Part shown: positions 1 to 64,000 of the stretch, one piece after another | Position numbering within the stretch: the stretch's first letter is position 1 | How the letters are laid out: each line of letters opens with the position of its first letter | NCBI RefSeq assembly: GCF_000002985.6 | Contig: NC_003282.8 | Span: 992,001-1,056,000 of the forward strand | DNA: 64,000 nucleotides | Source: Caenorhabditis elegans | Taxonomy: Eukaryota > Nematoda > Chromadorea > Rhabditida > Rhabditidae | Direction: 5' to 3' | The notes under the pieces: model-generated | Told to the model about the DNA's origin: nothing | The model's input: only the letters and a program-made list of their open reading frames with translations | Database searches by the model: none | Translations under genes and position numbers: made by a program

Positions 1-285
1 GAAAAATAACCTACTTTTCCCCACTATTATCGGAAATTATCCATTTTTTAGCGTTGTTTCAAGTTTTTTCGTATGTTCAAACAAAATCAGCAAGAGTATT
101 CAGATATAAGTTTGAAAATGGCGAAAAATGAAAATTCCAAGAAAAAAAACTAAATTCAAACTTCCCTCCGCTTTTCTCCGGTGCAAACGCGCTCCACCGC
201 ACTTTCTTTTTTATTTTCATTTTCGTCGCATTTCCGTTCATTTTTGCTCATTTTCGCCCGTTTTCCTCAAATTTTCCACATTTTT

Positions 286-291
286 CAGCAA
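286..291 (+). promoter_or_regulatory. Trans-splice acceptor of makorin gene
   Basis: A TTTTTCAG acceptor ends at 288, three bases before the ATG at 292, with no usable upstream coding exon. In Caenorhabditis this arrangement usually marks spliced-leader addition. Which leader is used cannot be read from the DNA. The preceding 285 bp are AT-rich and hold no gene that I can see; they should contain the promoter. Confidence 0.6.
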
Positions 292-3200
292 ATGCCACGT
301 CATGAAACAGATTGTCGATACTTTGCAAACGGATATTGCTCAAAAGGCAACACCTGCACGTCTGTAGTCCCCCGGAAACTGGGTCTTTGCAAAAAATCAA
401 TATTTTCAGGTTTACACATGACGTGGCGACCCGCAACGAGAATATTTGCCATTTTAATCTTGTCGGGAAGTGAGTTAGCCGGAAAATGACGGGAATTTCG
501 AGAAAAAACCAAGAAATTGCGAAAAATTTCGCAATTTTTCCGCGAAAAAATTCAAAAATTCATTTATATGCTTTTCAGATGCTCATATGGCCGCGCGTGT
601 CGCTTTCTTCACACCCGACCACGAAACGACGAACTTCCATCATGTTCAACACCGCAAACTTCACAGAATCAACAAAATCTCCAAAATTCTGGCCAAAGAG
701 TTCGACCGAAGCAGCTCCCGGAGTTGAAGTTCAATGCTCAAGCCGCCGAATTTGTTCCGCGTTGGAAAATGCCGCAAAGAGGTTGGAAATTGTTGAAAAA
801 GTGAAAAATCTGGGATTTTTATCAATTTTTCAGCGAAAAAATCGATTTTTTCAGGCCCGGTGACGTCATACGCTGGAGCGGCGGCTTCAGCCGACCACGG
901 GGAGAGCTCATCGAGCTTCCAATCATCGCATGAACAAGCTCAACTCATGATGTGCCCTTATCATCAGAAAAGTGGTGATTGTAACCGTCAGGATATGGAT
1001 TGCCCGTTTGCTCACGGGAATTATTGTGATATGTGTCAGCAGTGGAGCCTTCATCCTTATAATGCAGAGCTGCGCAAGAAACATGAGAATGTACGGCTGA
1101 AAAAGCTTGAAAATCCAGAAAAATTACATTTTTGCACCTAAAAAATGGAAAAATACAGAGAAATTGACGAAAAACCCCGTTTTTCCGGGAATTTTTGTGC
1201 CAAAATGGTGAAAAAAAAGCTGAAAAGTTGCATTTTCGAGCCAAAGTTACAATTCTTCAGCTAAAATTCTCAAAATTCTATTTTTTTTCCTAAAAATCTT
1301 CAATTTTTCCTTTTAAAACTTATTTTTCTGGGATTATGTACTATTTTCGAACAGAAATTCTAATTCTTCAGAACCATTAGAAATTTTTTCCGCGAAATTT
1401 GTAAAAAATTGCCCAAAAAATGGCGTTCTATTCGGAAATTCACTGTAAAATTGAAATTTTCCACCGAAAATTTGGAAAAATCCAAAAAATTTGAGCAAAA
1501 CCGCCGGAAAAAGCTGAAAAGTTGAATTTTTGAGCCAAAATTGTGAATTTTCACACTTTTCGACCGGGAATTTCCGAAAAATCAGTCGAAATTGTCATTT
1601 CTTAGCGCTAAAATTATAAATTTTGAGAGAAATTTATGTTTTAGCTCGAAGCTTTTTTATTTTTTTGAATTTTAGGCGATTAAAAATCACAATTCCGAAC
1701 TTATCGAAAAAGAAATCTTTAAAAGCGGATTTTGAAGAAAAAAACACTTTTTTTTGATAAATTGCTTTAAAACCCGACTTTTGTTGTAAAATTTGTAGAA
1801 AATTCACTAAAAATTTCGAATGTTTCTGTTAAAAACCTGAAAATCTTTTTTTTTTAGCTAAAAACCTCCATTTTTCGGCTAAAATTACCATTTTTTGGTT
1901 AAAAATTTCCATTTTTATCTAAAAATTAAATTTTTTTAGATAAAAAATTTCGATTTTTAGTCAAAAATCCTTTTTTCAGCTTAAAATTCCATTTTTTAAA
2001 GGTATAATTATATATTCCCATATTTTTAGCTAAAAATTCCTTCTTTTTTTTTCTAAAAATCGCAGTTTTCAGCTAAAAATTCCCAGTTTTTATCGAAAAA
2101 AAAAACCCAATTTAATTCCATTTTTAGGCTAAAAATTCCCTATTTTTCCAGTTAAAATGACCATTTTTAACGAAAATCCTATTTTTTCTTTAAAAAAAAC
2201 AAATTTTTAAATCTAAAATGCCCCGTTTTCAGCTAAAATTCCCATTTTTTCAGTAAAAATCTCCAATTTTTTTACAGGAATGCGTCGCAAATCACACAAC
2301 AGAAATGGAACGAGCCTTCCTTCTCCAAAAAACTGAACAAAAAACGTGCGGAATTTGTATGGAGAACATTTTCGAGAAAAATTTGCGTTTTGGAATATTA
2401 AACGGATGTCAACACTGCTTTTGCCTGGATTGTATCCGTCAATGGAGATCAAAAGATCAGGAAAATGTGGAATTGGCGACAAAAACGGTTAGAAGTTGTC
2501 CAGAATGTAGGCAACACTCGGATTATGTTATACCATCACTGTTTTGGGTGGAAAGTGGACAGGAAAAGGATTTATTGATTGAAATGTATAAGGAAAATAC
2601 GAAAAGAAAGATTTGCAAGTACTATTCGGTAAGGAAAATGTGGATTTTTAGGTTTTTTGAGTGGTAAATTAGAAAATTCTGTGAATTTTGGACTAAAAAA
2701 AAAAATTAAAAGTAACATTTCAAGTGGAAAATTCGAATTTTTTGGTGAAATTTCCACCAAAATCACGATTTTTCAGCAAAAATCCTGAATAGTCCATAAT
2801 TGTCTGGAAAAATCAATAATATTTTGGAAAAAATCGATAATCTTTATTACTGTGTATTTTCTTCGTTTCTTCTACAACTTTAAAAGAAGGAATATTTCTG
2901 CAAAAAATGGTCTCGACACGAATGGCCTCTTTTTTTAGTCGTAAAGGGAGAACATGATATAAATATACTGCTAAAAAATTACAAAAACCTAAAAAAATAT
3001 TTTTTCTTTAAAGGTAGAGTACCGAAATTTGAGACCTTGCTTTTCTGGACCCAAATTGGTCAAAAACTACCGAATCCCGTAATGAGACGTTTTGAAAATT
3101 TCCCAAAAAAAAGTTATGGTGGTTCAAAGTTCAGCAAAATAAGGCCCATTTTTAGCTAAAATCAAAAAATTTTCCATCTTCTCGGTGTCGCAACGTCTGG

Positions 3201-5631
3201 AACATAATTTTTATTTAATTATCACTTTTCCATAAATATTGTGGTGTTTGATTAGGCGTTTATTTGTTGATTTAAGTACATTTATAGTCAGTGGGGCACA
3301 AATAAAAGTTACATTTTTGTGCCCCACTGACCATAAATGTACTTAAATCAACGAATAAACGCTTAATCAAACACCACAATAATTATTAAAAAGTGATAAA
3401 TAAATAAAAGTTAGGTTCCAGACGTTGCGACACCGAGAAGTTGGAAAAAATTAGATTTTAGCTGAACATGGGCCTTATTTTGCTGAACTTTGAACCGCCA
3501 TAACTTTTTTTGAGAAATTTTCAGAACATCTCATTACGAAATTCGGTAGTTTTTTTACCAATTTGGGTCCAGAAAAGCAAAGTCTCAAATTTCGGTGCTC
3601 CACCTTTAAATAAAAAATATTTTCAGGTTTTTGTAATTTTTTAGCAGTATATTTATATCATGTTCTCCCTTTACGACTAAAAAAAGAGGCCATTCGTGTC
3701 GAGACCATTTTTTGCACAAATATTCCTTCTTTTAAAGTTATAGAAGAAAAAACGAAGAAAATACACAGTAATAAAGATTATCGATTTTTTCCAAAATATT
3801 ATTGATTTTTCCAGACAATTATGGACTATTGAGGATTTTTACGGAAAAATGGTGATTTTGGTGGAAATTTCACCAAAAAATTCGAATTTTCCACTTGAAA
3901 TGTTACATTTTTTAGTCCAAAATGCACCAAAATTGGATTTTAAAAGATTTCACATTTTTGCAGAACGAGCGATCCCGTGGTGCATGTCCATTCGGAAACA
4001 AATGCTTCTATAAACATCAACTTCCAGATGGTTCTATTGATCCTGGTACGACGAGCAGCAAACTGACGAGAAATTGAGATTTTTTTGGAAAATACAGCTT
4101 TTGTTCGAAAATTTTACCAGAAAAATGGATGAAATCACAAATTTTTCACACAATTATTATGGAAAATTGTCCGAAAATTCACAAAAATGGTTGAAAAACA
4201 TTGAAAAACACGAAAAACTGATTTTCAGCGAGATTTTTGTGTAAAAATGTTTTTGCTCAATTTTTTTAAAGACAATTTTCACTTCTTTCTTCGGAAAATT
4301 TACGATTTTACGATTTTAACTGAAATATCGAGACATTTTTTTTCTGAAAAACTACAAAATTCAGTATAAAAATGCAATTTATACTGAAATTTTTGAGATT
4401 TTTTCCCAATCTGTATTGAAATTTCCAGGAGAAACCGCAGATTTTCCATTTTTCAACAGTTTTGAAATCTATTTTTTTTCGCTGAAAAATTTCTGAAATT
4501 TCTCTTCGAAAAATGCCTATTTTCAGCCCAATTTGCAATATAAACATGTGATTTTTTCTTTAAAATTTCCCAAATTTTTCCAGGAAAAATATCGTTTTTC
4601 CCGGTTTTCGCAACAAAAAAAAAATCAAAAACCCCGGCAAAAAATCTGATGAAAAAGAAAAATGGATTTTTTTTCCCCACTTTTTCAGCAAAAATGGCAG
4701 TTTTTGGCAAAAATACCTGTTTTACACGGGTAATTCTGCAATTTTTCCCGGAAAATCGATATTTTCCGGGAAAAAAAATCAATAATTTCCTTTAAAAACC
4801 GGTAGATTCTGAAAAGGTCTTAACTTCCAAAATAACTTCCAAAAAGTTCGATAATTTCTGAAATCACAGAAAATTGGCACATTTTTCAGCTAAAAAGACT
4901 AGAACCCCCGTTTTTAAATGAAAATTCTATAAATTTATCTGAAAAATTTCAAATTTTGCCGAAAATTGCCATTTTTTGGCTAAAACCCTGTCTTTTCAAA
5001 AAATTTTCCTGAAAATTCAAAATATCTCCGCCGTTTTCAGCGAAAAATCAGATTTCTGCCAAGGAAAAAACAGATTTCTGCCAAGGAACCCCTTTTTATA
5101 TGAGAATTCTGTAATTTTTTCCCAATTTTCAGCAGAAATTGGCACATTTTCCGGCTAAAAGGCTAATTTATTTCAGAATTTTCTGTGATTTTTTCCGGAA
5201 AAATGAAAATTTCAGAAAAAAATCACTAAGAATTGGCTAATTTTTCTAAAAATCGTTTTTTTTTCTGAAAAAAAAACGATAATTTCCGGAACAATTTCAA
5301 TAGCCTGTTTTTAAAATAAGAAAATTCTGGAAAATTCAAATTCTTCCCAAAATTGCCTGTTTTATCCGAAAATTCTGTAATATTTACAGGAGAAGCCCCA
5401 TCGAGCCGCCGTCGCCCACGCCTTGTCGATTTTCTATTCGATGATAATTCGGATTCCGACGAGGAAACATTCCGCCGATTCCAAGAAGAACACGAGGAAG
5501 AACAAGAGGAATTACTGAGATTTGTGGCCGAAACTCTGCCGGAAGCTGACGAAGAATCGGAACTTTTTCGACAAATTACCGAAGTTCTTCGGCATTATCA
5601 AATATCTGGGCATCGACGTGGTTTTCAATGA
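292..5631 (+). CDS. lep-2: Makorin-type RING E3 ubiquitin ligase (LEP-2)
   Basis: Seven exons: 292-359, 410-469, 579-781, 855-1090, 2278-2628, 3964-4045, 5390-5631, giving 413 residues. Two CCCH zinc fingers open the protein (C8-x7-C16-x5-C22-x3-H26 and C36-x7-C44-x5-C50-x3-H54). A third CCCH finger and the makorin Cys/His stretch (CDMC...HENEC) follow near residues 145-191, then a C3HC4 RING from C213 (CGIC ... CPEC) and a fourth CCCH finger (CPFGNKCFYKH). That order is diagnostic of makorins. The tail is very acidic. Makorins are RNA-binding E3 ligases; the worm member LEP-2 acts with the LIN-28/let-7 timing pathway (family knowledge). The first donor is at 360, because the donor seven bases downstream gives a stop at once. 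Intron 5 is almost wholly one palindrome. The symbol is from memory of the worm genome. Confidence 0.93.
2690..3919. repeat. 1.2-kb near-perfect palindrome in lep-2 intron 5
   Basis: Two arms of about 600 bp (2690-3299 and 3311-3919) are inverted copies, with a loop of roughly a dozen bases near 3300-3312 between GTGGGGCACAA and its complement. The outer edges carry GGACTAAAAA and TTTTTAGTCC. An inner foldback bounded by AAAGGTAGAGTACC (about 3011) and its inverse (about 3607) looks like a TTTAAA-type palindromic element, and a relative lies at 44390-44878. The structure fills almost all of the 1.3-kb intron between the RING exon and the last zinc-finger exon. Confidence 0.9.
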
Positions 5632-7210
5632 ATTTTTGACATTTTTTCCGTCCAAAAATCATGTATTTTGTGTAATTTTCGCCGCGAAAATTGAGTTTTC
5701 TGAATAGAAATTGTGGAAAAATCGTAGAAATTGAAGATTTTCGACTGGAAAGTCAATTTTAAAGCTTTTTCTTTGTATTTTTAGCTTAAAAATCAGTTTT
5801 TCCACCAAAAATTTTTCCAAAAGAATCGCTAAAAACCTCAAATGTTTCATTTTTCCGGAAATATCGTCTGAAATTAACAATTTCTGAGAATTTTCCGAAA
5901 TTCGAAAAGCTGTGTTTTATTAATTTTTTCCGATTTCTTTCAAATTTTTCAGCTGAAATTTGCAATTTTAGAGGATTTTTTACTAAAATTTTGATGCAAA
6001 TTTGCAAATTTTCTTTAAAAATTGAGTAAAAATCTAATTTTTCGCTGAAAAACTCATTTTAATCGATTTTTCCCGAATTTTTTGCTCAAAAATCTCAAAT
6101 TTTCGTAAATTTCTCCCAATTCTCCGCACAGTTTTATTTTTTTTTAAATAAGATCATACTCACTTTTTTTTCTTTTTTTTTTTGCTTTTTTTCTCGAAAT
6201 GATTATTTTAAAATTGGCCCCCCTTTTTTCTATTTTCCCCTGAAATTTTGTGTCTTTCTTCATATTTTTTTCCAGAAATTTTAATTTTTTTTTCGTCTTA
6301 TTCCCCTTTACTGTGTGCCTAAAAATTACTATTACTTGATTGTTTCTTTTATTTTATTTTTTTTTTGAAAATTATTATTTTAAATTATGAGAATAATAAG
6401 AATTTTTCCAAATAAATGGGTTTGTAAATAGGAAAAAGAACCGATTTTCTTGTGATTTTTTGGAAATTAGATTCGTTGTTTCGGTAGCTTTTAGCTTTTT
6501 CTTTTATAATTTTTTTTTATTTATGGAAAAATTGGGTCCCGCCACGAAAACTACAGTAACCTGGGAGATTTCGTGGTGGGACCTGAACTAGCTTCATTTG
6601 AAGCTAGATAAGACATCATTATACTTAAAATCAAGCTTTCGATGAGCCTATAACAGAAAATAACAAGTCGAAAAAAATTTTTTTTTTTGAAATTTAATTC
6701 CATCAATTTTTTTTCATCAATTTTTTGTTTTTGTGCGTTATCATTTGAAAATTCGAATTCAGTTTGCTGAGAGCTTCAAAATAAGTATAATCATGACCTA
6801 CTTTGCTCTAATTCGGGTCCCACAACGAAAACTACAGTAACCTGAGAGTTTTCGTCGCGGGACCCAACTTTCTTTCAAAATTGAGCTAGATAGGTCATGA
6901 TTATACTTAAAATGAAGCTCTCGGTGAGCTGAAGCTGATAAATCGGAGAAATTTCAACAAAAATCAAAATTGAAAAAAAAAATTCTGGTGAAAATAAGTT
7001 TCCAAAAAAAATTTTTTTTTTTAATATTTTTGTAACTTAGATTCGTTTGTGTTTCGGTAACTTTCAGCTTTTTCTCTGTTTAAAAAAAATTTTTGAACCA
7101 AAAAATTGAATTTCTGAAAATATTGGGGTTTTGGAAAAAATAAACTAAAATTTGACAGTTTTTTTTTTCAATTTTTTTTAATTTAAAAATTTTGCCGAAA
7201 TCTATTTTTC
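5632..7210. other. Intergenic stretch after lep-2
   Basis: No coding exon seen. It holds AT-rich 3' flank, a possible poly(A) signal AATAAA at 6411-6416, a truncated copy of the GGGTCCC hairpin repeat (about 6527-6658) and a full copy (6760-6932). The AATAAA lies 780 nt after the lep-2 stop, so a closer variant signal may be used instead. Confidence 0.5.
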
Positions 7211-7213
7211 CAG
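7211..7213 (+). promoter_or_regulatory. Trans-splice acceptor of the SPIN90-like gene
   Basis: TATTTTTCCAG ends at 7213, 16 nt before the ATG at 7230. No upstream exon of the protein could be found, so spliced-leader addition here is the simplest reading. An unseen far-upstream exon is the alternative. Confidence 0.5.
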
Positions 7214-7229
7214 ATTTCGCAATATTCAC

Positions 7230-10200
7230 ATGTATAGTGTGTCATTTGATCCGGCGAAGCTTGTCGCCGAATGCGTTGACACAATTCGAGCAGTCACTGA
7301 TGCTCCGTTGGTTAATTGTGATATTGCACTACAGTCACTGCTACAAATTTTGAAACCTCATTTTGGGTTGGTTTTTGGAGATTTTCTTGGAAAAAATTGC
7401 AAAAAAATCGATAATTTAGAGCGAAAATCAATATTTTCGAGAAAAAATCGATAATTTACACCAAAAACACAATCACATTATTTTTCGGCAAAAGTTGAGA
7501 CGAATTTTTTTTTTAATTTCTAAAAGAAAAAAATCCCAATTAAAAATCGATATTTTCCAGAACTTGCGAAAACTTTATCCAGCTGGGAAAATGCTCGGAG
7601 AGCTTTAAAATCAACGTGGAAACGTGTCACGATCGACGTGTACTTGACGACGCGGCCGCTTCGCTTTTCGACATTTTTCAGGAGAAACAAGAGGTTAAAA
7701 GCCGATAAATTCTCAAAAAATCGATAATGTCCGAAAAATTTATAATTTCCCAAAAAATCAATAATTTGAAAAAAAAAATCAATAGTTCTCTGAAAAATCG
7801 ATAATTTACAAAAAAATCAATAATTTCCCGAAAAAAAGTCGATAGTTTTCTGAAAATCGATAATTTTCAAAAAATCGATACTTTCAGGAAAAATCAATAA
7901 TTTGATAAACTCGATACTTTCCAAAAAAAATCGATAATTTCCAAAAATCGATAATTTTCCAAAAAAATCAATAATTTCTGAAAGAATCGATAAGTTTTCA
8001 GCTCAGCTACTCTGCGGAGCAGGATGACGAGGCAATTTGCACACAACTCGATGCTTTTTGTGATATTGTGGTTAGTATTTTTTGGGTCCCACCACGAAAA
8101 TATCGATTTTTTCCAGAAAAAGACAGATTCCCGTATTCCGCTGGCGGTAATTTCAGCGAACAATTGGGAATGGCTGACACAGTTGTTAATTGTTCTGCAA
8201 ACGGTAATTTTTCACACGGGGTTCTGGCCTTTCTCATTGAACTTTCGCGCTCCATTGACAATCGCCTGCCGGACAGCGAGTGGAAAAGTGTTGTCGTGTA
8301 CTCCACACGGACAAATACATCAATTTTACAACTAAAAACGAGCCGCGACGCGACGCGACACGCAACGCGCCGTAAATCTACACAAAATCTCTCCGACCCA
8401 AAATGGCCTAGTTCGGCAAACTCTGCCATTTCGATTTATGAGCGAAGCCAGAATTCCGTGATTTTTATATGGAAAAACCAGAAAATCCGGAAAAAAACCC
8501 AATACTTTTCCTGAAAAATCAATAATTTTCCTGAAAAATCAATAATTTGTCCAAAAATCGATATTGTTCGAGAAAAATCGATAATTTCTCAGAAAAATCG
8601 ATATATTTTCCGGAGAAATCAATACTTTTCCTGAAAAATCAATAATTTGTCCAAAAAATCGATATTGTTCGAGAAAAATCGATAATTTCTCAGAAAAATC
8701 GATATATTTTCCGGAGAAATCAATAATTTTCCCCAAAAAATCAATAACCCCAATTCTCAATTCAGGACCAAAACGACACCGTCCGTGAGCACATTTTGAG
8801 CGCTCTTCGTGTGCTCATGGAGCAATGTGGTGAGCCCGTCAAACGGAGCCTACTCGACACACAATTATCGATTACACTGGTTCCGCTGACGCAAAAATCT
8901 AATGGAATTCAAATTCCCGCGCTGAAAATCTTAGCGCTCATGTATTCGGCAGATGACGTGGCGATTCCACTGGAGCAAATGGGTTTGGTTTTTATTGATT
9001 TTGTGGAATCTGACTCTCCGAGAGCTTTAAAATAAGTATAATCATGACCTACTTCACTTCAATTTGAAGAAAATTGGGTCCCAACACGAGAACTACAGTA
9101 ATCCGGGAGTTTTCGTGGTGGGACCCATTTTTCTTTATATTGAAAGGAAGTAGGTCATGATTATACTTCTTTTGAAGCTCTCGGTGAGCTAAAGCTGAAA
9201 AATACAGTTTTGAGCAGAAATTTTAAGTTTAAAAAAAAATCTGAACATTTTTTAAAACAAAACTTTAATCCAAAAAAAAATGTTCTACCAAAAAAAACCT
9301 GAATTTCTGAACTTATAGTAATTTTACAAAAAAACCGATCAAATTTGACGTCAAAATGAATGGAATTGAATGTTTTTTTGAAAAGTTAACAACATTTTTT
9401 AAAAAAAATCAATTTTGAGGAAATCGAAATTTTTTGCAAATTTTCGAATCTAAATTGTAATTTTCCGCTTCAGCTCACTGAGAGCTTCAGAATATAGCTT
9501 CAGAATGTATAATAATGACCTACTTTCCTTCAATTTAAAGAAAATTGGGTACCACCACGAAAACTACAGTAATCCGGGAGTTTTCGTGTTGGGACCCAGA
9601 AGAATGCAAAGTAGGTCATGATTATACTTTTTTTAAAGCTCTCGGTGAGCTGAAGCTGAAGAAGAACGTTTAGATCAAAAATTTTAAGTTTTAAAAAATT
9701 CTGAAAACAAGTTTTTTCCCAGTTTTTTTATTTTTATTAAAAAACCAGAATTTCTGAATTTTGAATCAAAAATGCCATTCTTAGCTTCAACTCACTGAGA
9801 GTTTCAAAATGAGTATAATCATGGTCAACTTTGCTTAAACTTGGGTCCCACCACGAAAGCTACAGTAACCCGGGAGATTTCGTGGCGGGACCCAAACTTG
9901 AGCAAAATAGGTCATAATTATACTTAAATTGAAGCTCTCGGTGAGCTGAAGCTGAAAATGACGGTTTGAGTTCAAAAGTTTCAAGATTTGAAAAAAAAAT
10001 TTCGGACCAAAAAATTGTTACCCAAAATTTTAAAAAAACGTTTAGACTACCTCAACACTGAATACTTTCGCCGTCTGTACCGTCAAATTGGAGATTTTCA
10101 CAAAATAGACGTACTCGAGTTGTGCACAAATTTCAGTTGGCTCACCGAGCAACAGCAAGGCTCCGCCCCCTTATCGATTTTTCAGCCAATCAGCGAGGAT

Positions 10201-11498
10201 CCGTATTCGTGTGCTCAATTTGGTATTGAATTGATTCAAAAGCTTAATAAGAAGTGTTCAGGTTATTAAAACACAAATTTTAAGGAAAAAAACAAAAAAT
10301 TTTTTGAAATTTTGCAGTCCGCCCCCTGAAGTTTCTGAGCCACGTCATTGAGCTCGGCGAGGAGGTGTTGAGCAAAATGTTCTACGAGAATGACCTGAAA
10401 GTGTTGGCTCATGTATTGGCTAGAGAATCAATAAATCATGATGACAAGCAGGTAGCTATCGATTTCTTTTTGGAAAAATTTTTGAAAAAAAATATTCTTT
10501 CAAAAAAAATTTTTTAAAACATTTAAACTATCAAACTATCAATTTTGAGTTCAGCTCACTGAGAGCTTCAATTTAAGTATAATCATGCCATGCTTTCCTT
10601 CAATCTGAAGATAATTGGGTCCCGCCACGAAAACTACAGTAACCCCGGGGTTTCGTGGTGATTTTTCAGGAAAAGAGGACCCAATTTCTCTCATGGGGCA
10701 CGACTATACTCATTTTGAAGCTCGAAAAAATGGTTTTCCCGGAGTATTAAATGAAATAAGTGAAAATCAGGAATTTTTTTTGTAAATTCGAATAAAAAAT
10801 CTGAAATTATTATTTTCAAAAATTTTTGCCTCAACATTTTCAAATGTTTCAAATTTCAGATTTCAGCTGTTTTTTCGTGTTCAACTCACTGAGAGCTTCA
10901 AAATAAGTATAATCATGGCCTATTTTGCTTAAATTTTCCGAAGAAAGATGGACTCTCGTCGCGAAAACTACAGTAACCCTGGAGTTTTCGTGACGGGACC
11001 CAAACTTTGTTAAAAATATGAAAAAGTAGGTCATGATTATACTTAAATCAGAGCTTTCCGTGAGCTAAACTTTGAAATGAAGACCTTATTTCTAAATTTT
11101 AAAAATAAAAAAAAAATGTTTTTCAAAACTTTTCTGAAAACATAAAATTTTCCGTTCCAAACTGAGGGTTTTCTGTTCAGCTCACTGAGAGCTTTAATTT
11201 AAGTATAAACAAGACCTAATTTGCTCCAATTTGAAAAAAGTTGGGTCCCGCCACGAAAACTACAGTAACCCTGGAGTTTTCGTGGCGGGACCCAACTTTC
11301 TTCAATTTGAACGGAATCTGGTCATGATTATACTTAAATTGAAGCTCTCGACCATACAAATTCAATAAAAACCCGAAAAATTTCAAATTCCAGGTCCGTC
11401 GCCTGTGCCTGACCTCTCTCCATCTGCTACTCGCCACAAAAACCGTCGGCTCCGACGAGGATATTCAATACGCCTTGGATAATTTCGATGATAATTAA
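7230..11498 (+). CDS. SPIN90/Ldb17-like armadillo-fold protein
   Basis: Eight exons: 7230-7366, 7561-7693, 8002-8070, 8117-8203, 8766-8982, 10046-10261, 10318-10451, 11394-11498, giving 365 residues, all joined in one frame. The protein is helical and repeat-like throughout. Its C-terminal part (FYENDLKVLAHVLARE, then R-x-LCLTSLHLLL) matches the 'FYxNDLxVLxDxLxRE' core of the SPIN90/NCKIPSD leucine-rich domain, known for binding Arp2/3 and for endocytic actin regulation. The SH3 and proline-rich parts of vertebrate SPIN90 are absent from this model, as in short relatives. Assignment is from motif memory, not a search. Exon 4 must read through an internal GTAATTTCAG, because the intron would be only 10 nt. 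The stop is 154 bp from the convergent immp-2 stop. The introns hold six of the eight hairpin repeats and one MITE. Confidence 0.72.
8215..8460. mobile_element. ~245-bp MITE with CACGGGGTTCTGGC ends
   Basis: Terminal inverted repeats CACGGGGTTCTGGC and GCCAGAATTCCGTG bound a GC-richer body containing CGCGCTCCATTGACAATCG and AATGGCCTAGTTCGGCAAAC. A related near-complete copy lies at 60117-60344 and a rearranged fragment at about 27850-28040. Here it sits in intron 4 of the SPIN90-like gene. Confidence 0.75.
8522..8737. repeat. Direct tandem duplication, ~108 bp x 2
   Basis: Two almost identical blocks (about 8522-8628 and 8630-8737) built of short AAAAATCGATAATTT-like units within intron 4 of the SPIN90-like gene. 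The same short unit also fills 7700-8000. Confidence 0.8.
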
Positions 11499-11651
11499 TG
11501 GCCGTGTATGCGCCTTTAAATTTAGATTACTGTAGCTTCCCTCTCACTCGCTTTGTGCCATTCCGACCCTTCGCTGTTAGTGCAATTTTCAAAATTTTTC
11601 AGTTATTTTTTTTCCAATAAACCTTTTTTATAAAAAAAATCGATACTTATA
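11499..11651. terminator. Shared 3' region of convergent genes
   Basis: AATAAA at 11616-11621 serves the plus-strand SPIN90-like gene. On the minus strand the variant TATAAA (about 11627-11632) could serve immp-2. The two stop codons are 154 bp apart, so the transcripts probably overlap at their 3' ends. Confidence 0.6.
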
Positions 11652-13856
11652 TTATTTGGAGAGTCTCTGCCAACGATTTGGAGGCCAAATAATGTGCGTG
11701 GCACGTCCTTTGACTAGTGATGTGCTTACCTGAAAAATTGAAAAATTTGGAATTTTTCATATTTTACAGAATTTTAGTATCGAAACTCGAAATCTCCGCA
11801 AAATTTAAGTTGGTAATCGAAAAGCTAGAAGTCTCTAGCTCAATTTTGAAATTTCACCGGTTACTGTAGTCCCAGGAGTACGCAAACACCGAATTTGACG
11901 CGATTTTGAGCTAAAGCTCTGAAAATTTGGTGCTCGGTGTAAAAAACTATGGGGAATTTGAATTTGATACTAAAATCTCTGTAAAAAGCTTCGAAATCTA
12001 TTTTTTTTTTGTAAAATTTGACTAAAAATCTGATGTTTCCAAGAATTTGATAATGAAACTCGAAATCTCCGCAAAATTTAGGCTTAAACTCAAAAAACTA
12101 AAAGTCTCTAGCTCAATTTTTAAATTTTCCGGGTTACTGTAGCCACAAAAGTACGCAAACACCGACTACCGTAACCCAATACACCGAATTTGACGCGATT
12201 TTGAGCTAGAGCTCTGAAAATTTGGGGACTGACTAATTCAACTATGCAGATCTCGAATTTGGCAATTTTTAGAAAATTTTCGAAATTCTGAAACAAAATT
12301 TTGTCAATTTTTCGGTATACCAGCAAATTTATATACATTTTCACTATCGATTTCGAATTCTCCGCCACTCAATTAACAAACTATCTAATTTTCAGAGCTC
12401 TAGCTCAAAATCGCGTCAAATTCGGTGTTTGCGTACTTTTGGGGCTACAGTAACCCGCGAAAAATTTCAAAATCGAGTTAGCATTCCCAGAAAAACGCTC
12501 CCGGGCCCAGAATTTCACGCGGAATCCGAATTTCGTCTTGAAAACCGGGCGCTTACAGGTCCATAAACATTGCTATCGTGTCGATGTTCAGGATTATCCC
12601 CTTCCATCCAATAATGTCCCTTTGGGATGTCGGTAATCAGTTCGGGACGTTTCTCAGGGCGAACAATCGCATTTTCGACGGCGGTCACGCGTTTTATGTG
12701 CACTGCGTCTGGGTCTCGAGGCGATCTGAAAAAAGTTAAGTAAAAATTGGCGCGAAATTTGAAAATTTTGAAAAAAATCAATAAAAATTATTACACAAAT
12801 GTCAAAATAGTTCCCGGCGAGCATTTGTAGAGATTCCACGTGGATAACCAGACAATATCACGTTTATACCAACGAGCATCGCCGCCTTGAAGTGTCGGCT
12901 GCATTGAATTACCTGGAAAATATCGATTTTTCGATTTTCGGTAAATTTATCGATTTTTATAGAAAAATATAGATTTTCAAAAAATTATCGTTTTTTTTAG
13001 AACTTTTTTGATTTTTTAAAAGAAATTTTTCGTTTTTATTGAGAATTATCGATTTTTCTAGAAAAAATTATCGGGAAAAAGAATTTTTCACTTAAAAAAT
13101 TTGATTTTCAGGTAATTTATCGACGTTTCGAGAAAATTATCGATTTTTTTGAAAAATATCAATTTTTATCAAAAAATTTCGATTTTCAAAAAATTATCGT
13201 TTTTTTAAAAGAAATTTTTCGTTTTTATTGAGAATTATTGATTTAAAAAAAAAAGAAAATCATGGACTTTTTCGGGAAGTAATTGATTTTTTAACAAAAA
13301 TTATCGATTTCTTTAAACAATTATTGATTTTTCGAAGAAATTATCAATTTTCAAAAGTTATAGGTTTTTTCAAAAAAATGTTGACCATTTTTGGAGCAAT
13401 TTAGACTTTTTTTGGAAAATTATCGATTTTTTTTTTTTTTTTTAAATCAATTTTTCACCAAAAAATTTCGATTTTCAGGTGAGTTATCGATTTTTCTTCA
13501 AAAATTGCGATTTTTGGAAATTTTATCGATTTTTATAGAAAAATATAGATTTTTCCAAGAAATTATAATTTGTTAAATAACATTTTAGAATTTTTTAGAA
13601 GAAATTTTTCGTTTTTATTGAGAATTATCGATTTTTTTCGGGAAAATAGCAATTTTTCACTAAAAAATTTCGATTTTCAGGCCATTTATCGATTTTTCCT
13701 TTAAAATTTTGGAAATTTTGGATATATTGATTTTTTTTTCAATTTTTCACCGAAAAACTCACCAACAACCTGTGCGGGATGGCCGACAACGTCGAAAAAC
13801 GTGAAAACTACACAAGTTCCGACGGTTCCCTTCACTAAAGTACGGAAAATCCTCAT
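11652..13856 (-). CDS. immp-2: Mitochondrial inner-membrane protease subunit 2
   Basis: Four exons on the minus strand: 13856-13763, 12912-12795, 12725-12557, 11729-11652, giving 152 residues. An N-terminal hydrophobic segment (about residues 12-24) is followed by the catalytic serine motif GNSMQPT (S34), the general-base lysine in HIKRV (K82), the signal-peptidase box GDNPEHRHDSN and the IMMP2-specific end GRATHIIWPPNRW. This S26 protease trims bipartite presequences of intermembrane-space proteins (family knowledge). The last exon is 0.8 kb from exon 3 behind repeat DNA and is easily missed: reading on past the GTAAGC donor at 12556 gives 13 unrelated residues and loses the conserved tail. 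The trans-splice acceptor just before the ATG suggests it follows the MINDY gene in an operon. Confidence 0.93.
11750..12460. repeat. Dispersed repeat copies in immp-2 intron 3
   Basis: Three diverged copies, in both orientations, of a unit containing GCGTCAAATTCGGTGTTTGC, TTTTGAGCTAGAGCTCTGAAAATT and the TACTGTAG / GTACGCAAACACC pair. They fill most of the 827-bp intron. Confidence 0.7.
12913..13762. repeat. Simple AATTATCGATTTTT satellite in immp-2 intron 1
   Basis: The 850-bp intron consists largely of a degenerate short repeat around TTATCGATTTTT separated by A/T runs. The same motif recurs at 14740-14940, 7700-8000 and 8520-8740, always within introns or flanks. No exon was found in it. 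Confidence 0.65.
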
Positions 13857-13862
13857 TTTTTG

Positions 13863-13865
13863 CTG
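13863..13865 (-). promoter_or_regulatory. Trans-splice acceptor of immp-2
   Basis: On the minus strand AATTTTCCAG ends six bases before the immp-2 ATG. The MINDY stop codon is 465 bp upstream on the same strand, a spacing compatible with a worm operon and SL2-type addition. No AATAAA is seen between them; a GATAAA variant at about 14098 may serve. Confidence 0.55.
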
Positions 13866-14320
13866 GAAAATTAGTTTTTTTTTTCAGAAAAATTGCTTTT
13901 TCGGAGAAATTTTCATAATTTTTACATAAAAATTCTGAAAAAAAATTAAGAAAATGCTTAATTTTTTTGATAAAAAGCTGGAAAAATCTGTTTTAAAACA
14001 AATTTTTTTTAAAAATTAATAAAATCTAAAAATAATCGATAAGTATTGAAACTTGAAAAATCGCAAAAAAAATATTTTAAATGAAAATCTAGCGACAAAT
14101 TTATCAAAAAATATAGCAAATAAATACACAAAAAACCGAAAAAACTAACGAAAACCGGCGAAAATTGGCATTTTACAACATAAAACTGTACATTTTGAGT
14201 AAAAACTGGGAAATTCATAGGGAAAATGAAGATTTTTGCAATTTTTAATGTAAAATTCAGTTGAAAACAGGCATTTTTTAGCTAAAAAAATGTGAAAAAT
14301 TCCGATTTTCAGCTCAAAAA

Positions 14321-17300
14321 TCACATAATCAGACACGATTTTCCGCCTGCTCCCGAATTTCTCGTTGGTGACGTCTCTGGCGGAGCTCTTGCAGTCTGTG
14401 GAGCCGGTGGAGCTGGAGCCCGATGCTGGGGGCTCACTGGAGCAGAATGATGAGCAGAAGTGTGCTCCACAGCTTCAATTCCTTGTTCAATTGGAGAATT
14501 ATCGGAAATTTGAAGTTTTTCGAATGATTCAGGTGATGGGTGAGTTGTTGGTGGGGTTATTGGTCTGAAAAATTGCACATTTTGGGTGAAAATTGCGGAA
14601 AAATCTGAATTTTTAGTGATTTTGGGCTGAAAATTGTAATTCAAAATTTTGGGTTTTTCAGGTGAAAAATGTGATTTAAAAAAACTTTTTAAGGGGTTTG
14701 ACGGCAAAATTGCCAAATTTTGACGAAAATCAATTTTTACGGAAAAATCGATAAACTACCTGAAAATCGATGATTTTATAAGAAAAATAAATATCGATTT
14801 TGCCAGAAAATTATCGATTTTTCCAGAAAATTAAAAATTTTTTGATAAAAAATGGGGTTTTCCCGATTATTATCGATTTTTTCACAAAATTATCGATTTC
14901 TTCACAAAATTATCGATTTTTAAAGGAAAAATTGCCGAAATTTGATGATTTTCGGGTGAAAATTCAATAAAAATCGGGAATTTCAAGAGCTTCTAAGGTA
15001 AAATTTTGAATTTTTCACACATTTTTCATCGATTTGGGTACGAAAAATGTATAAAAATGAGAAAATTTCATGATTTTTCGACTTAAAATTTTTTTTCGCA
15101 TTTTGTAATTTTTGGCTCGAAAAATGGCCTAAAAATTTCGAAATTTAAATATTTTCGCCAGAAAAAATATATAATTTCCCATCAAAAATCTTAAATTTTT
15201 GAGTTTTTATGCAGAAAATTGCACAATTTCCAAATTTTTCGCCTCGAAAATTGTGAAAATTCCCGATTTTTTGCTATAAAAATCGAATTTTACTTGAAAT
15301 TTCCAAAATCTCCATTAACAAAAATGCAGTCTCCATCGACACTGCTAAAAGTCTCCCAAACAATATTTGGCTCATCGCAAAGACCCTCATCCGACACCAA
15401 TTTGAAGATTTCGTCCTGAAAAATGCGAAAATTAGTGAAAAATCTGAATTTTTCGCTTAAAAAATCGGATTTTAAACACATTTTTCAACGTAAAAACCGC
15501 CAAATTTTTCCAATTTTCTTATTTTTTCCAACGCACTCTTCTCTTTAAAATCGTCGAAAAATGATTATTATGGAATACAACAGCGAGTTCTCCGTCTTTC
15601 ATCCGTTCCATAAGTGATGCTAAGCCGTGAAATGTGATTTGTGAGATACTTTCGTCGTAAAAAGTCCTCAAAAGCTCAGTTTCCGTGCTCTGATCGCCGC
15701 ACATTTTCTCCACAAGCTCATTGTAGTTCAGATTGCGAATTAGGTCGTAGAGAACTGAAAAAATGAGGTTTTTGGACGGTTTCTTTTGGGAAAATTGATG
15801 ATTTTTCCGCTGAAAAACGAAAAATTTTACATTTTTCGATTTTTCGGTGATTTTCTATCACATTTTCTGCCAAAAAAACCTTGCAAGTCGATAAAATTTA
15901 TAGAAAAATTTAAAAATAGTGCAATTTGGCGCCGCGATGTTTGCGTACTCCGCCAACTACAGTACCCCACGAGCGAAGAACTTCTTTTTCGAATTTTTGC
16001 TCTAAAATTGCACATTTTCTGAGCTATTCCTGGAAAATCGTTTGATTTTTCTGCTTTTTTCCGGGAAAATTCAAAATTTTCAGGTAAAAATCAACATGTT
16101 TCCACTTAAAAACGCAAAATTTATAGTTTTCAGAGTTGAAATTCGAAATTTTTGGGCTTTTTCATGCAAAAATTGGGATTTTTCACAATTTTTGCCGAAA
16201 ATTGCGAGGTTTTTCAAGTTTTTCTATAATTTTTGCCAAAAAATCGATAAAATTCGGAGAAAAATAATGCATTCTGGCGCCGCGGTGTTTGCGTACTCCG
16301 CCAACTACAGTACCCGAACGAAATTATTTTTCGAATTTTATTTCCATAAAATTGTACATTTTTTCGAGTTTTCATTGAAGATTTCCCGATTTTTAGTGAT
16401 TTTTCGTGTTTCTAGGGTAATTTTTTACTGAAAAATCTGACATTTTGATAAAAATTGCACTTTCTCGAAATTTCGAGTTTTTCGCAATTTTCATGCCAAA
16501 AATCACCTGTAAACTGCGGATCTGGTAGCCAAACATGATACAAATTCACTGAAACCAAGTCGAATAACGATAGTGCCGGCGTGAATTCAAATGTGTCGAC
16601 AGCGCTGAAAAATCGGAGAAATTTAATGGTTTTAGGGTGACAACCAGGCGATTTTGTGAATTTTTTGTGTAAAAATAGTGAAAATCTGGGAAAATTGGCG
16701 AATTTTTGGTGCGAAAAATGTGGAAAAAAAAATTGGGTTTTAACGGAAAAATGTTATTTTTCCCAAAAAAAAAACAGGAGTTTTACATGAAATTTCGCGA
16801 TTTTTAGCGTAAATTACGGTATTTTTTCTCGAATTTTGGCCGTTTTCCACACCTAAATTTCACATTAACATCTAATCCATTGACAAGTGTCTCCATAATA
16901 TTCATCACGTCTCCCAAATTCGCTTCGAACGTTTCTTTCAGTTTTTCGTCGTTTTCCGGCGGAGCTCGAGCCAAAATGACATTTGTGAGCAAATTGAGCA
17001 AATTTGTGGAAGTTACCACGTAGCTTGACGGTATTGTGAGCTTTCCTGCAATTTTTTGGAGTTTTTTGAGTAAAAATTGGCAAAAAAGCGATATTTTCCA
17101 GATTTTTGAAATGAAAATCGAAAAAAGTACACATTTTTCGGTTTTAATATGCAAAAAACCGGATTTTTAGGATGAAAAATGTGAAAAATTCAAGTTTTTA
17201 ATTAAAATCTGTCCAAAATTGCAAAATTTCCAGTTTTTGGTGAAAAATTCTTGATTTTCAGAATAAAAAGATTTTTAAACCTTTTAAAACCAGCGCATTG

Positions 17301-17661
17301 ATCAGCGCAATCAAAGGACATGGCCCATTAATATTTTGGGTTACAATTTGATATTCAATCGGCCCGAAGCGAATTTTTTTGGTCTGAAAAAAGGGAAAAA
17401 TTGATTTTTTTCAAAGGTTTTACTAGGAAAAACCTTGAAATAACGCAGATTTTTGGCTTCAGGGGACTCTTCCGTTGATTTTCCCAGCGATTTATCCAGA
17501 GATTGTAAAATTTCAGCTTTCTCTGACTTTTCCGGCTGAAAATCGATAAATTGTTGGTTTTTTGATGAATTTTTCAGCAAATTTTACAAAAACCAACTCA
17601 CGTTTTCAATTTCCACATCATTTTCAGCATTTCCAGCACTTTCCCCGTCTTTTAGCTCCAT
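14321..17661 (-). CDS. MINDY (FAM63) deubiquitinase with CaaX end
   Basis: Eight exons on the minus strand: 17661-17602, 17535-17434, 17383-17281, 17045-16853, 16604-16507, 15754-15537, 15415-15294, 14564-14321, giving 379 residues. The MINDY fold is clear: catalytic C76 in NGPCPLIAL, LDVNVKFS, the FEFTPALSLFDL block, YNELVEKMCG, TFHGL, catalytic H250 in FHNNHFST, then EPNIVWE and VDGDCIF. MINDY enzymes trim K48-linked polyubiquitin (family knowledge). The tail is Pro/Ala/Ser-rich and ends SCLIM, a CaaX box whose final Met favours farnesylation. The N-terminal 50 residues are Ser/Glu/Lys-rich and look disordered. No acceptor precedes the ATG, so it probably has its own promoter in the 0.85-kb gap shared with divergent atg-3, and may head an operon with immp-2. 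Confidence 0.93.
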
Positions 17662-18484
17662 TTTTGCGAGAAAAATCGCGAAAAACAATCACGGGAGGAA
17701 TGTTTGCGCGTCAAATCGGGACATTGGCGTACGCAAACACCCGACGCGACGACAAAATGCACAGTTGCTCACGTGAGACACTGTCAGCCGAGAAAATGCT
17801 GTAATTTATCGATTTTGCTGTAATTTTTTGGTTTTTTGAGTGAAAAATTCGTGTTTTTAAGTTTTTTTTTAGCTGTGAAGTTGAGATTTTATCAGGTAGA
17901 AGCTAGGAAATTCGAAAATTCAAGTTTGCTCAGTTTAAAAATGTTCCAACAGCTTAAAATGAAAAAAAAAAAAAATCTTTAAAATCGCCCTGTTTCGCCA
18001 GTTTTCGCTTTTTTCCGAAAAAATTCTGGAAAAAACCGATTTTCTCTTACTATTTTCTGTTTGTTTCCATTTTCCAGTGATAAATTTGAATTTTTCGTGA
18101 TATTTTGGTGTACTGTATCTCCAAGAGTACGCAATCACCTCACGCAACCTCACCTCACGCAAAAATGCACAAAAACTCAAAATTTCACTTATTGCTTACT
18201 TTTTTCCACGTCTCTACGAGCTTTTCTCCTTTTTTAGTGTAAAATTCGATTTTTCCACGCATTTTCATCCTAAAACAACTGCTTTCAGTCGTTTTTGCGT
18301 CTTCTCGGGTTACTGTAGTGCCGAAAGTACGCAACCACCGAACACCTCACGCGAAAATGCACAAAAACTCAAAATTTAGCTAAAAGTGTGGGAAAACCAG
18401 TGAGATAGGGGTAAACATAGGCACTGAGATCGAATTCCGCATTAACTTTTCTCTGAAATTATCGATTTTCGCCATTTTTTTTCT
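17662..18484. promoter_or_regulatory. Divergent promoter region, MINDY gene and atg-3
   Basis: An 0.84-kb gap between two genes read outward. No coding exon seen. It contains three dispersed repeat copies (GTACGCAA type), including GC-richer stretches CACCTCACGCAAAAATGCAC given twice (about 18155-18180 and 18340-18370). No specific factor site can be named. Confidence 0.45.
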
Positions 18485-18487
18485 CAG
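18485..18487 (+). promoter_or_regulatory. Trans-splice acceptor of atg-3
   Basis: TTTTTTCTCAG ends at 18487, 18 nt before the ATG at 18506. The upstream neighbour is divergent, so this gene is first in its unit and SL1 addition would be expected. Confidence 0.55.
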
Positions 18488-18505
18488 AAAAATCGCGGGA
18501 AAACG

Positions 18506-20431
18506 ATGGATATGCAAAATCTAGTGAACAATTTAAAAAGTGCTGCCCTACAAATCGGCGAGACCTTCACCCCAGTGCTCCGAGAGTCAAAATTCCGTGA
18601 AACCGGAGTTCTAACACCGGAAGAATACGTGGCGGCCGGCGATCACCTCGTCCATCACTGTCCCACGTGGAAATGGGCCGGCGCGTCGGATCCGTCGAAA
18701 ATTCGCACGTTTTTGCCGATTGATAAGCAATTTTTGATTACGAGGAATGTTCCGTGTCACAAACGATGCAAACAAATGGAATACGACGAGAAATTGGAAA
18801 AAGTACGGCGGAAAATCTGGTTTTTTTTTTCATAAAAAATGCTATTTTTCAATGAAAAACTGGAAAAATGGGCCCAAAAGTTCATTTTTGTTAATTTTTT
18901 GGCGTAAAAAATTTTTTTTTCGGACTTTTTGTATGAAAATGCCAGATTTTTTGCATTTTTTAGTAAAAAACTAGAAAAATTGGTTGTTATAAATTTTTTT
19001 TGGCGTAAAAACTTATTTTTTCGAAAGTTTTGCATGAAAATTGCCAGATTTTTTTTTCATTTTTCACCGAAAAACTAGAAAAAATTTGCAGTGGCGGTGT
19101 ACGGTAGCCGCTAAAGTACGCAAACACCGCGGCGCCAGAATGCACCATTTTTTCCCAAATTTTATTTTTTTTTACCGTAAATACTGCATTTTTGCAAAAA
19201 TTTGACGAAAAACTTGAAAAGTCTCGCAATTTTCTGCAAAAAATTGTATGGAAAAAAAGCTTTTTTTTCTCGTAAAACTACATTTTTGTCTAGAAACAAT
19301 ATTTTTGACTGAAAACTTAGATTTTTTGAACTAAAATCATTAAAATTGTCTTTTTTTCCCTAAAAACGAAAAAAATGTGTCAAAAATCAGTTAATTTTGT
19401 AGAATCCCCGTGAAAAAAGCTGTAAATTTCAACATTTTCTGGAAAATTTCGCTAAAAACCACAATTTTCCCCTAAAAAGTCGATATTTCCAGATAATCAA
19501 CGAAGAAGACGGCGAATATCAAACCAGTGACGAGACGGGATGGGTCGATACTCATCATTATGAGAAGGAACACGAGAAAAATGAAGAAAAAGAGGTAAAA
19601 ATATCGATTTTTGCCTTAAAATTTGAATTTCCACCCGGTGCTTGGGGTACGGTAGTCGCCAAAGTACGCAAACACCGCGACGTAAAAATTTATTTATCAA
19701 AATTAGACATTTTTATCCCAAAAATCGTGATAAGACCTGTTTTTCAGAGGATATAAATGGAAAATCATCATTTTTCGGCCTAAAATCAGCGGTTTTATAC
19801 TTTTTGCCCCTAAAATCCGTGATTTTTTTCGCACTAATTCTTCAATTTTTTCCAGCAATCAACTGCTCCACCACCAGCTGCCCCAGAGGACTCTGACGAC
19901 GACGACGAGGAGCCGCTGGATCTGGATGAGCTGGGCCTCGACGACGACGAAGAGGATCCCAATCGATTTGTAGTTGAGAAGAAGCCGCTGGCCGCCGGCA
20001 ACGATAATTCGGGAGAAGTCGAAAAAGTTCGGACCTATGATTTGCACATTTGCTATGACAAGTATTATCAGGTATCTCCCTGATAAGCTGAAATTTCTGG
20101 AAAAAAAAAATCAAATTTCCAGGTTCCCCGGCTCTTCCTGATGGGCTACGACGAGAACCGGCGCCCGCTGACCGTCGAGCAAACTTATGAGGACTTTTCC
20201 GCCGATCATTCCAACAAAACGATCACTGTTGAAGCTCATCCGTCTGTCGATCTCACAATGCCCACCGTTCACCCGTGCAAACACGCCGAAATGATGAAGC
20301 GGCTTATCAATCAATATGCAGAGTCTGGAAAGGTGCTCGGTGTGCACGAATATCTGTTTTTATTCTTGAAATTCGTGCAGGCGGTCATTCCGACTATTGA
20401 GTATGACTATACTCGTGCTATTAAATTGTAA
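18506..20431 (+). CDS. atg-3: Autophagy E2-like conjugating enzyme ATG3
   Basis: Four exons, all phase 0: 18506-18802, 19493-19594, 19856-20071, 20123-20431, giving 307 residues (human ATG3 has 314). The N-terminal amphipathic start and the block [20 protein letters not shown]...TWKWAG are typical. An acidic insert (about residues 140-170, [23 protein letters not shown]) is the flexible region that meets ATG7 and ATG12-ATG5 in other species. The core [20 protein letters not shown] and the active-site cysteine C257 in VHPCKH follow. ATG3 moves Atg8/LGG-1 from ATG7 to phosphatidylethanolamine (family knowledge). An AATAAA lies at 20555-20560. Confidence 0.97.
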
Positions 20432-20787
20432 ATGTTTCAAATTGATGTTTCTATTCGCTCACCAACTTGTATTTTGTATGTAAATGAAGAAATTGTTGCA
20501 TTTTTCAAGTTTTTTACCCAAGAAAAACCTAAAAATAACGAAAATCCATCCCGAAATAAATAAATAAATTAAAGGCGCACACATTTCCCCGCGTGGGTCT
20601 CACAACGATACGCGCCCTCAATGCCGTCAGACGCGTCGCGTGCGTTTCGAAACTATCGCGTCGCGTGCCCAAATAAACTAATTATTGCGCGAAATTCGCA
20701 CTAAAAAGTCGGAAAAAGTACCGAAAAGTTCAGATTTTTTCGAATTTTTTGCTGAAATCTACGACCAGGAGCTGACCCCGCTTCAAA
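20432..20787. other. Gap between atg-3 and rbm-39
   Basis: Holds the atg-3 3' end (overlapping AATAAA signals at 20555-20568) and a GC-rich block (about 20580-20665) dense in CG dinucleotides (ACGCGTCGCGTGCG). The block could be the rbm-39 promoter. The 357-bp spacing would also permit an operon, but the acceptor before the rbm-39 ATG (ACGACCAG, about 20768) is weak. Confidence 0.5.
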
Positions 20788-23700
20788 ATGACCGACGGAT
20801 CGATGGACATCGACGCGATGCTCGAGGGAGGCCTTGAGATGGCGAAAAACGTAAGCTCACCCATTTTCAGGCGATTTTCAACGCTCCATGTGCCAATTTT
20901 TTTGCAGGACAGATCACAAAGTCGTCAAAGATCGCCGGCAAGATCGAATCGTTCGAGGTTAGTGCAAAAAATGGAAAAACTCCTAGAATTATTTTATTTG
21001 TTAACCATTTTTGTTCAAAAAATTAGTTTTTGGGTGAAAATTCTCAATTCAAAGCTATGTAGAGTGCCGTTTAGACCGTCGAGAGTCCCCATTCAATCAG
21101 ATGTCGACTGAAATTCGCCGAAAATCGCCGAAAAACTTGGGTTCGTTGCCCCCGGTGTATTTTTGTTCCAGGCTCTTCCTCCTACGGCGGCACTCACTCT
21201 TCAATCCCCTTTCAGGCGCACATCGACTGGCGAAAAACGCCGAAAAACACCAGAAAAACCACGGGGACATTGAAAAAAAAAAAGATGGAAAAAGAGAGAA
21301 AATTCGAAAAATGCTCAAAAAAACGTTTCAGATCCCGATCAAAAGACAGGAAAAGCTCGTCACGCCGTTCCAGAAGCCGTAGCCGTGATCGACGAGGTGA
21401 TCGAGGTGATCGTCGACGATCGAGGAGCCGGAGCAAGGATCGTCGCACCACTCGGAGACGCTCACCGAGCCGTGAGCGAAGACGAAGCCGTAGCAGAGAT
21501 CGTGGAGCACCGAGAAGACGCTCGAGGCAAGGAATTGAGAAGATTTGGAGGGGGAAAATGAGATGGAGAAAAGTGGAGATTTCTTGCAGATTTTCTTCAA
21601 GCTCGCCAGAATTTCTGGAAAAGCACACAATTTTTGGCCTGAAAATCGATTTTTGAACGAATTTATTTGCATTTTCCTCGAAAAATTCAGATTTTATTCA
21701 ATTTTTAGAGGATTTTCATTTAAAAATCTATAAAAATCCTGTTTTCCCGCTGAAATTTCGATTTTTTAACTTTTTCGTCCAAAAATTCATGGTTACCTGA
21801 AAAAAATAGATTTTTAAGGAATTTTTAGTCGATTTTCCCCGAAAAAAAGTCGAGTTTTTTTTGATTAAAAATGAAAAATGAAAAATACAGTTAAAATTCC
21901 CCAATTTCTGAGATTGTAACTGGAAAAACCACGAAAATTCGCCTTAAATCGAATTTGATCTTCTGAAAATCCTGTTTTTCCGAAATTTCTCAAAAATCGT
22001 CATTTGTGAACTAAAAAACAGTGAAAATTGCGTAATTTCTGTGAATTTTCTCGAAAAATTGAAGTTTTACCGCTAAAAATAAGGTTTTAACGAGTTTTTA
22101 GCTTTAAGCATCTGACAATTACTCAATTTTTCGGGAAATATCCTTTTTTTTTTCATTAAAAAATGGGGTTTTATTGAAAAATCGCTGCAAATCTCCCATT
22201 TTCAGCGAGATTTTTAAAAATTCAAATTTTTTGCAGAACCCGATCTCGTGACCGTCGACGCTCTCCACCACGTCGTCGTGATCGCCGGACTCCGCCGAGA
22301 CGTTCACCAGGAAGAAGAAGCCCGCCACGAAGTATGGGAAAACCTGAAAATTGATTTAAAAAATCGAAATTTTCTAGCTAAAAGTGGTCCAAAATCGCAA
22401 TTTTCTAGCTAAAAATCGCTAAAAATCTGTAAATTCGCTCTAAAGTTTGGGAAGTGCAAAATTTTCGAGCTAAAATTTGCTGAAAATCGAAATTTTCTAG
22501 CTAAAAGTTGGCGAAGAACGACGGAATTTCGGTCTAAAGATTACAAAAAGTTGGAAATTCCAGTCAAAACCTACTGAAAACTGGTTAAAAACATAAAAAT
22601 GCCCAATTTTCCACAAATTTTTTTAAACAGATTTTCTGGAAATCTGCATTTTCAGCAAGTTTTCGGCCAAAATTTCAATAATTTCACCCCTTTTAAGCGA
22701 AAAATTCATATAAAAAATATGAAATTTCTCTAATTTCATGTCTTTTAGAGAATTTTCAGCCTTTTAATCAATTTTTAAAAGATTTTCACTGAAAAATCAA
22801 TGAAAATCCTGTTTTTTACAGCGGAATTTCAATTTTGTGGACATTTTTTCTCGAAAACTTCCAAAAAATGCCGAAAAAAGCGATTTAATCGAATTTTTAA
22901 TTAAAATTTTTATAATTTTCCGGAAAAATACTCGAAAAATCCAAATTTCCAGTCAAAACAATTGATTTTTTAAAATTAAATTTCCATAAAAACCTCTAAT
23001 TTTTCCCTCAAATTTTACCGAAAAATTTATGAAAAATTCTCTCAAAATTTCGCGAAGAATAGCTGAAAAAACCCCAATTTTCTCAGAAGAAAACTAATTT
23101 TGAACGAATAATTCAAAATTTTCTTCAATTTCACTCGAATTTTCGCAAAAAAAAATCCCAGTTTTCTTAAATTTCAGTTAGAAATTTACCATTTTTCCCG
23201 TAAAAATACTCTAAAAACCCCCAATTTCTCTTAAATTCACTCAAAAAATTTCCCGAGAAAATTTATGAAAAATTTAAAATTTTCCAATTTTCTCAACAAA
23301 AAAAAACTCAAAAAAAAAAAAAAAATGAAAACCTTCAATTTTCTTCAATTTCTTTCAAATTTTTTTGCGAAAAATCGCTGAAATCCTCCATTAATTTAGT
23401 TCAAAATTTCCATAAAAATCTCTAATTTCTCTCAAATTTCAGGCCGTCTTCCAGGACCCGAACGCCGTGACGTCATGCCATTCAATCCACGTCACTCGCC
23501 GCCTAAAAACGCGAAACTGGAATTAACAGCAGAAGAAAGAGATCAACGGACCCTTCTAATCATGCAAATTGCCCGTGACACCCGTCCACGTGACCTCGAA
23601 GAATTCTTTTCAGCCGTCGGAGCTGTTCGTGACGTCAGAATTATAACCGATTCGCGGACTGGTAGATCAAAAGGAATTTGCTATGTGGAATTTTGGGATG

Positions 23701-26700
23701 AAGAATCGGTTCCACTTGGATTGGCACTAAATGGACAACGTTTAATGGGCGCTCCATTGCAAATTCAGAGAACTTGCGCTGAACGAAACCGCGCCGCGAA
23801 TAGTTCGGTGGCGTCTACGTTGGGATTTGTTGCACCCGGGAATAAGGGTCCTACGCATGTTTTGGTGGAGAATTTGCACCCGAAAATCGATGAAAAAATG
23901 ATTAGAGACATTTTTGAGTCGTTTGGACGAATTGAGAAGATTGATTTGGAGGTTGATAGTAATCGAGAGAATCGAGGATTCGCTACGATTACGGTAGGGT
24001 TTAAATTGAGAAAAAAGGAGTGAAAAATCGAATAATTTAAGAAAAATCGTCCAAAATTAGAAAAAATCCGAAAAATTCACGAAACATTGTCAAAAATTAA
24101 TGAAAATCTAAGAATTCTGATTAAAAACGCTCCGAAATTAGTAAAAATCTGGAAAATTTACGAAAAACTCTACAAAAATTCAAGAAACATTGTCAAAAAT
24201 TAGTGAAAATCTAAGAATTCTGATTAAAAATGCTCCGAAATTAGAAAAAATCTGGAAAATATATGAAAAACTATACAAAAGCAGTAAAAATCTCAAAATT
24301 CTGATTAAAAACGCTCCGAAATTAGTAAAAATCCGGAAAAAAATCGAAAAATTGGAGTAAAAACGCTCTGGTTGGAGCAATTCCACTCCAAAATTGAAAT
24401 TTTCCTGAAAAATGTCCTATTTCGAGCCATAATGTTTGAAATTTCGCTGAAAAAAATTCAAATTTTTCTTCAAAAATGTTCAACTTTAGCGCCAAACTTT
24501 TGTAAAAATTAAAAAATATATATTGTCGTTTTTTCGTAAATTTTGCATCGAAATTTCTAAAAATTGCAAAAAATGTCGATAATTACCCAAAAACTCAAAA
24601 AATCTTATTTCAAGCAAAAAATAATAGAAAATGGTAATTTTCAGTGAAATTTCACGAATTTTTCATCGAAAAATTTCGAGAAAATCATCATTTTTCAGTT
24701 CCGAAACTCTGAAAATGTCAAATTTCTTGAAAAATTTCGAATTCTCAAGAAAAATTGAATTAAAAAAGTAATTTTCATTGAAACCTCTCAATTTTTAACC
24801 CAAAAATTGTAGAAAAACATCATTTTTCAGTGGATTTTCACAATTTTTAACCCAAAAATATAATAAAAAATCATGAAATTTCACAATTTTTAACCCAAAA
24901 AATACTAGAAAAAAACCATTTTTACTGAAATTTCTCAATCTTTAACCCAAAAATATAATAAAAAATCATGAATTTTCAATGAAATGTCACAATTTTTTAA
25001 CCAAAAATTCAAAAAATCATCAATTTTTTCAGTTCCGAAACGCCGACGACGCCCAAAAATCTTGCGAGCAACTGAACAATTTCGAGCTCGCCGGCCGATG
25101 CATCCGTCTCTCCATCAAACAAGAATCCCAAGCTCCAGCAGTAAAGAAAGAAGAAGCTTCAATTCATCAGAGATCCCTAGACGATGTAGGCGATCGTCAA
25201 GGCTTCTCCCTAGGCGCAGGCGGCCGACAACAGCTCATGGCAAAGTTGGCTCAAGGCACCGGCTCAGGAATGGAGCTAACAGCGTCGGCTCAGATGGCTG
25301 CTCAACACGCTGGACACTCACAAATTCCATCAATTGCTACACAGTGTTTCCTTTTATCAAATATGTTTGATCCGTCGAAAGAGACTGAACCAGCATGGGA
25401 TCATGATATTCGAGAAGATGTGATTGAGCAGTGTCTGGCTCACGGTGGAGCACTTCATGTATTTGTGGATAAAGGCTCAGAGCAAGGAAATGTCTATGTA
25501 AAGTGTCCATCGATTGTGATTGCACATCAGGCAGTTAGTGCGCTCCACGGAAGATGGTTCAGTGGAAAAGTTATCACTGCTAACTATGTACCTGTTAATT
25601 CATATCATGACTTGTTCCCGGATGCAGTACATGCTAGAATTGTGCTCACGACGCGTGGAGCTGCTCCGGTGGTTCCTATTGTACCTATGGTTCCAGTTGT
25701 GCCACCTCAAGGAATCGCAAATGTAAGGATGGTTTGAATATTCGGGCAAATGGGTTTTTAAAAAAATTCGAAATATAAAAAAAAACCGAAAATTTTGATG
25801 TAAAATTCATTTACCCCGAAAAAATTGCAAAAATCCATCGAAAATTTTCGAAGTTTCAGCTAAATTTCCCATTTTTCCGTGAAAAAACTCTGCAATTTGC
25901 AATTTTTCAGAGTTACCCAGGATTTTATGATTAAAAAATTGACTACAAATGTCGGAATTTGTTGGAAAAAAGTACTAGAAACTTAAGATTTTTGAGAAAG
26001 AATTTTCCGAAAAATTTGGAAAAATCGGGTAAAATCGGAAAAAATTCGAAAAATTGAAAAAAGAAAACAATAACTAAAAAATTCTGGGTTTTTGGAAATT
26101 TTGATGTAAAATTCTTTTTCCGGGTAAAAATCGGCAAAAATCCCTCAAAAATTTGGAAAAAAAGGCTTTAAATCCAAAATTAAATGCCGAAATTCCCTTT
26201 TTTTTGTATAAAAAACTCAAAAATTTTCAATTTTTCAGGATTATGGAGGATTTTATGATCAAAAAATTGACTACAAATGTCGGAATTTGTTGGAAAAATT
26301 AGAAAAAGTACCAGAAAATTAGAGATTTTTCAAGAAATTTCCGAAAAATTGTTTTAAAATTTGGAAAAATCTGATAAAACCTGAAAAATTTTGGTTTTGA
26401 AAATTTTGATGTAAAATTCATTTTCCCCCGTAAAAATTGCAAAAATCCCTTAAAAATTTGAAAAAAAAAATGCTCAAGATTGGCAATTTTTAGCTAAATT
26501 TCCCATTTTTCCGTGAAAAAAACTAAAAAATTTCGAAAAAATTCACTACAAATGTCTGAATTTGTATGAAAAATTTTTTAAAAAAACCGAAAAAATTTCG
26601 ACAGATTCGTGAAAAAAATGACATAAAATTTGGAAAAATCGGGTAAAACCGGAAAAAATTCGAAAAAAAGAAAAAAATAACTAAAAAATTCTGGCTTTTT

Positions 26701-27268
26701 GGAAATTTTGATGTAAAATTCTTTTTCCGGGTAAAAATCGGCAATAATCACTAAAAAAACGGAAAAATCCCTTTTAAATTTGAAAAAAATTCTCAAAACT
26801 TTGAATTTTCAGCTAAATTTCACATTTTTCCGTAAAAAAACACAAAAATTTGCAATTTTTCAGAGTTACCGAGGATTTTATGATTAAAAAATTGACTACA
26901 AATGTCGGAATTTGTTGGAAAAAAAGTACTAGAAACTTAAAATTTTCCAAGAATTTTCCGAAAAATTTGGAAAAGTCGGGTAAAACTGGAAAAAAGAATT
27001 CGAAAAGTAAAAAAAATGTAAAAATTGTAAATTTTGATGTAAAATTCATTTTCCCCATAAAAACTGCAAAAATCCATCGAAAATTTGAAAAACAAAATGC
27101 TCAAAATTTGAATTTTCAGCTAAATTTCGCATTTTTTCGTGAAAAACTCAAAAATTTCCAATTTTTCAGGGTTACGGAGCATATGGAATGATGGCTCCGG
27201 CTCACGGAGCACCACCGCCACCACCACCACAACAACAAGGACAATATGGTGGATATGGCAGATATTAG
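20788..27268 (+). CDS. rbm-39: RNA-binding protein RBM39 (CAPER) with RS domain
   Basis: Seven exons: 20788-20850, 20908-20957, 21332-21526, 22237-22331, 23443-23993, 25033-25722, 27170-27268, giving 580 residues. The order is the N-terminal MDIDAMLEGG motif, an Arg/Ser-rich region (about 25-135), RRM1 from residue 171 (LLIMQIARDTRPRDLEEFF ... GICYVEFWD), RRM2 (THVLVENLHPKIDEKMIRDIF ... RGFATITF), a linker with LSNMFDP, and a C-terminal UHM (GRWFSGKVITANYVP). RBM39 is a splicing and transcription cofactor that binds U2AF/SF3B ULM motifs (family knowledge). The intron after 21526 begins GCAAGG, a GC-AG intron; both flanks then join as an RS-repeat arginine codon. The last exon is Pro/Gln/Gly/Tyr-rich. 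The preceding intron holds three alternative-looking terminal exons. Confidence 0.94.
24060..24360. repeat. Tandem ~110-bp repeats in rbm-39 intron 5
   Basis: About three diverged direct copies of a unit containing AAATCTAAGAATTCTGATTA, CGCTCCGAAATTAG and GGAAAATTTACGAAAAAC. A second, shorter tandem series (TTTTAACCCAAAAATATAAT units) follows at 24790-24990 in the same intron. Confidence 0.7.
25740..27169 (+). repeat. Tandem intron repeats with decoy terminal exons
   Basis: A ~310-bp unit is repeated four times between the UHM exon and the last rbm-39 exon. Three copies carry TTTTTCAG followed by an open frame matching the phase of the upstream donor: 25911-25934 (SYPGFYD, stop), 26239-26322 (27 residues starting DYGGFYDQ, stop) and 26864-26887 (SYRGFYD, stop). 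A fourth copy (about 26520-26590) lacks the acceptor. They resemble the start of the true last exon (GYGAYGMM), so the last exon and its acceptor seem to have been duplicated. Confidence 0.8.
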
Positions 27269-28062
27269 GACGCTTAACCACCCGATTTTTTCTTCATATT
27301 TCTCTTAAAAAATCTCTTTTTCTCCCCGAATCCCCCCCACCCACCAAAATTCTGATCTTTTTTACAAATTTTCTCTTGAAAAATCCAACAAATTTCCCAG
27401 TTTTCGTTAATATTCTGAGCTTTTTCCCTTTTGTTCGAAATTTATCTAATTTTTAATTTAAATTTAACTCTAAATCTCTCTCTCTCTCTCATTGTTTTTT
27501 CCCTTCATTTTCTCGATTTTTTCGAGATTTTATTTGAGGATGAAATTTGTTTGATTTTTTTCTTTTTTTTTTAATTCCAAAGTTCTAGAAGATTTCGAAA
27601 TTCGAAAAGCTCGGATTTTTGCGCCAAATTTAATTAATTTTTATTTTGAATTTTGAGCACAAAAAAAAATAAAAATTTCAAATTTCGCGCCAAAACTATT
27701 TAGTTTTTCAAAAAAAAAATTCCACATTTGTCGCTAAAATTTTCGTGTGTATTTTCATCCACGAAGTAGGCGCGTAGGCAGGCAGGTACCTTTCTTGGTT
27801 TTTTCTCACTATCAGAAAATTTGAATTTCCCGCCAAAAATTCTTTGCACAGAGTCTCGCCACGCGCGCCGTAAATCTACCCCAGATATGGCCACGGCCTC
27901 CGGCAAGTGGTACATCAGTGCAAATGCGCTCCACCGCACACAAAGGTACGGTTACGGTTCGCCGGGCCGTGATGGCCTAGTTCGGCAAACTCTTCCATTT
28001 ATGAGGGAAGCCAGAACCGCGCGTGACTCACCATTGTGGATGAGGGCTTCAGAATAGAGACT
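27269..28062. other. 3' flank of rbm-39 and MITE fragment
   Basis: No coding exon. Contains the rbm-39 3' UTR with a CT-dinucleotide run (about 27475-27490) and an AATAAA near 27668, then at about 27850-28040 a rearranged piece of the CACGGGGTTCTGGC MITE family (CGTAAATCTACCCCAGATATG, GATGGCCTAGTTCGGCAAAC). Confidence 0.55.
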
Positions 28063-28743
28063 CACGTGGTCTCGCTGGCTGTCTCAAAATTGATATTTTC
28101 TCGCGGACGAGAAAACGTGAAAAATGAGCAAAATGGCCTTCAAAACGGTGGAAGAGGAGTATTCCTCGTCCCCCCCCGTTCACGTAGTCATCTCGGAGAA
28201 GAAAATAGCGTTTGAAAGAAGAGACGCAGACGACGAGACGGTATCATTCAGGGGTGTGCGGCAAATCTCAAAATTTGCCGAGCACGGTAAATTCGGCAAA
28301 TTCGGCAAATTTGCCGTGCTTAACAAACTCGGAAAAATTTTGATATTTTTTATGTTTTTTGGAGCACCAAAACTACTGAATTCTTAACACACATCTGGTT
28401 TCAGAATAAGTTCCGCGTAGTATGTCTGTTTAAGCATCAAAATAGCTCAATTTTGTGTCATTTTACTAAATTTTTGGCTAAAAAATCAATAGTTTTAGTC
28501 AAAATTATACTGTCAAATTTTTGAGGTGTGCGGCAAATTTCGAAATTTGCCGAGCTCGGCAAATTCGGCAAATCTACTTTTTTGAAATTTGCCGAGCTCG
28601 GCAAACGGCAAATTCGGCAAATTTGCCGCACACCCCTGGTATCATTCCTCGTCTTCACTTGTCCGAGTGAAGTTCACCGACAATATTCCCAATGGGGCGC
28701 GTTTTCATCAAAATTATGTAAAGAGACAGCCAGCGAGCACGTG
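28063..28743. mobile_element. CACGTG-ended element, disrupted by a hAT MITE
   Basis: Terminal inverted repeats CACGTGGTCTCGCTGGCTG and CAGCCAGCGAGCACGTG. The flanking 6-bp duplication is GAGACT on the left (28057-28062) and, beyond the second hAT MITE, GAGACT on the right (29285-29290). An intact relative lies inverted at 38509-38789. This copy is split by a hAT MITE at 28249-28638, and a second hAT MITE lies exactly at its right end. Confidence 0.85.
28249..28638. mobile_element. hAT-type MITE 1 (GGCAAATTCGGC family)
   Basis: 390 bp, ends CAGGGGTGTGCGG and CCGCACACCCCTG, flanked by the exact 8-bp duplication GTATCATT (28241-28248 and 28639-28646). The interior is built of GGCAAATTCGGCAAATTTGCCG units. 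The 8-bp duplication and CAGGG ends are hAT hallmarks. It has no transposase, so it is non-autonomous. Same family as the copy at 36388-36812. Confidence 0.93.
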
Positions 28744-28748
28744 GAGAC

Positions 28749-29281
28749 CAGGGGTGTGCGGATAATAGCCGAATTAGCCGATCGACTGATTCGGCTAACT
28801 CGGCTAATATTAGCCGAATTATCCGTTAGTCGAATTTTGTACCAATTAGTCGAGTTAGCCGTCTGCCGACTTTTTGACAGTTCGGCTAATCCGAAGTTAT
28901 CCGTTAGCCGATTTTGGCCGTTGTTAGCCGAATTCGCCGATCGGCTATTTCGGCTAATTCCACTAAAACATTTTTTTGGAAAACAAAATTTTGTGAAATT
29001 GTATGATTTTTTCCTATTTGAACAGTCGTTCATCACTGAATTTGCTCAATAACAATGAAAAAAGTAACCCAAAACCTGAATTAACAGAAAGAACGAAAAA
29101 AAACTTAACCAGATGAATATTTTCCGAATTAGCCGAATTAGCCGATTTGACCGATTGATTTTAGCCGAATTAGCCGTTAGCCGAAAATTTTGAAATTAAC
29201 CGTTAGCCGAATTATTTTAAAAAAATCGGCATTAGTCGATTTATCCGTTAGCCGAAAAAATCGGTTATCCGCACACCCCTG
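28749..29281. mobile_element. hAT-type MITE 2 (GCCGAATTAG family)
   Basis: 533 bp, ends CAGGGGTGTGCGG and CCGCACACCCCTG, flanked by GTGGAGAC on both sides (28741-28748 and 29282-29289). The interior consists of AATTAGCCGAATTAGCCG-like units. Its target spans the right end of the CACGTG element and that element's own target duplication, so it inserted later. Confidence 0.93.
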
Positions 29282-29290
29282 GTGGAGACT

Positions 29291-30060
29291 CCCTACCAAT
29301 GGTGAAGCACAACCGCTCATCTCTTCTCGATTATTGGTTTTCGGAAGGAGAAGAGTTGTTACACTCACCATTCCCGGGAGCCAGGGCTGTTCAGGAATAT
29401 GAATACTATTAATAGGCCTAACCAATGATGTAGTGGAGCCCGCTGTCTTATCCCAACACAGATCGTCACTGGAGAATAAGAAGGAAGGCTACACTATATC
29501 ATTGGAAGTCTGTTGGAGATACTGAATCACTTTTGCCGGACGGTTATAAACCCTGTGGCGCAAGGGGGGGGGGGGAGGGGGGCGTGACCTGGTCTCGCCA
29601 CGATTTGTTACAACGGGAAAAAGTGTCTGTAGTGTGCAACCAATGGCCAGACCGACGCCGCCCCTTCAATTTCTTCATCGAAGTAGAGACCTTCCTGGTA
29701 TTTAACCTCCTTAGATTCTCCATTATCAACACATTTCCAGTCCTTTTCCTATTCGGGGACCCGCCAGTGGTAAGTGTACCCGAATCTGATATCCTATCAT
29801 CTGAAAAAGGATGCAGTTTCTGGTATACTTCACCATTGGCTGGGTCTCTTAGCACTGCACTTCACCATCAGGTGTTTCGTAGCATTCTGCCATAACCTTC
29901 TCTATACCCATTCTTATTCCTAAACCATGACTTCCCAATATGGTAAGTGCAATCGCAGTTCTTCTTCCGAGAGAATCAGATCTATGGAAAAAGGCCACCG
30001 ATTTCACTGCACGATTGGTAGGAGTCAAATACCACTGCTGAAACTTTGAGCCCGCATTGG
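29291..30060. repeat. Array A of ~80-bp hairpin units
   Basis: Four hairpin units at about 29297-29375 (inverted relative to the others), 29425-29503, 29764-29839 and 29935-30028. Each has complementary ends of about 18-20 nt: CCAATGATGTAGTG pairs with CACTATATCATTGG in the second, and GCCAGTGGTAAGTGTACC with GGTATACTTCACCATTGGC in the third. A second internal stem differs from unit to unit. Spacers are 40-260 bp. Relatives form array B at 34562-35290. I do not recognise the family; it could be a small foldback element or a cluster of hairpin RNAs. A G-tract lies between units two and three. Confidence 0.65.
29564..29582. repeat. G12-A-G6 tract
   Basis: A run of twelve G, one A and six G on the plus strand, in a non-coding setting. 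Such monoguanine tracts are known in C. elegans to be deletion-prone without the DOG-1 helicase and can fold as G-quadruplexes (established knowledge). The exact length is also prone to sequencing error. Confidence 0.9.
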
Positions 30061-30087
30061 ACTATTCAGGTCAAGTGAGATTCTTGA

Positions 30088-30574
30088 CAGAGGTGTGCGG
30101 ATAACCGATTTTTTCGGCTAACGGATAAATCTGCTAATGCCGATTTTTTTAAAACCGGCTAACGGCTAATTCGGCTAATATCAGTCATTCAAATCGGCTA
30201 ATTTTCGGCTAATTCAGCTAATTCGGAAAATATTCATTTGGTTAAGCTTTTTTTGTCCATTCTGTTAATTCAGGTTTTGGGTTAATTTTTTCACTGTTAT
30301 TGAGCAAATTCAGGGATGAACGACTGTTCAAATAGGAAAAAAATCATACAAATTCACCACATTTTGTTTTCCAAAAAAATATGTTAGTTGAATTAGCCGA
30401 AATAGCCGATCGGCGAATTCGGCTAACATCGGCCAAAATCGGCTAACGGATAACTACGTATTAGCCGAACTGCCAAAAAGTCGGCTAACGGATAATTCGG
30501 CTAATATTAGCCGAGTTAGCCGAATTAGCCGATCGGCGAATTCGGCTAAATCGGCTATTATCCGCACACCCCTG
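30088..30574. mobile_element. hAT-type MITE 3 (GCCGAATTAG family)
   Basis: 487 bp, left end CAGAGGTGTGCGG (one mismatch to the family) and right end CCGCACACCCCTG, flanked by ATTCTTGA (30080-30087 and 30575-30582). The interior matches MITE 2 in inverted orientation (TTAGCCGAATTCGGC-type units). Inserted just past array A. Confidence 0.92.
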
Positions 30575-30747
30575 ATTCTTGAATAGCCTTCTCGTGCTCA
30601 AAGCTTGTATTGGCACACTTTTCACAATAGCTCGATTTACAGATTAATTTCAAGTTCACCATGTTAATCTGCTCCGGATAGGCTCTTCTCTTTCAAATCA
30701 CAGTAATTCTGTCCCCGCTTCTTCCAGGAACTGAAATAAATGCATTT

Positions 30748-32194
30748 CAAATTTTAGGACAATATCAATTATCACGAAATACAGTTATTTCATCAGTGGT
30801 TTTCGAAAATTTCAAAAAATAAAATTTTTTTGAAAATTTTTGAAAATTCGAAAAAATTTAAAAAAATCTATTAAGTTTGGAAAAAGTTACGTATCTGAGC
30901 CAAAATGGAAAATTATATGTAGAAATTACATGAAATAGTGAAACATAGTGTTGTGCATCATTTTACAACAATATCATATTTGTCACGACGCGGCACCTGG
31001 AATTGAGGCACCTGGTAAATAGAAGTGCTTCATCTACAAAGCGCTTCAATTTTGGCGATGCTCCTGCTCACATATGGTCTCAAAAAACTTTTGATGGCAA
31101 TTTTTAGAATCTCCAGTAGTATCTTTTTACTAATCGAGTTAGCATATACATTTGTTTCTTCCACTGCCGAAGTCCATGATCGTTGCAGCCAGCATAGTGC
31201 AGGAGAATAAGTGCCTTCCCGATCTTCGTAAAGCTGGAACTCGACCAGTGAATTTTTAAACTGGACAAAAGTGGACTGAAATAATCTTTGTCTAGTCAGG
31301 AAGCCTATCAATTATTGCCTGTTCACGAAAAAAATCATTAGATGAGAAGCAGTCAAAAGCAATCATTTGGTACCTTTTTTACTGAGCGCATAAAAAAAAA
31401 ACTAAGCACAGGTTTCGCCGCATTTTAGATGTTCGTTATGGATTTGAAATTGTGGGTTTTATGAAAATCAAGTCTACTGATAACAAAAACTTTAAAAGAA
31501 GTGTTTAAAATCTGTAAAAAATTCTATACCTGTCTACAGGGCAAACAAAAACTAACGTCATCGGTTCATGGCAGTAGAGGACGATGCCTGATTATTTGGC
31601 TCGTTTCAATCTAATAATTTTTTCGTGAACAGGCAATAATTGATAGGCTTTCTGACTAGACAAAGATTGTTTTAATCCACTTTAGTCCAGTTTAAAAATT
31701 CACTGGTCGCATTCCAGCTTGATCGGGAAGGCACTTATTCTCATGCACTGCGCTGGCTGCGACGGTCATGGATTTTGGCACTGGAGGAAATAAATGTGTA
31801 TTTTAGCTAGAATAGTGAAAAATGAAAACTGGAGATTCTAAAACATGCAAATTAAAGTATTTTGAGACCAGGTGTGAGCCAGAGCATCGCCAAACTCAAC
31901 GCGCTTTTTAGATGAAGCACATCTATTTTCCAGGCACCTCCGTTCTAGGTACCACGTCGTGATCAACCTGATATTGTTGAAAATTGATACACAAACCCAT
32001 GTTTCACTATTTCATGTAATTTCTACATATAATTTTCCGTTTTGGCTCAGGTACGTAACTTTTTCCAAACTTCATAGATTTTTTCATTTTTTCGAATTTT
32101 CAAAAAGTTTCAAAAAAATTTATTTTTTGAAATGTTTGAAAACCATTGATGAAATAACTGTATTTCGTGATAATTGATATTGTCCTAAAATTTG
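30748..32194. mobile_element. 1.45-kb foldback element
   Basis: Arms of about 590 bp (30748-31342 and 31610-32194) are inverted copies with scattered differences. Outer ends are CAAATTTTAGGACAATATC and GATATTGTCCTAAAATTTG. The 270-bp centre has no recognisable coding sequence. No convincing target duplication was found. Small open frames in the arms (for example 31030-31311) mirror one another and are not genes. Confidence 0.85.
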
Positions 32195-33403
32195 AGATAA
32201 AACTAAGTGAAATGAAGAAAGTTATCCATGAAAAACTGTAACTATGAATCATGTACGAACGCTTCCCAGTGGGCATCGTGATGTTTGAGAAATGAAATAA
32301 AGCCCACTAAGTGGTCCAGGGTACTGTGGGGGTGCTATTTATAACACCATGATGGCAGAATTATGAATCATGAGGGTATTGACGAAATTTTGTAGAAGTG
32401 AGCATTTGGGATTACTCTATAACAACGCTGAAAGCAATATTGCAATTAATACATACGTTAGTGATATCGGTATATTAAATTAATATCTAATTAATATGAC
32501 ACGTTAGTTGTAGTATTACGGATTCTGAAACCGATTATGAAATCGAACGCCCGAATTCCTCAATCCTTAAAATAATTCTTATCACGCCCACCTCTGTTGA
32601 CTGTCCCATGTATTTTTTGATATCTAGATTCACTGCACCATCAGGTGTTTCGGTTAAGTCATTAATTCCAATATAGAGGTGTAGCTACTTGCGTGGTTTC
32701 ACTAAATCATTGGTAAAAGTCGAGTTTCACTTTGAAAACGACTTCAACTATTCTGAGCAAGAAAAATGTTTCAATAGCCGCATAAATCTTTTCGTGGTTC
32801 GGTTTCCAGAACAGCTTTAGTATAGATATTGCTCAAAACTCTGTGAGTACAAACGAACACTCAAAAGTAAACAGAGGTAAAAATCTAGGTGCCATGATGA
32901 AGTGTATAGCGTAGCAGCTGTTGATCCGGGTATCTGAATTAGGGTTCAATAATTTTGCAGGATTCATTAATACACAAGTGTAACGTGATAATAAGGAATT
33001 AAAGTATGCATTGGATTTCCCATTTTTCCAATAGTCACGTCATTTGCCCACATGATGCAAAAAAGAGGGGCCATGGCACGGTGAAATCATGAATCATGAT
33101 ATGGAATTAACAAACAAAGCGCGCTAAGCGGCACTGGACAGGGAGTAAAAATTGTTTGGTACTGTAGGAAAGATGTCAATTCACACGTAGTTGCAAGATG
33201 AAATTGGGCAACAGATGGAGGTGACAACTGAGCACAGAATCAAGCAGAGTTATCACGTTTGGGTCCCAGTGTGTGATCATAGGAAATTATAGTGCTATAA
33301 CACCCAATTCTGATGCACAGAACTGTGATTTCTGTGCGCGAAACTCCAGCAATACACGGTGTTCGGACTTCGATAAGACACTCCGAGATTAGTTATCGTC
33401 TAA
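32195..33403. other. Non-coding stretch between foldbacks
   Basis: No gene seen. Notable pieces: several ATGAATCATGA motifs (about 32245, 32365, 33090) and a sequence CACTGCACCATCAGGTGTTTCG (20 nt core ACTGCACCATCAGGTGTTTC, about 32630) shared with array A (about 29860), suggesting ruined copies of the same repeat. Confidence 0.4.
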
Positions 33404-34191
33404 CACTGCAACTTTTTCCTCACGAGGGACGAGGAAAAGTGGTTTCTAGGCCATGGCCGAGGGGTCGACAAGTTTCAGCGGCCATTTATCTTGCTTTGTT
33501 TTCCGCCTGTTTTCTTTCGTTTTTCACAGCTTTTTCCCGTTTTTTCTTATTAAAACTGATAAATAAATATTTTTTGCAGATGCTAAAACAATTTCCAAGT
33601 GAAAAAATTATGTATTCAGTGGGCAAGCAGCGGTGAAAGTGGGCATTGTAATATGATGGATTACGGGAATACAAAACCTAAACTTTTTCTGAAGATACAT
33701 ATGCTGCTTAGATGCTGAAATTACCTGATATTCACAACGAGACCGCTGAAAAAGTTTTGAGGTTTCCAAAATTCAACTTTTTTGGTGAAAAAGTCGAGAT
33801 TTTCGCACAAAAAGTTGAATTTTGAAAACCTCAAAACTTTTTCAGCGGTCTCGTTTAGAAAATCAGGTAATTTCAGCATCTAAGCAGCATATGTATCATG
33901 TTTCAGAAAAAGTTTAGGTTTTGTATTCCCGTAATCCATCATTTTACATTGACCACTTTCACCGCTGCTTGCCCACTGAATACATAATTTTTTCACTTGG
34001 AAATTGTTTTAGCATCTGCAAAAAGTATTTATTTATCAGTTTAAATAAGAAAAAACGGGAAAAAGCTGTGAAAAACGAAAGAAAACAGGCGGAAAACAAA
34101 GCAAGATAAATGGCCGCTGAAACTTGTCGGCCCCTCGGCCATGGCCTAGAAACCACTTTTCCTCGTCCCTCGTGAGGAAAAAGTTGCAGTG
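33404..34191. mobile_element. 788-bp foldback element with TCTAA flanks
   Basis: Ends CACTGCAACTTTTTCCTC and GAGGAAAAAGTTGCAGTG, flanked by TCTAA on both sides (33399-33403 and 34192-34196). Arms of about 380 bp are nearly identical and meet at a short centre near 33800. The two mirrored open frames in the arms (33486-33674 and 33921-34109) are the same sequence read twice. A truncated relative is at about 59690-59865. Confidence 0.88.
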
Positions 34192-34561
34192 TCTAAACTA
34201 GTCAATTGTAACCGCCCGGTATATACAGTTTGCCAAAAATTAGCCAAGGATAGCTGGGAGCAAAAAATGTCGATTACGTTGCCAAAATTCCTATGCACTT
34301 TTTCAACCGTCACCATAATAGAGAGATCCGCCATACTGCCTCCAATAAAACAATTTTCCATTTTTTTTCCAACGAGGTGTTTCTAGTTTTTCAAAGATTG
34401 GCCTCAGATTTTTGCCTGAAAATCAGAAATTTCCTTCCCGGGGCCAACCTCCTGCCGGCATAAGAATGAATCACGTAAACTCCGCCTCCGCTCCGATTGG
34501 TTTATAAACAGCCAGACACTTTTCCGTTATCATATCACTGCCTCTTCCTCTACACTCTACT

Positions 34562-35290
34562 GAGGAACCCGCCAGTGGTAAGTGTACCCGGATCTGATAT
34601 CCTATCACCAAAAAGAGGATGCAGATTTTGGTACACTTCACCACTGGCTGGGTCCCTGAATAGGAGCACTGATGGTGAGTGTATTGGTCTTTTTGATATC
34701 GACGGAGTACTGATATCAAGGACGCGATCCACTAAACCAACAGGTGCTCCTTGTCATACTTATTCCAAAACCATGGCGTCCTATGGTGAGGTGTAGCCTG
34801 GCCGTTTTACTCCAGCAAGCAGCTATGGCACGTAACGTGGTGCGAAAGTGTTCCATTTTGGTTTGATCTTCGAAAAATGCGGGAGAAGAGGCGCAGACTT
34901 TTCAACTGATTTCGCATGGTTAAGAGTGCGGACGTCACATTTTCCTGGGGGGAAAAATTCCCGCTTTTTTTGTAGATCAAACCGAAATGAGACAGCCTGA
35001 CACCACGTGTGGAATAAGATGCAAGGCTCCACTACACTATTGGCTAAGGTCTCTGTGCTATTCGTATTTCCATCCAACAACCATGACTCTCAGGAATGGT
35101 GAGTGTAACCACTCTTCTCCTTCCGAGTATTGATTATCGAGAAGAGATCAGCGGTTACACTACATTATTAGTAAGAGTCCTTATTCATATTCCGGAAAAA
35201 CCATGCCTCCCAATGGTGAGTGTAACCGCACGTCTTGTTTCAAAACTCAATATATGGAAAAAGACCACCGGTTACACTACATTATTGGTT
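34562..35290. repeat. Array B of ~80-bp hairpin units
   Basis: Five units at about 34571-34648, 34664-34743, 34780-35038 (split by a MITE), 35092-35170 and 35210-35288, with a period near 115 bp when uninterrupted. The best consensus stem is CCAATGGTGAGTGTAACC against GGTTACACTACATTATTGG, enclosing a second stem such as CTCTTCTC / GAGAAGAG. Each 5' arm contains GGTGAGTG or GGTAAGTG, which looks like a 5' splice site, often just after ACCATG plus about four codons. It is related, partly in inverse order, to array A 5 kb away. Function unknown. Confidence 0.65.
34840..35012. mobile_element. ~170-bp MITE inside array B
   Basis: Ends ACGTGGTG and CACCACGT enclose an inverted pair CATTTTGGTTTGATCTTC / GTAGATCAAACCGAAATG and GCGGGA / TCCCGC. 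It interrupts the third hairpin unit of array B. A relative lies at about 37050-37245. Confidence 0.7.
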
Positions 35291-35947
35291 GGAGTCTGAT
35301 TAATATTGCAATAATCGATGATGGTAGAATTGGAGTAGTGGATGTGGGTAAATTACTGAAACTTACAGATTAGGTCCCTAAAAACTAACAAAAATAACAA
35401 AGAAAAGATTGGAAAATTTTGTTAAGTGAGAGAAAAACCAGCTCAAACTTAGCAATAAGGACTAAAGGGACTGCATTTCAGGTTCGCGCGCAAATGATTT
35501 CACGCCGGAGGAATTCAAATTTTGAAGAGATATAGAACATCGATTGATTAAGCAGCCGACACTTGCCTGGTGGATTTTTGTGACAAAGTAACGTTAAAAA
35601 CAACACACAAAACATGGTGCATCGACTACGAACAATGACAGGATAATCGGAAATGTCATTAGAATTTTTCATAATTTCAGAAAATTAAGCTAAACATCCT
35701 TTGTATATTCATTTACGCCAATTTTTTGCGTCAATTTAGCATTTTATCAGCTAAAAACTCCCGAAATTTTATATTTTCAGGACAATATAAAAAATCATTT
35801 TATTTCAGGCAAAAAGTGAACAAAAAAATGAAAGAGAGTTTGAAAGAGGATCAAAGATCGATATTTTCTCAATCAGAATAGAATTGAAAAAATTTCACCG
35901 GAAACGACGAAAAATGGCACAGAGACAACCAACATTTCCAGAACTCC
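35291..35947. other. 3' flank of the ABHD14-like gene
   Basis: No coding exon seen on either strand. AT-rich, with one GTGCATCGAC motif (about 35612) shared with the TTGACAACTTTTTGATA repeat family. Confidence 0.4.
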
Positions 35948-38016
35948 TTAATGATGATAGCTGCGTATTAAGTCGAAAAAGTTCACGCAAAGGTTCTCAA
36001 AGCACTTTGGATTGTGTAGATAGCACGCGTGTCCGGCGTCTGGAATCTTCTGAAGCTTCACTTGTGGAAGGTTCTTGAGATTTGCAGCTGCAGTGGGGCC
36101 CAGAGACGTGTCGCGTTCGCCTGGAAAGATTTGAAGGTTAACAATGATTTTTTTGTTTGACAGTAAAAAGAAAGAAAAACTCACCCCAAACCACTAAAGT
36201 TGGCACAGTATAGGAAGAAGGGCTGACGACTTCGTGGGTGTTTGATGGGGCGACTAGGACCACACATGAGAGCTACAATAGTGAAATTAAATTGAACGAG
36301 CAATATTTGGTGTCAAATTGTGTTCAATGTTCTATGTTTGATGTTGTAAATAGTTAATAGGAGTATGATAAAATTATTACTCAAAAACAGGGGTGTGCGG
36401 CAAATCTCAAAATTTGCCGAGCTCGGCAAATTCGGGAAATCTCTTTTTTCATTATTTGCCGAGCACGGCAAATTCGGCAAATTTGTCGAGCTCGGCAAAT
36501 TCGGAAAATTTTGATAATTCTTGATGTTTTTTGGAACACCAAAACTACCGAATTCTTAACACACATCTGGTTTCTGAATAAGTTCCGTGTAGTATGTCTG
36601 CATAAGCATAAAAATAACTCAATTTTGTGTCATTTTACTAAATTTTTGGCGAAAAAATCAATAATTTTAGCCAAAATTGTACTGTTAAATTTTTGACGTG
36701 TGCGGCAAATTTCGAAATTTGCCGAGCTCGGCAAATTCGGCAAATCTACTTTTTTGAAATTTGCCGTGCTCGGCTAATTCGGCAAATTCGGCAAATTTGC
36801 CGCACACCCCTGCTCAAAAACATTAATTTTTTAAGGAAAATCATAAATCGGAAGTCGACATAGACAATTGCTCATCGAGAAGTTATAGTTGTCAAAATTA
36901 CTGTTAGGTTGGCGGAAAATTCAAATTTTCTGGAAAAATAGAATTTTGCTGGAAATTCAAATGTTCTCCAGAACAATTTTTACTAAAAATCAAAGTTTTA
37001 TGAGAAAATATTTCTTGGCGGCAATTTCAAATTTTATGAAGAATATAATTTTGGTTGTGGTGCCAGGCTTTTCTATTACGGGTTGATCTACAAAAAATGC
37101 GGGATTTTTTTGCCCAAGAAAATGTGAGGTCAGCACGTTCTTAACCATGCGAATCAGCAGAGAACTCTGCGCCTCTTCTCCCGCATTTTTTGTAGATCTA
37201 CTTAGATCAAACCGAAATGGAGCACTCTGACGCGCGGGAAGCAACATTTTCATAGAATAATTTTAGCTGGATGTTAAAACTTTATGAAAAACTATGGTAG
37301 GCAATTTGAATTTGCAGAAAAACATTTTCTGAAATTTTTTAGATATCTTTTTTAAAGATATAACTGATGGAACTTGACATAGACAAATGCTCGAAACCAA
37401 AAATCTCAATTTTTGATAAAAACTCACATGTCTCGTAGAAGTCATCAGTGGCAAAACATATTGTGCCGCCATCGAAGCACACACAATCATCACCTGCTTC
37501 AGACCCAGCGTTTCGATGAAATCCATCAAAAAATTCGGTTTCTCAGCTTGTGGGATAGCTGCTCCGCGAGTTTGGCCCGAGCCGGGAAGGTCGATGGCTA
37601 TGGCACGGTAGCCGAGAGCCGCGAATGTTCTCAAATAGTTGAAAACTTGAATTTTAAGCTAGAAATCAAGAAAAACCTCACCTCAACAAATTATTCTCTG
37701 TCCACGTAGATGATGAGAAGCTCTGTCCATGTAAAAAGATGACTGTAGCCTTGGAATAGTGTGCTCCAGGTGGACGGGCTTCTCGGACGAATACTGAATG
37801 TGTCTGAAACTCGAACTCTAATTTTACAAAATTAACTTAAAGCAAAAGCTAAAATCTCACCCCTAACTCCACCCGGCTCTCATCATACTCCACCAGCTGT
37901 GCAAGTTTCCGCGCATTTTCTGGAATTGGGTGCGAAAGGTCGGCTCGTTCCAGTAGAGAACCCCCACTGGTGGTGGCGTGGTGGGATCCTAGGGGTTGGT
38001 GGTGGAGAAGAACCAT
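35948..38016 (-). CDS. ABHD14-like alpha/beta hydrolase
   Basis: Five exons on the minus strand: 38016-37861, 37803-37682, 37629-37428, 36272-36185, 36120-35948, giving 246 residues. The fold markers are the strand-loop VIFLHGQSFSSSTW (oxyanion, about 73-84), AIDLPGSGQT (105-113), the nucleophile elbow VCASMA (S145), the acid-region GERD (D193) and the histidine in DAGHACYL (H220), followed by a short C-terminal helix. Spacing and the HGxxFSSxTW motif fit ABHD14A/B rather than larger hydrolases. The nucleophile elbow lacks the usual glycines, as in that family. No signal peptide is seen, and the N-terminus is His/Ser-rich. Intron 2 (52 nt) ends in GAG instead of CAG. Intron 3 holds a hAT MITE and a palindromic MITE. 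A trans-splice acceptor precedes the ATG. Confidence 0.9.
36388..36812. mobile_element. hAT-type MITE 4 (GGCAAATTCGGC family)
   Basis: 425 bp, ends CAGGGGTGTGCGG and CCGCACACCCCTG, flanked by CTCAAAAA on both sides (36380-36387 and 36813-36820). Long stretches match MITE 1 at 28249-28638. Located in intron 3 of the ABHD14-like gene. Confidence 0.93.
37050..37245. mobile_element. Palindromic MITE, relative of 34840-35012
   Basis: Inverted pair GATCTACAAAAAATGCGGGA / TCCCGCATTTTTTGTAGATC with flanking CAAACCGAAATG, within intron 3 of the ABHD14-like gene. Confidence 0.7.
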
Positions 38017-38033
38017 TTTTGTATTGATCGGGG

Positions 38034-38036
38034 CTG
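38034..38036 (-). promoter_or_regulatory. Trans-splice acceptor of the ABHD14-like gene
   Basis: On the minus strand ATTTTCAG ends at 38034, 17 nt before the ATG. No upstream exon is seen. Confidence 0.5.
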
Positions 38037-38493
38037 AAAATTTGAAAATTTGGAAAAATTGATAGTTTTGTTAGATTATTGAGATAAAACAAAGCTTATT
38101 GAAAGAAAGGATTTAGAATTGTTTAACTTTGGAAGCTTGTATCTCGGTTAGTTTTAATAATATAAAGTAATGAAAAACTACATTGTTATAGAAAAAAAGC
38201 TGACCAATATTTTGTCAGTTGACAATTTTTTGATAAAACCAAAGAAATTCGAGATATGAGCCATTAAAGCTTAACGGTAAGTTTTGAGCATGCGTCACAT
38301 AACTTTAATAGCTTGTATCTTGTTCAATTTTGTACATATCAAAAAATTAACTTAACTACAAAGTCATAGAAAAGGATGTAACCGATGTTTTGTCAGTTGA
38401 CAGCTTTATAATAACTCATAAAATAACCGAGAGTAAACCTAATGATGATTTTTTGGTCGATGCACCATGTTTTACACCCATTCACGTTGACAA

Positions 38494-39522
38494 TTAAAGG
38501 TGGTGTAGCACGTGCTCGCTGGCTGTCTCTTTGCATAATTTCGATGAAAACGCGCCCCATTCAGAATATTGTCGGTGAAATTCACTCGGACGAGCGAAGA
38601 AAAGAAATGAGACCGTCTCGTTGTCTGCGTCTCATCTTTTACACGCTATTTTCTTCTCCGAGAGGACTACGCGACCGGGGGGACGAGGAATCCTCCTCTT
38701 CCACCGTTTTCAAGGCCATTTCGCTCATTTTTTTCACGTTTTCTCGTCCGCGAGAAAATAGCAATTTTGAGACAGCCAGCGACCACGTGGTGTAGTCGAA
38801 TTTGAGACTGTGCTTTAAAACATTCTCTATGCTCTTACAAGTCTATATGTAAAAGCGAAGCATCACAAAAATTTCGCTAAAGCGAGTTATGAGCCTTCAA
38901 AGTGCCGAAAAAAATCTCTTCGTCCATCCAATTTGAATTTCGCGCGCAAATGAGCGCCCCCTCGTGTGTACTCCTCTCGGACAATCAAATATGGCAATTT
39001 TAGGCGATTTTTCGTATTTTTGAAAGATTTTTCATAGTTTTTTCTGTGTTTTAATGGAAATAACAAAGAGTGAAAGTCTATGAATATAATTTGAACCGAT
39101 TGATTGCTCAATTACACCAAAAAATAGACAAAACTAGCATTTTATTGAATTATCCAGTTATTACTCCATTTTTTGTACTGTATTACGTTAAATATTTGAC
39201 AAAATACGATTTATTGTCTCTCGAAACATAAATTTCCAATAAAAAACGAGAATAGGCTCATTAAAGTACGAAAAATCACCTAAAATTGCCGAAAAGCAAT
39301 AAATTAATTATGTGATTGTCCGAGAGGAGTACACACGAGGGGCGCTCATTTGCGCGCGAAATTCAAATTAGATGGACGAAGAGATTTTTTTCGGCACTTT
39401 GAAGGCTCATAACTTCCGTTAGCGAAATTTTTGTGATGTTTCGCTTATTCATATCGACTTGTACGAGCATAAAGAAGATTTTTAAGCATAGTCTCAAATT
39501 CGACTACACCACCTTTAATATC
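38494..39522. mobile_element. Foldback element with nested CACGTG element
   Basis: The outer element begins TTAAAGGTGGTGTAG (38494) and ends CTACACCACCTTTAA. Its arms (GTCGAATTTGAGACTGTGC ... and inverse) run 38791-39020 and 39290-39522. A second element, 38509-38789, with ends CACGTGCTCGCTGGC and GCCAGCGACCACGTG, is inserted near the left tip with the 6-bp duplication GTGTAG (38503-38508 and 38790-38795). The outer element resembles worm palindromes that target TTTAAA (recalled family, name not checked). Confidence 0.85.
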
Positions 39523-42500
39523 TCGGCTTATTTTAAAGATATCAAAATATCAAAAAAAAAGTTTAACTACAGAATTATAATAAAAAAATGTAACAAGTAA
39601 TTTGTTAGTTGACAACTTTTTGATACAACTAAAGACAGCCGAGATATGAGCTGCCGACGTTGAGTCAGTCGATGCATCATGTTTCTCACTTTGGTTTTGG
39701 CAGGTCATATCTCGCTTTATTTGAAAGATATCAATAAACCGTAAACTAGAAAATCATAGAAAAATACTTAACAAACATTTTGTTAGTTAACAAATTTTTG
39801 ATACCACTAAAGATAACCGAGATATGAGCCACCAAAGCCAACAGAGATACTTTCAAAAGTTTAAACAAAAATTGTGTAAAACTAAGTCAAAAAAGTATGA
39901 GACTTCAAAAGAATAAAATTGAAGGGGGTATTGTGTCTCGTTTTGCTGACTTTTTCTTCCTCCCCTCCTTCACCCTTTCATATGTATATTGCTTCTTTTT
40001 GAATTCCCCCGCCGGCGGTGTCGAAGGCATTTTACGGTCGTTTTAACAGTTTCTCGCATACCATACCGTTTTGGGGGTAAAATTGGATGGATGGACAATT
40101 AAGGGATAGAAAGTGGAGCGGAATTTGCATGCAAAGTGGTTTTTTGGCGGGTAGAACTGCTAGCCTAGAATATCGAAAAAGGAGGTTTTAAATACTTTTA
40201 ATTTATAATTGCAATTGGAATGTTACAGACGATGAAAAGTTCAAACATAATACTGTAGATTATGGTACTGAGCAGTACAGACTAACTTACTAAGTAATTC
40301 TGAATTTTCAGAAATAAATATTAACGTACTAATGAATGTAAGCTGATTTATTGTAGGTTACAAAAGAGCTTACTAAAAACAAATGCGAACTTAATAGGAA
40401 ACATATAATAAAGTAAGAATTACACCAACTAGTATAGTGGAAAATATAGGCTACTTTACTGAGTAATTCTGACTTCTATGAAATAAACACCAACGTGACT
40501 GTGAATACTTATTTACTTTGAAAACTTCAATACACACAATTTACGGTACTTTAAGATAATTTAAAAATTAAGATACACTAGATTTACGTGGTTCATAGTT
40601 GATACCTCAATGGAATGGGCACTGGTTATTCGAAAAGAGGTTACTGCAATGGTCAAGGTAATATAATATGGTGGTGGCATTTTGGAATGAGTTATGCAAG
40701 GGTCAACTAGGTAAACAGAAGGTGATGATACTTTGACCAGAACATGGCACAAAGCGATAGAGTGAGAGAGAGAGAGAGAGAGAAAAAGAGATTTAGACAA
40801 ACAGATGGAATTTGAATTCGAATTTGAATTTACTTCGTTAGAAAAAAATGCCAGCATTATTATTACAAAGTGCATGAGCAATAGAAAATTTTGTAAAGCA
40901 ATACATAACATATACCGTATTAATTCTATTAGTCTTGCAGCCTTTATTAAATAATAATTTTGCAGTATCAAATAATTGATGAAAAAAAGAGAAAAGTAAG
41001 AATGTATTTTCCTTGTTTAATCGGTATCAAGTTGAATTTTCTACAAAGCATTGGCTTCTTTCCAAAGCTATAATCTTTTGAACCTGAATTTCTACCAAAA
41101 AAAATCATAAAATCAACAGCCATCGAGATATTATCTAATACATACACGAAACACACAAATTATTTACATGCAACTTCTTCACAGTATACACAAGTACATA
41201 AATATTGTACACTGGCAACTCAAAGAGCCCCCTCCTGAGTGTCTCCTAATCGTTTTACCCGGAAGCCCTGCTCCGGCAAAACACACACAACCGGCTCTAC
41301 GAAGACCCACTTCATTTTTTGTATGTTGTGATGATAGTTGGATGCGGCGGGATATCATGTTTCAATTGGAAATTGCTCAGAAAAATCGAGATAGTATGCA
41401 TATTTAAATGTGGAGCAAAAAAATAGTAATTTTTTACCCATTCTATATTTTAATATACAGAAACGCACTTTGGGCAACTGAAACTTCCAAAACTATTGCT
41501 CAAAACCCACATAAAATCGAGTCGGAAACCAAAAAGAATAGGGAAAAGGAAATCCATTCGCCAACTGGTGTGTATGGTGTTATTTATTGGTTTTTATTAT
41601 GCCTTCTCCCACCCTCCCCCGTTGACCCTTCAAGGGTGTCAAGAGCTGTAAAATTAAGAAGGAGAGACAAGGATTGCAGACTGCTGCACTTCAAATACCC
41701 AATAAGAAAATACAATTTCGATTTAGCAAAATTCTGAACTTTTGCAAACTAGTTGCTGAGCATTTTGTTCTTTAACTACACGTATCTCATTTGTTTTAGA
41801 TGTTACCAAAAATTTGTTAACTGACAAAATGTTAACAATTTCTTTTTCTATAAGTTTGCTGTTAAATTTTTATTAATATCTTCAAAGTTAAGCGACATAT
41901 GAGCAGTCAAAGAGACACAAGACATGGTGCATCGACCAGAGCTCTTTCTTTGATATATCTAGGTTGTCTTTGGTTTTATCAAAAAGATGTCAACTAACAA
42001 AATGTTCAATAATTTATTTTTAAAATATTATATTGTGAATTAAAATTTTATAAATACTATTATAACGAACTGAGTGGTCAAAACAACTAGTTATAAAACA
42101 TGGTGCATCGACAAGACGCACATATTTTGTACTATGTATAAACGATGAGAAAACTATGAAACATTTTTTAAAAAAGCAATCGTCCGTATAGCAAGCGTAT
42201 AGTAAAAGTACGAAAACTGAACGGCGTTCGGTCTCTTTTGTTGAAGCAGATGATGATGATGGAAAATGAAAAACTCGTAATGAATGGGGGGAAACACCTC
42301 ATTAAAAGAATGGTCCAGATGGAGCATCTGGTGGGACGGAAATTGGAAGAAAATGAAGAAAAGGAGGAGGAAATTCGGTTTTACAAGGAAATTAATAGGA
42401 TTAAAAGTTTTGAAATTTTTGTGATAATGTTTGAAAGAATGTATATACATTTATATATTTTTTAAATCATTGATGATGACTAACATTAAACAATCCAAAA

Positions 42501-45500
42501 TCAACTCAAAATTTTCAGAAAAATCCCTCAAAGTTTGAATTTTTAGTTGAAAACCTGAATTGCTAAATTTTAGCTCTAATATCTTATTGGATATTTTTAA
42601 AAATAAAATAAAATTTAAATAAAAATTAAATCTGAAGTCACAGCAGTCTTAACTGCATAGCTTCTAGACTTCAAATTTCCAAATTGTAAGCTTAATTAGT
42701 TTTGGGAGATTTTATATTATTTTTTTCAAAAATATAAAAAAATTAAATTGTTATGAAACAAATTTTCATAAAATTAAAAAAAAAAACTCTAAACGAAATG
42801 TAAATTTAGGAAAAATTTCAAAACAAAATTTCGAAAAAAATTTCAATCGTATTTTTTAAAAACATCTCAAGTTTGTCTATTATAACGCTTTTCTTAAATA
42901 TAAAGCAGCTCAAAACAATAAAAATACTTGAACATTTCAGAAAAAATGACTTACATTTTGAGAATTTCAGTTGAAAATCATACTTGCTAGATTTAAGCTC
43001 TAATATCTCATAGGACATTTCAGCAATTTAAAAAAAAAAATTAAAACACCAAAAATATCTACAAAACTTTATCTTTTTAATAACACAATCACAAATCACA
43101 CGCCTTGCATAGTTCTGAAGTTACAGCAGTTTTAGCTTCTAGGCCAAAAGGCCCGAAAAAAAGAAACAGCATAATCGAATGAAGAGGGGTGCGGAAAAAA
43201 GAAAAAAGAAAAAAGGGCGAAACGTTTAATTTCAACACAAGAGACGGAGAGTGTCAAAGGAACAGGAAAAAACTGATAATATGATAACAGATGATGAGAT
43301 ACAACGAGTCGCAGAGACACATGATGGCCTCCCACCTCACCCCCGGGGACGCTTTTTGTGACACATACCATACCACCACTAAAATCAGCCCAAAAAACTT
43401 TTTGACAGGAGAGGAGAAGAGTCTCAAGGTCTTTTGTGTGTGTGTTCCTGTTCAAACATTTCCGTAAATGGGCGGCAGCAAAATTAGGCACAAAAGACAC
43501 CTCTGGCGCCGACTGGATCCAAGCCCCCGGTAATTTTCGGTGGAATGAGCGGAAAATTGGGTGGCAAGGCGGGAAGCTGGTTTTAATTATAATAGCACCT
43601 GTAAATGGTAGGATTTAATGACTGGGAGTTTCGAAATTTCTACAAAATTGACGTAGACAAATGCTCGAGGTCCTTCACCGAGCAATATTAGTTGTCAAAT
43701 TTTGTTAGACAGTAATTGGAATTTCAAAACAGCAGTCAAGTGGAATAAGAAACATACTTGTAATTCAAAACTATGCGAACGTTTACAAAAAACAAAAATT
43801 TCGAAATTTCTGCAAAATAGGCGTGCTCAAAGCCCTTTTCTAAAAAGCTGAGAAATTCTAGTTGTAAATTCTAAATTTCGTTTAATAGGTGGTGAAGGAT
43901 TAGAAATTTGACCATTTTGTGTGCGGAAACTAACTTTTTTGGAATCACCGTCACCGTTAATACGCTAATAATCAACTTACGGTAATAACGATATACGGTA
44001 ATTTAAAAAAAGTTAGTTTCCAGCCGCTGTGACATTGAAAAGTTGGTAAAATATCAAACTTTACAAATTTTAACTAAATTTAGGCCATTTTTTTTAGCCG
44101 CCATGACTTTTTCTTTGAGAAAGCTGAGAATTTTTGACTACATTTGCCAGACTTAAAGGAATATGTAAAGATTCAGAATTAGCGCTTGACGAAAATAAAA
44201 AGGTCAACCTTCAAATGACATCCGAAAAAGCTGCCTAGTGCCATGATGGATGAATTGAAATGTCACGAAAGGGAAAAATGGTTGAAACGAGTTAATTTTA
44301 GAAATTACCGTGCATAGTCATTATTTTTATTTCAAAAAATTAACAACTAACGAAATAGTCATGTTACGCTTTGTATTATGTCATTTAAAGGTGGGGTACC
44401 AAAATTTGAGACTCTGCTTTTTTAGACCCAAAATAGTCCAAAACTACCGAATTTCGTAATGAGACGTTCTAAAAATTTTTCAAAAAAAGTTATGGCCGCT
44501 CAAAGTTTTGGAAAAAAGGCTTATTGTTAGCTAAAATCTCAAACTTTGGCAACTTCCCGGTGTAGCCGCGGTTGGAACTTAAGTTTTATTTGATTATCAT
44601 CCTTTAATGCACGTTTAATAATAATAATATTAAATTGCGAAGACAAGCATTAAAAAAGTACAATCAAATAAAAATTAAGTTCCAACCGCTGCCACACCGA
44701 GAAGTTGCCAAATTTGAGATTTTAACTAAAAAATACAATTTTTTCAAAAACTTTGAGCGACCATATTTTTTTTTTGGGAAATTTTCAGAACATCTCATTA
44801 CGAAATTTGGTAGTTTTGGACTATTTTGGGTCTAAAAAAGTAAAGTCTCAAATTTCGGAACTCCAGCTTTAAGCCATAAATAGAGCTTTTCTCAGCAATT
44901 ATAAGAAGGTATTACACATATTATATCAGGATTTTATTGTTTGTTTTAATACTAATATGTTGAAAAATACATGAGTAGTTCAGTATACCATTTACAGCAT
45001 ACTTTTTTTCAGGCGAGTACATGGCTCTTACAATTGAACAACTACTAAAAAAGTTCAAATAATTCGAAATTCGTACGGAATAATAAATTACCGCATTTCG
45101 AAAAAAATCCCAAAATCCTCAAAAAAAAAGGACGTCCATGCTGGGACTAAAAATCGAAAATGTTTCTCATCTCACTCCTCCTCCTCCTCTGCGGCTTCTG
45201 CCTCAACACTTGCTCTTTTTTGGACGGGGAGCCGCTCGTTCTTGGGGGTTTTAGAACTCTAATAGTATAGTGGCGGACGGGAGGACGGACGGAAAATGAT
45301 GAATAAGACGTGTGCAATGGGGAGGAGGGATTATGTAAATATGAGTGGAGAAACAAGAAAAGATTGTTGGATTAAGCAGAGGCTCTGAGCATGTTTGTCA
45401 AGTGTGTGATCGGAGTTAGTTAGGGCTTCCCTGTAGGCGTTAAAACGCCTGCCTGACCTTAAGGCGGCCTACGCTTGCTTCTTGGCTGAATACGCTTTGA

Positions 45501-46682
45501 TTTTTAACACATTGATAGAAATGAGAAAATTTGAAATTTGAAAATTCAGGTCAAAATGCAAAAAAAGAGCCGGCGTGAAGCGGGCAGGTTTCAGGCAGAC
45601 GCCCGGCCGCGCCTGCCTACCATGGATGCCTTTGGGGTTATTAATGAATAAGGCAAAGAAATATTACTGAAATTTTAAAACTGTACAAGCTCATATGAAA
45701 TGGGCTAGATTGTAGATCAATTTCTGAAAGTTCACAGATCTAGTCAAAAACCACACGAGATTTTTGTTATTTTGAATTGAAAATCACTAGTGGCTCAAAT
45801 TCTCATACTTCAGGTAAAGTTTTTGAATTTTTAATTGAAATGAAGTGGAGAATTTCGATTTTCTTGTAATTTTATTGATCTTAAAATGCCTTGACTTTTT
45901 GAGACAAAATTTTGAGCCAAATGATCCGCCAAAATATTTTTCACACAATCAGAAAAATGGAATTCCCGCCAAAAATGTTCTCCGAAAATTTGAATTTTTA
46001 GATAAAATTATTCACAGAAAGTTTGAATTTCCTGCCAAAATGTTTTTCTCAGAAAATTTGAATTTCTCCCAAAAATATGTTTTCTTCAGAAAAGTTGAGT
46101 TTTCTGCCTAAATTTTTTTCTTAGAAATGTGAGTTTCACGCCAAAAATTGTTCTCAGAAAATTTGAATTTCGGGTCAAAAATTTCTCATTACCTTACATG
46201 TTTTTAGTTTCGTGAGAATTAGCTTAAAATCTTCAAAATTTGAATTTTTAGCGAATTTTCAGTGAAAAATCGTATAAAATTGGTTTAAAAAAATGGAAAA
46301 ATCGTGTTTTTTAGAAATTTTTTCGCCAAATTTTAAAAAATCGTGAAATTTATCGGAAAAAACACAATGTTCTTCAGAACAAATCTAGAAAAATTGGCTA
46401 AAAGTGTGAAAATTCACGTTTTTCGGATAAAATCGTCTAAAATTTGACTAAAAATCGTCAAAAATTGACTAAAAATCGTCAAAAATTGACCAAATTTTAA
46501 CGATTTTTAGTTAATTTTTGACGATTTTTAGGCAAATTTTGACGATTTTTAGTCAAATTTTTTTACATGTCAGTGAAGAAGTACTAAACTTCTTCATTAA
46601 CTGAGAAAAAAGGAGCTGAAAAGGAATACAATATAGACAATTGCTCTGATACATGAAATGACTTTATGTCAAATTTTAATAA
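39523..46682. other. 7-kb region without a supported gene
   Basis: Short open frames here match no family I know and lack good splice partners. Contents: dispersed repeats, a GA microsatellite (40759-40795), a TTAAAGGTGGGGTACC foldback (44390-44878), a short palindrome (about 43927-44025), a repeat with GTAGGCGTTAAAACGCCTGC (about 45424-45650) and a TTTTTGAC hairpin (46440-46560). Islands of less AT-rich, non-repetitive sequence at about 39980-40120, 41220-41360, 41510-41690, 43130-43600 and 45130-45360 contrast with the surroundings and could be regulatory DNA or missed exons. Confidence 0.5.
46440..46560. repeat. Inverted tandem AAAAATCGTCAAAAATTGAC hairpin
   Basis: Two to three direct copies of the unit are followed by the same number of inverted copies, giving a ~55-bp stem with almost no loop. 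Confidence 0.8.
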
Positions 46683-46688
46683 CTTTAT
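46683..46688 (-). terminator. Poly(A) signal of the FkbM methyltransferase gene
   Basis: AATAAA on the minus strand, about 65 nt past the stop codon. Confidence 0.6.
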
Positions 46689-46752
46689 TGTAATCAATCA
46701 ATAAATAAATATCACCCGACAATCAATTCAACAAGTCAAAAACGTACAAATT

Positions 46753-49008
46753 TTAATTCCTATAATCCAAATAATTAGCAATTCTCATTCCACCGTACTT
46801 CTCCACACACTTTTCATGTATAAAGCTATATTCACAGGCTTTCAACTCAAAACCATTAACCTCATATGAAAACAATCGATAATTTAAGTGACCAATTTCC
46901 CTGAGCAATTTCGCGTGTTCCTGTGCTCCGCCGTGGAGCTCCAAGTAGATTTGACATACTTCGTATTTCTCAAGGAATGGAATTAAACACGTCAACTCGG
47001 CGCCTTCAATATCGATTTTTAGAATTTCAATATTGGAAACATTAAAGTGCTTGGCAAGATCATCAATTGTGTATTTGCTAGTTGCTGGATCGGTTGCCAC
47101 GGAGATTAGAGCTTTTTTCGAGGTTCCACGGATTTTTGAGTAGGTTTGACGGGTTCTGTCGTTTTGGTCAGCCTGGAAGAGCTTTTTGGAATGGTAATTT
47201 TCTCGGGAAAACAAGTTTAGTGTATGAAATTTGGCCCTAATTGGCAATTGTAAAAAAAATTTTAACGTTCTTTTGTTGAAAAGGACCAATTTTTGAAGTC
47301 AATTTTCAGGTTCCTAGATTATTTTTGGCAGATTTTTCAATAAGAGTTAAAATAAAAATTATATATACATAAATTTTAATACATTTGACGAAATTTGAAT
47401 AGAAAAAATCGAAAAAAAAATCGAAAAAAAATTATTTTGGATGTCGAATTTCAAGTGAATTATTGCTTTTTGAGTGGTTTTAAGAAAATTTTCAAACCAT
47501 TTTTTTCGAAAGCTCCATTTTAGTATTTATATTTGATTTGTTTTCTTAATAGTTTTAATAATTTCAGGTAATTTTTGTGAAATTTTCAAAAAATTGGAGC
47601 TCTGTGAATTTTGTCTGACTGTCTAAAAATCTCAGTTTAATCTCAGTTTAAGTAAAATTTAAAGTTTCTGTTTCAATTTTTTTCAAGCTTTCAGTTTTAA
47701 TTTTAATTACCCACCGCATCAAAACCATATAAAATATTTCGATTATCTGTAAGCTTCTGCCATTCCTCCTCGAAAGTTATCCAATTGTTGAGACCTAGCG
47801 AGAACATTCTGCAATTTTTATTTTTATATTTTTGAAAGCTTCATAATTTTTGAAGTGCTAACTGTATTTAAAAGTTTTTAACTAACGAATTGTAGAAAAT
47901 GTTATGCTCTACGAGTTGTTAGTCGACAACTTTTTAATAGCCCTTACCCCCGCGAAGTTACAAGTGTTCAAATATTTCAGTGCAACAGAGATGGGGAGAA
48001 ACAGGCGACGATGGTGTCTTTGAACGCCTGTAACTTCGTTGAGGCCAAAGCTACAAAAAAGTTTAAAACCAACAAAATGTAGCAAATTTTATTTTCTACA
48101 GTTTAACAGTTAACGTTTTTTGTCCAACTTCTCTAGTTTTCAAGATATTCGACTTTTTAAAACTCACACAGAATTGTTCGGGCACTTCCACGGATTGCAA
48201 ACCCATTTTCCGCCGTCTCCAACTGTTCCGATGCGTACTTTTTCAGGACAAAAGACCTCTGGTCCCATGGCTCCATAGAGCAAGTAAAACTCTGTTGGCT
48301 TGAAGATCTGGGCTAGAGTTCTCTTGCGAAGAGGTGCCTGGGCTATTGAGAATGCTTTCATTTTCTGGAAAAAATCAATATTTTGTAGGAATTTTTTCTG
48401 CGAATTTATCATTGGAGAGCATTTTCATTGGGGAGAAATTCAAATTTTTAATTCTATTTTGCTCTTTTCTAACGTTTTTACGATGTTTACTTACCTCAAA
48501 GTGTTGCTCAAAACTGTCTCCGGCTCCCTGACCAAATTTGGATTCGAAATTCCGTAAAATCTCCATTTCAGCATCCAATTGGCTCCGGATTTGAGCCAAT
48601 TGTTGGTCCACACTGTTATTGTTTGAATTTCTGTCCAATAGTGATGTGTAGAACTCAGTTAGTTGTGCTGAAAACGCAAAAATTGTTAAATTAGCATTAG
48701 AGCACCTTTGCATAGGCGAAAATTTGAACAAATTTCTCAACAGAGCGCAAATGCAGTGTTGGCCAAAAATTTGGAATTTTATTGAAATTTACTGATTTCT
48801 GAGTATTTCGGTGACTTTAAACTGAAAATATTGAATTTTTCCGTGCCAAGTGCTAAATTTGGACCATTTTTTTACTGAATTTCATTGGAGCGCAGTTGCA
48901 TAGTATTTTGAAAAACTCACTGCTTCCGTAACTATTCCCACTCCAGAGCATAAAATTTAGCAAAGTAATCACTATTACTATAGCTAGAATGATAAACTGA
49001 TTGGCCAT
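46753..49008 (-). CDS. Membrane-anchored FkbM-type methyltransferase
   Basis: Five exons on the minus strand: 49008-48921, 48667-48495, 48364-48168, 47808-47715, 47172-46753, giving 323 residues. An N-terminal hydrophobic segment (about residues 4-22, [17 protein letters not shown]) is followed by a Gln/Glu-rich stem, so a type II membrane protein or signal anchor is likely. The catalytic domain shows [36 protein letters not shown] and the key [12 protein letters not shown] (the FkbM KIDxEGAE motif), then [10 protein letters not shown]. Members are SAM-dependent methyltransferases, often of unknown substrate; many worm paralogues exist (family knowledge). The last exon's acceptor at 47173 is chosen because it joins GFDA to ADQND in frame; an earlier acceptor cannot be ruled out. 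A trans-splice acceptor lies six bases before the ATG. Confidence 0.85.
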
Positions 49009-49014
49009 TGTTAC

Positions 49015-49017
49015 CTG
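49015..49017 (-). promoter_or_regulatory. Trans-splice acceptor of the FkbM gene
   Basis: TTTTTTCAG on the minus strand ends at 49015, followed by GTAACA and the ATG. Confidence 0.55.
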
Positions 49018-52000
49018 AAAAAAGAACGATAAAGTTTTAAAAATGTGAAATATCTCAAAAACTAGAACATTTATCAAATAATTTTCAACTAGAAAATTAT
49101 AGAGCACAAAACTTCCAACATTTTGCCAGTTGATAACTTTTTTGTAGCTATCTTCATCGCGGAGTTATATGACGTTAAACTCGACAAAAAAGGTTTCAAC
49201 TAACAAATTGTAGCAAATTTTATGGAAAATATTTTGTTTGTTGGCAAATTTTGGATAGCCCTTTTAGCTTATAAGATTTTTTAATTTTGGGGAGAAATAT
49301 TGGAAAAATTCAATAAATCAACGTGCCATGCATGGATAACTGCAAAATCTATTGAAAACGATTGAAAAATTATTGAAATTCATAAAAACTAAAAATGTAT
49401 TGTATGAATAAAATAGTTAGGTCAATAAATTTTTTATTGTTGGATCGGAGCAATTATTATCGGAAAAATCGATTTTCATAGTGAAAATGAGAGGAATAAG
49501 GTTATAAAATATTTTAAAAAGGAAACAAACAATTTTGGCAAGTTATTCAAAGATTAGAAAACTAGAAAAATTATGGAAAATTGAAAAAAAAAATTACACA
49601 ATTTTTTTGATGTTTATTTTTACTATATGAACTTATATATTGCAAATTTTATGTCAAAAGACAAATATCAAAATTTCGAGATTTCGATGGAAAAAAATTA
49701 TTGGTTGCCTAGTTTCCGCTCGGAGCAGAAGCTCAAATGGGCATTTTTCGGGAATTTGTTTCCAATTTTCTGACGGAACTTATTGGGATTACACAACAAA
49801 AATTTGAAAAAAACATAAATTTAGTAAAAATAAACTTATTTTTTAGGAATTTTAGAAAAAAAGGTACTTGTGTATTACATGCCCTCATTTTGATAGTAAT
49901 TTTTTAAGTTATGCGAAATAAAAACGTGAACCACACTTTTGCATTTTTAGGCTTAGGAAATAGCAATTTCTAAGCCTAAAAAGAGAAAATGTATATCACG
50001 TTTAATTTAAATGAAGAAATTAATGAACATTAGATTTAATTTAAAAAAGGAAACGATCTAGGAAACGATCAGTATGACCACTGAAGCGCCCAGCTGAGCA
50101 AATACTTCCACAATTTCTATGACTTTTTATAGAAAAAATTTCATTTCATGATCACATTGAACAATTAAAAACACAATGAGCACAGTTTTCAGCTATTTAT
50201 TTAAATATGAATAGGGGGAAAAAAAATGAAAACTCGAAGAAAAATGTGGAATTATTTTACAAAAAATGTTTTGGAAACTTTTTTTTTCAACCTCAAACTT
50301 TGCAGATATTGAAACTACAATAACTGTATTAATTGTGAAAACACAGCAAGTTCAATAATATTTTGTTAACAACTTTTTTATATTTATCACTGTAAAAAAG
50401 TAACACATATTTTAAAACAGCAAGTCAAAAAAAAGTTCAAAAAATTTTTTTTGACAAATTCTCAAACGTCCCAAACTTTTTCAATATTAAAGATGTTTTA
50501 AAAATTTCAATAATCAAAATATTGAGCATAGAATTATGTACAATATGTTAGTTAGGTAACAACTTTTTTATAACTTCTGTTGTAAAAAAGTTATGAATAT
50601 TATAAAATAACAAGTAAAAAATTCAATAATTTTTTTTTTTGGAATAATTTTTTAAAACATCCCTAACTTTGTAGATATTGAAGGTTTTTATCAATTCTAC
50701 TTATCAAAATATTGAGCATAAAAATTTCTACATATGCTATTTAGTTGCCAATTTTTTAATAACTTTCGCTGTAAAAATTTCAAAACTAAAATAATTAATT
50801 TTTTTGTTTTGACATTTTTGAGACTTCAATGCAACGTAAGAAATTAAAAAAAAAAAACATTAAACATTTTCAGATTAAAACTAAATTTTCAAACAGTTTT
50901 TTTGTGTTCGGCACCATGGTTAGACACATTTAGTGCTTAGTGTACCTATCAGAATTATGCAAACAAACTAATTCTGTGGGTGTGGCAAACGTTTTGGTGA
51001 AAGATTATTACATGTTTCTGTACATTTTTGGGTCATCATTTACACATTTACACGTTTGAATACACAATAGTATTTGATGCTTTCTGCTTCGGAAGCCTTA
51101 TCACGAAAATTCAGGGAGCTGAAGGAAATTGTTTAGAATCAGATTATAGAGCATAAAATTTACTACAAATTGTTACAAACTTTTCGATATCTCTTACCGA
51201 TTCCGAGTTACACGGGATTGAAGATTTGCGGGGTGAGAGGCGCCTGCGTCTCTTCTCATCCCAAGCACTCTCTGTCTGCGATATTGAAACGGGTCTAACT
51301 CAGCTATGGTTAGAACTATCAAAAAAGTGCTAACTAATAAATTGTAAAGCATAAAATTTGCTACAATATTATAGTTGACAACTTTTTGATAGCATTAAAC
51401 ACCGCAAAGTTACAAGCACTCAAAGTTTTCCGTGCAAGAGAAAGAGAGAGAGAGAGAGAGAGGGGGAGATACGCAGGCGGCGATGCTGTCTGCGTGTCTG
51501 CGCCTCCACCTCTCTCGACTCTCATACCTTTGACCTCTTGTATCTAAAGAACTCTGACAGCTACAAAAAAGTTGTCAACTGTCAAAATGTTGCAAATTTT
51601 GTTCTTTATAATTTTCTAGTGAAAACTTTTCCGATAAATTTACTAGTTACAGATATACTCAAGTTTCCCCAAAACTCTGCCTATTTTCAGTGCATTTTCA
51701 GTGCTGATGCCACTAGTTGATATTTAATCACTCGAATTGATAAGAAACAGGGAAGTTAGAGGGCGTTTTCAGACACAAAATACACAGAAAATCAAGAATC
51801 GCATTTTGGAAAAATTTAGGGGAGAAAAAGTGAAAATTGGCTAAAAGTTACAAAATTCTCAGCTTTTTAAATAAAAAAAAATGAATATTTTAAGTGAAAT
51901 ATGTGATATAGTTTGGTAATTTTGTTTTTTTTTCGAAAATTCGCCTAAAAGTTCCAAAAATTGTCGAAAAGTTGCTGAAAGTTGCCAAAAAGTGGGCCGA

Positions 52001-54010
52001 AGTTTCTCCGTTTTCAATTTTTTTTTAATTTAATTAATTTTCTTTTAGCTTTTTCATACATTTTTGGAGAAAAATTATGTTTTTTTTCCATAATTTTTTC
52101 AAAAAGTTTCCGAAAAGTGGCCGAAAATGCTGATCCTGCCTAAAAATTGGGCGGATCCTAATTTTTGAGATTTGTTTAGTCATGCCATACTTCCAAAAAA
52201 ACACGTTAATTTTTTGAAAAAATCTGAAAAAAATTTTAAAAATTGCCGAAAAGTTGCCGAACCTCTCCAAAAAATGGGCGCAGCTTAATTTTTCAATTTT
52301 CAAAAGAAACTCACCAACTCAACTGTGAAAAATCGATTTAAAATTTTTAAACTCCAAATTGTCTTGAAAAAATATAAAACGTGTGGAAAATGCAAATATA
52401 GATGGATGGGCGGTTCAAATGCTGGGGGGAGGTGGGAGGCACAAGTTCTATTGTTATAAAGCACACACACATTGATATTCATAAAAAGGTGCTTGGAAAT
52501 GTTTTATTGGAATAAATATTACTTTAAATACACACAGAGCTTTGGTTAAGGTGAGAAATTTAATGAAAATCAGGAGACAGGAAATTGACACCCAAAATTG
52601 CTATTTTCACAATTTTGGATCATAACTCAGCGGAGGTCGGAGGAGATGTCAAAAATCTGACAATTAACAAATTGTAAAACACAAAATTTCCTACACTTTA
52701 ACAACACAAAACTTTTTTGTAGCTATCACCCTCGCGGAGTAATAAGAGGCTACAGGTTGCGCAGCGAGAGAGAGAGGGAGACGCAGGCAGGAATCCTTGA
52801 ACGCCTGTAACTTTGCGGTGGTTAAAGTTATCAAGAAGGTGTCGATTGAAAAATTGTAGAAAATTTTATGAAAAATATTTTGTTAATCATTAACTTTTTC
52901 ATAGCTCTTACAGTTTTTGAGTTATCTCCACTCAAACAAGCATTGTTAGAAGTCGACATACAGATTCGCTCATTTTATTATTTTGCCATATAACTCCACG
53001 GATACAGCAGATTCCAAAAAACTGTCAATTGGCAAAATGTAGCAAATTTTATGGGCCATATTTTTTTAGTTGATAACTATTTGATAACTGTACCAGTTTT
53101 AAGGATAACCCTGCTCAAAGTGACGTGTCCAGAATTACACCTACACATATCATGCGTGTTAAATGTCTTTAATCGTACTATTTTTATTTTTCAAATTTTC
53201 GTAATAGTAATTAAATAAATCAATAACAAAAAACGAGATGGTCGGATTGGAATCTTGGTCTAATGAGGAGGGAAAGCAAAATAAATTACAATGCAGTAAG
53301 GTCAGAGAATCTTGAAAAACGCCGCACCTGACACTTTTTTCGGATATTGAATTGAACTTTTGTTCCAAATTTGTAAATGTTAGCGTGAGAAATTTTGTGT
53401 GGTTGTTCTTCCTACCGTATGATAACAAGGAAAAACCCGCATGTGTTTCAGATTAAAGATTTGAAAAAAATTGAAAAAAAAACTTATTTTTTCGAAAATT
53501 ATTTTTGTCACAAAAACTTTAAAATTGTATTTTTTATCAATAGAACATAAAATTCTGAACACTTTTGTTACTTACACCAACTTTCTATCTCTTCTCTCCG
53601 CTGAGATACACCGTTTTGAAGTTCATCCTGTCTGCACTCTCCCCTCACCACACACTCTCTCTCTCCCACCAAAACTTTGAAAGGCTGTAACTTCGCGGGG
53701 CGGAAAGCTAAAGAAATGGTTTAAGAGACAAAAATACTCAGAATTTTGTAAAAGATACAGATTTCAAGCTTTCGAAATGAGCACGCATAAAGTGACGCTT
53801 TCGAAATTTGACATAGAAATTTTCTCGTTTCGCATTTTTTCAATTGGTGACTGATCTTACATCGTTTTGTGCACTCTGTCTGCATGATTACGTGAATTTC
53901 CAAAAAAGAGGTGTGTGAAACAATTCCGCCTTGTGATTAATATAGACATATGCTACATTCATGGGAAAATCCTGAGCAGTCCAAATATTCATTTATTTGG
54001 ACTTTTTGTT
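49018..54010. other. 5-kb repeat-rich gap without a supported gene
   Basis: Very AT-rich. Contains five or more copies of the GTTGACAACTTTTTGATA repeat, a related but diverged series at 50280-50830, a GA microsatellite (51436-51471) and pyrimidine-rich tracts. Open frames at 52034-52303, 53159-53428 and elsewhere show no family signature or plausible splice partners. Confidence 0.5.
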
Positions 54011-57000
54011 ATGTCTGATAACTCAACTAGTATGCCAAACCCGGAAATTGATAATATTTATGCATCAATTATTATATTTTTGGTAAGTTGCCAAGGATCT
54101 CAGTCAGTTGGCAAAAATTTTATTGTAAATATTTCAGCTATCATTTTCCGGCTGCATATTCAATTTGCTTGCTGGGATCGTTGTTTTAAAGAACCCCATA
54201 CTGAAAAATGCATTTGGTGCTCTATGTTTTAGTCATACCATTGCAAATTTTGGGGTTCTATTTGTATTCTGCACATGGGTCACGCCGACCACTATTATGT
54301 AGGTTTTTGGAGGGTTCATCTCGGATACTAAGATAGGTAGCAAAAAAGTGTAAACTGGCACAATGTAGGAAATTAAAGTTGCAATGTTTTGTCAGTATAC
54401 AACGTTTGATAACTTGTAAGTCAGTGGAGTTAGAGACGTTTGAATGTTGCAGGGTGCATGGGAGAAAAGGTTTTCTGATGATAATTTTCAAACGCGTGTA
54501 CCTCGACTGTTAGTGAAGATATCAAAAAGTTGACAACTATTGAAATGTAGAAAATCAAATTTGCTCTATTTTGTTAGTTGACAACTTTTTGATAACTTGC
54601 GAGGCGGCGGAGTTATGATCGTTCGAAAAGTGAAAGGTGCGTGGGACAAAATATATCGCCACCTACCATTGCTCACTTTCCAACGCATGTATTTCCGCGG
54701 TTAGTGAAGATATCAAAAAGTTATCAACTGGCAAAGTGTAGAAAATTAAATTATCCACATTTTCCTAGTTGGCAAATTTTTTATAGCTCCTACAATTGCT
54801 AAGTTATCAGCGGAAGTAGTAGGAAGTCTACTAAACTGTCTATGCCAATTTGAGCTGAGCTCTCTCAAAAACTAGTAGAGCTATCAAAAAGTTGTCAACT
54901 CAAGAAATGAAGGAGATTAACTTTTCCACATTTTGTCATTTCACAACTTTTTAAATACGTTTACTTCGGTACAGTTACAAACTTTTATAAAAACCCTCAA
55001 ATTTTGACATCAAAAAAGGTTCAAATTTTAAAAAATTGCCCCCGAAATGCTTACAGGTGGTTTTTGACTAGCAAAACGTCTAGAAAACCTTGAAACTCGA
55101 ACAATAACCTACGTAAAGGAAAAAAACCTAGGTCTTATAAAAATCGATAAAATATCGATTTTTATTCCAGTCAATACAAATACACCGAGCTCACATTTGG
55201 CAAAATCCTTGGCCAAATCAATATTCTTTTCTGGAATGCCTGTTGCTATTCGCACCTCGTAATCTCGTCAAATCGATTTTTAACAATTTCAATGCCAACT
55301 AAAGTTTCTTCACTATTCAACTACCGTAACACATGTTTCATCATCGCTTTTGTATGGTCTATGGCTATTGGTCACGTGATTCCGTATTTCTGGCGGGAAA
55401 CTTGCTACGTGGCATATGACCCGGTTAGCTGGACGTGGGTGTTTGGAGATACTCCGTGTGGATATATTATTACAACTTATACGGATTATTATACAAGTGT
55501 AGCCATTTTTGTAGTGATGAGTACGCTGGATTTTTCCACTTTTGTAAGTTTTTATGGTATTTTTTTGTTGAAAAAATTGAAAAAAATGGTGGAATTCATT
55601 TAATTTTTTTAAAATCATTTTCTGTTTCTTTAAGGATTTTTAAAAATTTCTGTAAAACTTTGTTTCCGTTTTCCTGTAGTTTCGGCTTTTTTTGGTCGAC
55701 TTTTGATCGATTTTCGATTTTTTTTGCACTTTCTTCAAAATTTCTAAATCCAAAATTGATAATTTTACATGGAAATAAATCGGCAACTCGACAATTAAAA
55801 TAATTGTATTTTTTTAATCGTGACTAGCAAATCTGCGATTTGCCAGGCTTCGCAGTGGGGTGAGGCGTAGGTCGTAAAAGAGACAAATTTCTATTTCTAT
55901 TTAGTGTTTAAGCCAAAATATTATGGTTTTTCCAAATTTGAAAAATAACGAAAAATGAAACATTTCCCTTTTTGGAAAGATGTCAATGCTCAAAACTTCT
56001 GTGAATGTGCTGAAGTTTGTCAAGACCTGCCAAATTTAGTTTAATATTAAATTTAGAAATAACAGTCTCCATTTTTCAAATCGCGCTTAACGGTTGTCCA
56101 AACAAACCGGCAACTCGACAATTAAAACAATTGTATTTTTTATTTGTGAAATAGAAAAAAATTGTTGTTTTCCAATTTACAGAAATTAAAAATGCTTCGG
56201 AATAAATTGGGAACTCGGCAATAAAAAACAATTTGCAAAATAAATTAAGAAAAGAATAGAACTTTAAAATTATTTAAAAATTTTTTTGAAAACTATGTCA
56301 ATTTTTTCCACAATAAAAGCGCAAAATGTAGAAAAAAAACGATTAAAAATAATTCAAATTCGAAAATCATTTAAAAATAACGTTTTAAAAAACACCATAA
56401 ACAGCAAAATTTCGAAAAAAAATCTGAAAAAATTTCCAATTTTTTTTCTAATTTTTGACAATTTCCAGACAATGTTAGTACTGTACCGTCGAAAATCCCA
56501 TCTTACCTCAAACGACGAAACACGGAGACGTCGCCGTGTGGAAATTCGATTTTTCACACAATCCTGCCTTCAGGGGATCTTATTTTTCTACGAAGTCTTT
56601 AATTTCTACTATATTGTCACTTTAAACACGAACCAATGGTTTGTATTTATGACGTCAACGTTTGCATGGGAATTATGTCATTGTTTAGATGGGTAAGTTC
56701 TTGGCAACACATGGGGAGAAATATGCAGAAATTAAAAAAAATCCGGGTTGGAAGTTTTTTTTTGAACAAAAAACAGATGATTTTCAACATTTTCAAGCCA
56801 AAATTTGTTAATTGTCGAAAAAAAATCATGTTAGATCAAATACTGACGAATTTTGAAATTTTTTGGCATATTATCAGAGGGGTGGACGTCAATTGCCGGT
56901 TTGCCAATTTGCCAGAAATTTCAATTCACGGAGTTTGCCGGAAATTTCAGTGTCGGCAATTTGCCGATTTGCCGGAAATCTTCAATTCCGGCAATTCATC

Positions 57001-57223
57001 GATTTGCCAGAAATTGTCAATTTCGGCATTTTGACGATTTTCCGAAAATTTCAATTCTGGTAATGTGCCGGAAAAAATAAAAAACGGCAACTTAAAAATA
57101 GCTCAATTCTTTAGGTTGGTAGTGGTAATATTCCATTTCAACCGAAGTTTCCTGCGAAAACCCGGACAAGTCACTACAGTTTTCTCGAAAGCCAGTGAAA
57201 ATCGCAGTAATAAGAAGCACTGA
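54011..57223 (+). CDS. Serpentine chemoreceptor, class X (Srx)-like
   Basis: Five exons: 54011-54082, 54138-54298, 55171-55543, 56469-56692, 57115-57223, giving 312 residues. Seven hydrophobic segments can be placed. TM1 has SGCIFNLLAGIVVL, TM2 NAFGALCFSHTIANFGVL, TM3 NACCYSHLVISSNRFLTISMP (the srx-type NRF motif), TM4 CFIIAFVWSMAIGHVIP. TM5 follows an extracellular loop with CYVAYDP...PCGY, then an Arg-rich loop (TRRRRRVEIRFF), TM6 and TM7 ending HCLDGLVVVIFHF. This is typical of the Srx branch of worm chemoreceptors, presumed sensory-neuron GPCRs (family knowledge). All junctions keep frame with GT-AG sites, so the gene looks intact. Intron 4 carries a GCCGGAAATTT repeat block. The ATG follows a short inverted repeat GTCCAAATA / TATTTGGAC. 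Confidence 0.9.
55770..56245. repeat. Repeated CGGCAACTCGACAATTAAAA blocks in srx intron 3
   Basis: Three similar blocks, at about 55778-55815, 56108-56145 and 56205-56240, share CGGCAACTCGACAATTAAAA followed by CAATTG and T-rich sequence. The rest of the 925-bp intron is AT-rich with no exon seen. Confidence 0.6.
56876..57095. repeat. GCCGGAAATTTCAATT repeat block, hAT-like left end
   Basis: Begins CAGAGGGGTGGACGTC and consists of ATTGCCGGTTTGCC / TTTGCCGGAAATTTC units, similar in style to the hAT MITE interiors. No clean right end or target duplication was found, so it may be truncated. Located in srx intron 4. Confidence 0.55.
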
Positions 57224-57608
57224 GAGAATGTGCAACTTTTAATTGTGTACATGTTCTGGATAAATTAATGGGTTTTTTTTCTGTAAAATTTTTTTCGGCG
57301 GTTTTCGGTCACTTTCAATGTTCAATGTTTTTCAATGTCATCAATGTTGGGAAACTCTTGTAGTTTTCAGTTTTTGTTGTCAACAAACTTCGCGGCTCGA
57401 CCCATTGCTTTATTTCACACAAAATGGTGGGAATATTTGAATGCGCAACGAGAATGCTCAGTGCTTAACTTCTTTCTGGTTTTACCGTATCTATAAATAA
57501 AACATCATTTAAGATTTTTTTAATTAAGAATAAATTGAAAAAAAATTTATTTTTTATGTTTAAAAACGAAAAAAAAAAGTTTGTTCTGGTAGAATCGACA
57601 CATATTAA

Positions 57609-59218
57609 TCAATCGCAATATGGAAGCCAATACCCTGGAGCACTGTAATACAAATAAAAACTCATTGTTACAATCATTATTAAAACTGATTATTTGAATG
57701 AGTTACCTTCTGCTATACACTCTGACTTGTATTGCTTCACTTGAATTATTTGTGTAGTGATACGTCAGTTTCATGCTATAAGTCACAGGGTTAAGGCCAT
57801 ACCAATCACCGGTAACAAGTCCTTCGAGTCTCTATAATAATGTGATAATAATAGAGTAAGTCATTTCATTTACCATCGGATTGGCTTGCAAGTCACCGCC
57901 GTTGTAGTTGTCGTTGGTCATTGAGAGCTCAAGTGACCGAAAAGAATCAATCGGAACTGAAAGATTAAACACATAAAGAAACTGAGTGGTGTGTAAGCAT
58001 TTTTGCGGGACGTTTTCTGGAATTCAGTCAAAACGGCACCACGAGTGCGGTATTCGGCATTCGGCAAACGGCATAATGCTGGCTTTTGGAGCGCGACATA
58101 TGTATGCCGTCATGCCGAAAAATCCCGAATGCCGCACAGGTCTGATTGACACCCAAACATCTCACGAGTTCTGTGCACCACAATGTTTAACGTGAGAGCG
58201 ATTCACCAAGAACGGCGAACATTCTGCAAATTCGAGTATTTGCCGCCTATTATGAAATGGTGCCGATTTCAACTTCATTTCATAATACGGCCCGCAAAAC
58301 GTGCGGGCCTAAAGTGTTGGTTTTGTACCTACATGCGTGTATTTAATTCGAGTGTAAGTAAACCAAGAAACTAACTGTGATCTTGAATCGATAAGCACGC
58401 CCAGTAATTATTTGAAAATGGAACGTTCATTGGTGGCAACATCATAATATTTTGCCCGGAGACCAGAGGGTTTGCACAGTAAATTGGATACGGAGGATTG
58501 TAAATTGGCTGATAAAATATTGATTTACTTTAGCCTGCATAAGGGGCTGTAATGAAGAGGAGTATATTGTATAGTGTCTTAGAAATGGTATTTTGCGTAG
58601 AAGTGACTCGAGATTGTCTGAGCTGGAGTCACGGCTGAGCGATTTGCTGTGCCGTAGTAAGTAATCCACGTTGAGAAAGATAATTAATTTCTTTGTGGAA
58701 ATCCCGAATCACGGAAAACATTTTACTAAACAAAAATAAAGTTTCTAAACAAACTTACATTATCGAAATTCTCATCTTGCCCAGCATCAAAAACTCCATT
58801 TGTTTTGGATGTTAAATTATAGAGTGCCCTGGATTGAGTTCCGCCTGATGGACTAGCGGAAGAAACCGCATGAACAATTCCGTGATGTTGTCGAACAAGT
58901 GCCACAGTGCCACAGATATGTCCGACTCATTTGAGTAACGTTTTGAAAGTATTATGCAAAACGATCCGCAGACGGGTATTTGGTCACTTGTGTAGAATTC
59001 CTTTAAGTTTACAAATGTTCACTGATTCAATAACGGAACAAAACATACGTCAATCATTCTAAACGAGTCGCTTCCAGTTGTGGTGTCACCGAATCCCAAA
59101 CTTGAATCGGGAAGATGTGAGTACAAATATGAAGTGGCACTTCTGAAGTTCATAGTTTGCTGGCGACGCCTTTACGGCTACTTTCAATCTGTGCTGCCCG
59201 CCTTTTCCTGCTGACCAT
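57609..59218 (-). pseudogene. Broken nematode secreted-protein gene (VWA-like family)
   Basis: Six exon remnants on the minus strand: about 59218-59049, 59000-58759, 58725-58376, 57956-57874, 57831-57707 and 57642-57609. They encode in order YLYSHLPDSSLGFGDTTTGSD, DQIPVCGSFCIILSKRY, HHGIVHAVSSASPSGGTQ, PIYNPPYPIYCANPLVSGQN and APGYWLPYCD, the order of a large C. elegans family of extracellular VWA-like proteins that I recall but cannot name with certainty. Lesions: a one-base shift near 59145, an 8-bp tandem duplication (GTGCCACA twice, 58899-58914) that shifts frame, frame changes and a stop at about 58565-58630. Later exons keep good splice sites and frame, so decay is recent. Convergent with the srx gene. 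No single open model joins all parts. Confidence 0.8.
58025..58150. repeat. Short palindromic GGCATTCGGC element
   Basis: AGTGCGGTATTCGGCATTCG on the left and CGAATGCCGCACAGGTCTG on the right are inverted partners. The centre has ATGCTGG / CATATG sequence. The GTGCGG ends recall the hAT MITEs, but no 8-bp duplication is seen. It lies in an intron of the pseudogene. A separate palindrome (ATTATGAAATG / CATTTCATAAT, and CCCGCA / TGCGGG) follows at 58248-58310. Confidence 0.6.
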
Positions 59219-59269
59219 CTGAAAATTTATAAATGATTTATGTTCCTGTTTTTAATGGAAAAAAACGAA

Positions 59270-59597
59270 TTTTCTCGATTTTTATCGATTTTTTCATACA
59301 AAAGTTCCAAAAAAAAAAATTTTGACAACTTTTTCAGAAGTCTGGTTATGAAAATAAGGTGCAATTAGCATTGACACAGCTTTTTTATTATGTTTGGAAA
59401 AAAGTTTGGGGTTTTTTTTTTTCATTTGGGATCTGATTTTATCGAATTTTCTCGATTTTCATCGATTTTTTCATACAAAAGTTCCAAAAAAAATTTTTTG
59501 ACAACTTTTTCAGAAGTCTGGTTATGAAAATAATGTGCAATTAGCATTGACACAGCTTTTTTATTATGTTTGGAAAAAAGTTTGGGTTTTTTTTTGG
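59270..59597. repeat. Recent tandem duplication, ~150 bp x 2
   Basis: About 59273-59422 and 59445-59597 are almost identical, each with ATCGATTTTTTCATACAAAA, CTTTTTCAGAAGTCTGGTTA and AGCATTGACACAGC, ending in a T-run. The copies differ by a few bases and homopolymer lengths. Located just upstream of the pseudogene. Confidence 0.85.
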
Positions 59598-59689
59598 TTT
59601 AATCGATAATACTTACTGTGTGACCTTCCGCAGCTACTAGTCGACCCAAAAATTCTTTCTTTCACGTGAAAATCGTTTCAAAATCTGTA

Positions 59690-59870
59690 AAATGTATTTA
59701 TTTGTTAGTTTTAATGAGAAAAAACGGTGAAAATTGAAGAAAAACTGAAGAAAACAAGCGGAAAACAATGCAATATAAATTGCCGCTGAAACTTGTCGGA
59801 GACTCGGCCATGGCCTAGAAACCTTTTTGCCTCGTCCCTCGTTCGAAAAAAGTCGCAGTGGAATGGTGAC
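59690..59870. mobile_element. Truncated arm of the 33404-34191 foldback family
   Basis: Shares CATGGCCTAGAAACC, GCCGCTGAAACTTGTCGG and GAGAAAAAACGGTGAAAA-type sequence with the foldback arms at 33404-34191. Only one arm is present. The rest of 59871-60116 has no identified feature. Confidence 0.75.
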
Positions 59871-60116
59871 AAATCGCCGCTGCGGCCAAGGCAAGATTTC
59901 ATCGCGTCGAGACCCATCGAACACTAAAGGCGATGCGCCTTTAAGCTGGCGGTACGATACTCGCTCCGCTTTCTTGGGGAAAACATATAATTGTTATGAA
60001 AATGAATAATGATAATCTTTATTCCAAATGGCTCAACACGAAAATTGATGCCGACTTTCTTTAAAAGTTTTTGTGCACATATTTTGCATACATGAAAATG
60101 TTTATTCTATTAATAT

Positions 60117-60344
60117 ACACGGGGTTCCGGCCTTCCTCAATGGATTTTTCGCGCTCCATTGACAATCGCTCGCCGGACAACGCATGGGAAAGTGGTGCAC
60201 TCCACTCGGACAAATGCATTTAGTTTTACAACTAAAATCGAGCCGCAACGCGCCGTAAATCTACCCCAGATATGGCCGAACCAAAATGGCCTAGTTCGAC
60301 AAACTCTTCCATTTCAATTTATGAGGGAAGCCAGAAATCCGTGC
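60117..60344. mobile_element. MITE, CACGGGGTTCCGGC family
   Basis: Relative of 8215-8460 with ends ACGGGGTTCCGGC and GCCAGAAATCCGT and shared internal CGCGCTCCATTGACAATCG. It is diverged by indels. Between here and dcap-1 (60345-60968) there is AT-rich flank with no gene seen. Confidence 0.75.
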
Positions 60345-60968
60345 AATATTTTGCCAGCAGTTTTCTACAACTTGTCGGCGGTGTTTGAAAACGTTTACTA
60401 TATTGACAAAAGTTCGTCAGTTTTGCCGTTTTTGACAATTTCCGACAACTTTCGTCAACTTTCGACAATTATCAGTAACTTTCCACAATTTTCGATAGCT
60501 TCAGCCAACTTTCTGCACTTTTTCGACGCGACTTCCTTTATTATTTTTCACAATCAAGAGTTTAGAGTAAAGTGGAGAAAATGGGGAATTTTAAATTTAA
60601 AAAAACGAAAATTTTTGGAGGGCGGTGTGGTTTGAGATATCATCAATAGGGAGACCCATTCAGTGAACAAAATATGGACAATTTTATGGGGAAAAATGAG
60701 CAAAAGGGCTCAGGAGGAATCACACAATATTCACAAAAAAATATTCGTTGAAAAAATATGGAAAGTGGGAAAAATAGAGGGAAAATGGGATTTTTCGAGC
60801 AAAAAATTGGAAATCTTCACAGGAAAAATCGGAAAAAAAAATTTCTTAGCAAAAAATCGGAGAAAATTTTGATTTTTTCACTCAAAAACCAGCAAGAAAT
60901 CAGGGAAATATCGGGGAAAATTAGGATTTTTAGCAGAAAAATGAGAAAAAGGTCGAAAAAATGGGAAA

Positions 60969-62786
60969 TTAATCGATATTTAGACGCCGATTGAGTGCAC
61001 TGACGTAGGCTTGATGAATCTGTGAAACGAATTCGTCGTCGGTTTGCATTAGGTGGGCGATTGCTGAGATGAACTGAAAAAATTTGAATTTTAGGGGGTT
61101 TTCGGTGATTTTTAACGATTTTTCACAAAAATCTGAGATTTTTAGATAAATTTCGCTTTTTTCCGGAAATTTTACCGCTTTTTTATAATTTTTAGGAAAA
61201 AACGGTACTTTTTTTAAAAGAGATTTCAATACCTAAGCTAGACTAAGCCTAAGCCTATGCCTATGCCTAAGCCTAAGTTTAAGGTTAGGCCTACGCCTAC
61301 GCCTAAGCCCAAGGCTAAATCTAAAGGACAAGACTAAGCTTGAGCCTAGGCCTATGCCTAAGCCTGAGCCTCAGCATAAGCCTAAGCCTAATCCTAAGCC
61401 GAAGCAGAAGCCTAAGCCTGAGCCTGAACCTAGGTCTAGGCCTGAGCCTAAGCCTGGGCCTAAAATTTTCAGCTTAAGTATCGTAATTTCATGTTGAAAA
61501 ACAAATAAAGTCGATTTCAAGCTTAAAAATTGCTCATTTTCACTGAGAAAGCAGATTTTTAGCTGGAAAACCTGAATTTTCCGTTAAAAAACTGATTTTT
61601 CGCATTTTTTAGCTCCAATTTCGAGCAAAAATGGGATTTTTGACAAAATTTTTCAACTAAAATAAAGATTTTTCATGTAAATTTTCGAGATTTCTCGTGA
61701 AAAATCAGTTTTTAATTGATTTTATCTAAAAAATCTGAGCTTTTCACTCAAAAAAAAAACGTTTTTCCAGCTCCAACCTGTTCTTTATTGAGAACAGGCG
61801 TCTGTTCACCACTTCCAACGACAAATGAAGCATCAAGTGGCTCTAAAATCTCTCCTTCAGCAATATCCGACTCCACATCACCCTCCGATCCATGCAAAGG
61901 CTTCGTCGAGACCGCCGCCAACGAAATCGCCGACGTTGAGTTAGTAAATTCTTGCAAAAGATGATTCCGATGCGGTTTTGCCGACTTTATAAGATCCTTC
62001 TCGAGCTCATCGGCCGACATTGCTGCTCCCGGCTCTTTGAGCATCAGCTTCTGGAGCATTGGCGGCATTTGTTCGATCGTTGCCGCAGATTTTTGCGGCG
62101 GATTTTGCGCACTTTTTATGAGCTGGAGAAGATCCACTTTTGGTGGGGCTTGAGGAGCCATTTGTGGAGCTTGAGCTGGAGCTGCTGGAGCCTGCGTTGG
62201 AGCCGGAACCGAAGCCTGTGGAGCCTCCGAGGCGGCCTTGGCGGCCCGAGCCTGCTCCGTAGTGCTTCCTTTCAGACGATTCACGAGTTTTTGCAACAAA
62301 TTGTAGATTTTCTGAGCATCATCAATCTGGTGGAACCATAGTGCTTGAATTGAGGCCAAATCCTTGTAAAAGTAGATGAAATTTCCGTCGTGGCGGAGAA
62401 TATGGTTGAGGGTGAGCGGCTCGATGAAATCCGATGGATCGTTGCGATTTGCGATGAGGAAACTGAAATAAATAAGTTTAAAATTGATTATTTTAGCTAT
62501 TTTTGCATGTTTTCTTGCTTCTTCTCACCTAAAATATGGCCGATCAGCTCTCTGATAGACGAAAAATGTTCCTTCGCAATTCGACTGATTCCACTCTTTT
62601 CTCGCCGCATCGATATGATAAATCGCGGCAAATGGCATCTACAAAACCAATTTTTAGCTTTAAAATCCACAATTCTCTATGTTAAACCTTGTCGAGAATC
62701 TTGCTGGCGGCGATGTCGATTTTCTGGAGTTGTGCGAGGTTTTTCGCGGCTAGCTCGGCGGCGGCCTTTTTTTTAGCGTCGCTCAT
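60969..62786 (-). CDS. dcap-1: mRNA decapping activator DCP1
   Basis: Four exons on the minus strand: 62786-62688, 62638-62529, 62462-61778, 61073-60969, giving 332 residues. The EVH1-type domain occupies about residues 10-130 (NLAQLQKIDIAASKILDK, WNQSNCEGTFFVYQRADRPYFSF, ANRNDPSDFIEPLT, YFYKDLASIQALWFH). A long Ala/Pro/Gln-rich linker follows, with a helical LLQLIKSAQN motif and MSADELEKDLIKS. The C-terminal exon (FISAIAHLMQTDDEFVSQIHQAYVSALNRR) is the DCP1 trimerisation region. DCP1 activates the DCP2 decapping enzyme in P-bodies (family knowledge). The last intron carries a telomere-like tract. The stop of the same-strand upstream gene is only 298 bp away and an acceptor lies eight bases before the ATG, so a downstream operon position is likely. 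Confidence 0.96.
61231..61471. repeat. Interstitial telomeric-like repeat (CCTAAG)n
   Basis: About 240 bp of degenerate GCCTAA units (complement of the nematode telomere unit TTAGGC), with variants CCTATG, CCTGAG, CCTACG and CCTAGG. It lies within the last intron of dcap-1. Confidence 0.92.
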
Positions 62787-62794
62787 ACTGGTTC

Positions 62795-62797
62795 CTG
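62795..62797 (-). promoter_or_regulatory. Trans-splice acceptor of dcap-1
   Basis: On the minus strand TTTTCATCCAG ends eight bases before the ATG (GAACCAGT ATG). The short distance to the upstream gene's stop suggests SL2-type addition in an operon; the sequence alone cannot prove it. Confidence 0.55.
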
Positions 62798-63083
62798 GAT
62801 GAAAATGTTGAGTTTTCGATGAAAAATGATGAGAAAAGTGCAAAAAATCTGCGGAAATCGGTGAAAATCGCGAAAAAAACAAAGAAAGACAGAATTTAAA
62901 TTGAAATTCTATGGTGTAGATTTACGGTAAACAGGGCGCGCTGCGGGATTTTGGAGTATCGTTGTAATTGTAAACTGAATTTTTAAAGCAAAAAATTTGT
63001 TTCTTAAACGAAAAAATCAGATAAAAATGCAAAATAATTCATTTAAACCGAGAAAATCAAATAAAAACATCAATAAATCAAAT

Positions 63084-64000
63084 CTAAACAATCAAAGCGT
63101 CAATCTTCTTAGCCCACAACTCCACATTGTTCGGAAGGTGCTCCCCAAGGTTCAGAAGGCTTCTGAACACAATATCAGCGACACACACCTCCCATTGAGA
63201 GCTTAACGAGTCGAAACGAGCCAGGAACTGAGAAGCTTCACGTGTGACAAAGCTCTGATCACAGGAGCCGGCAAGGATTTGCTCGGCCTGAAAGAAAATT
63301 TGATTTTTTTGGGAAAGTTTCTAAAATTTCCTACTTTTCCCAGCCAAATCGCTTGATGACTGGCGCTGAGCACTTGTTGTGGCCGTCTAGAGAAGAGCCC
63401 GAGTGAAGAGCCCAACAGCTTCCAGATAGTTTGAAGGGATTTGACGGTAGTTTTTTCCAATTGCAGGGAGGGAGCAGGGCCTGAAAATATTGAAAATTAA
63501 GGGTATATCATAAAATTCTGATTTTTAGAGAAAAAATCCCGCACCTTTCACAACTTTCAGACTGGATTTCTTCTCTTTCGTCTGATTTTTGACTTCTCCC
63601 TCAAACGAGACTCCACGGCTTGCGCCGACCTTTGCGAGAGCCCGAGCCCACGGCAAATCCACGTCCCGCACTGTCAGCGTGGCGTTTTTCAGCTGCTCCT
63701 GCGGCTCGTAGGCCACAAGGGAGGTTGGGAGATTCACGGTGAGAGTCAGATTGGTCTCCCACGTCTTTCGGTCGTCCTGGACGGTCCATGGAGTCGAATT
63801 TACGGTCTTTTTCGCGGATTTCTGTGGTGGAGCCTCTCCGGAAGCCAATTTCTTTACGGCTTCTGCCTTGGCAGCCTTGCGAGCCTCCTTCTTGGCGTCC
63901 TTGTCTAGTTTTGCGGGGGCTCCGGGGACTCCGGGAGCTGAAGAGGCTGCTCCAGCGGATTTCTCAGGCTCTTTTGGCGCTTTTTCCGCAGGTTTTTGAG
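63084..64000 (-). CDS. 3' end of an unrecognised gene (partial)
   Basis: Three exons on the minus strand: from beyond 64000 to 63545, then 63480-63335 and 63287-63084 (stop TAG), giving about 268 C-terminal residues. The visible part starts with a Lys/Ala/Glu-rich linker (KLDKDAKKEARKAAKAEAVKK). A compact region follows (TPWTVQDDRKTWETNLTLTV, LPWARALAKVGASRGVSFEG), then a probably helical domain (SLQTIWKLLGSSLGLF, QVLSASHQAIWLGKAEQILAG, VADIVFRSLLNLGEHLPNNVELWAKKIDALIV). All joins keep frame with GT-AG sites, so it is a real gene. I do not recognise the family. It is same-strand and 298 bp upstream of dcap-1, possibly its operon partner. Confidence 0.85.

Follow-up and report, generated by a model that had tools for sequence, protein, structure and literature searches.

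What are the two arrays of short hairpins on chromosome IV of Caenorhabditis elegans, and is the pairing within them kept as RNA? A sequence-only reading of the window (the whole stretch of DNA analysed, 64,000 nucleotides) had described nine units of about 80 bp in two arrays and could match them to no known class. The nine related units were recovered, four in array 1 and five in array 2, and coordinates were assigned to each (Table 1). Unit C measures 275 bp instead of about 80, because a dispersed repeat lies in its loop. U1 and U2 were placed on the minus strand (U1 by Rfam, both by the model R1 described below).

Table 1. Hairpin units and neighbouring repeats, with positions in the window
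Feature	Position	Strand	Model score	Fold z	Predicted 3p	Remark
U1, mir-2209-type hairpin (mir-2209b or -c by name)	29292..29376	-	RF03223 89.5 bits	-5.27	29303-29324	
U2, paralogue of interrupted unit C	29418..29507	-	R1 72.2 bits (a source of R1)	-3.98	29429-29450	
U4, mir-2208-type hairpin	29757..29849	+	RF03318 91.0 bits	-8.05	29811-29832	
U5, paralogue of unit E	29932..30022	+	R1 78.0 bits (a source of R1)	-3.84	29990-30011	
A, mir-2208-type hairpin	34563..34655	+	RF03318 91.3 bits	-9.10	34619-34640	
B, divergent hairpin of the cluster	34663..34750	+		-5.38	34715-34736	Stem register common with the other units
C, hairpin with a repeat splitting its loop	34773..35047	+			35015-35036	5' and 3' core letters are those of U2
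D, mir-2209a	35085..35177	+	RF03223 92.0 bits	-5.39	35143-35164	Seed GAGAUCA
E, close paralogue of D	35206..35292	+	R1 91.4 bits (a source of R1)	-5.53	35260-35281	
Possible decayed unit remnant between the arrays	32631..32720	+				22-base match (95%) to 29858-29879
MITE-like repeat left of array 1	28749..29281					8-bp target duplication GTGGAGAC at 28741-28748, 29282-29289
MITE-like repeat right of array 1	30088..30574					8-bp target duplication ATTCTTGA at 30080-30087, 30575-30582
Dispersed palindromic repeat in loop of unit C	34835..35009					Edges compared with a copy at 37 kb and six elsewhere in the genome

When the locus was searched with the Rfam covariance models, RF03318 (mir-2208) scored above gathering at 34580-34640 and 29772-29832, both on the plus strand, and RF03223 (mir-2209) at 35102-35164 on the plus and 29303-29365 on the minus strand. 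The gathering score is 70 bits for either model, so that A and U4 belong to mir-2208, and D and U1 to mir-2209. In the genome-wide Rfam search with both families, in which the best candidates were scored, the cut-off was exceeded solely at this locus. Both arrays are almost certainly the C. elegans mir-2208/mir-2209 microRNA cluster, every unit being a primary-microRNA hairpin. The class is not new, and the claim that it was unfamiliar fails, since Rfam holds curated models for these hairpins and the cluster has been described in print.

We take miR-2209.1 to be the same gene as miR-2209a, and GAGAUCA, the predicted 3p seed of unit D, to be the bantam seed. The passages of PMC2718520 (2009) that deal with the cluster place miR-2209a, miR-2208b and miR-2209c together on chromosome IV as male-enriched microRNAs, and state that miR-2209a carries the bantam seed. 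Small-RNA reads are given there for 66 candidates, 24 of which also have star reads; all five candidates tested by RT-PCR, miR-2209a among them, were lower in alg-1(gk214). An expression table in PMC8807481 lists cel-miR-2209a-3p and cel-miR-2209c-3p, which makes the 3p arm the named product. According to excerpts of other papers, miR-2208a was judged a false prediction and left out of an altered set (PMC6631683), miR-2209.1 was detected at low levels only and placed in the bantam seed family (PMC5322734), and miR-2208 and miR-2209 are claimed to occur in Meloidogyne too (PMC5085782).

The locus and hairpins are those of the catalogued mir-2208/mir-2209 genes, as far as the excerpts of PMC2718520 describe them, with four units at gathering; five more hairpins, built alike, lie below the Rfam score. 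These five of the nine units (B, C, E, U2 and U5) gave no gathering match to mir-2208 or mir-2209, E reaching 35.1 bits against mir-2209, and on their sequences they are classed solely as hairpins of the same build as the cluster. Some of them may be uncatalogued paralogues. The gene name mir-2209b is in use, and one of the five may be that catalogued mir-2209 member; no mention of the name was found in the literature searched. A complete list of all nine hairpins was not found in the published passages on the cluster.

A further model, R1, was built from five units and searched against the window. It recovered its five sources, A, U4 and, with a weak score, unit B (17.4 bits, E 0.026), in some cases on both strands, along with three stretches at chance level (E 0.12-0.3); unit C as a whole and the possible remnant between the arrays were not recovered in this search. 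Pairwise matches join the arrays: U4 is 88% identical to 34564-34657, U5 is 75% identical to the region of unit E over 120 bases, and the 3' part of unit C lies within a 78% match to array 1. With its insert removed, unit C forms a 110-nt hairpin of -38.7 kcal/mol. The fold of the possible remnant between the arrays was not significant, 19 of 200 shuffles being equally good, and the genome search found no second copy of the middle stretch 32580-33060. Another strong hairpin, not one of the units, is present at 29560-29679. At 33733-33858, sub-gathering Rfam matches to plant and mammal microRNA families reflect a large palindrome.

The units were then folded. For each of the eight uninterrupted units (unit C not counted), none of 200 dinucleotide shuffles folded as well, with z from -3.84 to -9.10. 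A MAFFT alignment of these eight failed to bring the 3' arms of mir-2208 into register, and for the covariation test the arms were therefore lined up on a 9-base core, chosen by eye unit by unit. Over the 17 pairs of the stem that all nine units share, 136 of 153 cells were paired. Two-sided change occurred in 7 of the 17 stem pairs, compared with a mean of 2.5 in shuffles and with none of 500 shuffles reaching that number, in a sample of nine related sequences that amount effectively to five types and whose stem cores were chosen by eye. One pair shows all four Watson-Crick types (AU 4, CG 2, GC 2, UA 1). Compensatory changes, which the sequence-only reading had inferred from three quoted pairs of arms, are borne out by this test, but the third quoted pair, GTGTAGCC/GGCTACAC, occurs in no single unit. 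Units C and U2 carry, on the assigned strand, GTGTAGCC/GGCTCCAC with a U-C mismatch, and GGCTACAC has a single occurrence in the region, on the opposite strand of U2.

Among the non-Watson-Crick cells of the shared stem there are, on the assigned strand, 12 G-U and no A-C, as is expected of an RNA and not of a DNA palindrome. Together with the two-sided changes, this supports the earlier suggestion of selection on RNA structure. It may be noted that the assigned strand is not favoured throughout: the opposite strand folds more stably in D, U2 and U5, and in D and U1 predicted G-U pairs are commoner on it.

The bias in wobble pairs also bears on the other suggestion made earlier, a very young foldback family, taken here as a foldback or MITE family that moved as DNA and whose copies are palindromic as recent inverted duplications. 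Dispersed palindromic elements are indeed plentiful here, two flanking array 1 and one lying in unit C. The flanking elements have both the dispersed copies and the target duplications of MITEs; the left one is 81% identical to the right one in inverted orientation, and the right one has further copies on contigs C1-C6 (40 of 92 candidates scored). Each, however, has its own 8-bp target duplication, which indicates that they were inserted singly and that array 1 was not their cargo. For the repeat in unit C, edge comparison made no target duplication evident, and the genome search returned at least 79 matches outside the locus, all at about 34819-35019 (40 of 1934 candidates scored). The units themselves behave otherwise: BLAST of array 1, 34500-34834 and 35011-35300 against the genome at E 1 gave no match outside the locus, with the best candidates scored, as did the Rfam search. 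With no dispersed copies found at the sensitivity of these searches, the units lack what defines a MITE, and with wobble pairs biased 12 to 0 to one strand of the shared stem, a foldback origin is very improbable.

Just as improbable is an origin as endogenous hairpin-siRNA (hpRNA) precursors, which would stem from the inverted duplication of a target gene. The male enrichment of cluster members given in the passages of PMC2718520 recalls the testis hpRNAs of flies, but the arms are without a match elsewhere in the genome (BLAST at E 1, best candidates scored), the stems are microRNA-sized with bulges, and the same passages report that miR-2209a drops in alg-1 mutants. Mirtrons, in which a short intron bounded by its splice sites (GTGAGT...AG) folds into a hairpin, are still harder to credit. 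The splice-donor-like arms that had been pointed out are real, the 5' arm being GTGAGTG or GTAAGTG in seven of the nine units. A mirtron 3' arm has to end at the acceptor AG; the stem here ends in TGG in seven of nine units, and in AG in D (TTAG) and B (ACAG) only, so that the donor-like arms look incidental. Short coding repeats starting at ACCATG can be practically dismissed, as this motif, said earlier to begin many units, heads four of nine (C, D, E and U5) and the frame stops after 7 codons in C and 16 in D, even though it runs open through the hairpin in E (56 codons) and U5 (40 codons), whose length differences are multiples of three.

If the units are primary-microRNA hairpins, as we hold, their complementary ends would be the lower stem that the worm Microprocessor measures, together with the first turn of the duplex. 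The cuts made by Drosha and Pasha would fall next to AGUGU in the 5' arm and about three bases beyond ACU in the 3' arm, to give a precursor of 59-67 nt. Dicer would then release products of about 22 nt, to be loaded into ALG-1-type Argonautes and to repress presumptive target mRNAs through the seed. For B, C, E, U2 and U5, such activity is presumptive. With these cut sites assumed, the eight uninterrupted units have precursors of 59-67 nt, a distance of 23-27 nt between the cut and the terminal loop, and 11-22 lower-stem pairs, and all eight show the stable fold, the precursor of about 60-70 nt and the further basal stem of animal microRNA hairpins. This geometry is near the upper stem of about 25 bp and lower stem of about 16 bp that the worm Microprocessor measures according to the relevant passages of PMC9976908, although the lower stem varies from 11 to 22 pairs and the cuts are assumed.

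All nine predicted seeds differ from one another. GAGAUCA is absent as a predicted seed from the other eight units, that of U1 being GAGAUGA. Of the seven seed bases, six are kept between D and U1, E and U5, and A and U4, and four between C and U2; for 14 bases of the 3' part the corresponding numbers are 10, 11, 12 and 12. Over these four paralogue pairs, the seed was not shown to change faster than the rest. The cluster would have expanded by duplication, array 1 holding counterparts of A, C, D and E, with those of C and D inverted; the stem would have been maintained by compensatory changes while the seed-bearing part drifted, leaving a distinct predicted seed in each hairpin.

Three other known systems come close. 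The bantam/miR-58 family of C. elegans has the predicted miR-2209a seed, by the family placement in the excerpts of PMC2718520 and PMC5322734, but the other eight units are without it, and the common seed may be a convergence. The mir-972C cluster of Drosophila, as described in part of PMC8581666 (whose keywords include 'testis'), likewise combines clustered microRNAs with rapid seed change, a likeness by description, our comparison being among paralogues and not species. The mir-64 cluster of Caenorhabditis likewise shows tandem duplication and loss, but its seed is conserved in all members according to the passages of PMC4255771, unlike the nine seeds predicted here.

A stronger reading is offered as tentative and rather unlikely: that most of the five hairpins outside Rfam are functional, uncatalogued microRNAs, and that the locus is a male-enriched generator of seeds, in which a Microprocessor scaffold is held by compensatory change while each copy gains a new seed, nine hairpins giving nine seeds. 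The pattern itself is ordinary worm microRNA biology, and some hairpins of the locus may be absent from catalogues. As the processing stem is held in duplicated units of which no two have a predicted seed in common, the locus is a compact case for the origin of new microRNA seeds.

The nine-hairpin locus is a known microRNA cluster. When the window was scanned with Rfam, four matches scored above the gathering score, all within the hairpin region: A and U4 for mir-2208, and D and U1 for mir-2209. The remaining five hairpins (B, C, E, U2 and U5) scored below it; some of them may be active, and some may be missing from catalogues. Of the nine related hairpins, array 1 contains four and array 2 five; all are listed below, with strands assigned from Rfam and homology. 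The hairpins described in the sequence-only reading were borne out by folding, as each of the eight uninterrupted units beat 200 of 200 shuffles (z -3.84 to -9.10). For the middle remnant, a possible decayed unit between the arrays (32631-32720), the fold was not significant, 19 of 200 shuffles being equally good.

Hairpin units and other features of the window
Feature	Position	Strand	Remark
U1	29292-29376	minus	array 1
U2	29418-29507	minus	array 1
U4	29757-29849	plus	array 1
U5	29932-30022	plus	array 1
A	34563-34655	plus	array 2
B	34663-34750	plus	array 2
C	34773-35047	plus	array 2; interrupted
D	35085-35177	plus	array 2
E	35206-35292	plus	array 2
Strong hairpin	29560-29679		-43.9 kcal/mol, long G run; between minus- and plus-strand members of array 1; not a unit
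ATTGG, then TTTATAAAC	34496-34509		~55 bp upstream of A (read by eye); possible array 2 promoter
Further element	28249-28638		CAGGGGTGTGCGG / CCGCACACCCCTG ends; resembles the two array 1 flanking repeats; own 8-bp duplication GTATCATT (28241-28248, 28639-28646)
Palindromic element	30744-32198		second large one, between arrays; arm pairs 83-93% complementary
Palindrome	33403-34192		large, near-perfect; arms 98% complementary
Seemingly related to preceding	59637-59993	minus	by eye, similar translated frames
Tandem duplication	59266-59595		176 bp, 96% matching
Degenerate hexamer array	61232-61463		38.8 copies, 72% matches; hexamer is the worm telomere unit TTAGGC
Coding piece	2257-2667		RING finger
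Coding piece	20087-20431		autophagy Atg3/10-type active-site domain
Coding piece	23400-25737		RRM + RBM39 linker
Coding piece	46753-47298		FkbM methyltransferase
Coding piece	55151-55603		Srx chemoreceptor
Coding piece	61748-62524		DCP1

The coding pieces are from a Pfam scan of ten frames in the window, three of which gave no Pfam match.

The genome (100,286,401 bases, 7 contigs; the window is C4:992001-1056000) was searched with only the best candidates scored and very common words skipped. Both Rfam families exceeded the cut-off at this locus only, among the best 66 and 65 candidates, respectively, of the two family searches. The young foldback family entertained earlier was not supported: among the best candidates in genome BLAST, array 1 and the stretches of array 2 on either side of the unit C repeat matched the other array only. 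The units themselves are non-dispersed. The loop of unit C holds a palindromic repeat of ~175 bp with many genome copies. Array 1 is flanked by two repeats in opposite orientation, 81% identical, with CAG...CTG ends; each is bordered by a perfect 8-bp target duplication of its own, so the two inserted separately. A duplication of 8 bp fits hAT-type elements.

Between the arrays, A matched U4 at 88% over 94 bases and E matched U5 at 75% over 120. A further match, 78% over 134 bases, pairs D and the 3' portion of C with U1 and U2, whose order is inverted. C and U2 share a 5' core, B lacks a full counterpart in array 1, and a 22-base match near 29858 reappears at 32631. One array is thus a rearranged duplicate of the other.

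Compensatory changes of the kind proposed earlier were found in the 17-pair shared stem, whose arms were aligned by anchoring on its 9-base core. Two-sided changes occurred at 7 of 17 pairs, compared with 2.5 in shuffles (0/500 had as many), and one position carries all four Watson-Crick pairs. Pairing held in 74/81 core and 136/153 stem cells. When 3' arms were permuted among units, 7 of 100,000 trials equalled the stem total or exceeded it (mean 125.7), and for each of the 16 possible choices of one unit per type, 1-6 of 120 permutations reached the observed core pairing. Sliding the partner arm lowered pairing from 88.9% to 29-51%. Against covariation, the innermost pair and both of the outermost ones fail in three of nine units each, the core pair at columns 14 and 23 fails in four of nine, and with the arms in this register U5 retains 4 of its 8 lower pairs.

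A DNA palindrome is expected to show no preference for G-U over A-C. On the assigned strand, the 29 non-Watson-Crick stem cells comprised 12 G-U, no A-C and 17 others, several being shared through common ancestry, so that events number perhaps ten (counted by eye). Whole-hairpin folding speaks less clearly than this wobble: eight units gave 26 predicted G-U pairs on the assigned strand vs 17 on the opposite, but D and U1 had more on the opposite strand, which also folded more stably for D, U2 and U5.

By RT-PCR in alg-1 mutants, all five tested candidates, miR-2209a included, were reduced (Kato et al.; PMC2718520). Two later papers handle these genes as ordinary microRNAs: an expression table includes miR-2209a-3p and miR-2209c-3p (PMC8807481), and simulated microgravity raises mir-2208, whose overexpression is protective (PMC7567087). 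Less favourable are two others, where miR-2208a is excluded as a false prediction (PMC6631683) and miR-2209.1 is detected at low levels only (PMC5322734).

According to PMC9976908, worm Microprocessor measures ~16 bp below the cut and ~25 bp above. Under an assumed cut (5' side at the start of AGUGU, 3' side three bases past ACU), eight units gave precursors of 59-67 nt; the loop then lies 23-27 nt from the cut, and the lower stem has 11-22 pairs. The complementary ends noted in the sequence-only reading would then be the Microprocessor lower stem. Comparison of the predicted products did not demonstrate faster change of the seed than of the rest. The predicted 3p product of unit D, AGAGAUCAGCGGUUACACUACA, carries the bantam seed, and the nine predicted 3p products carry nine different seeds.
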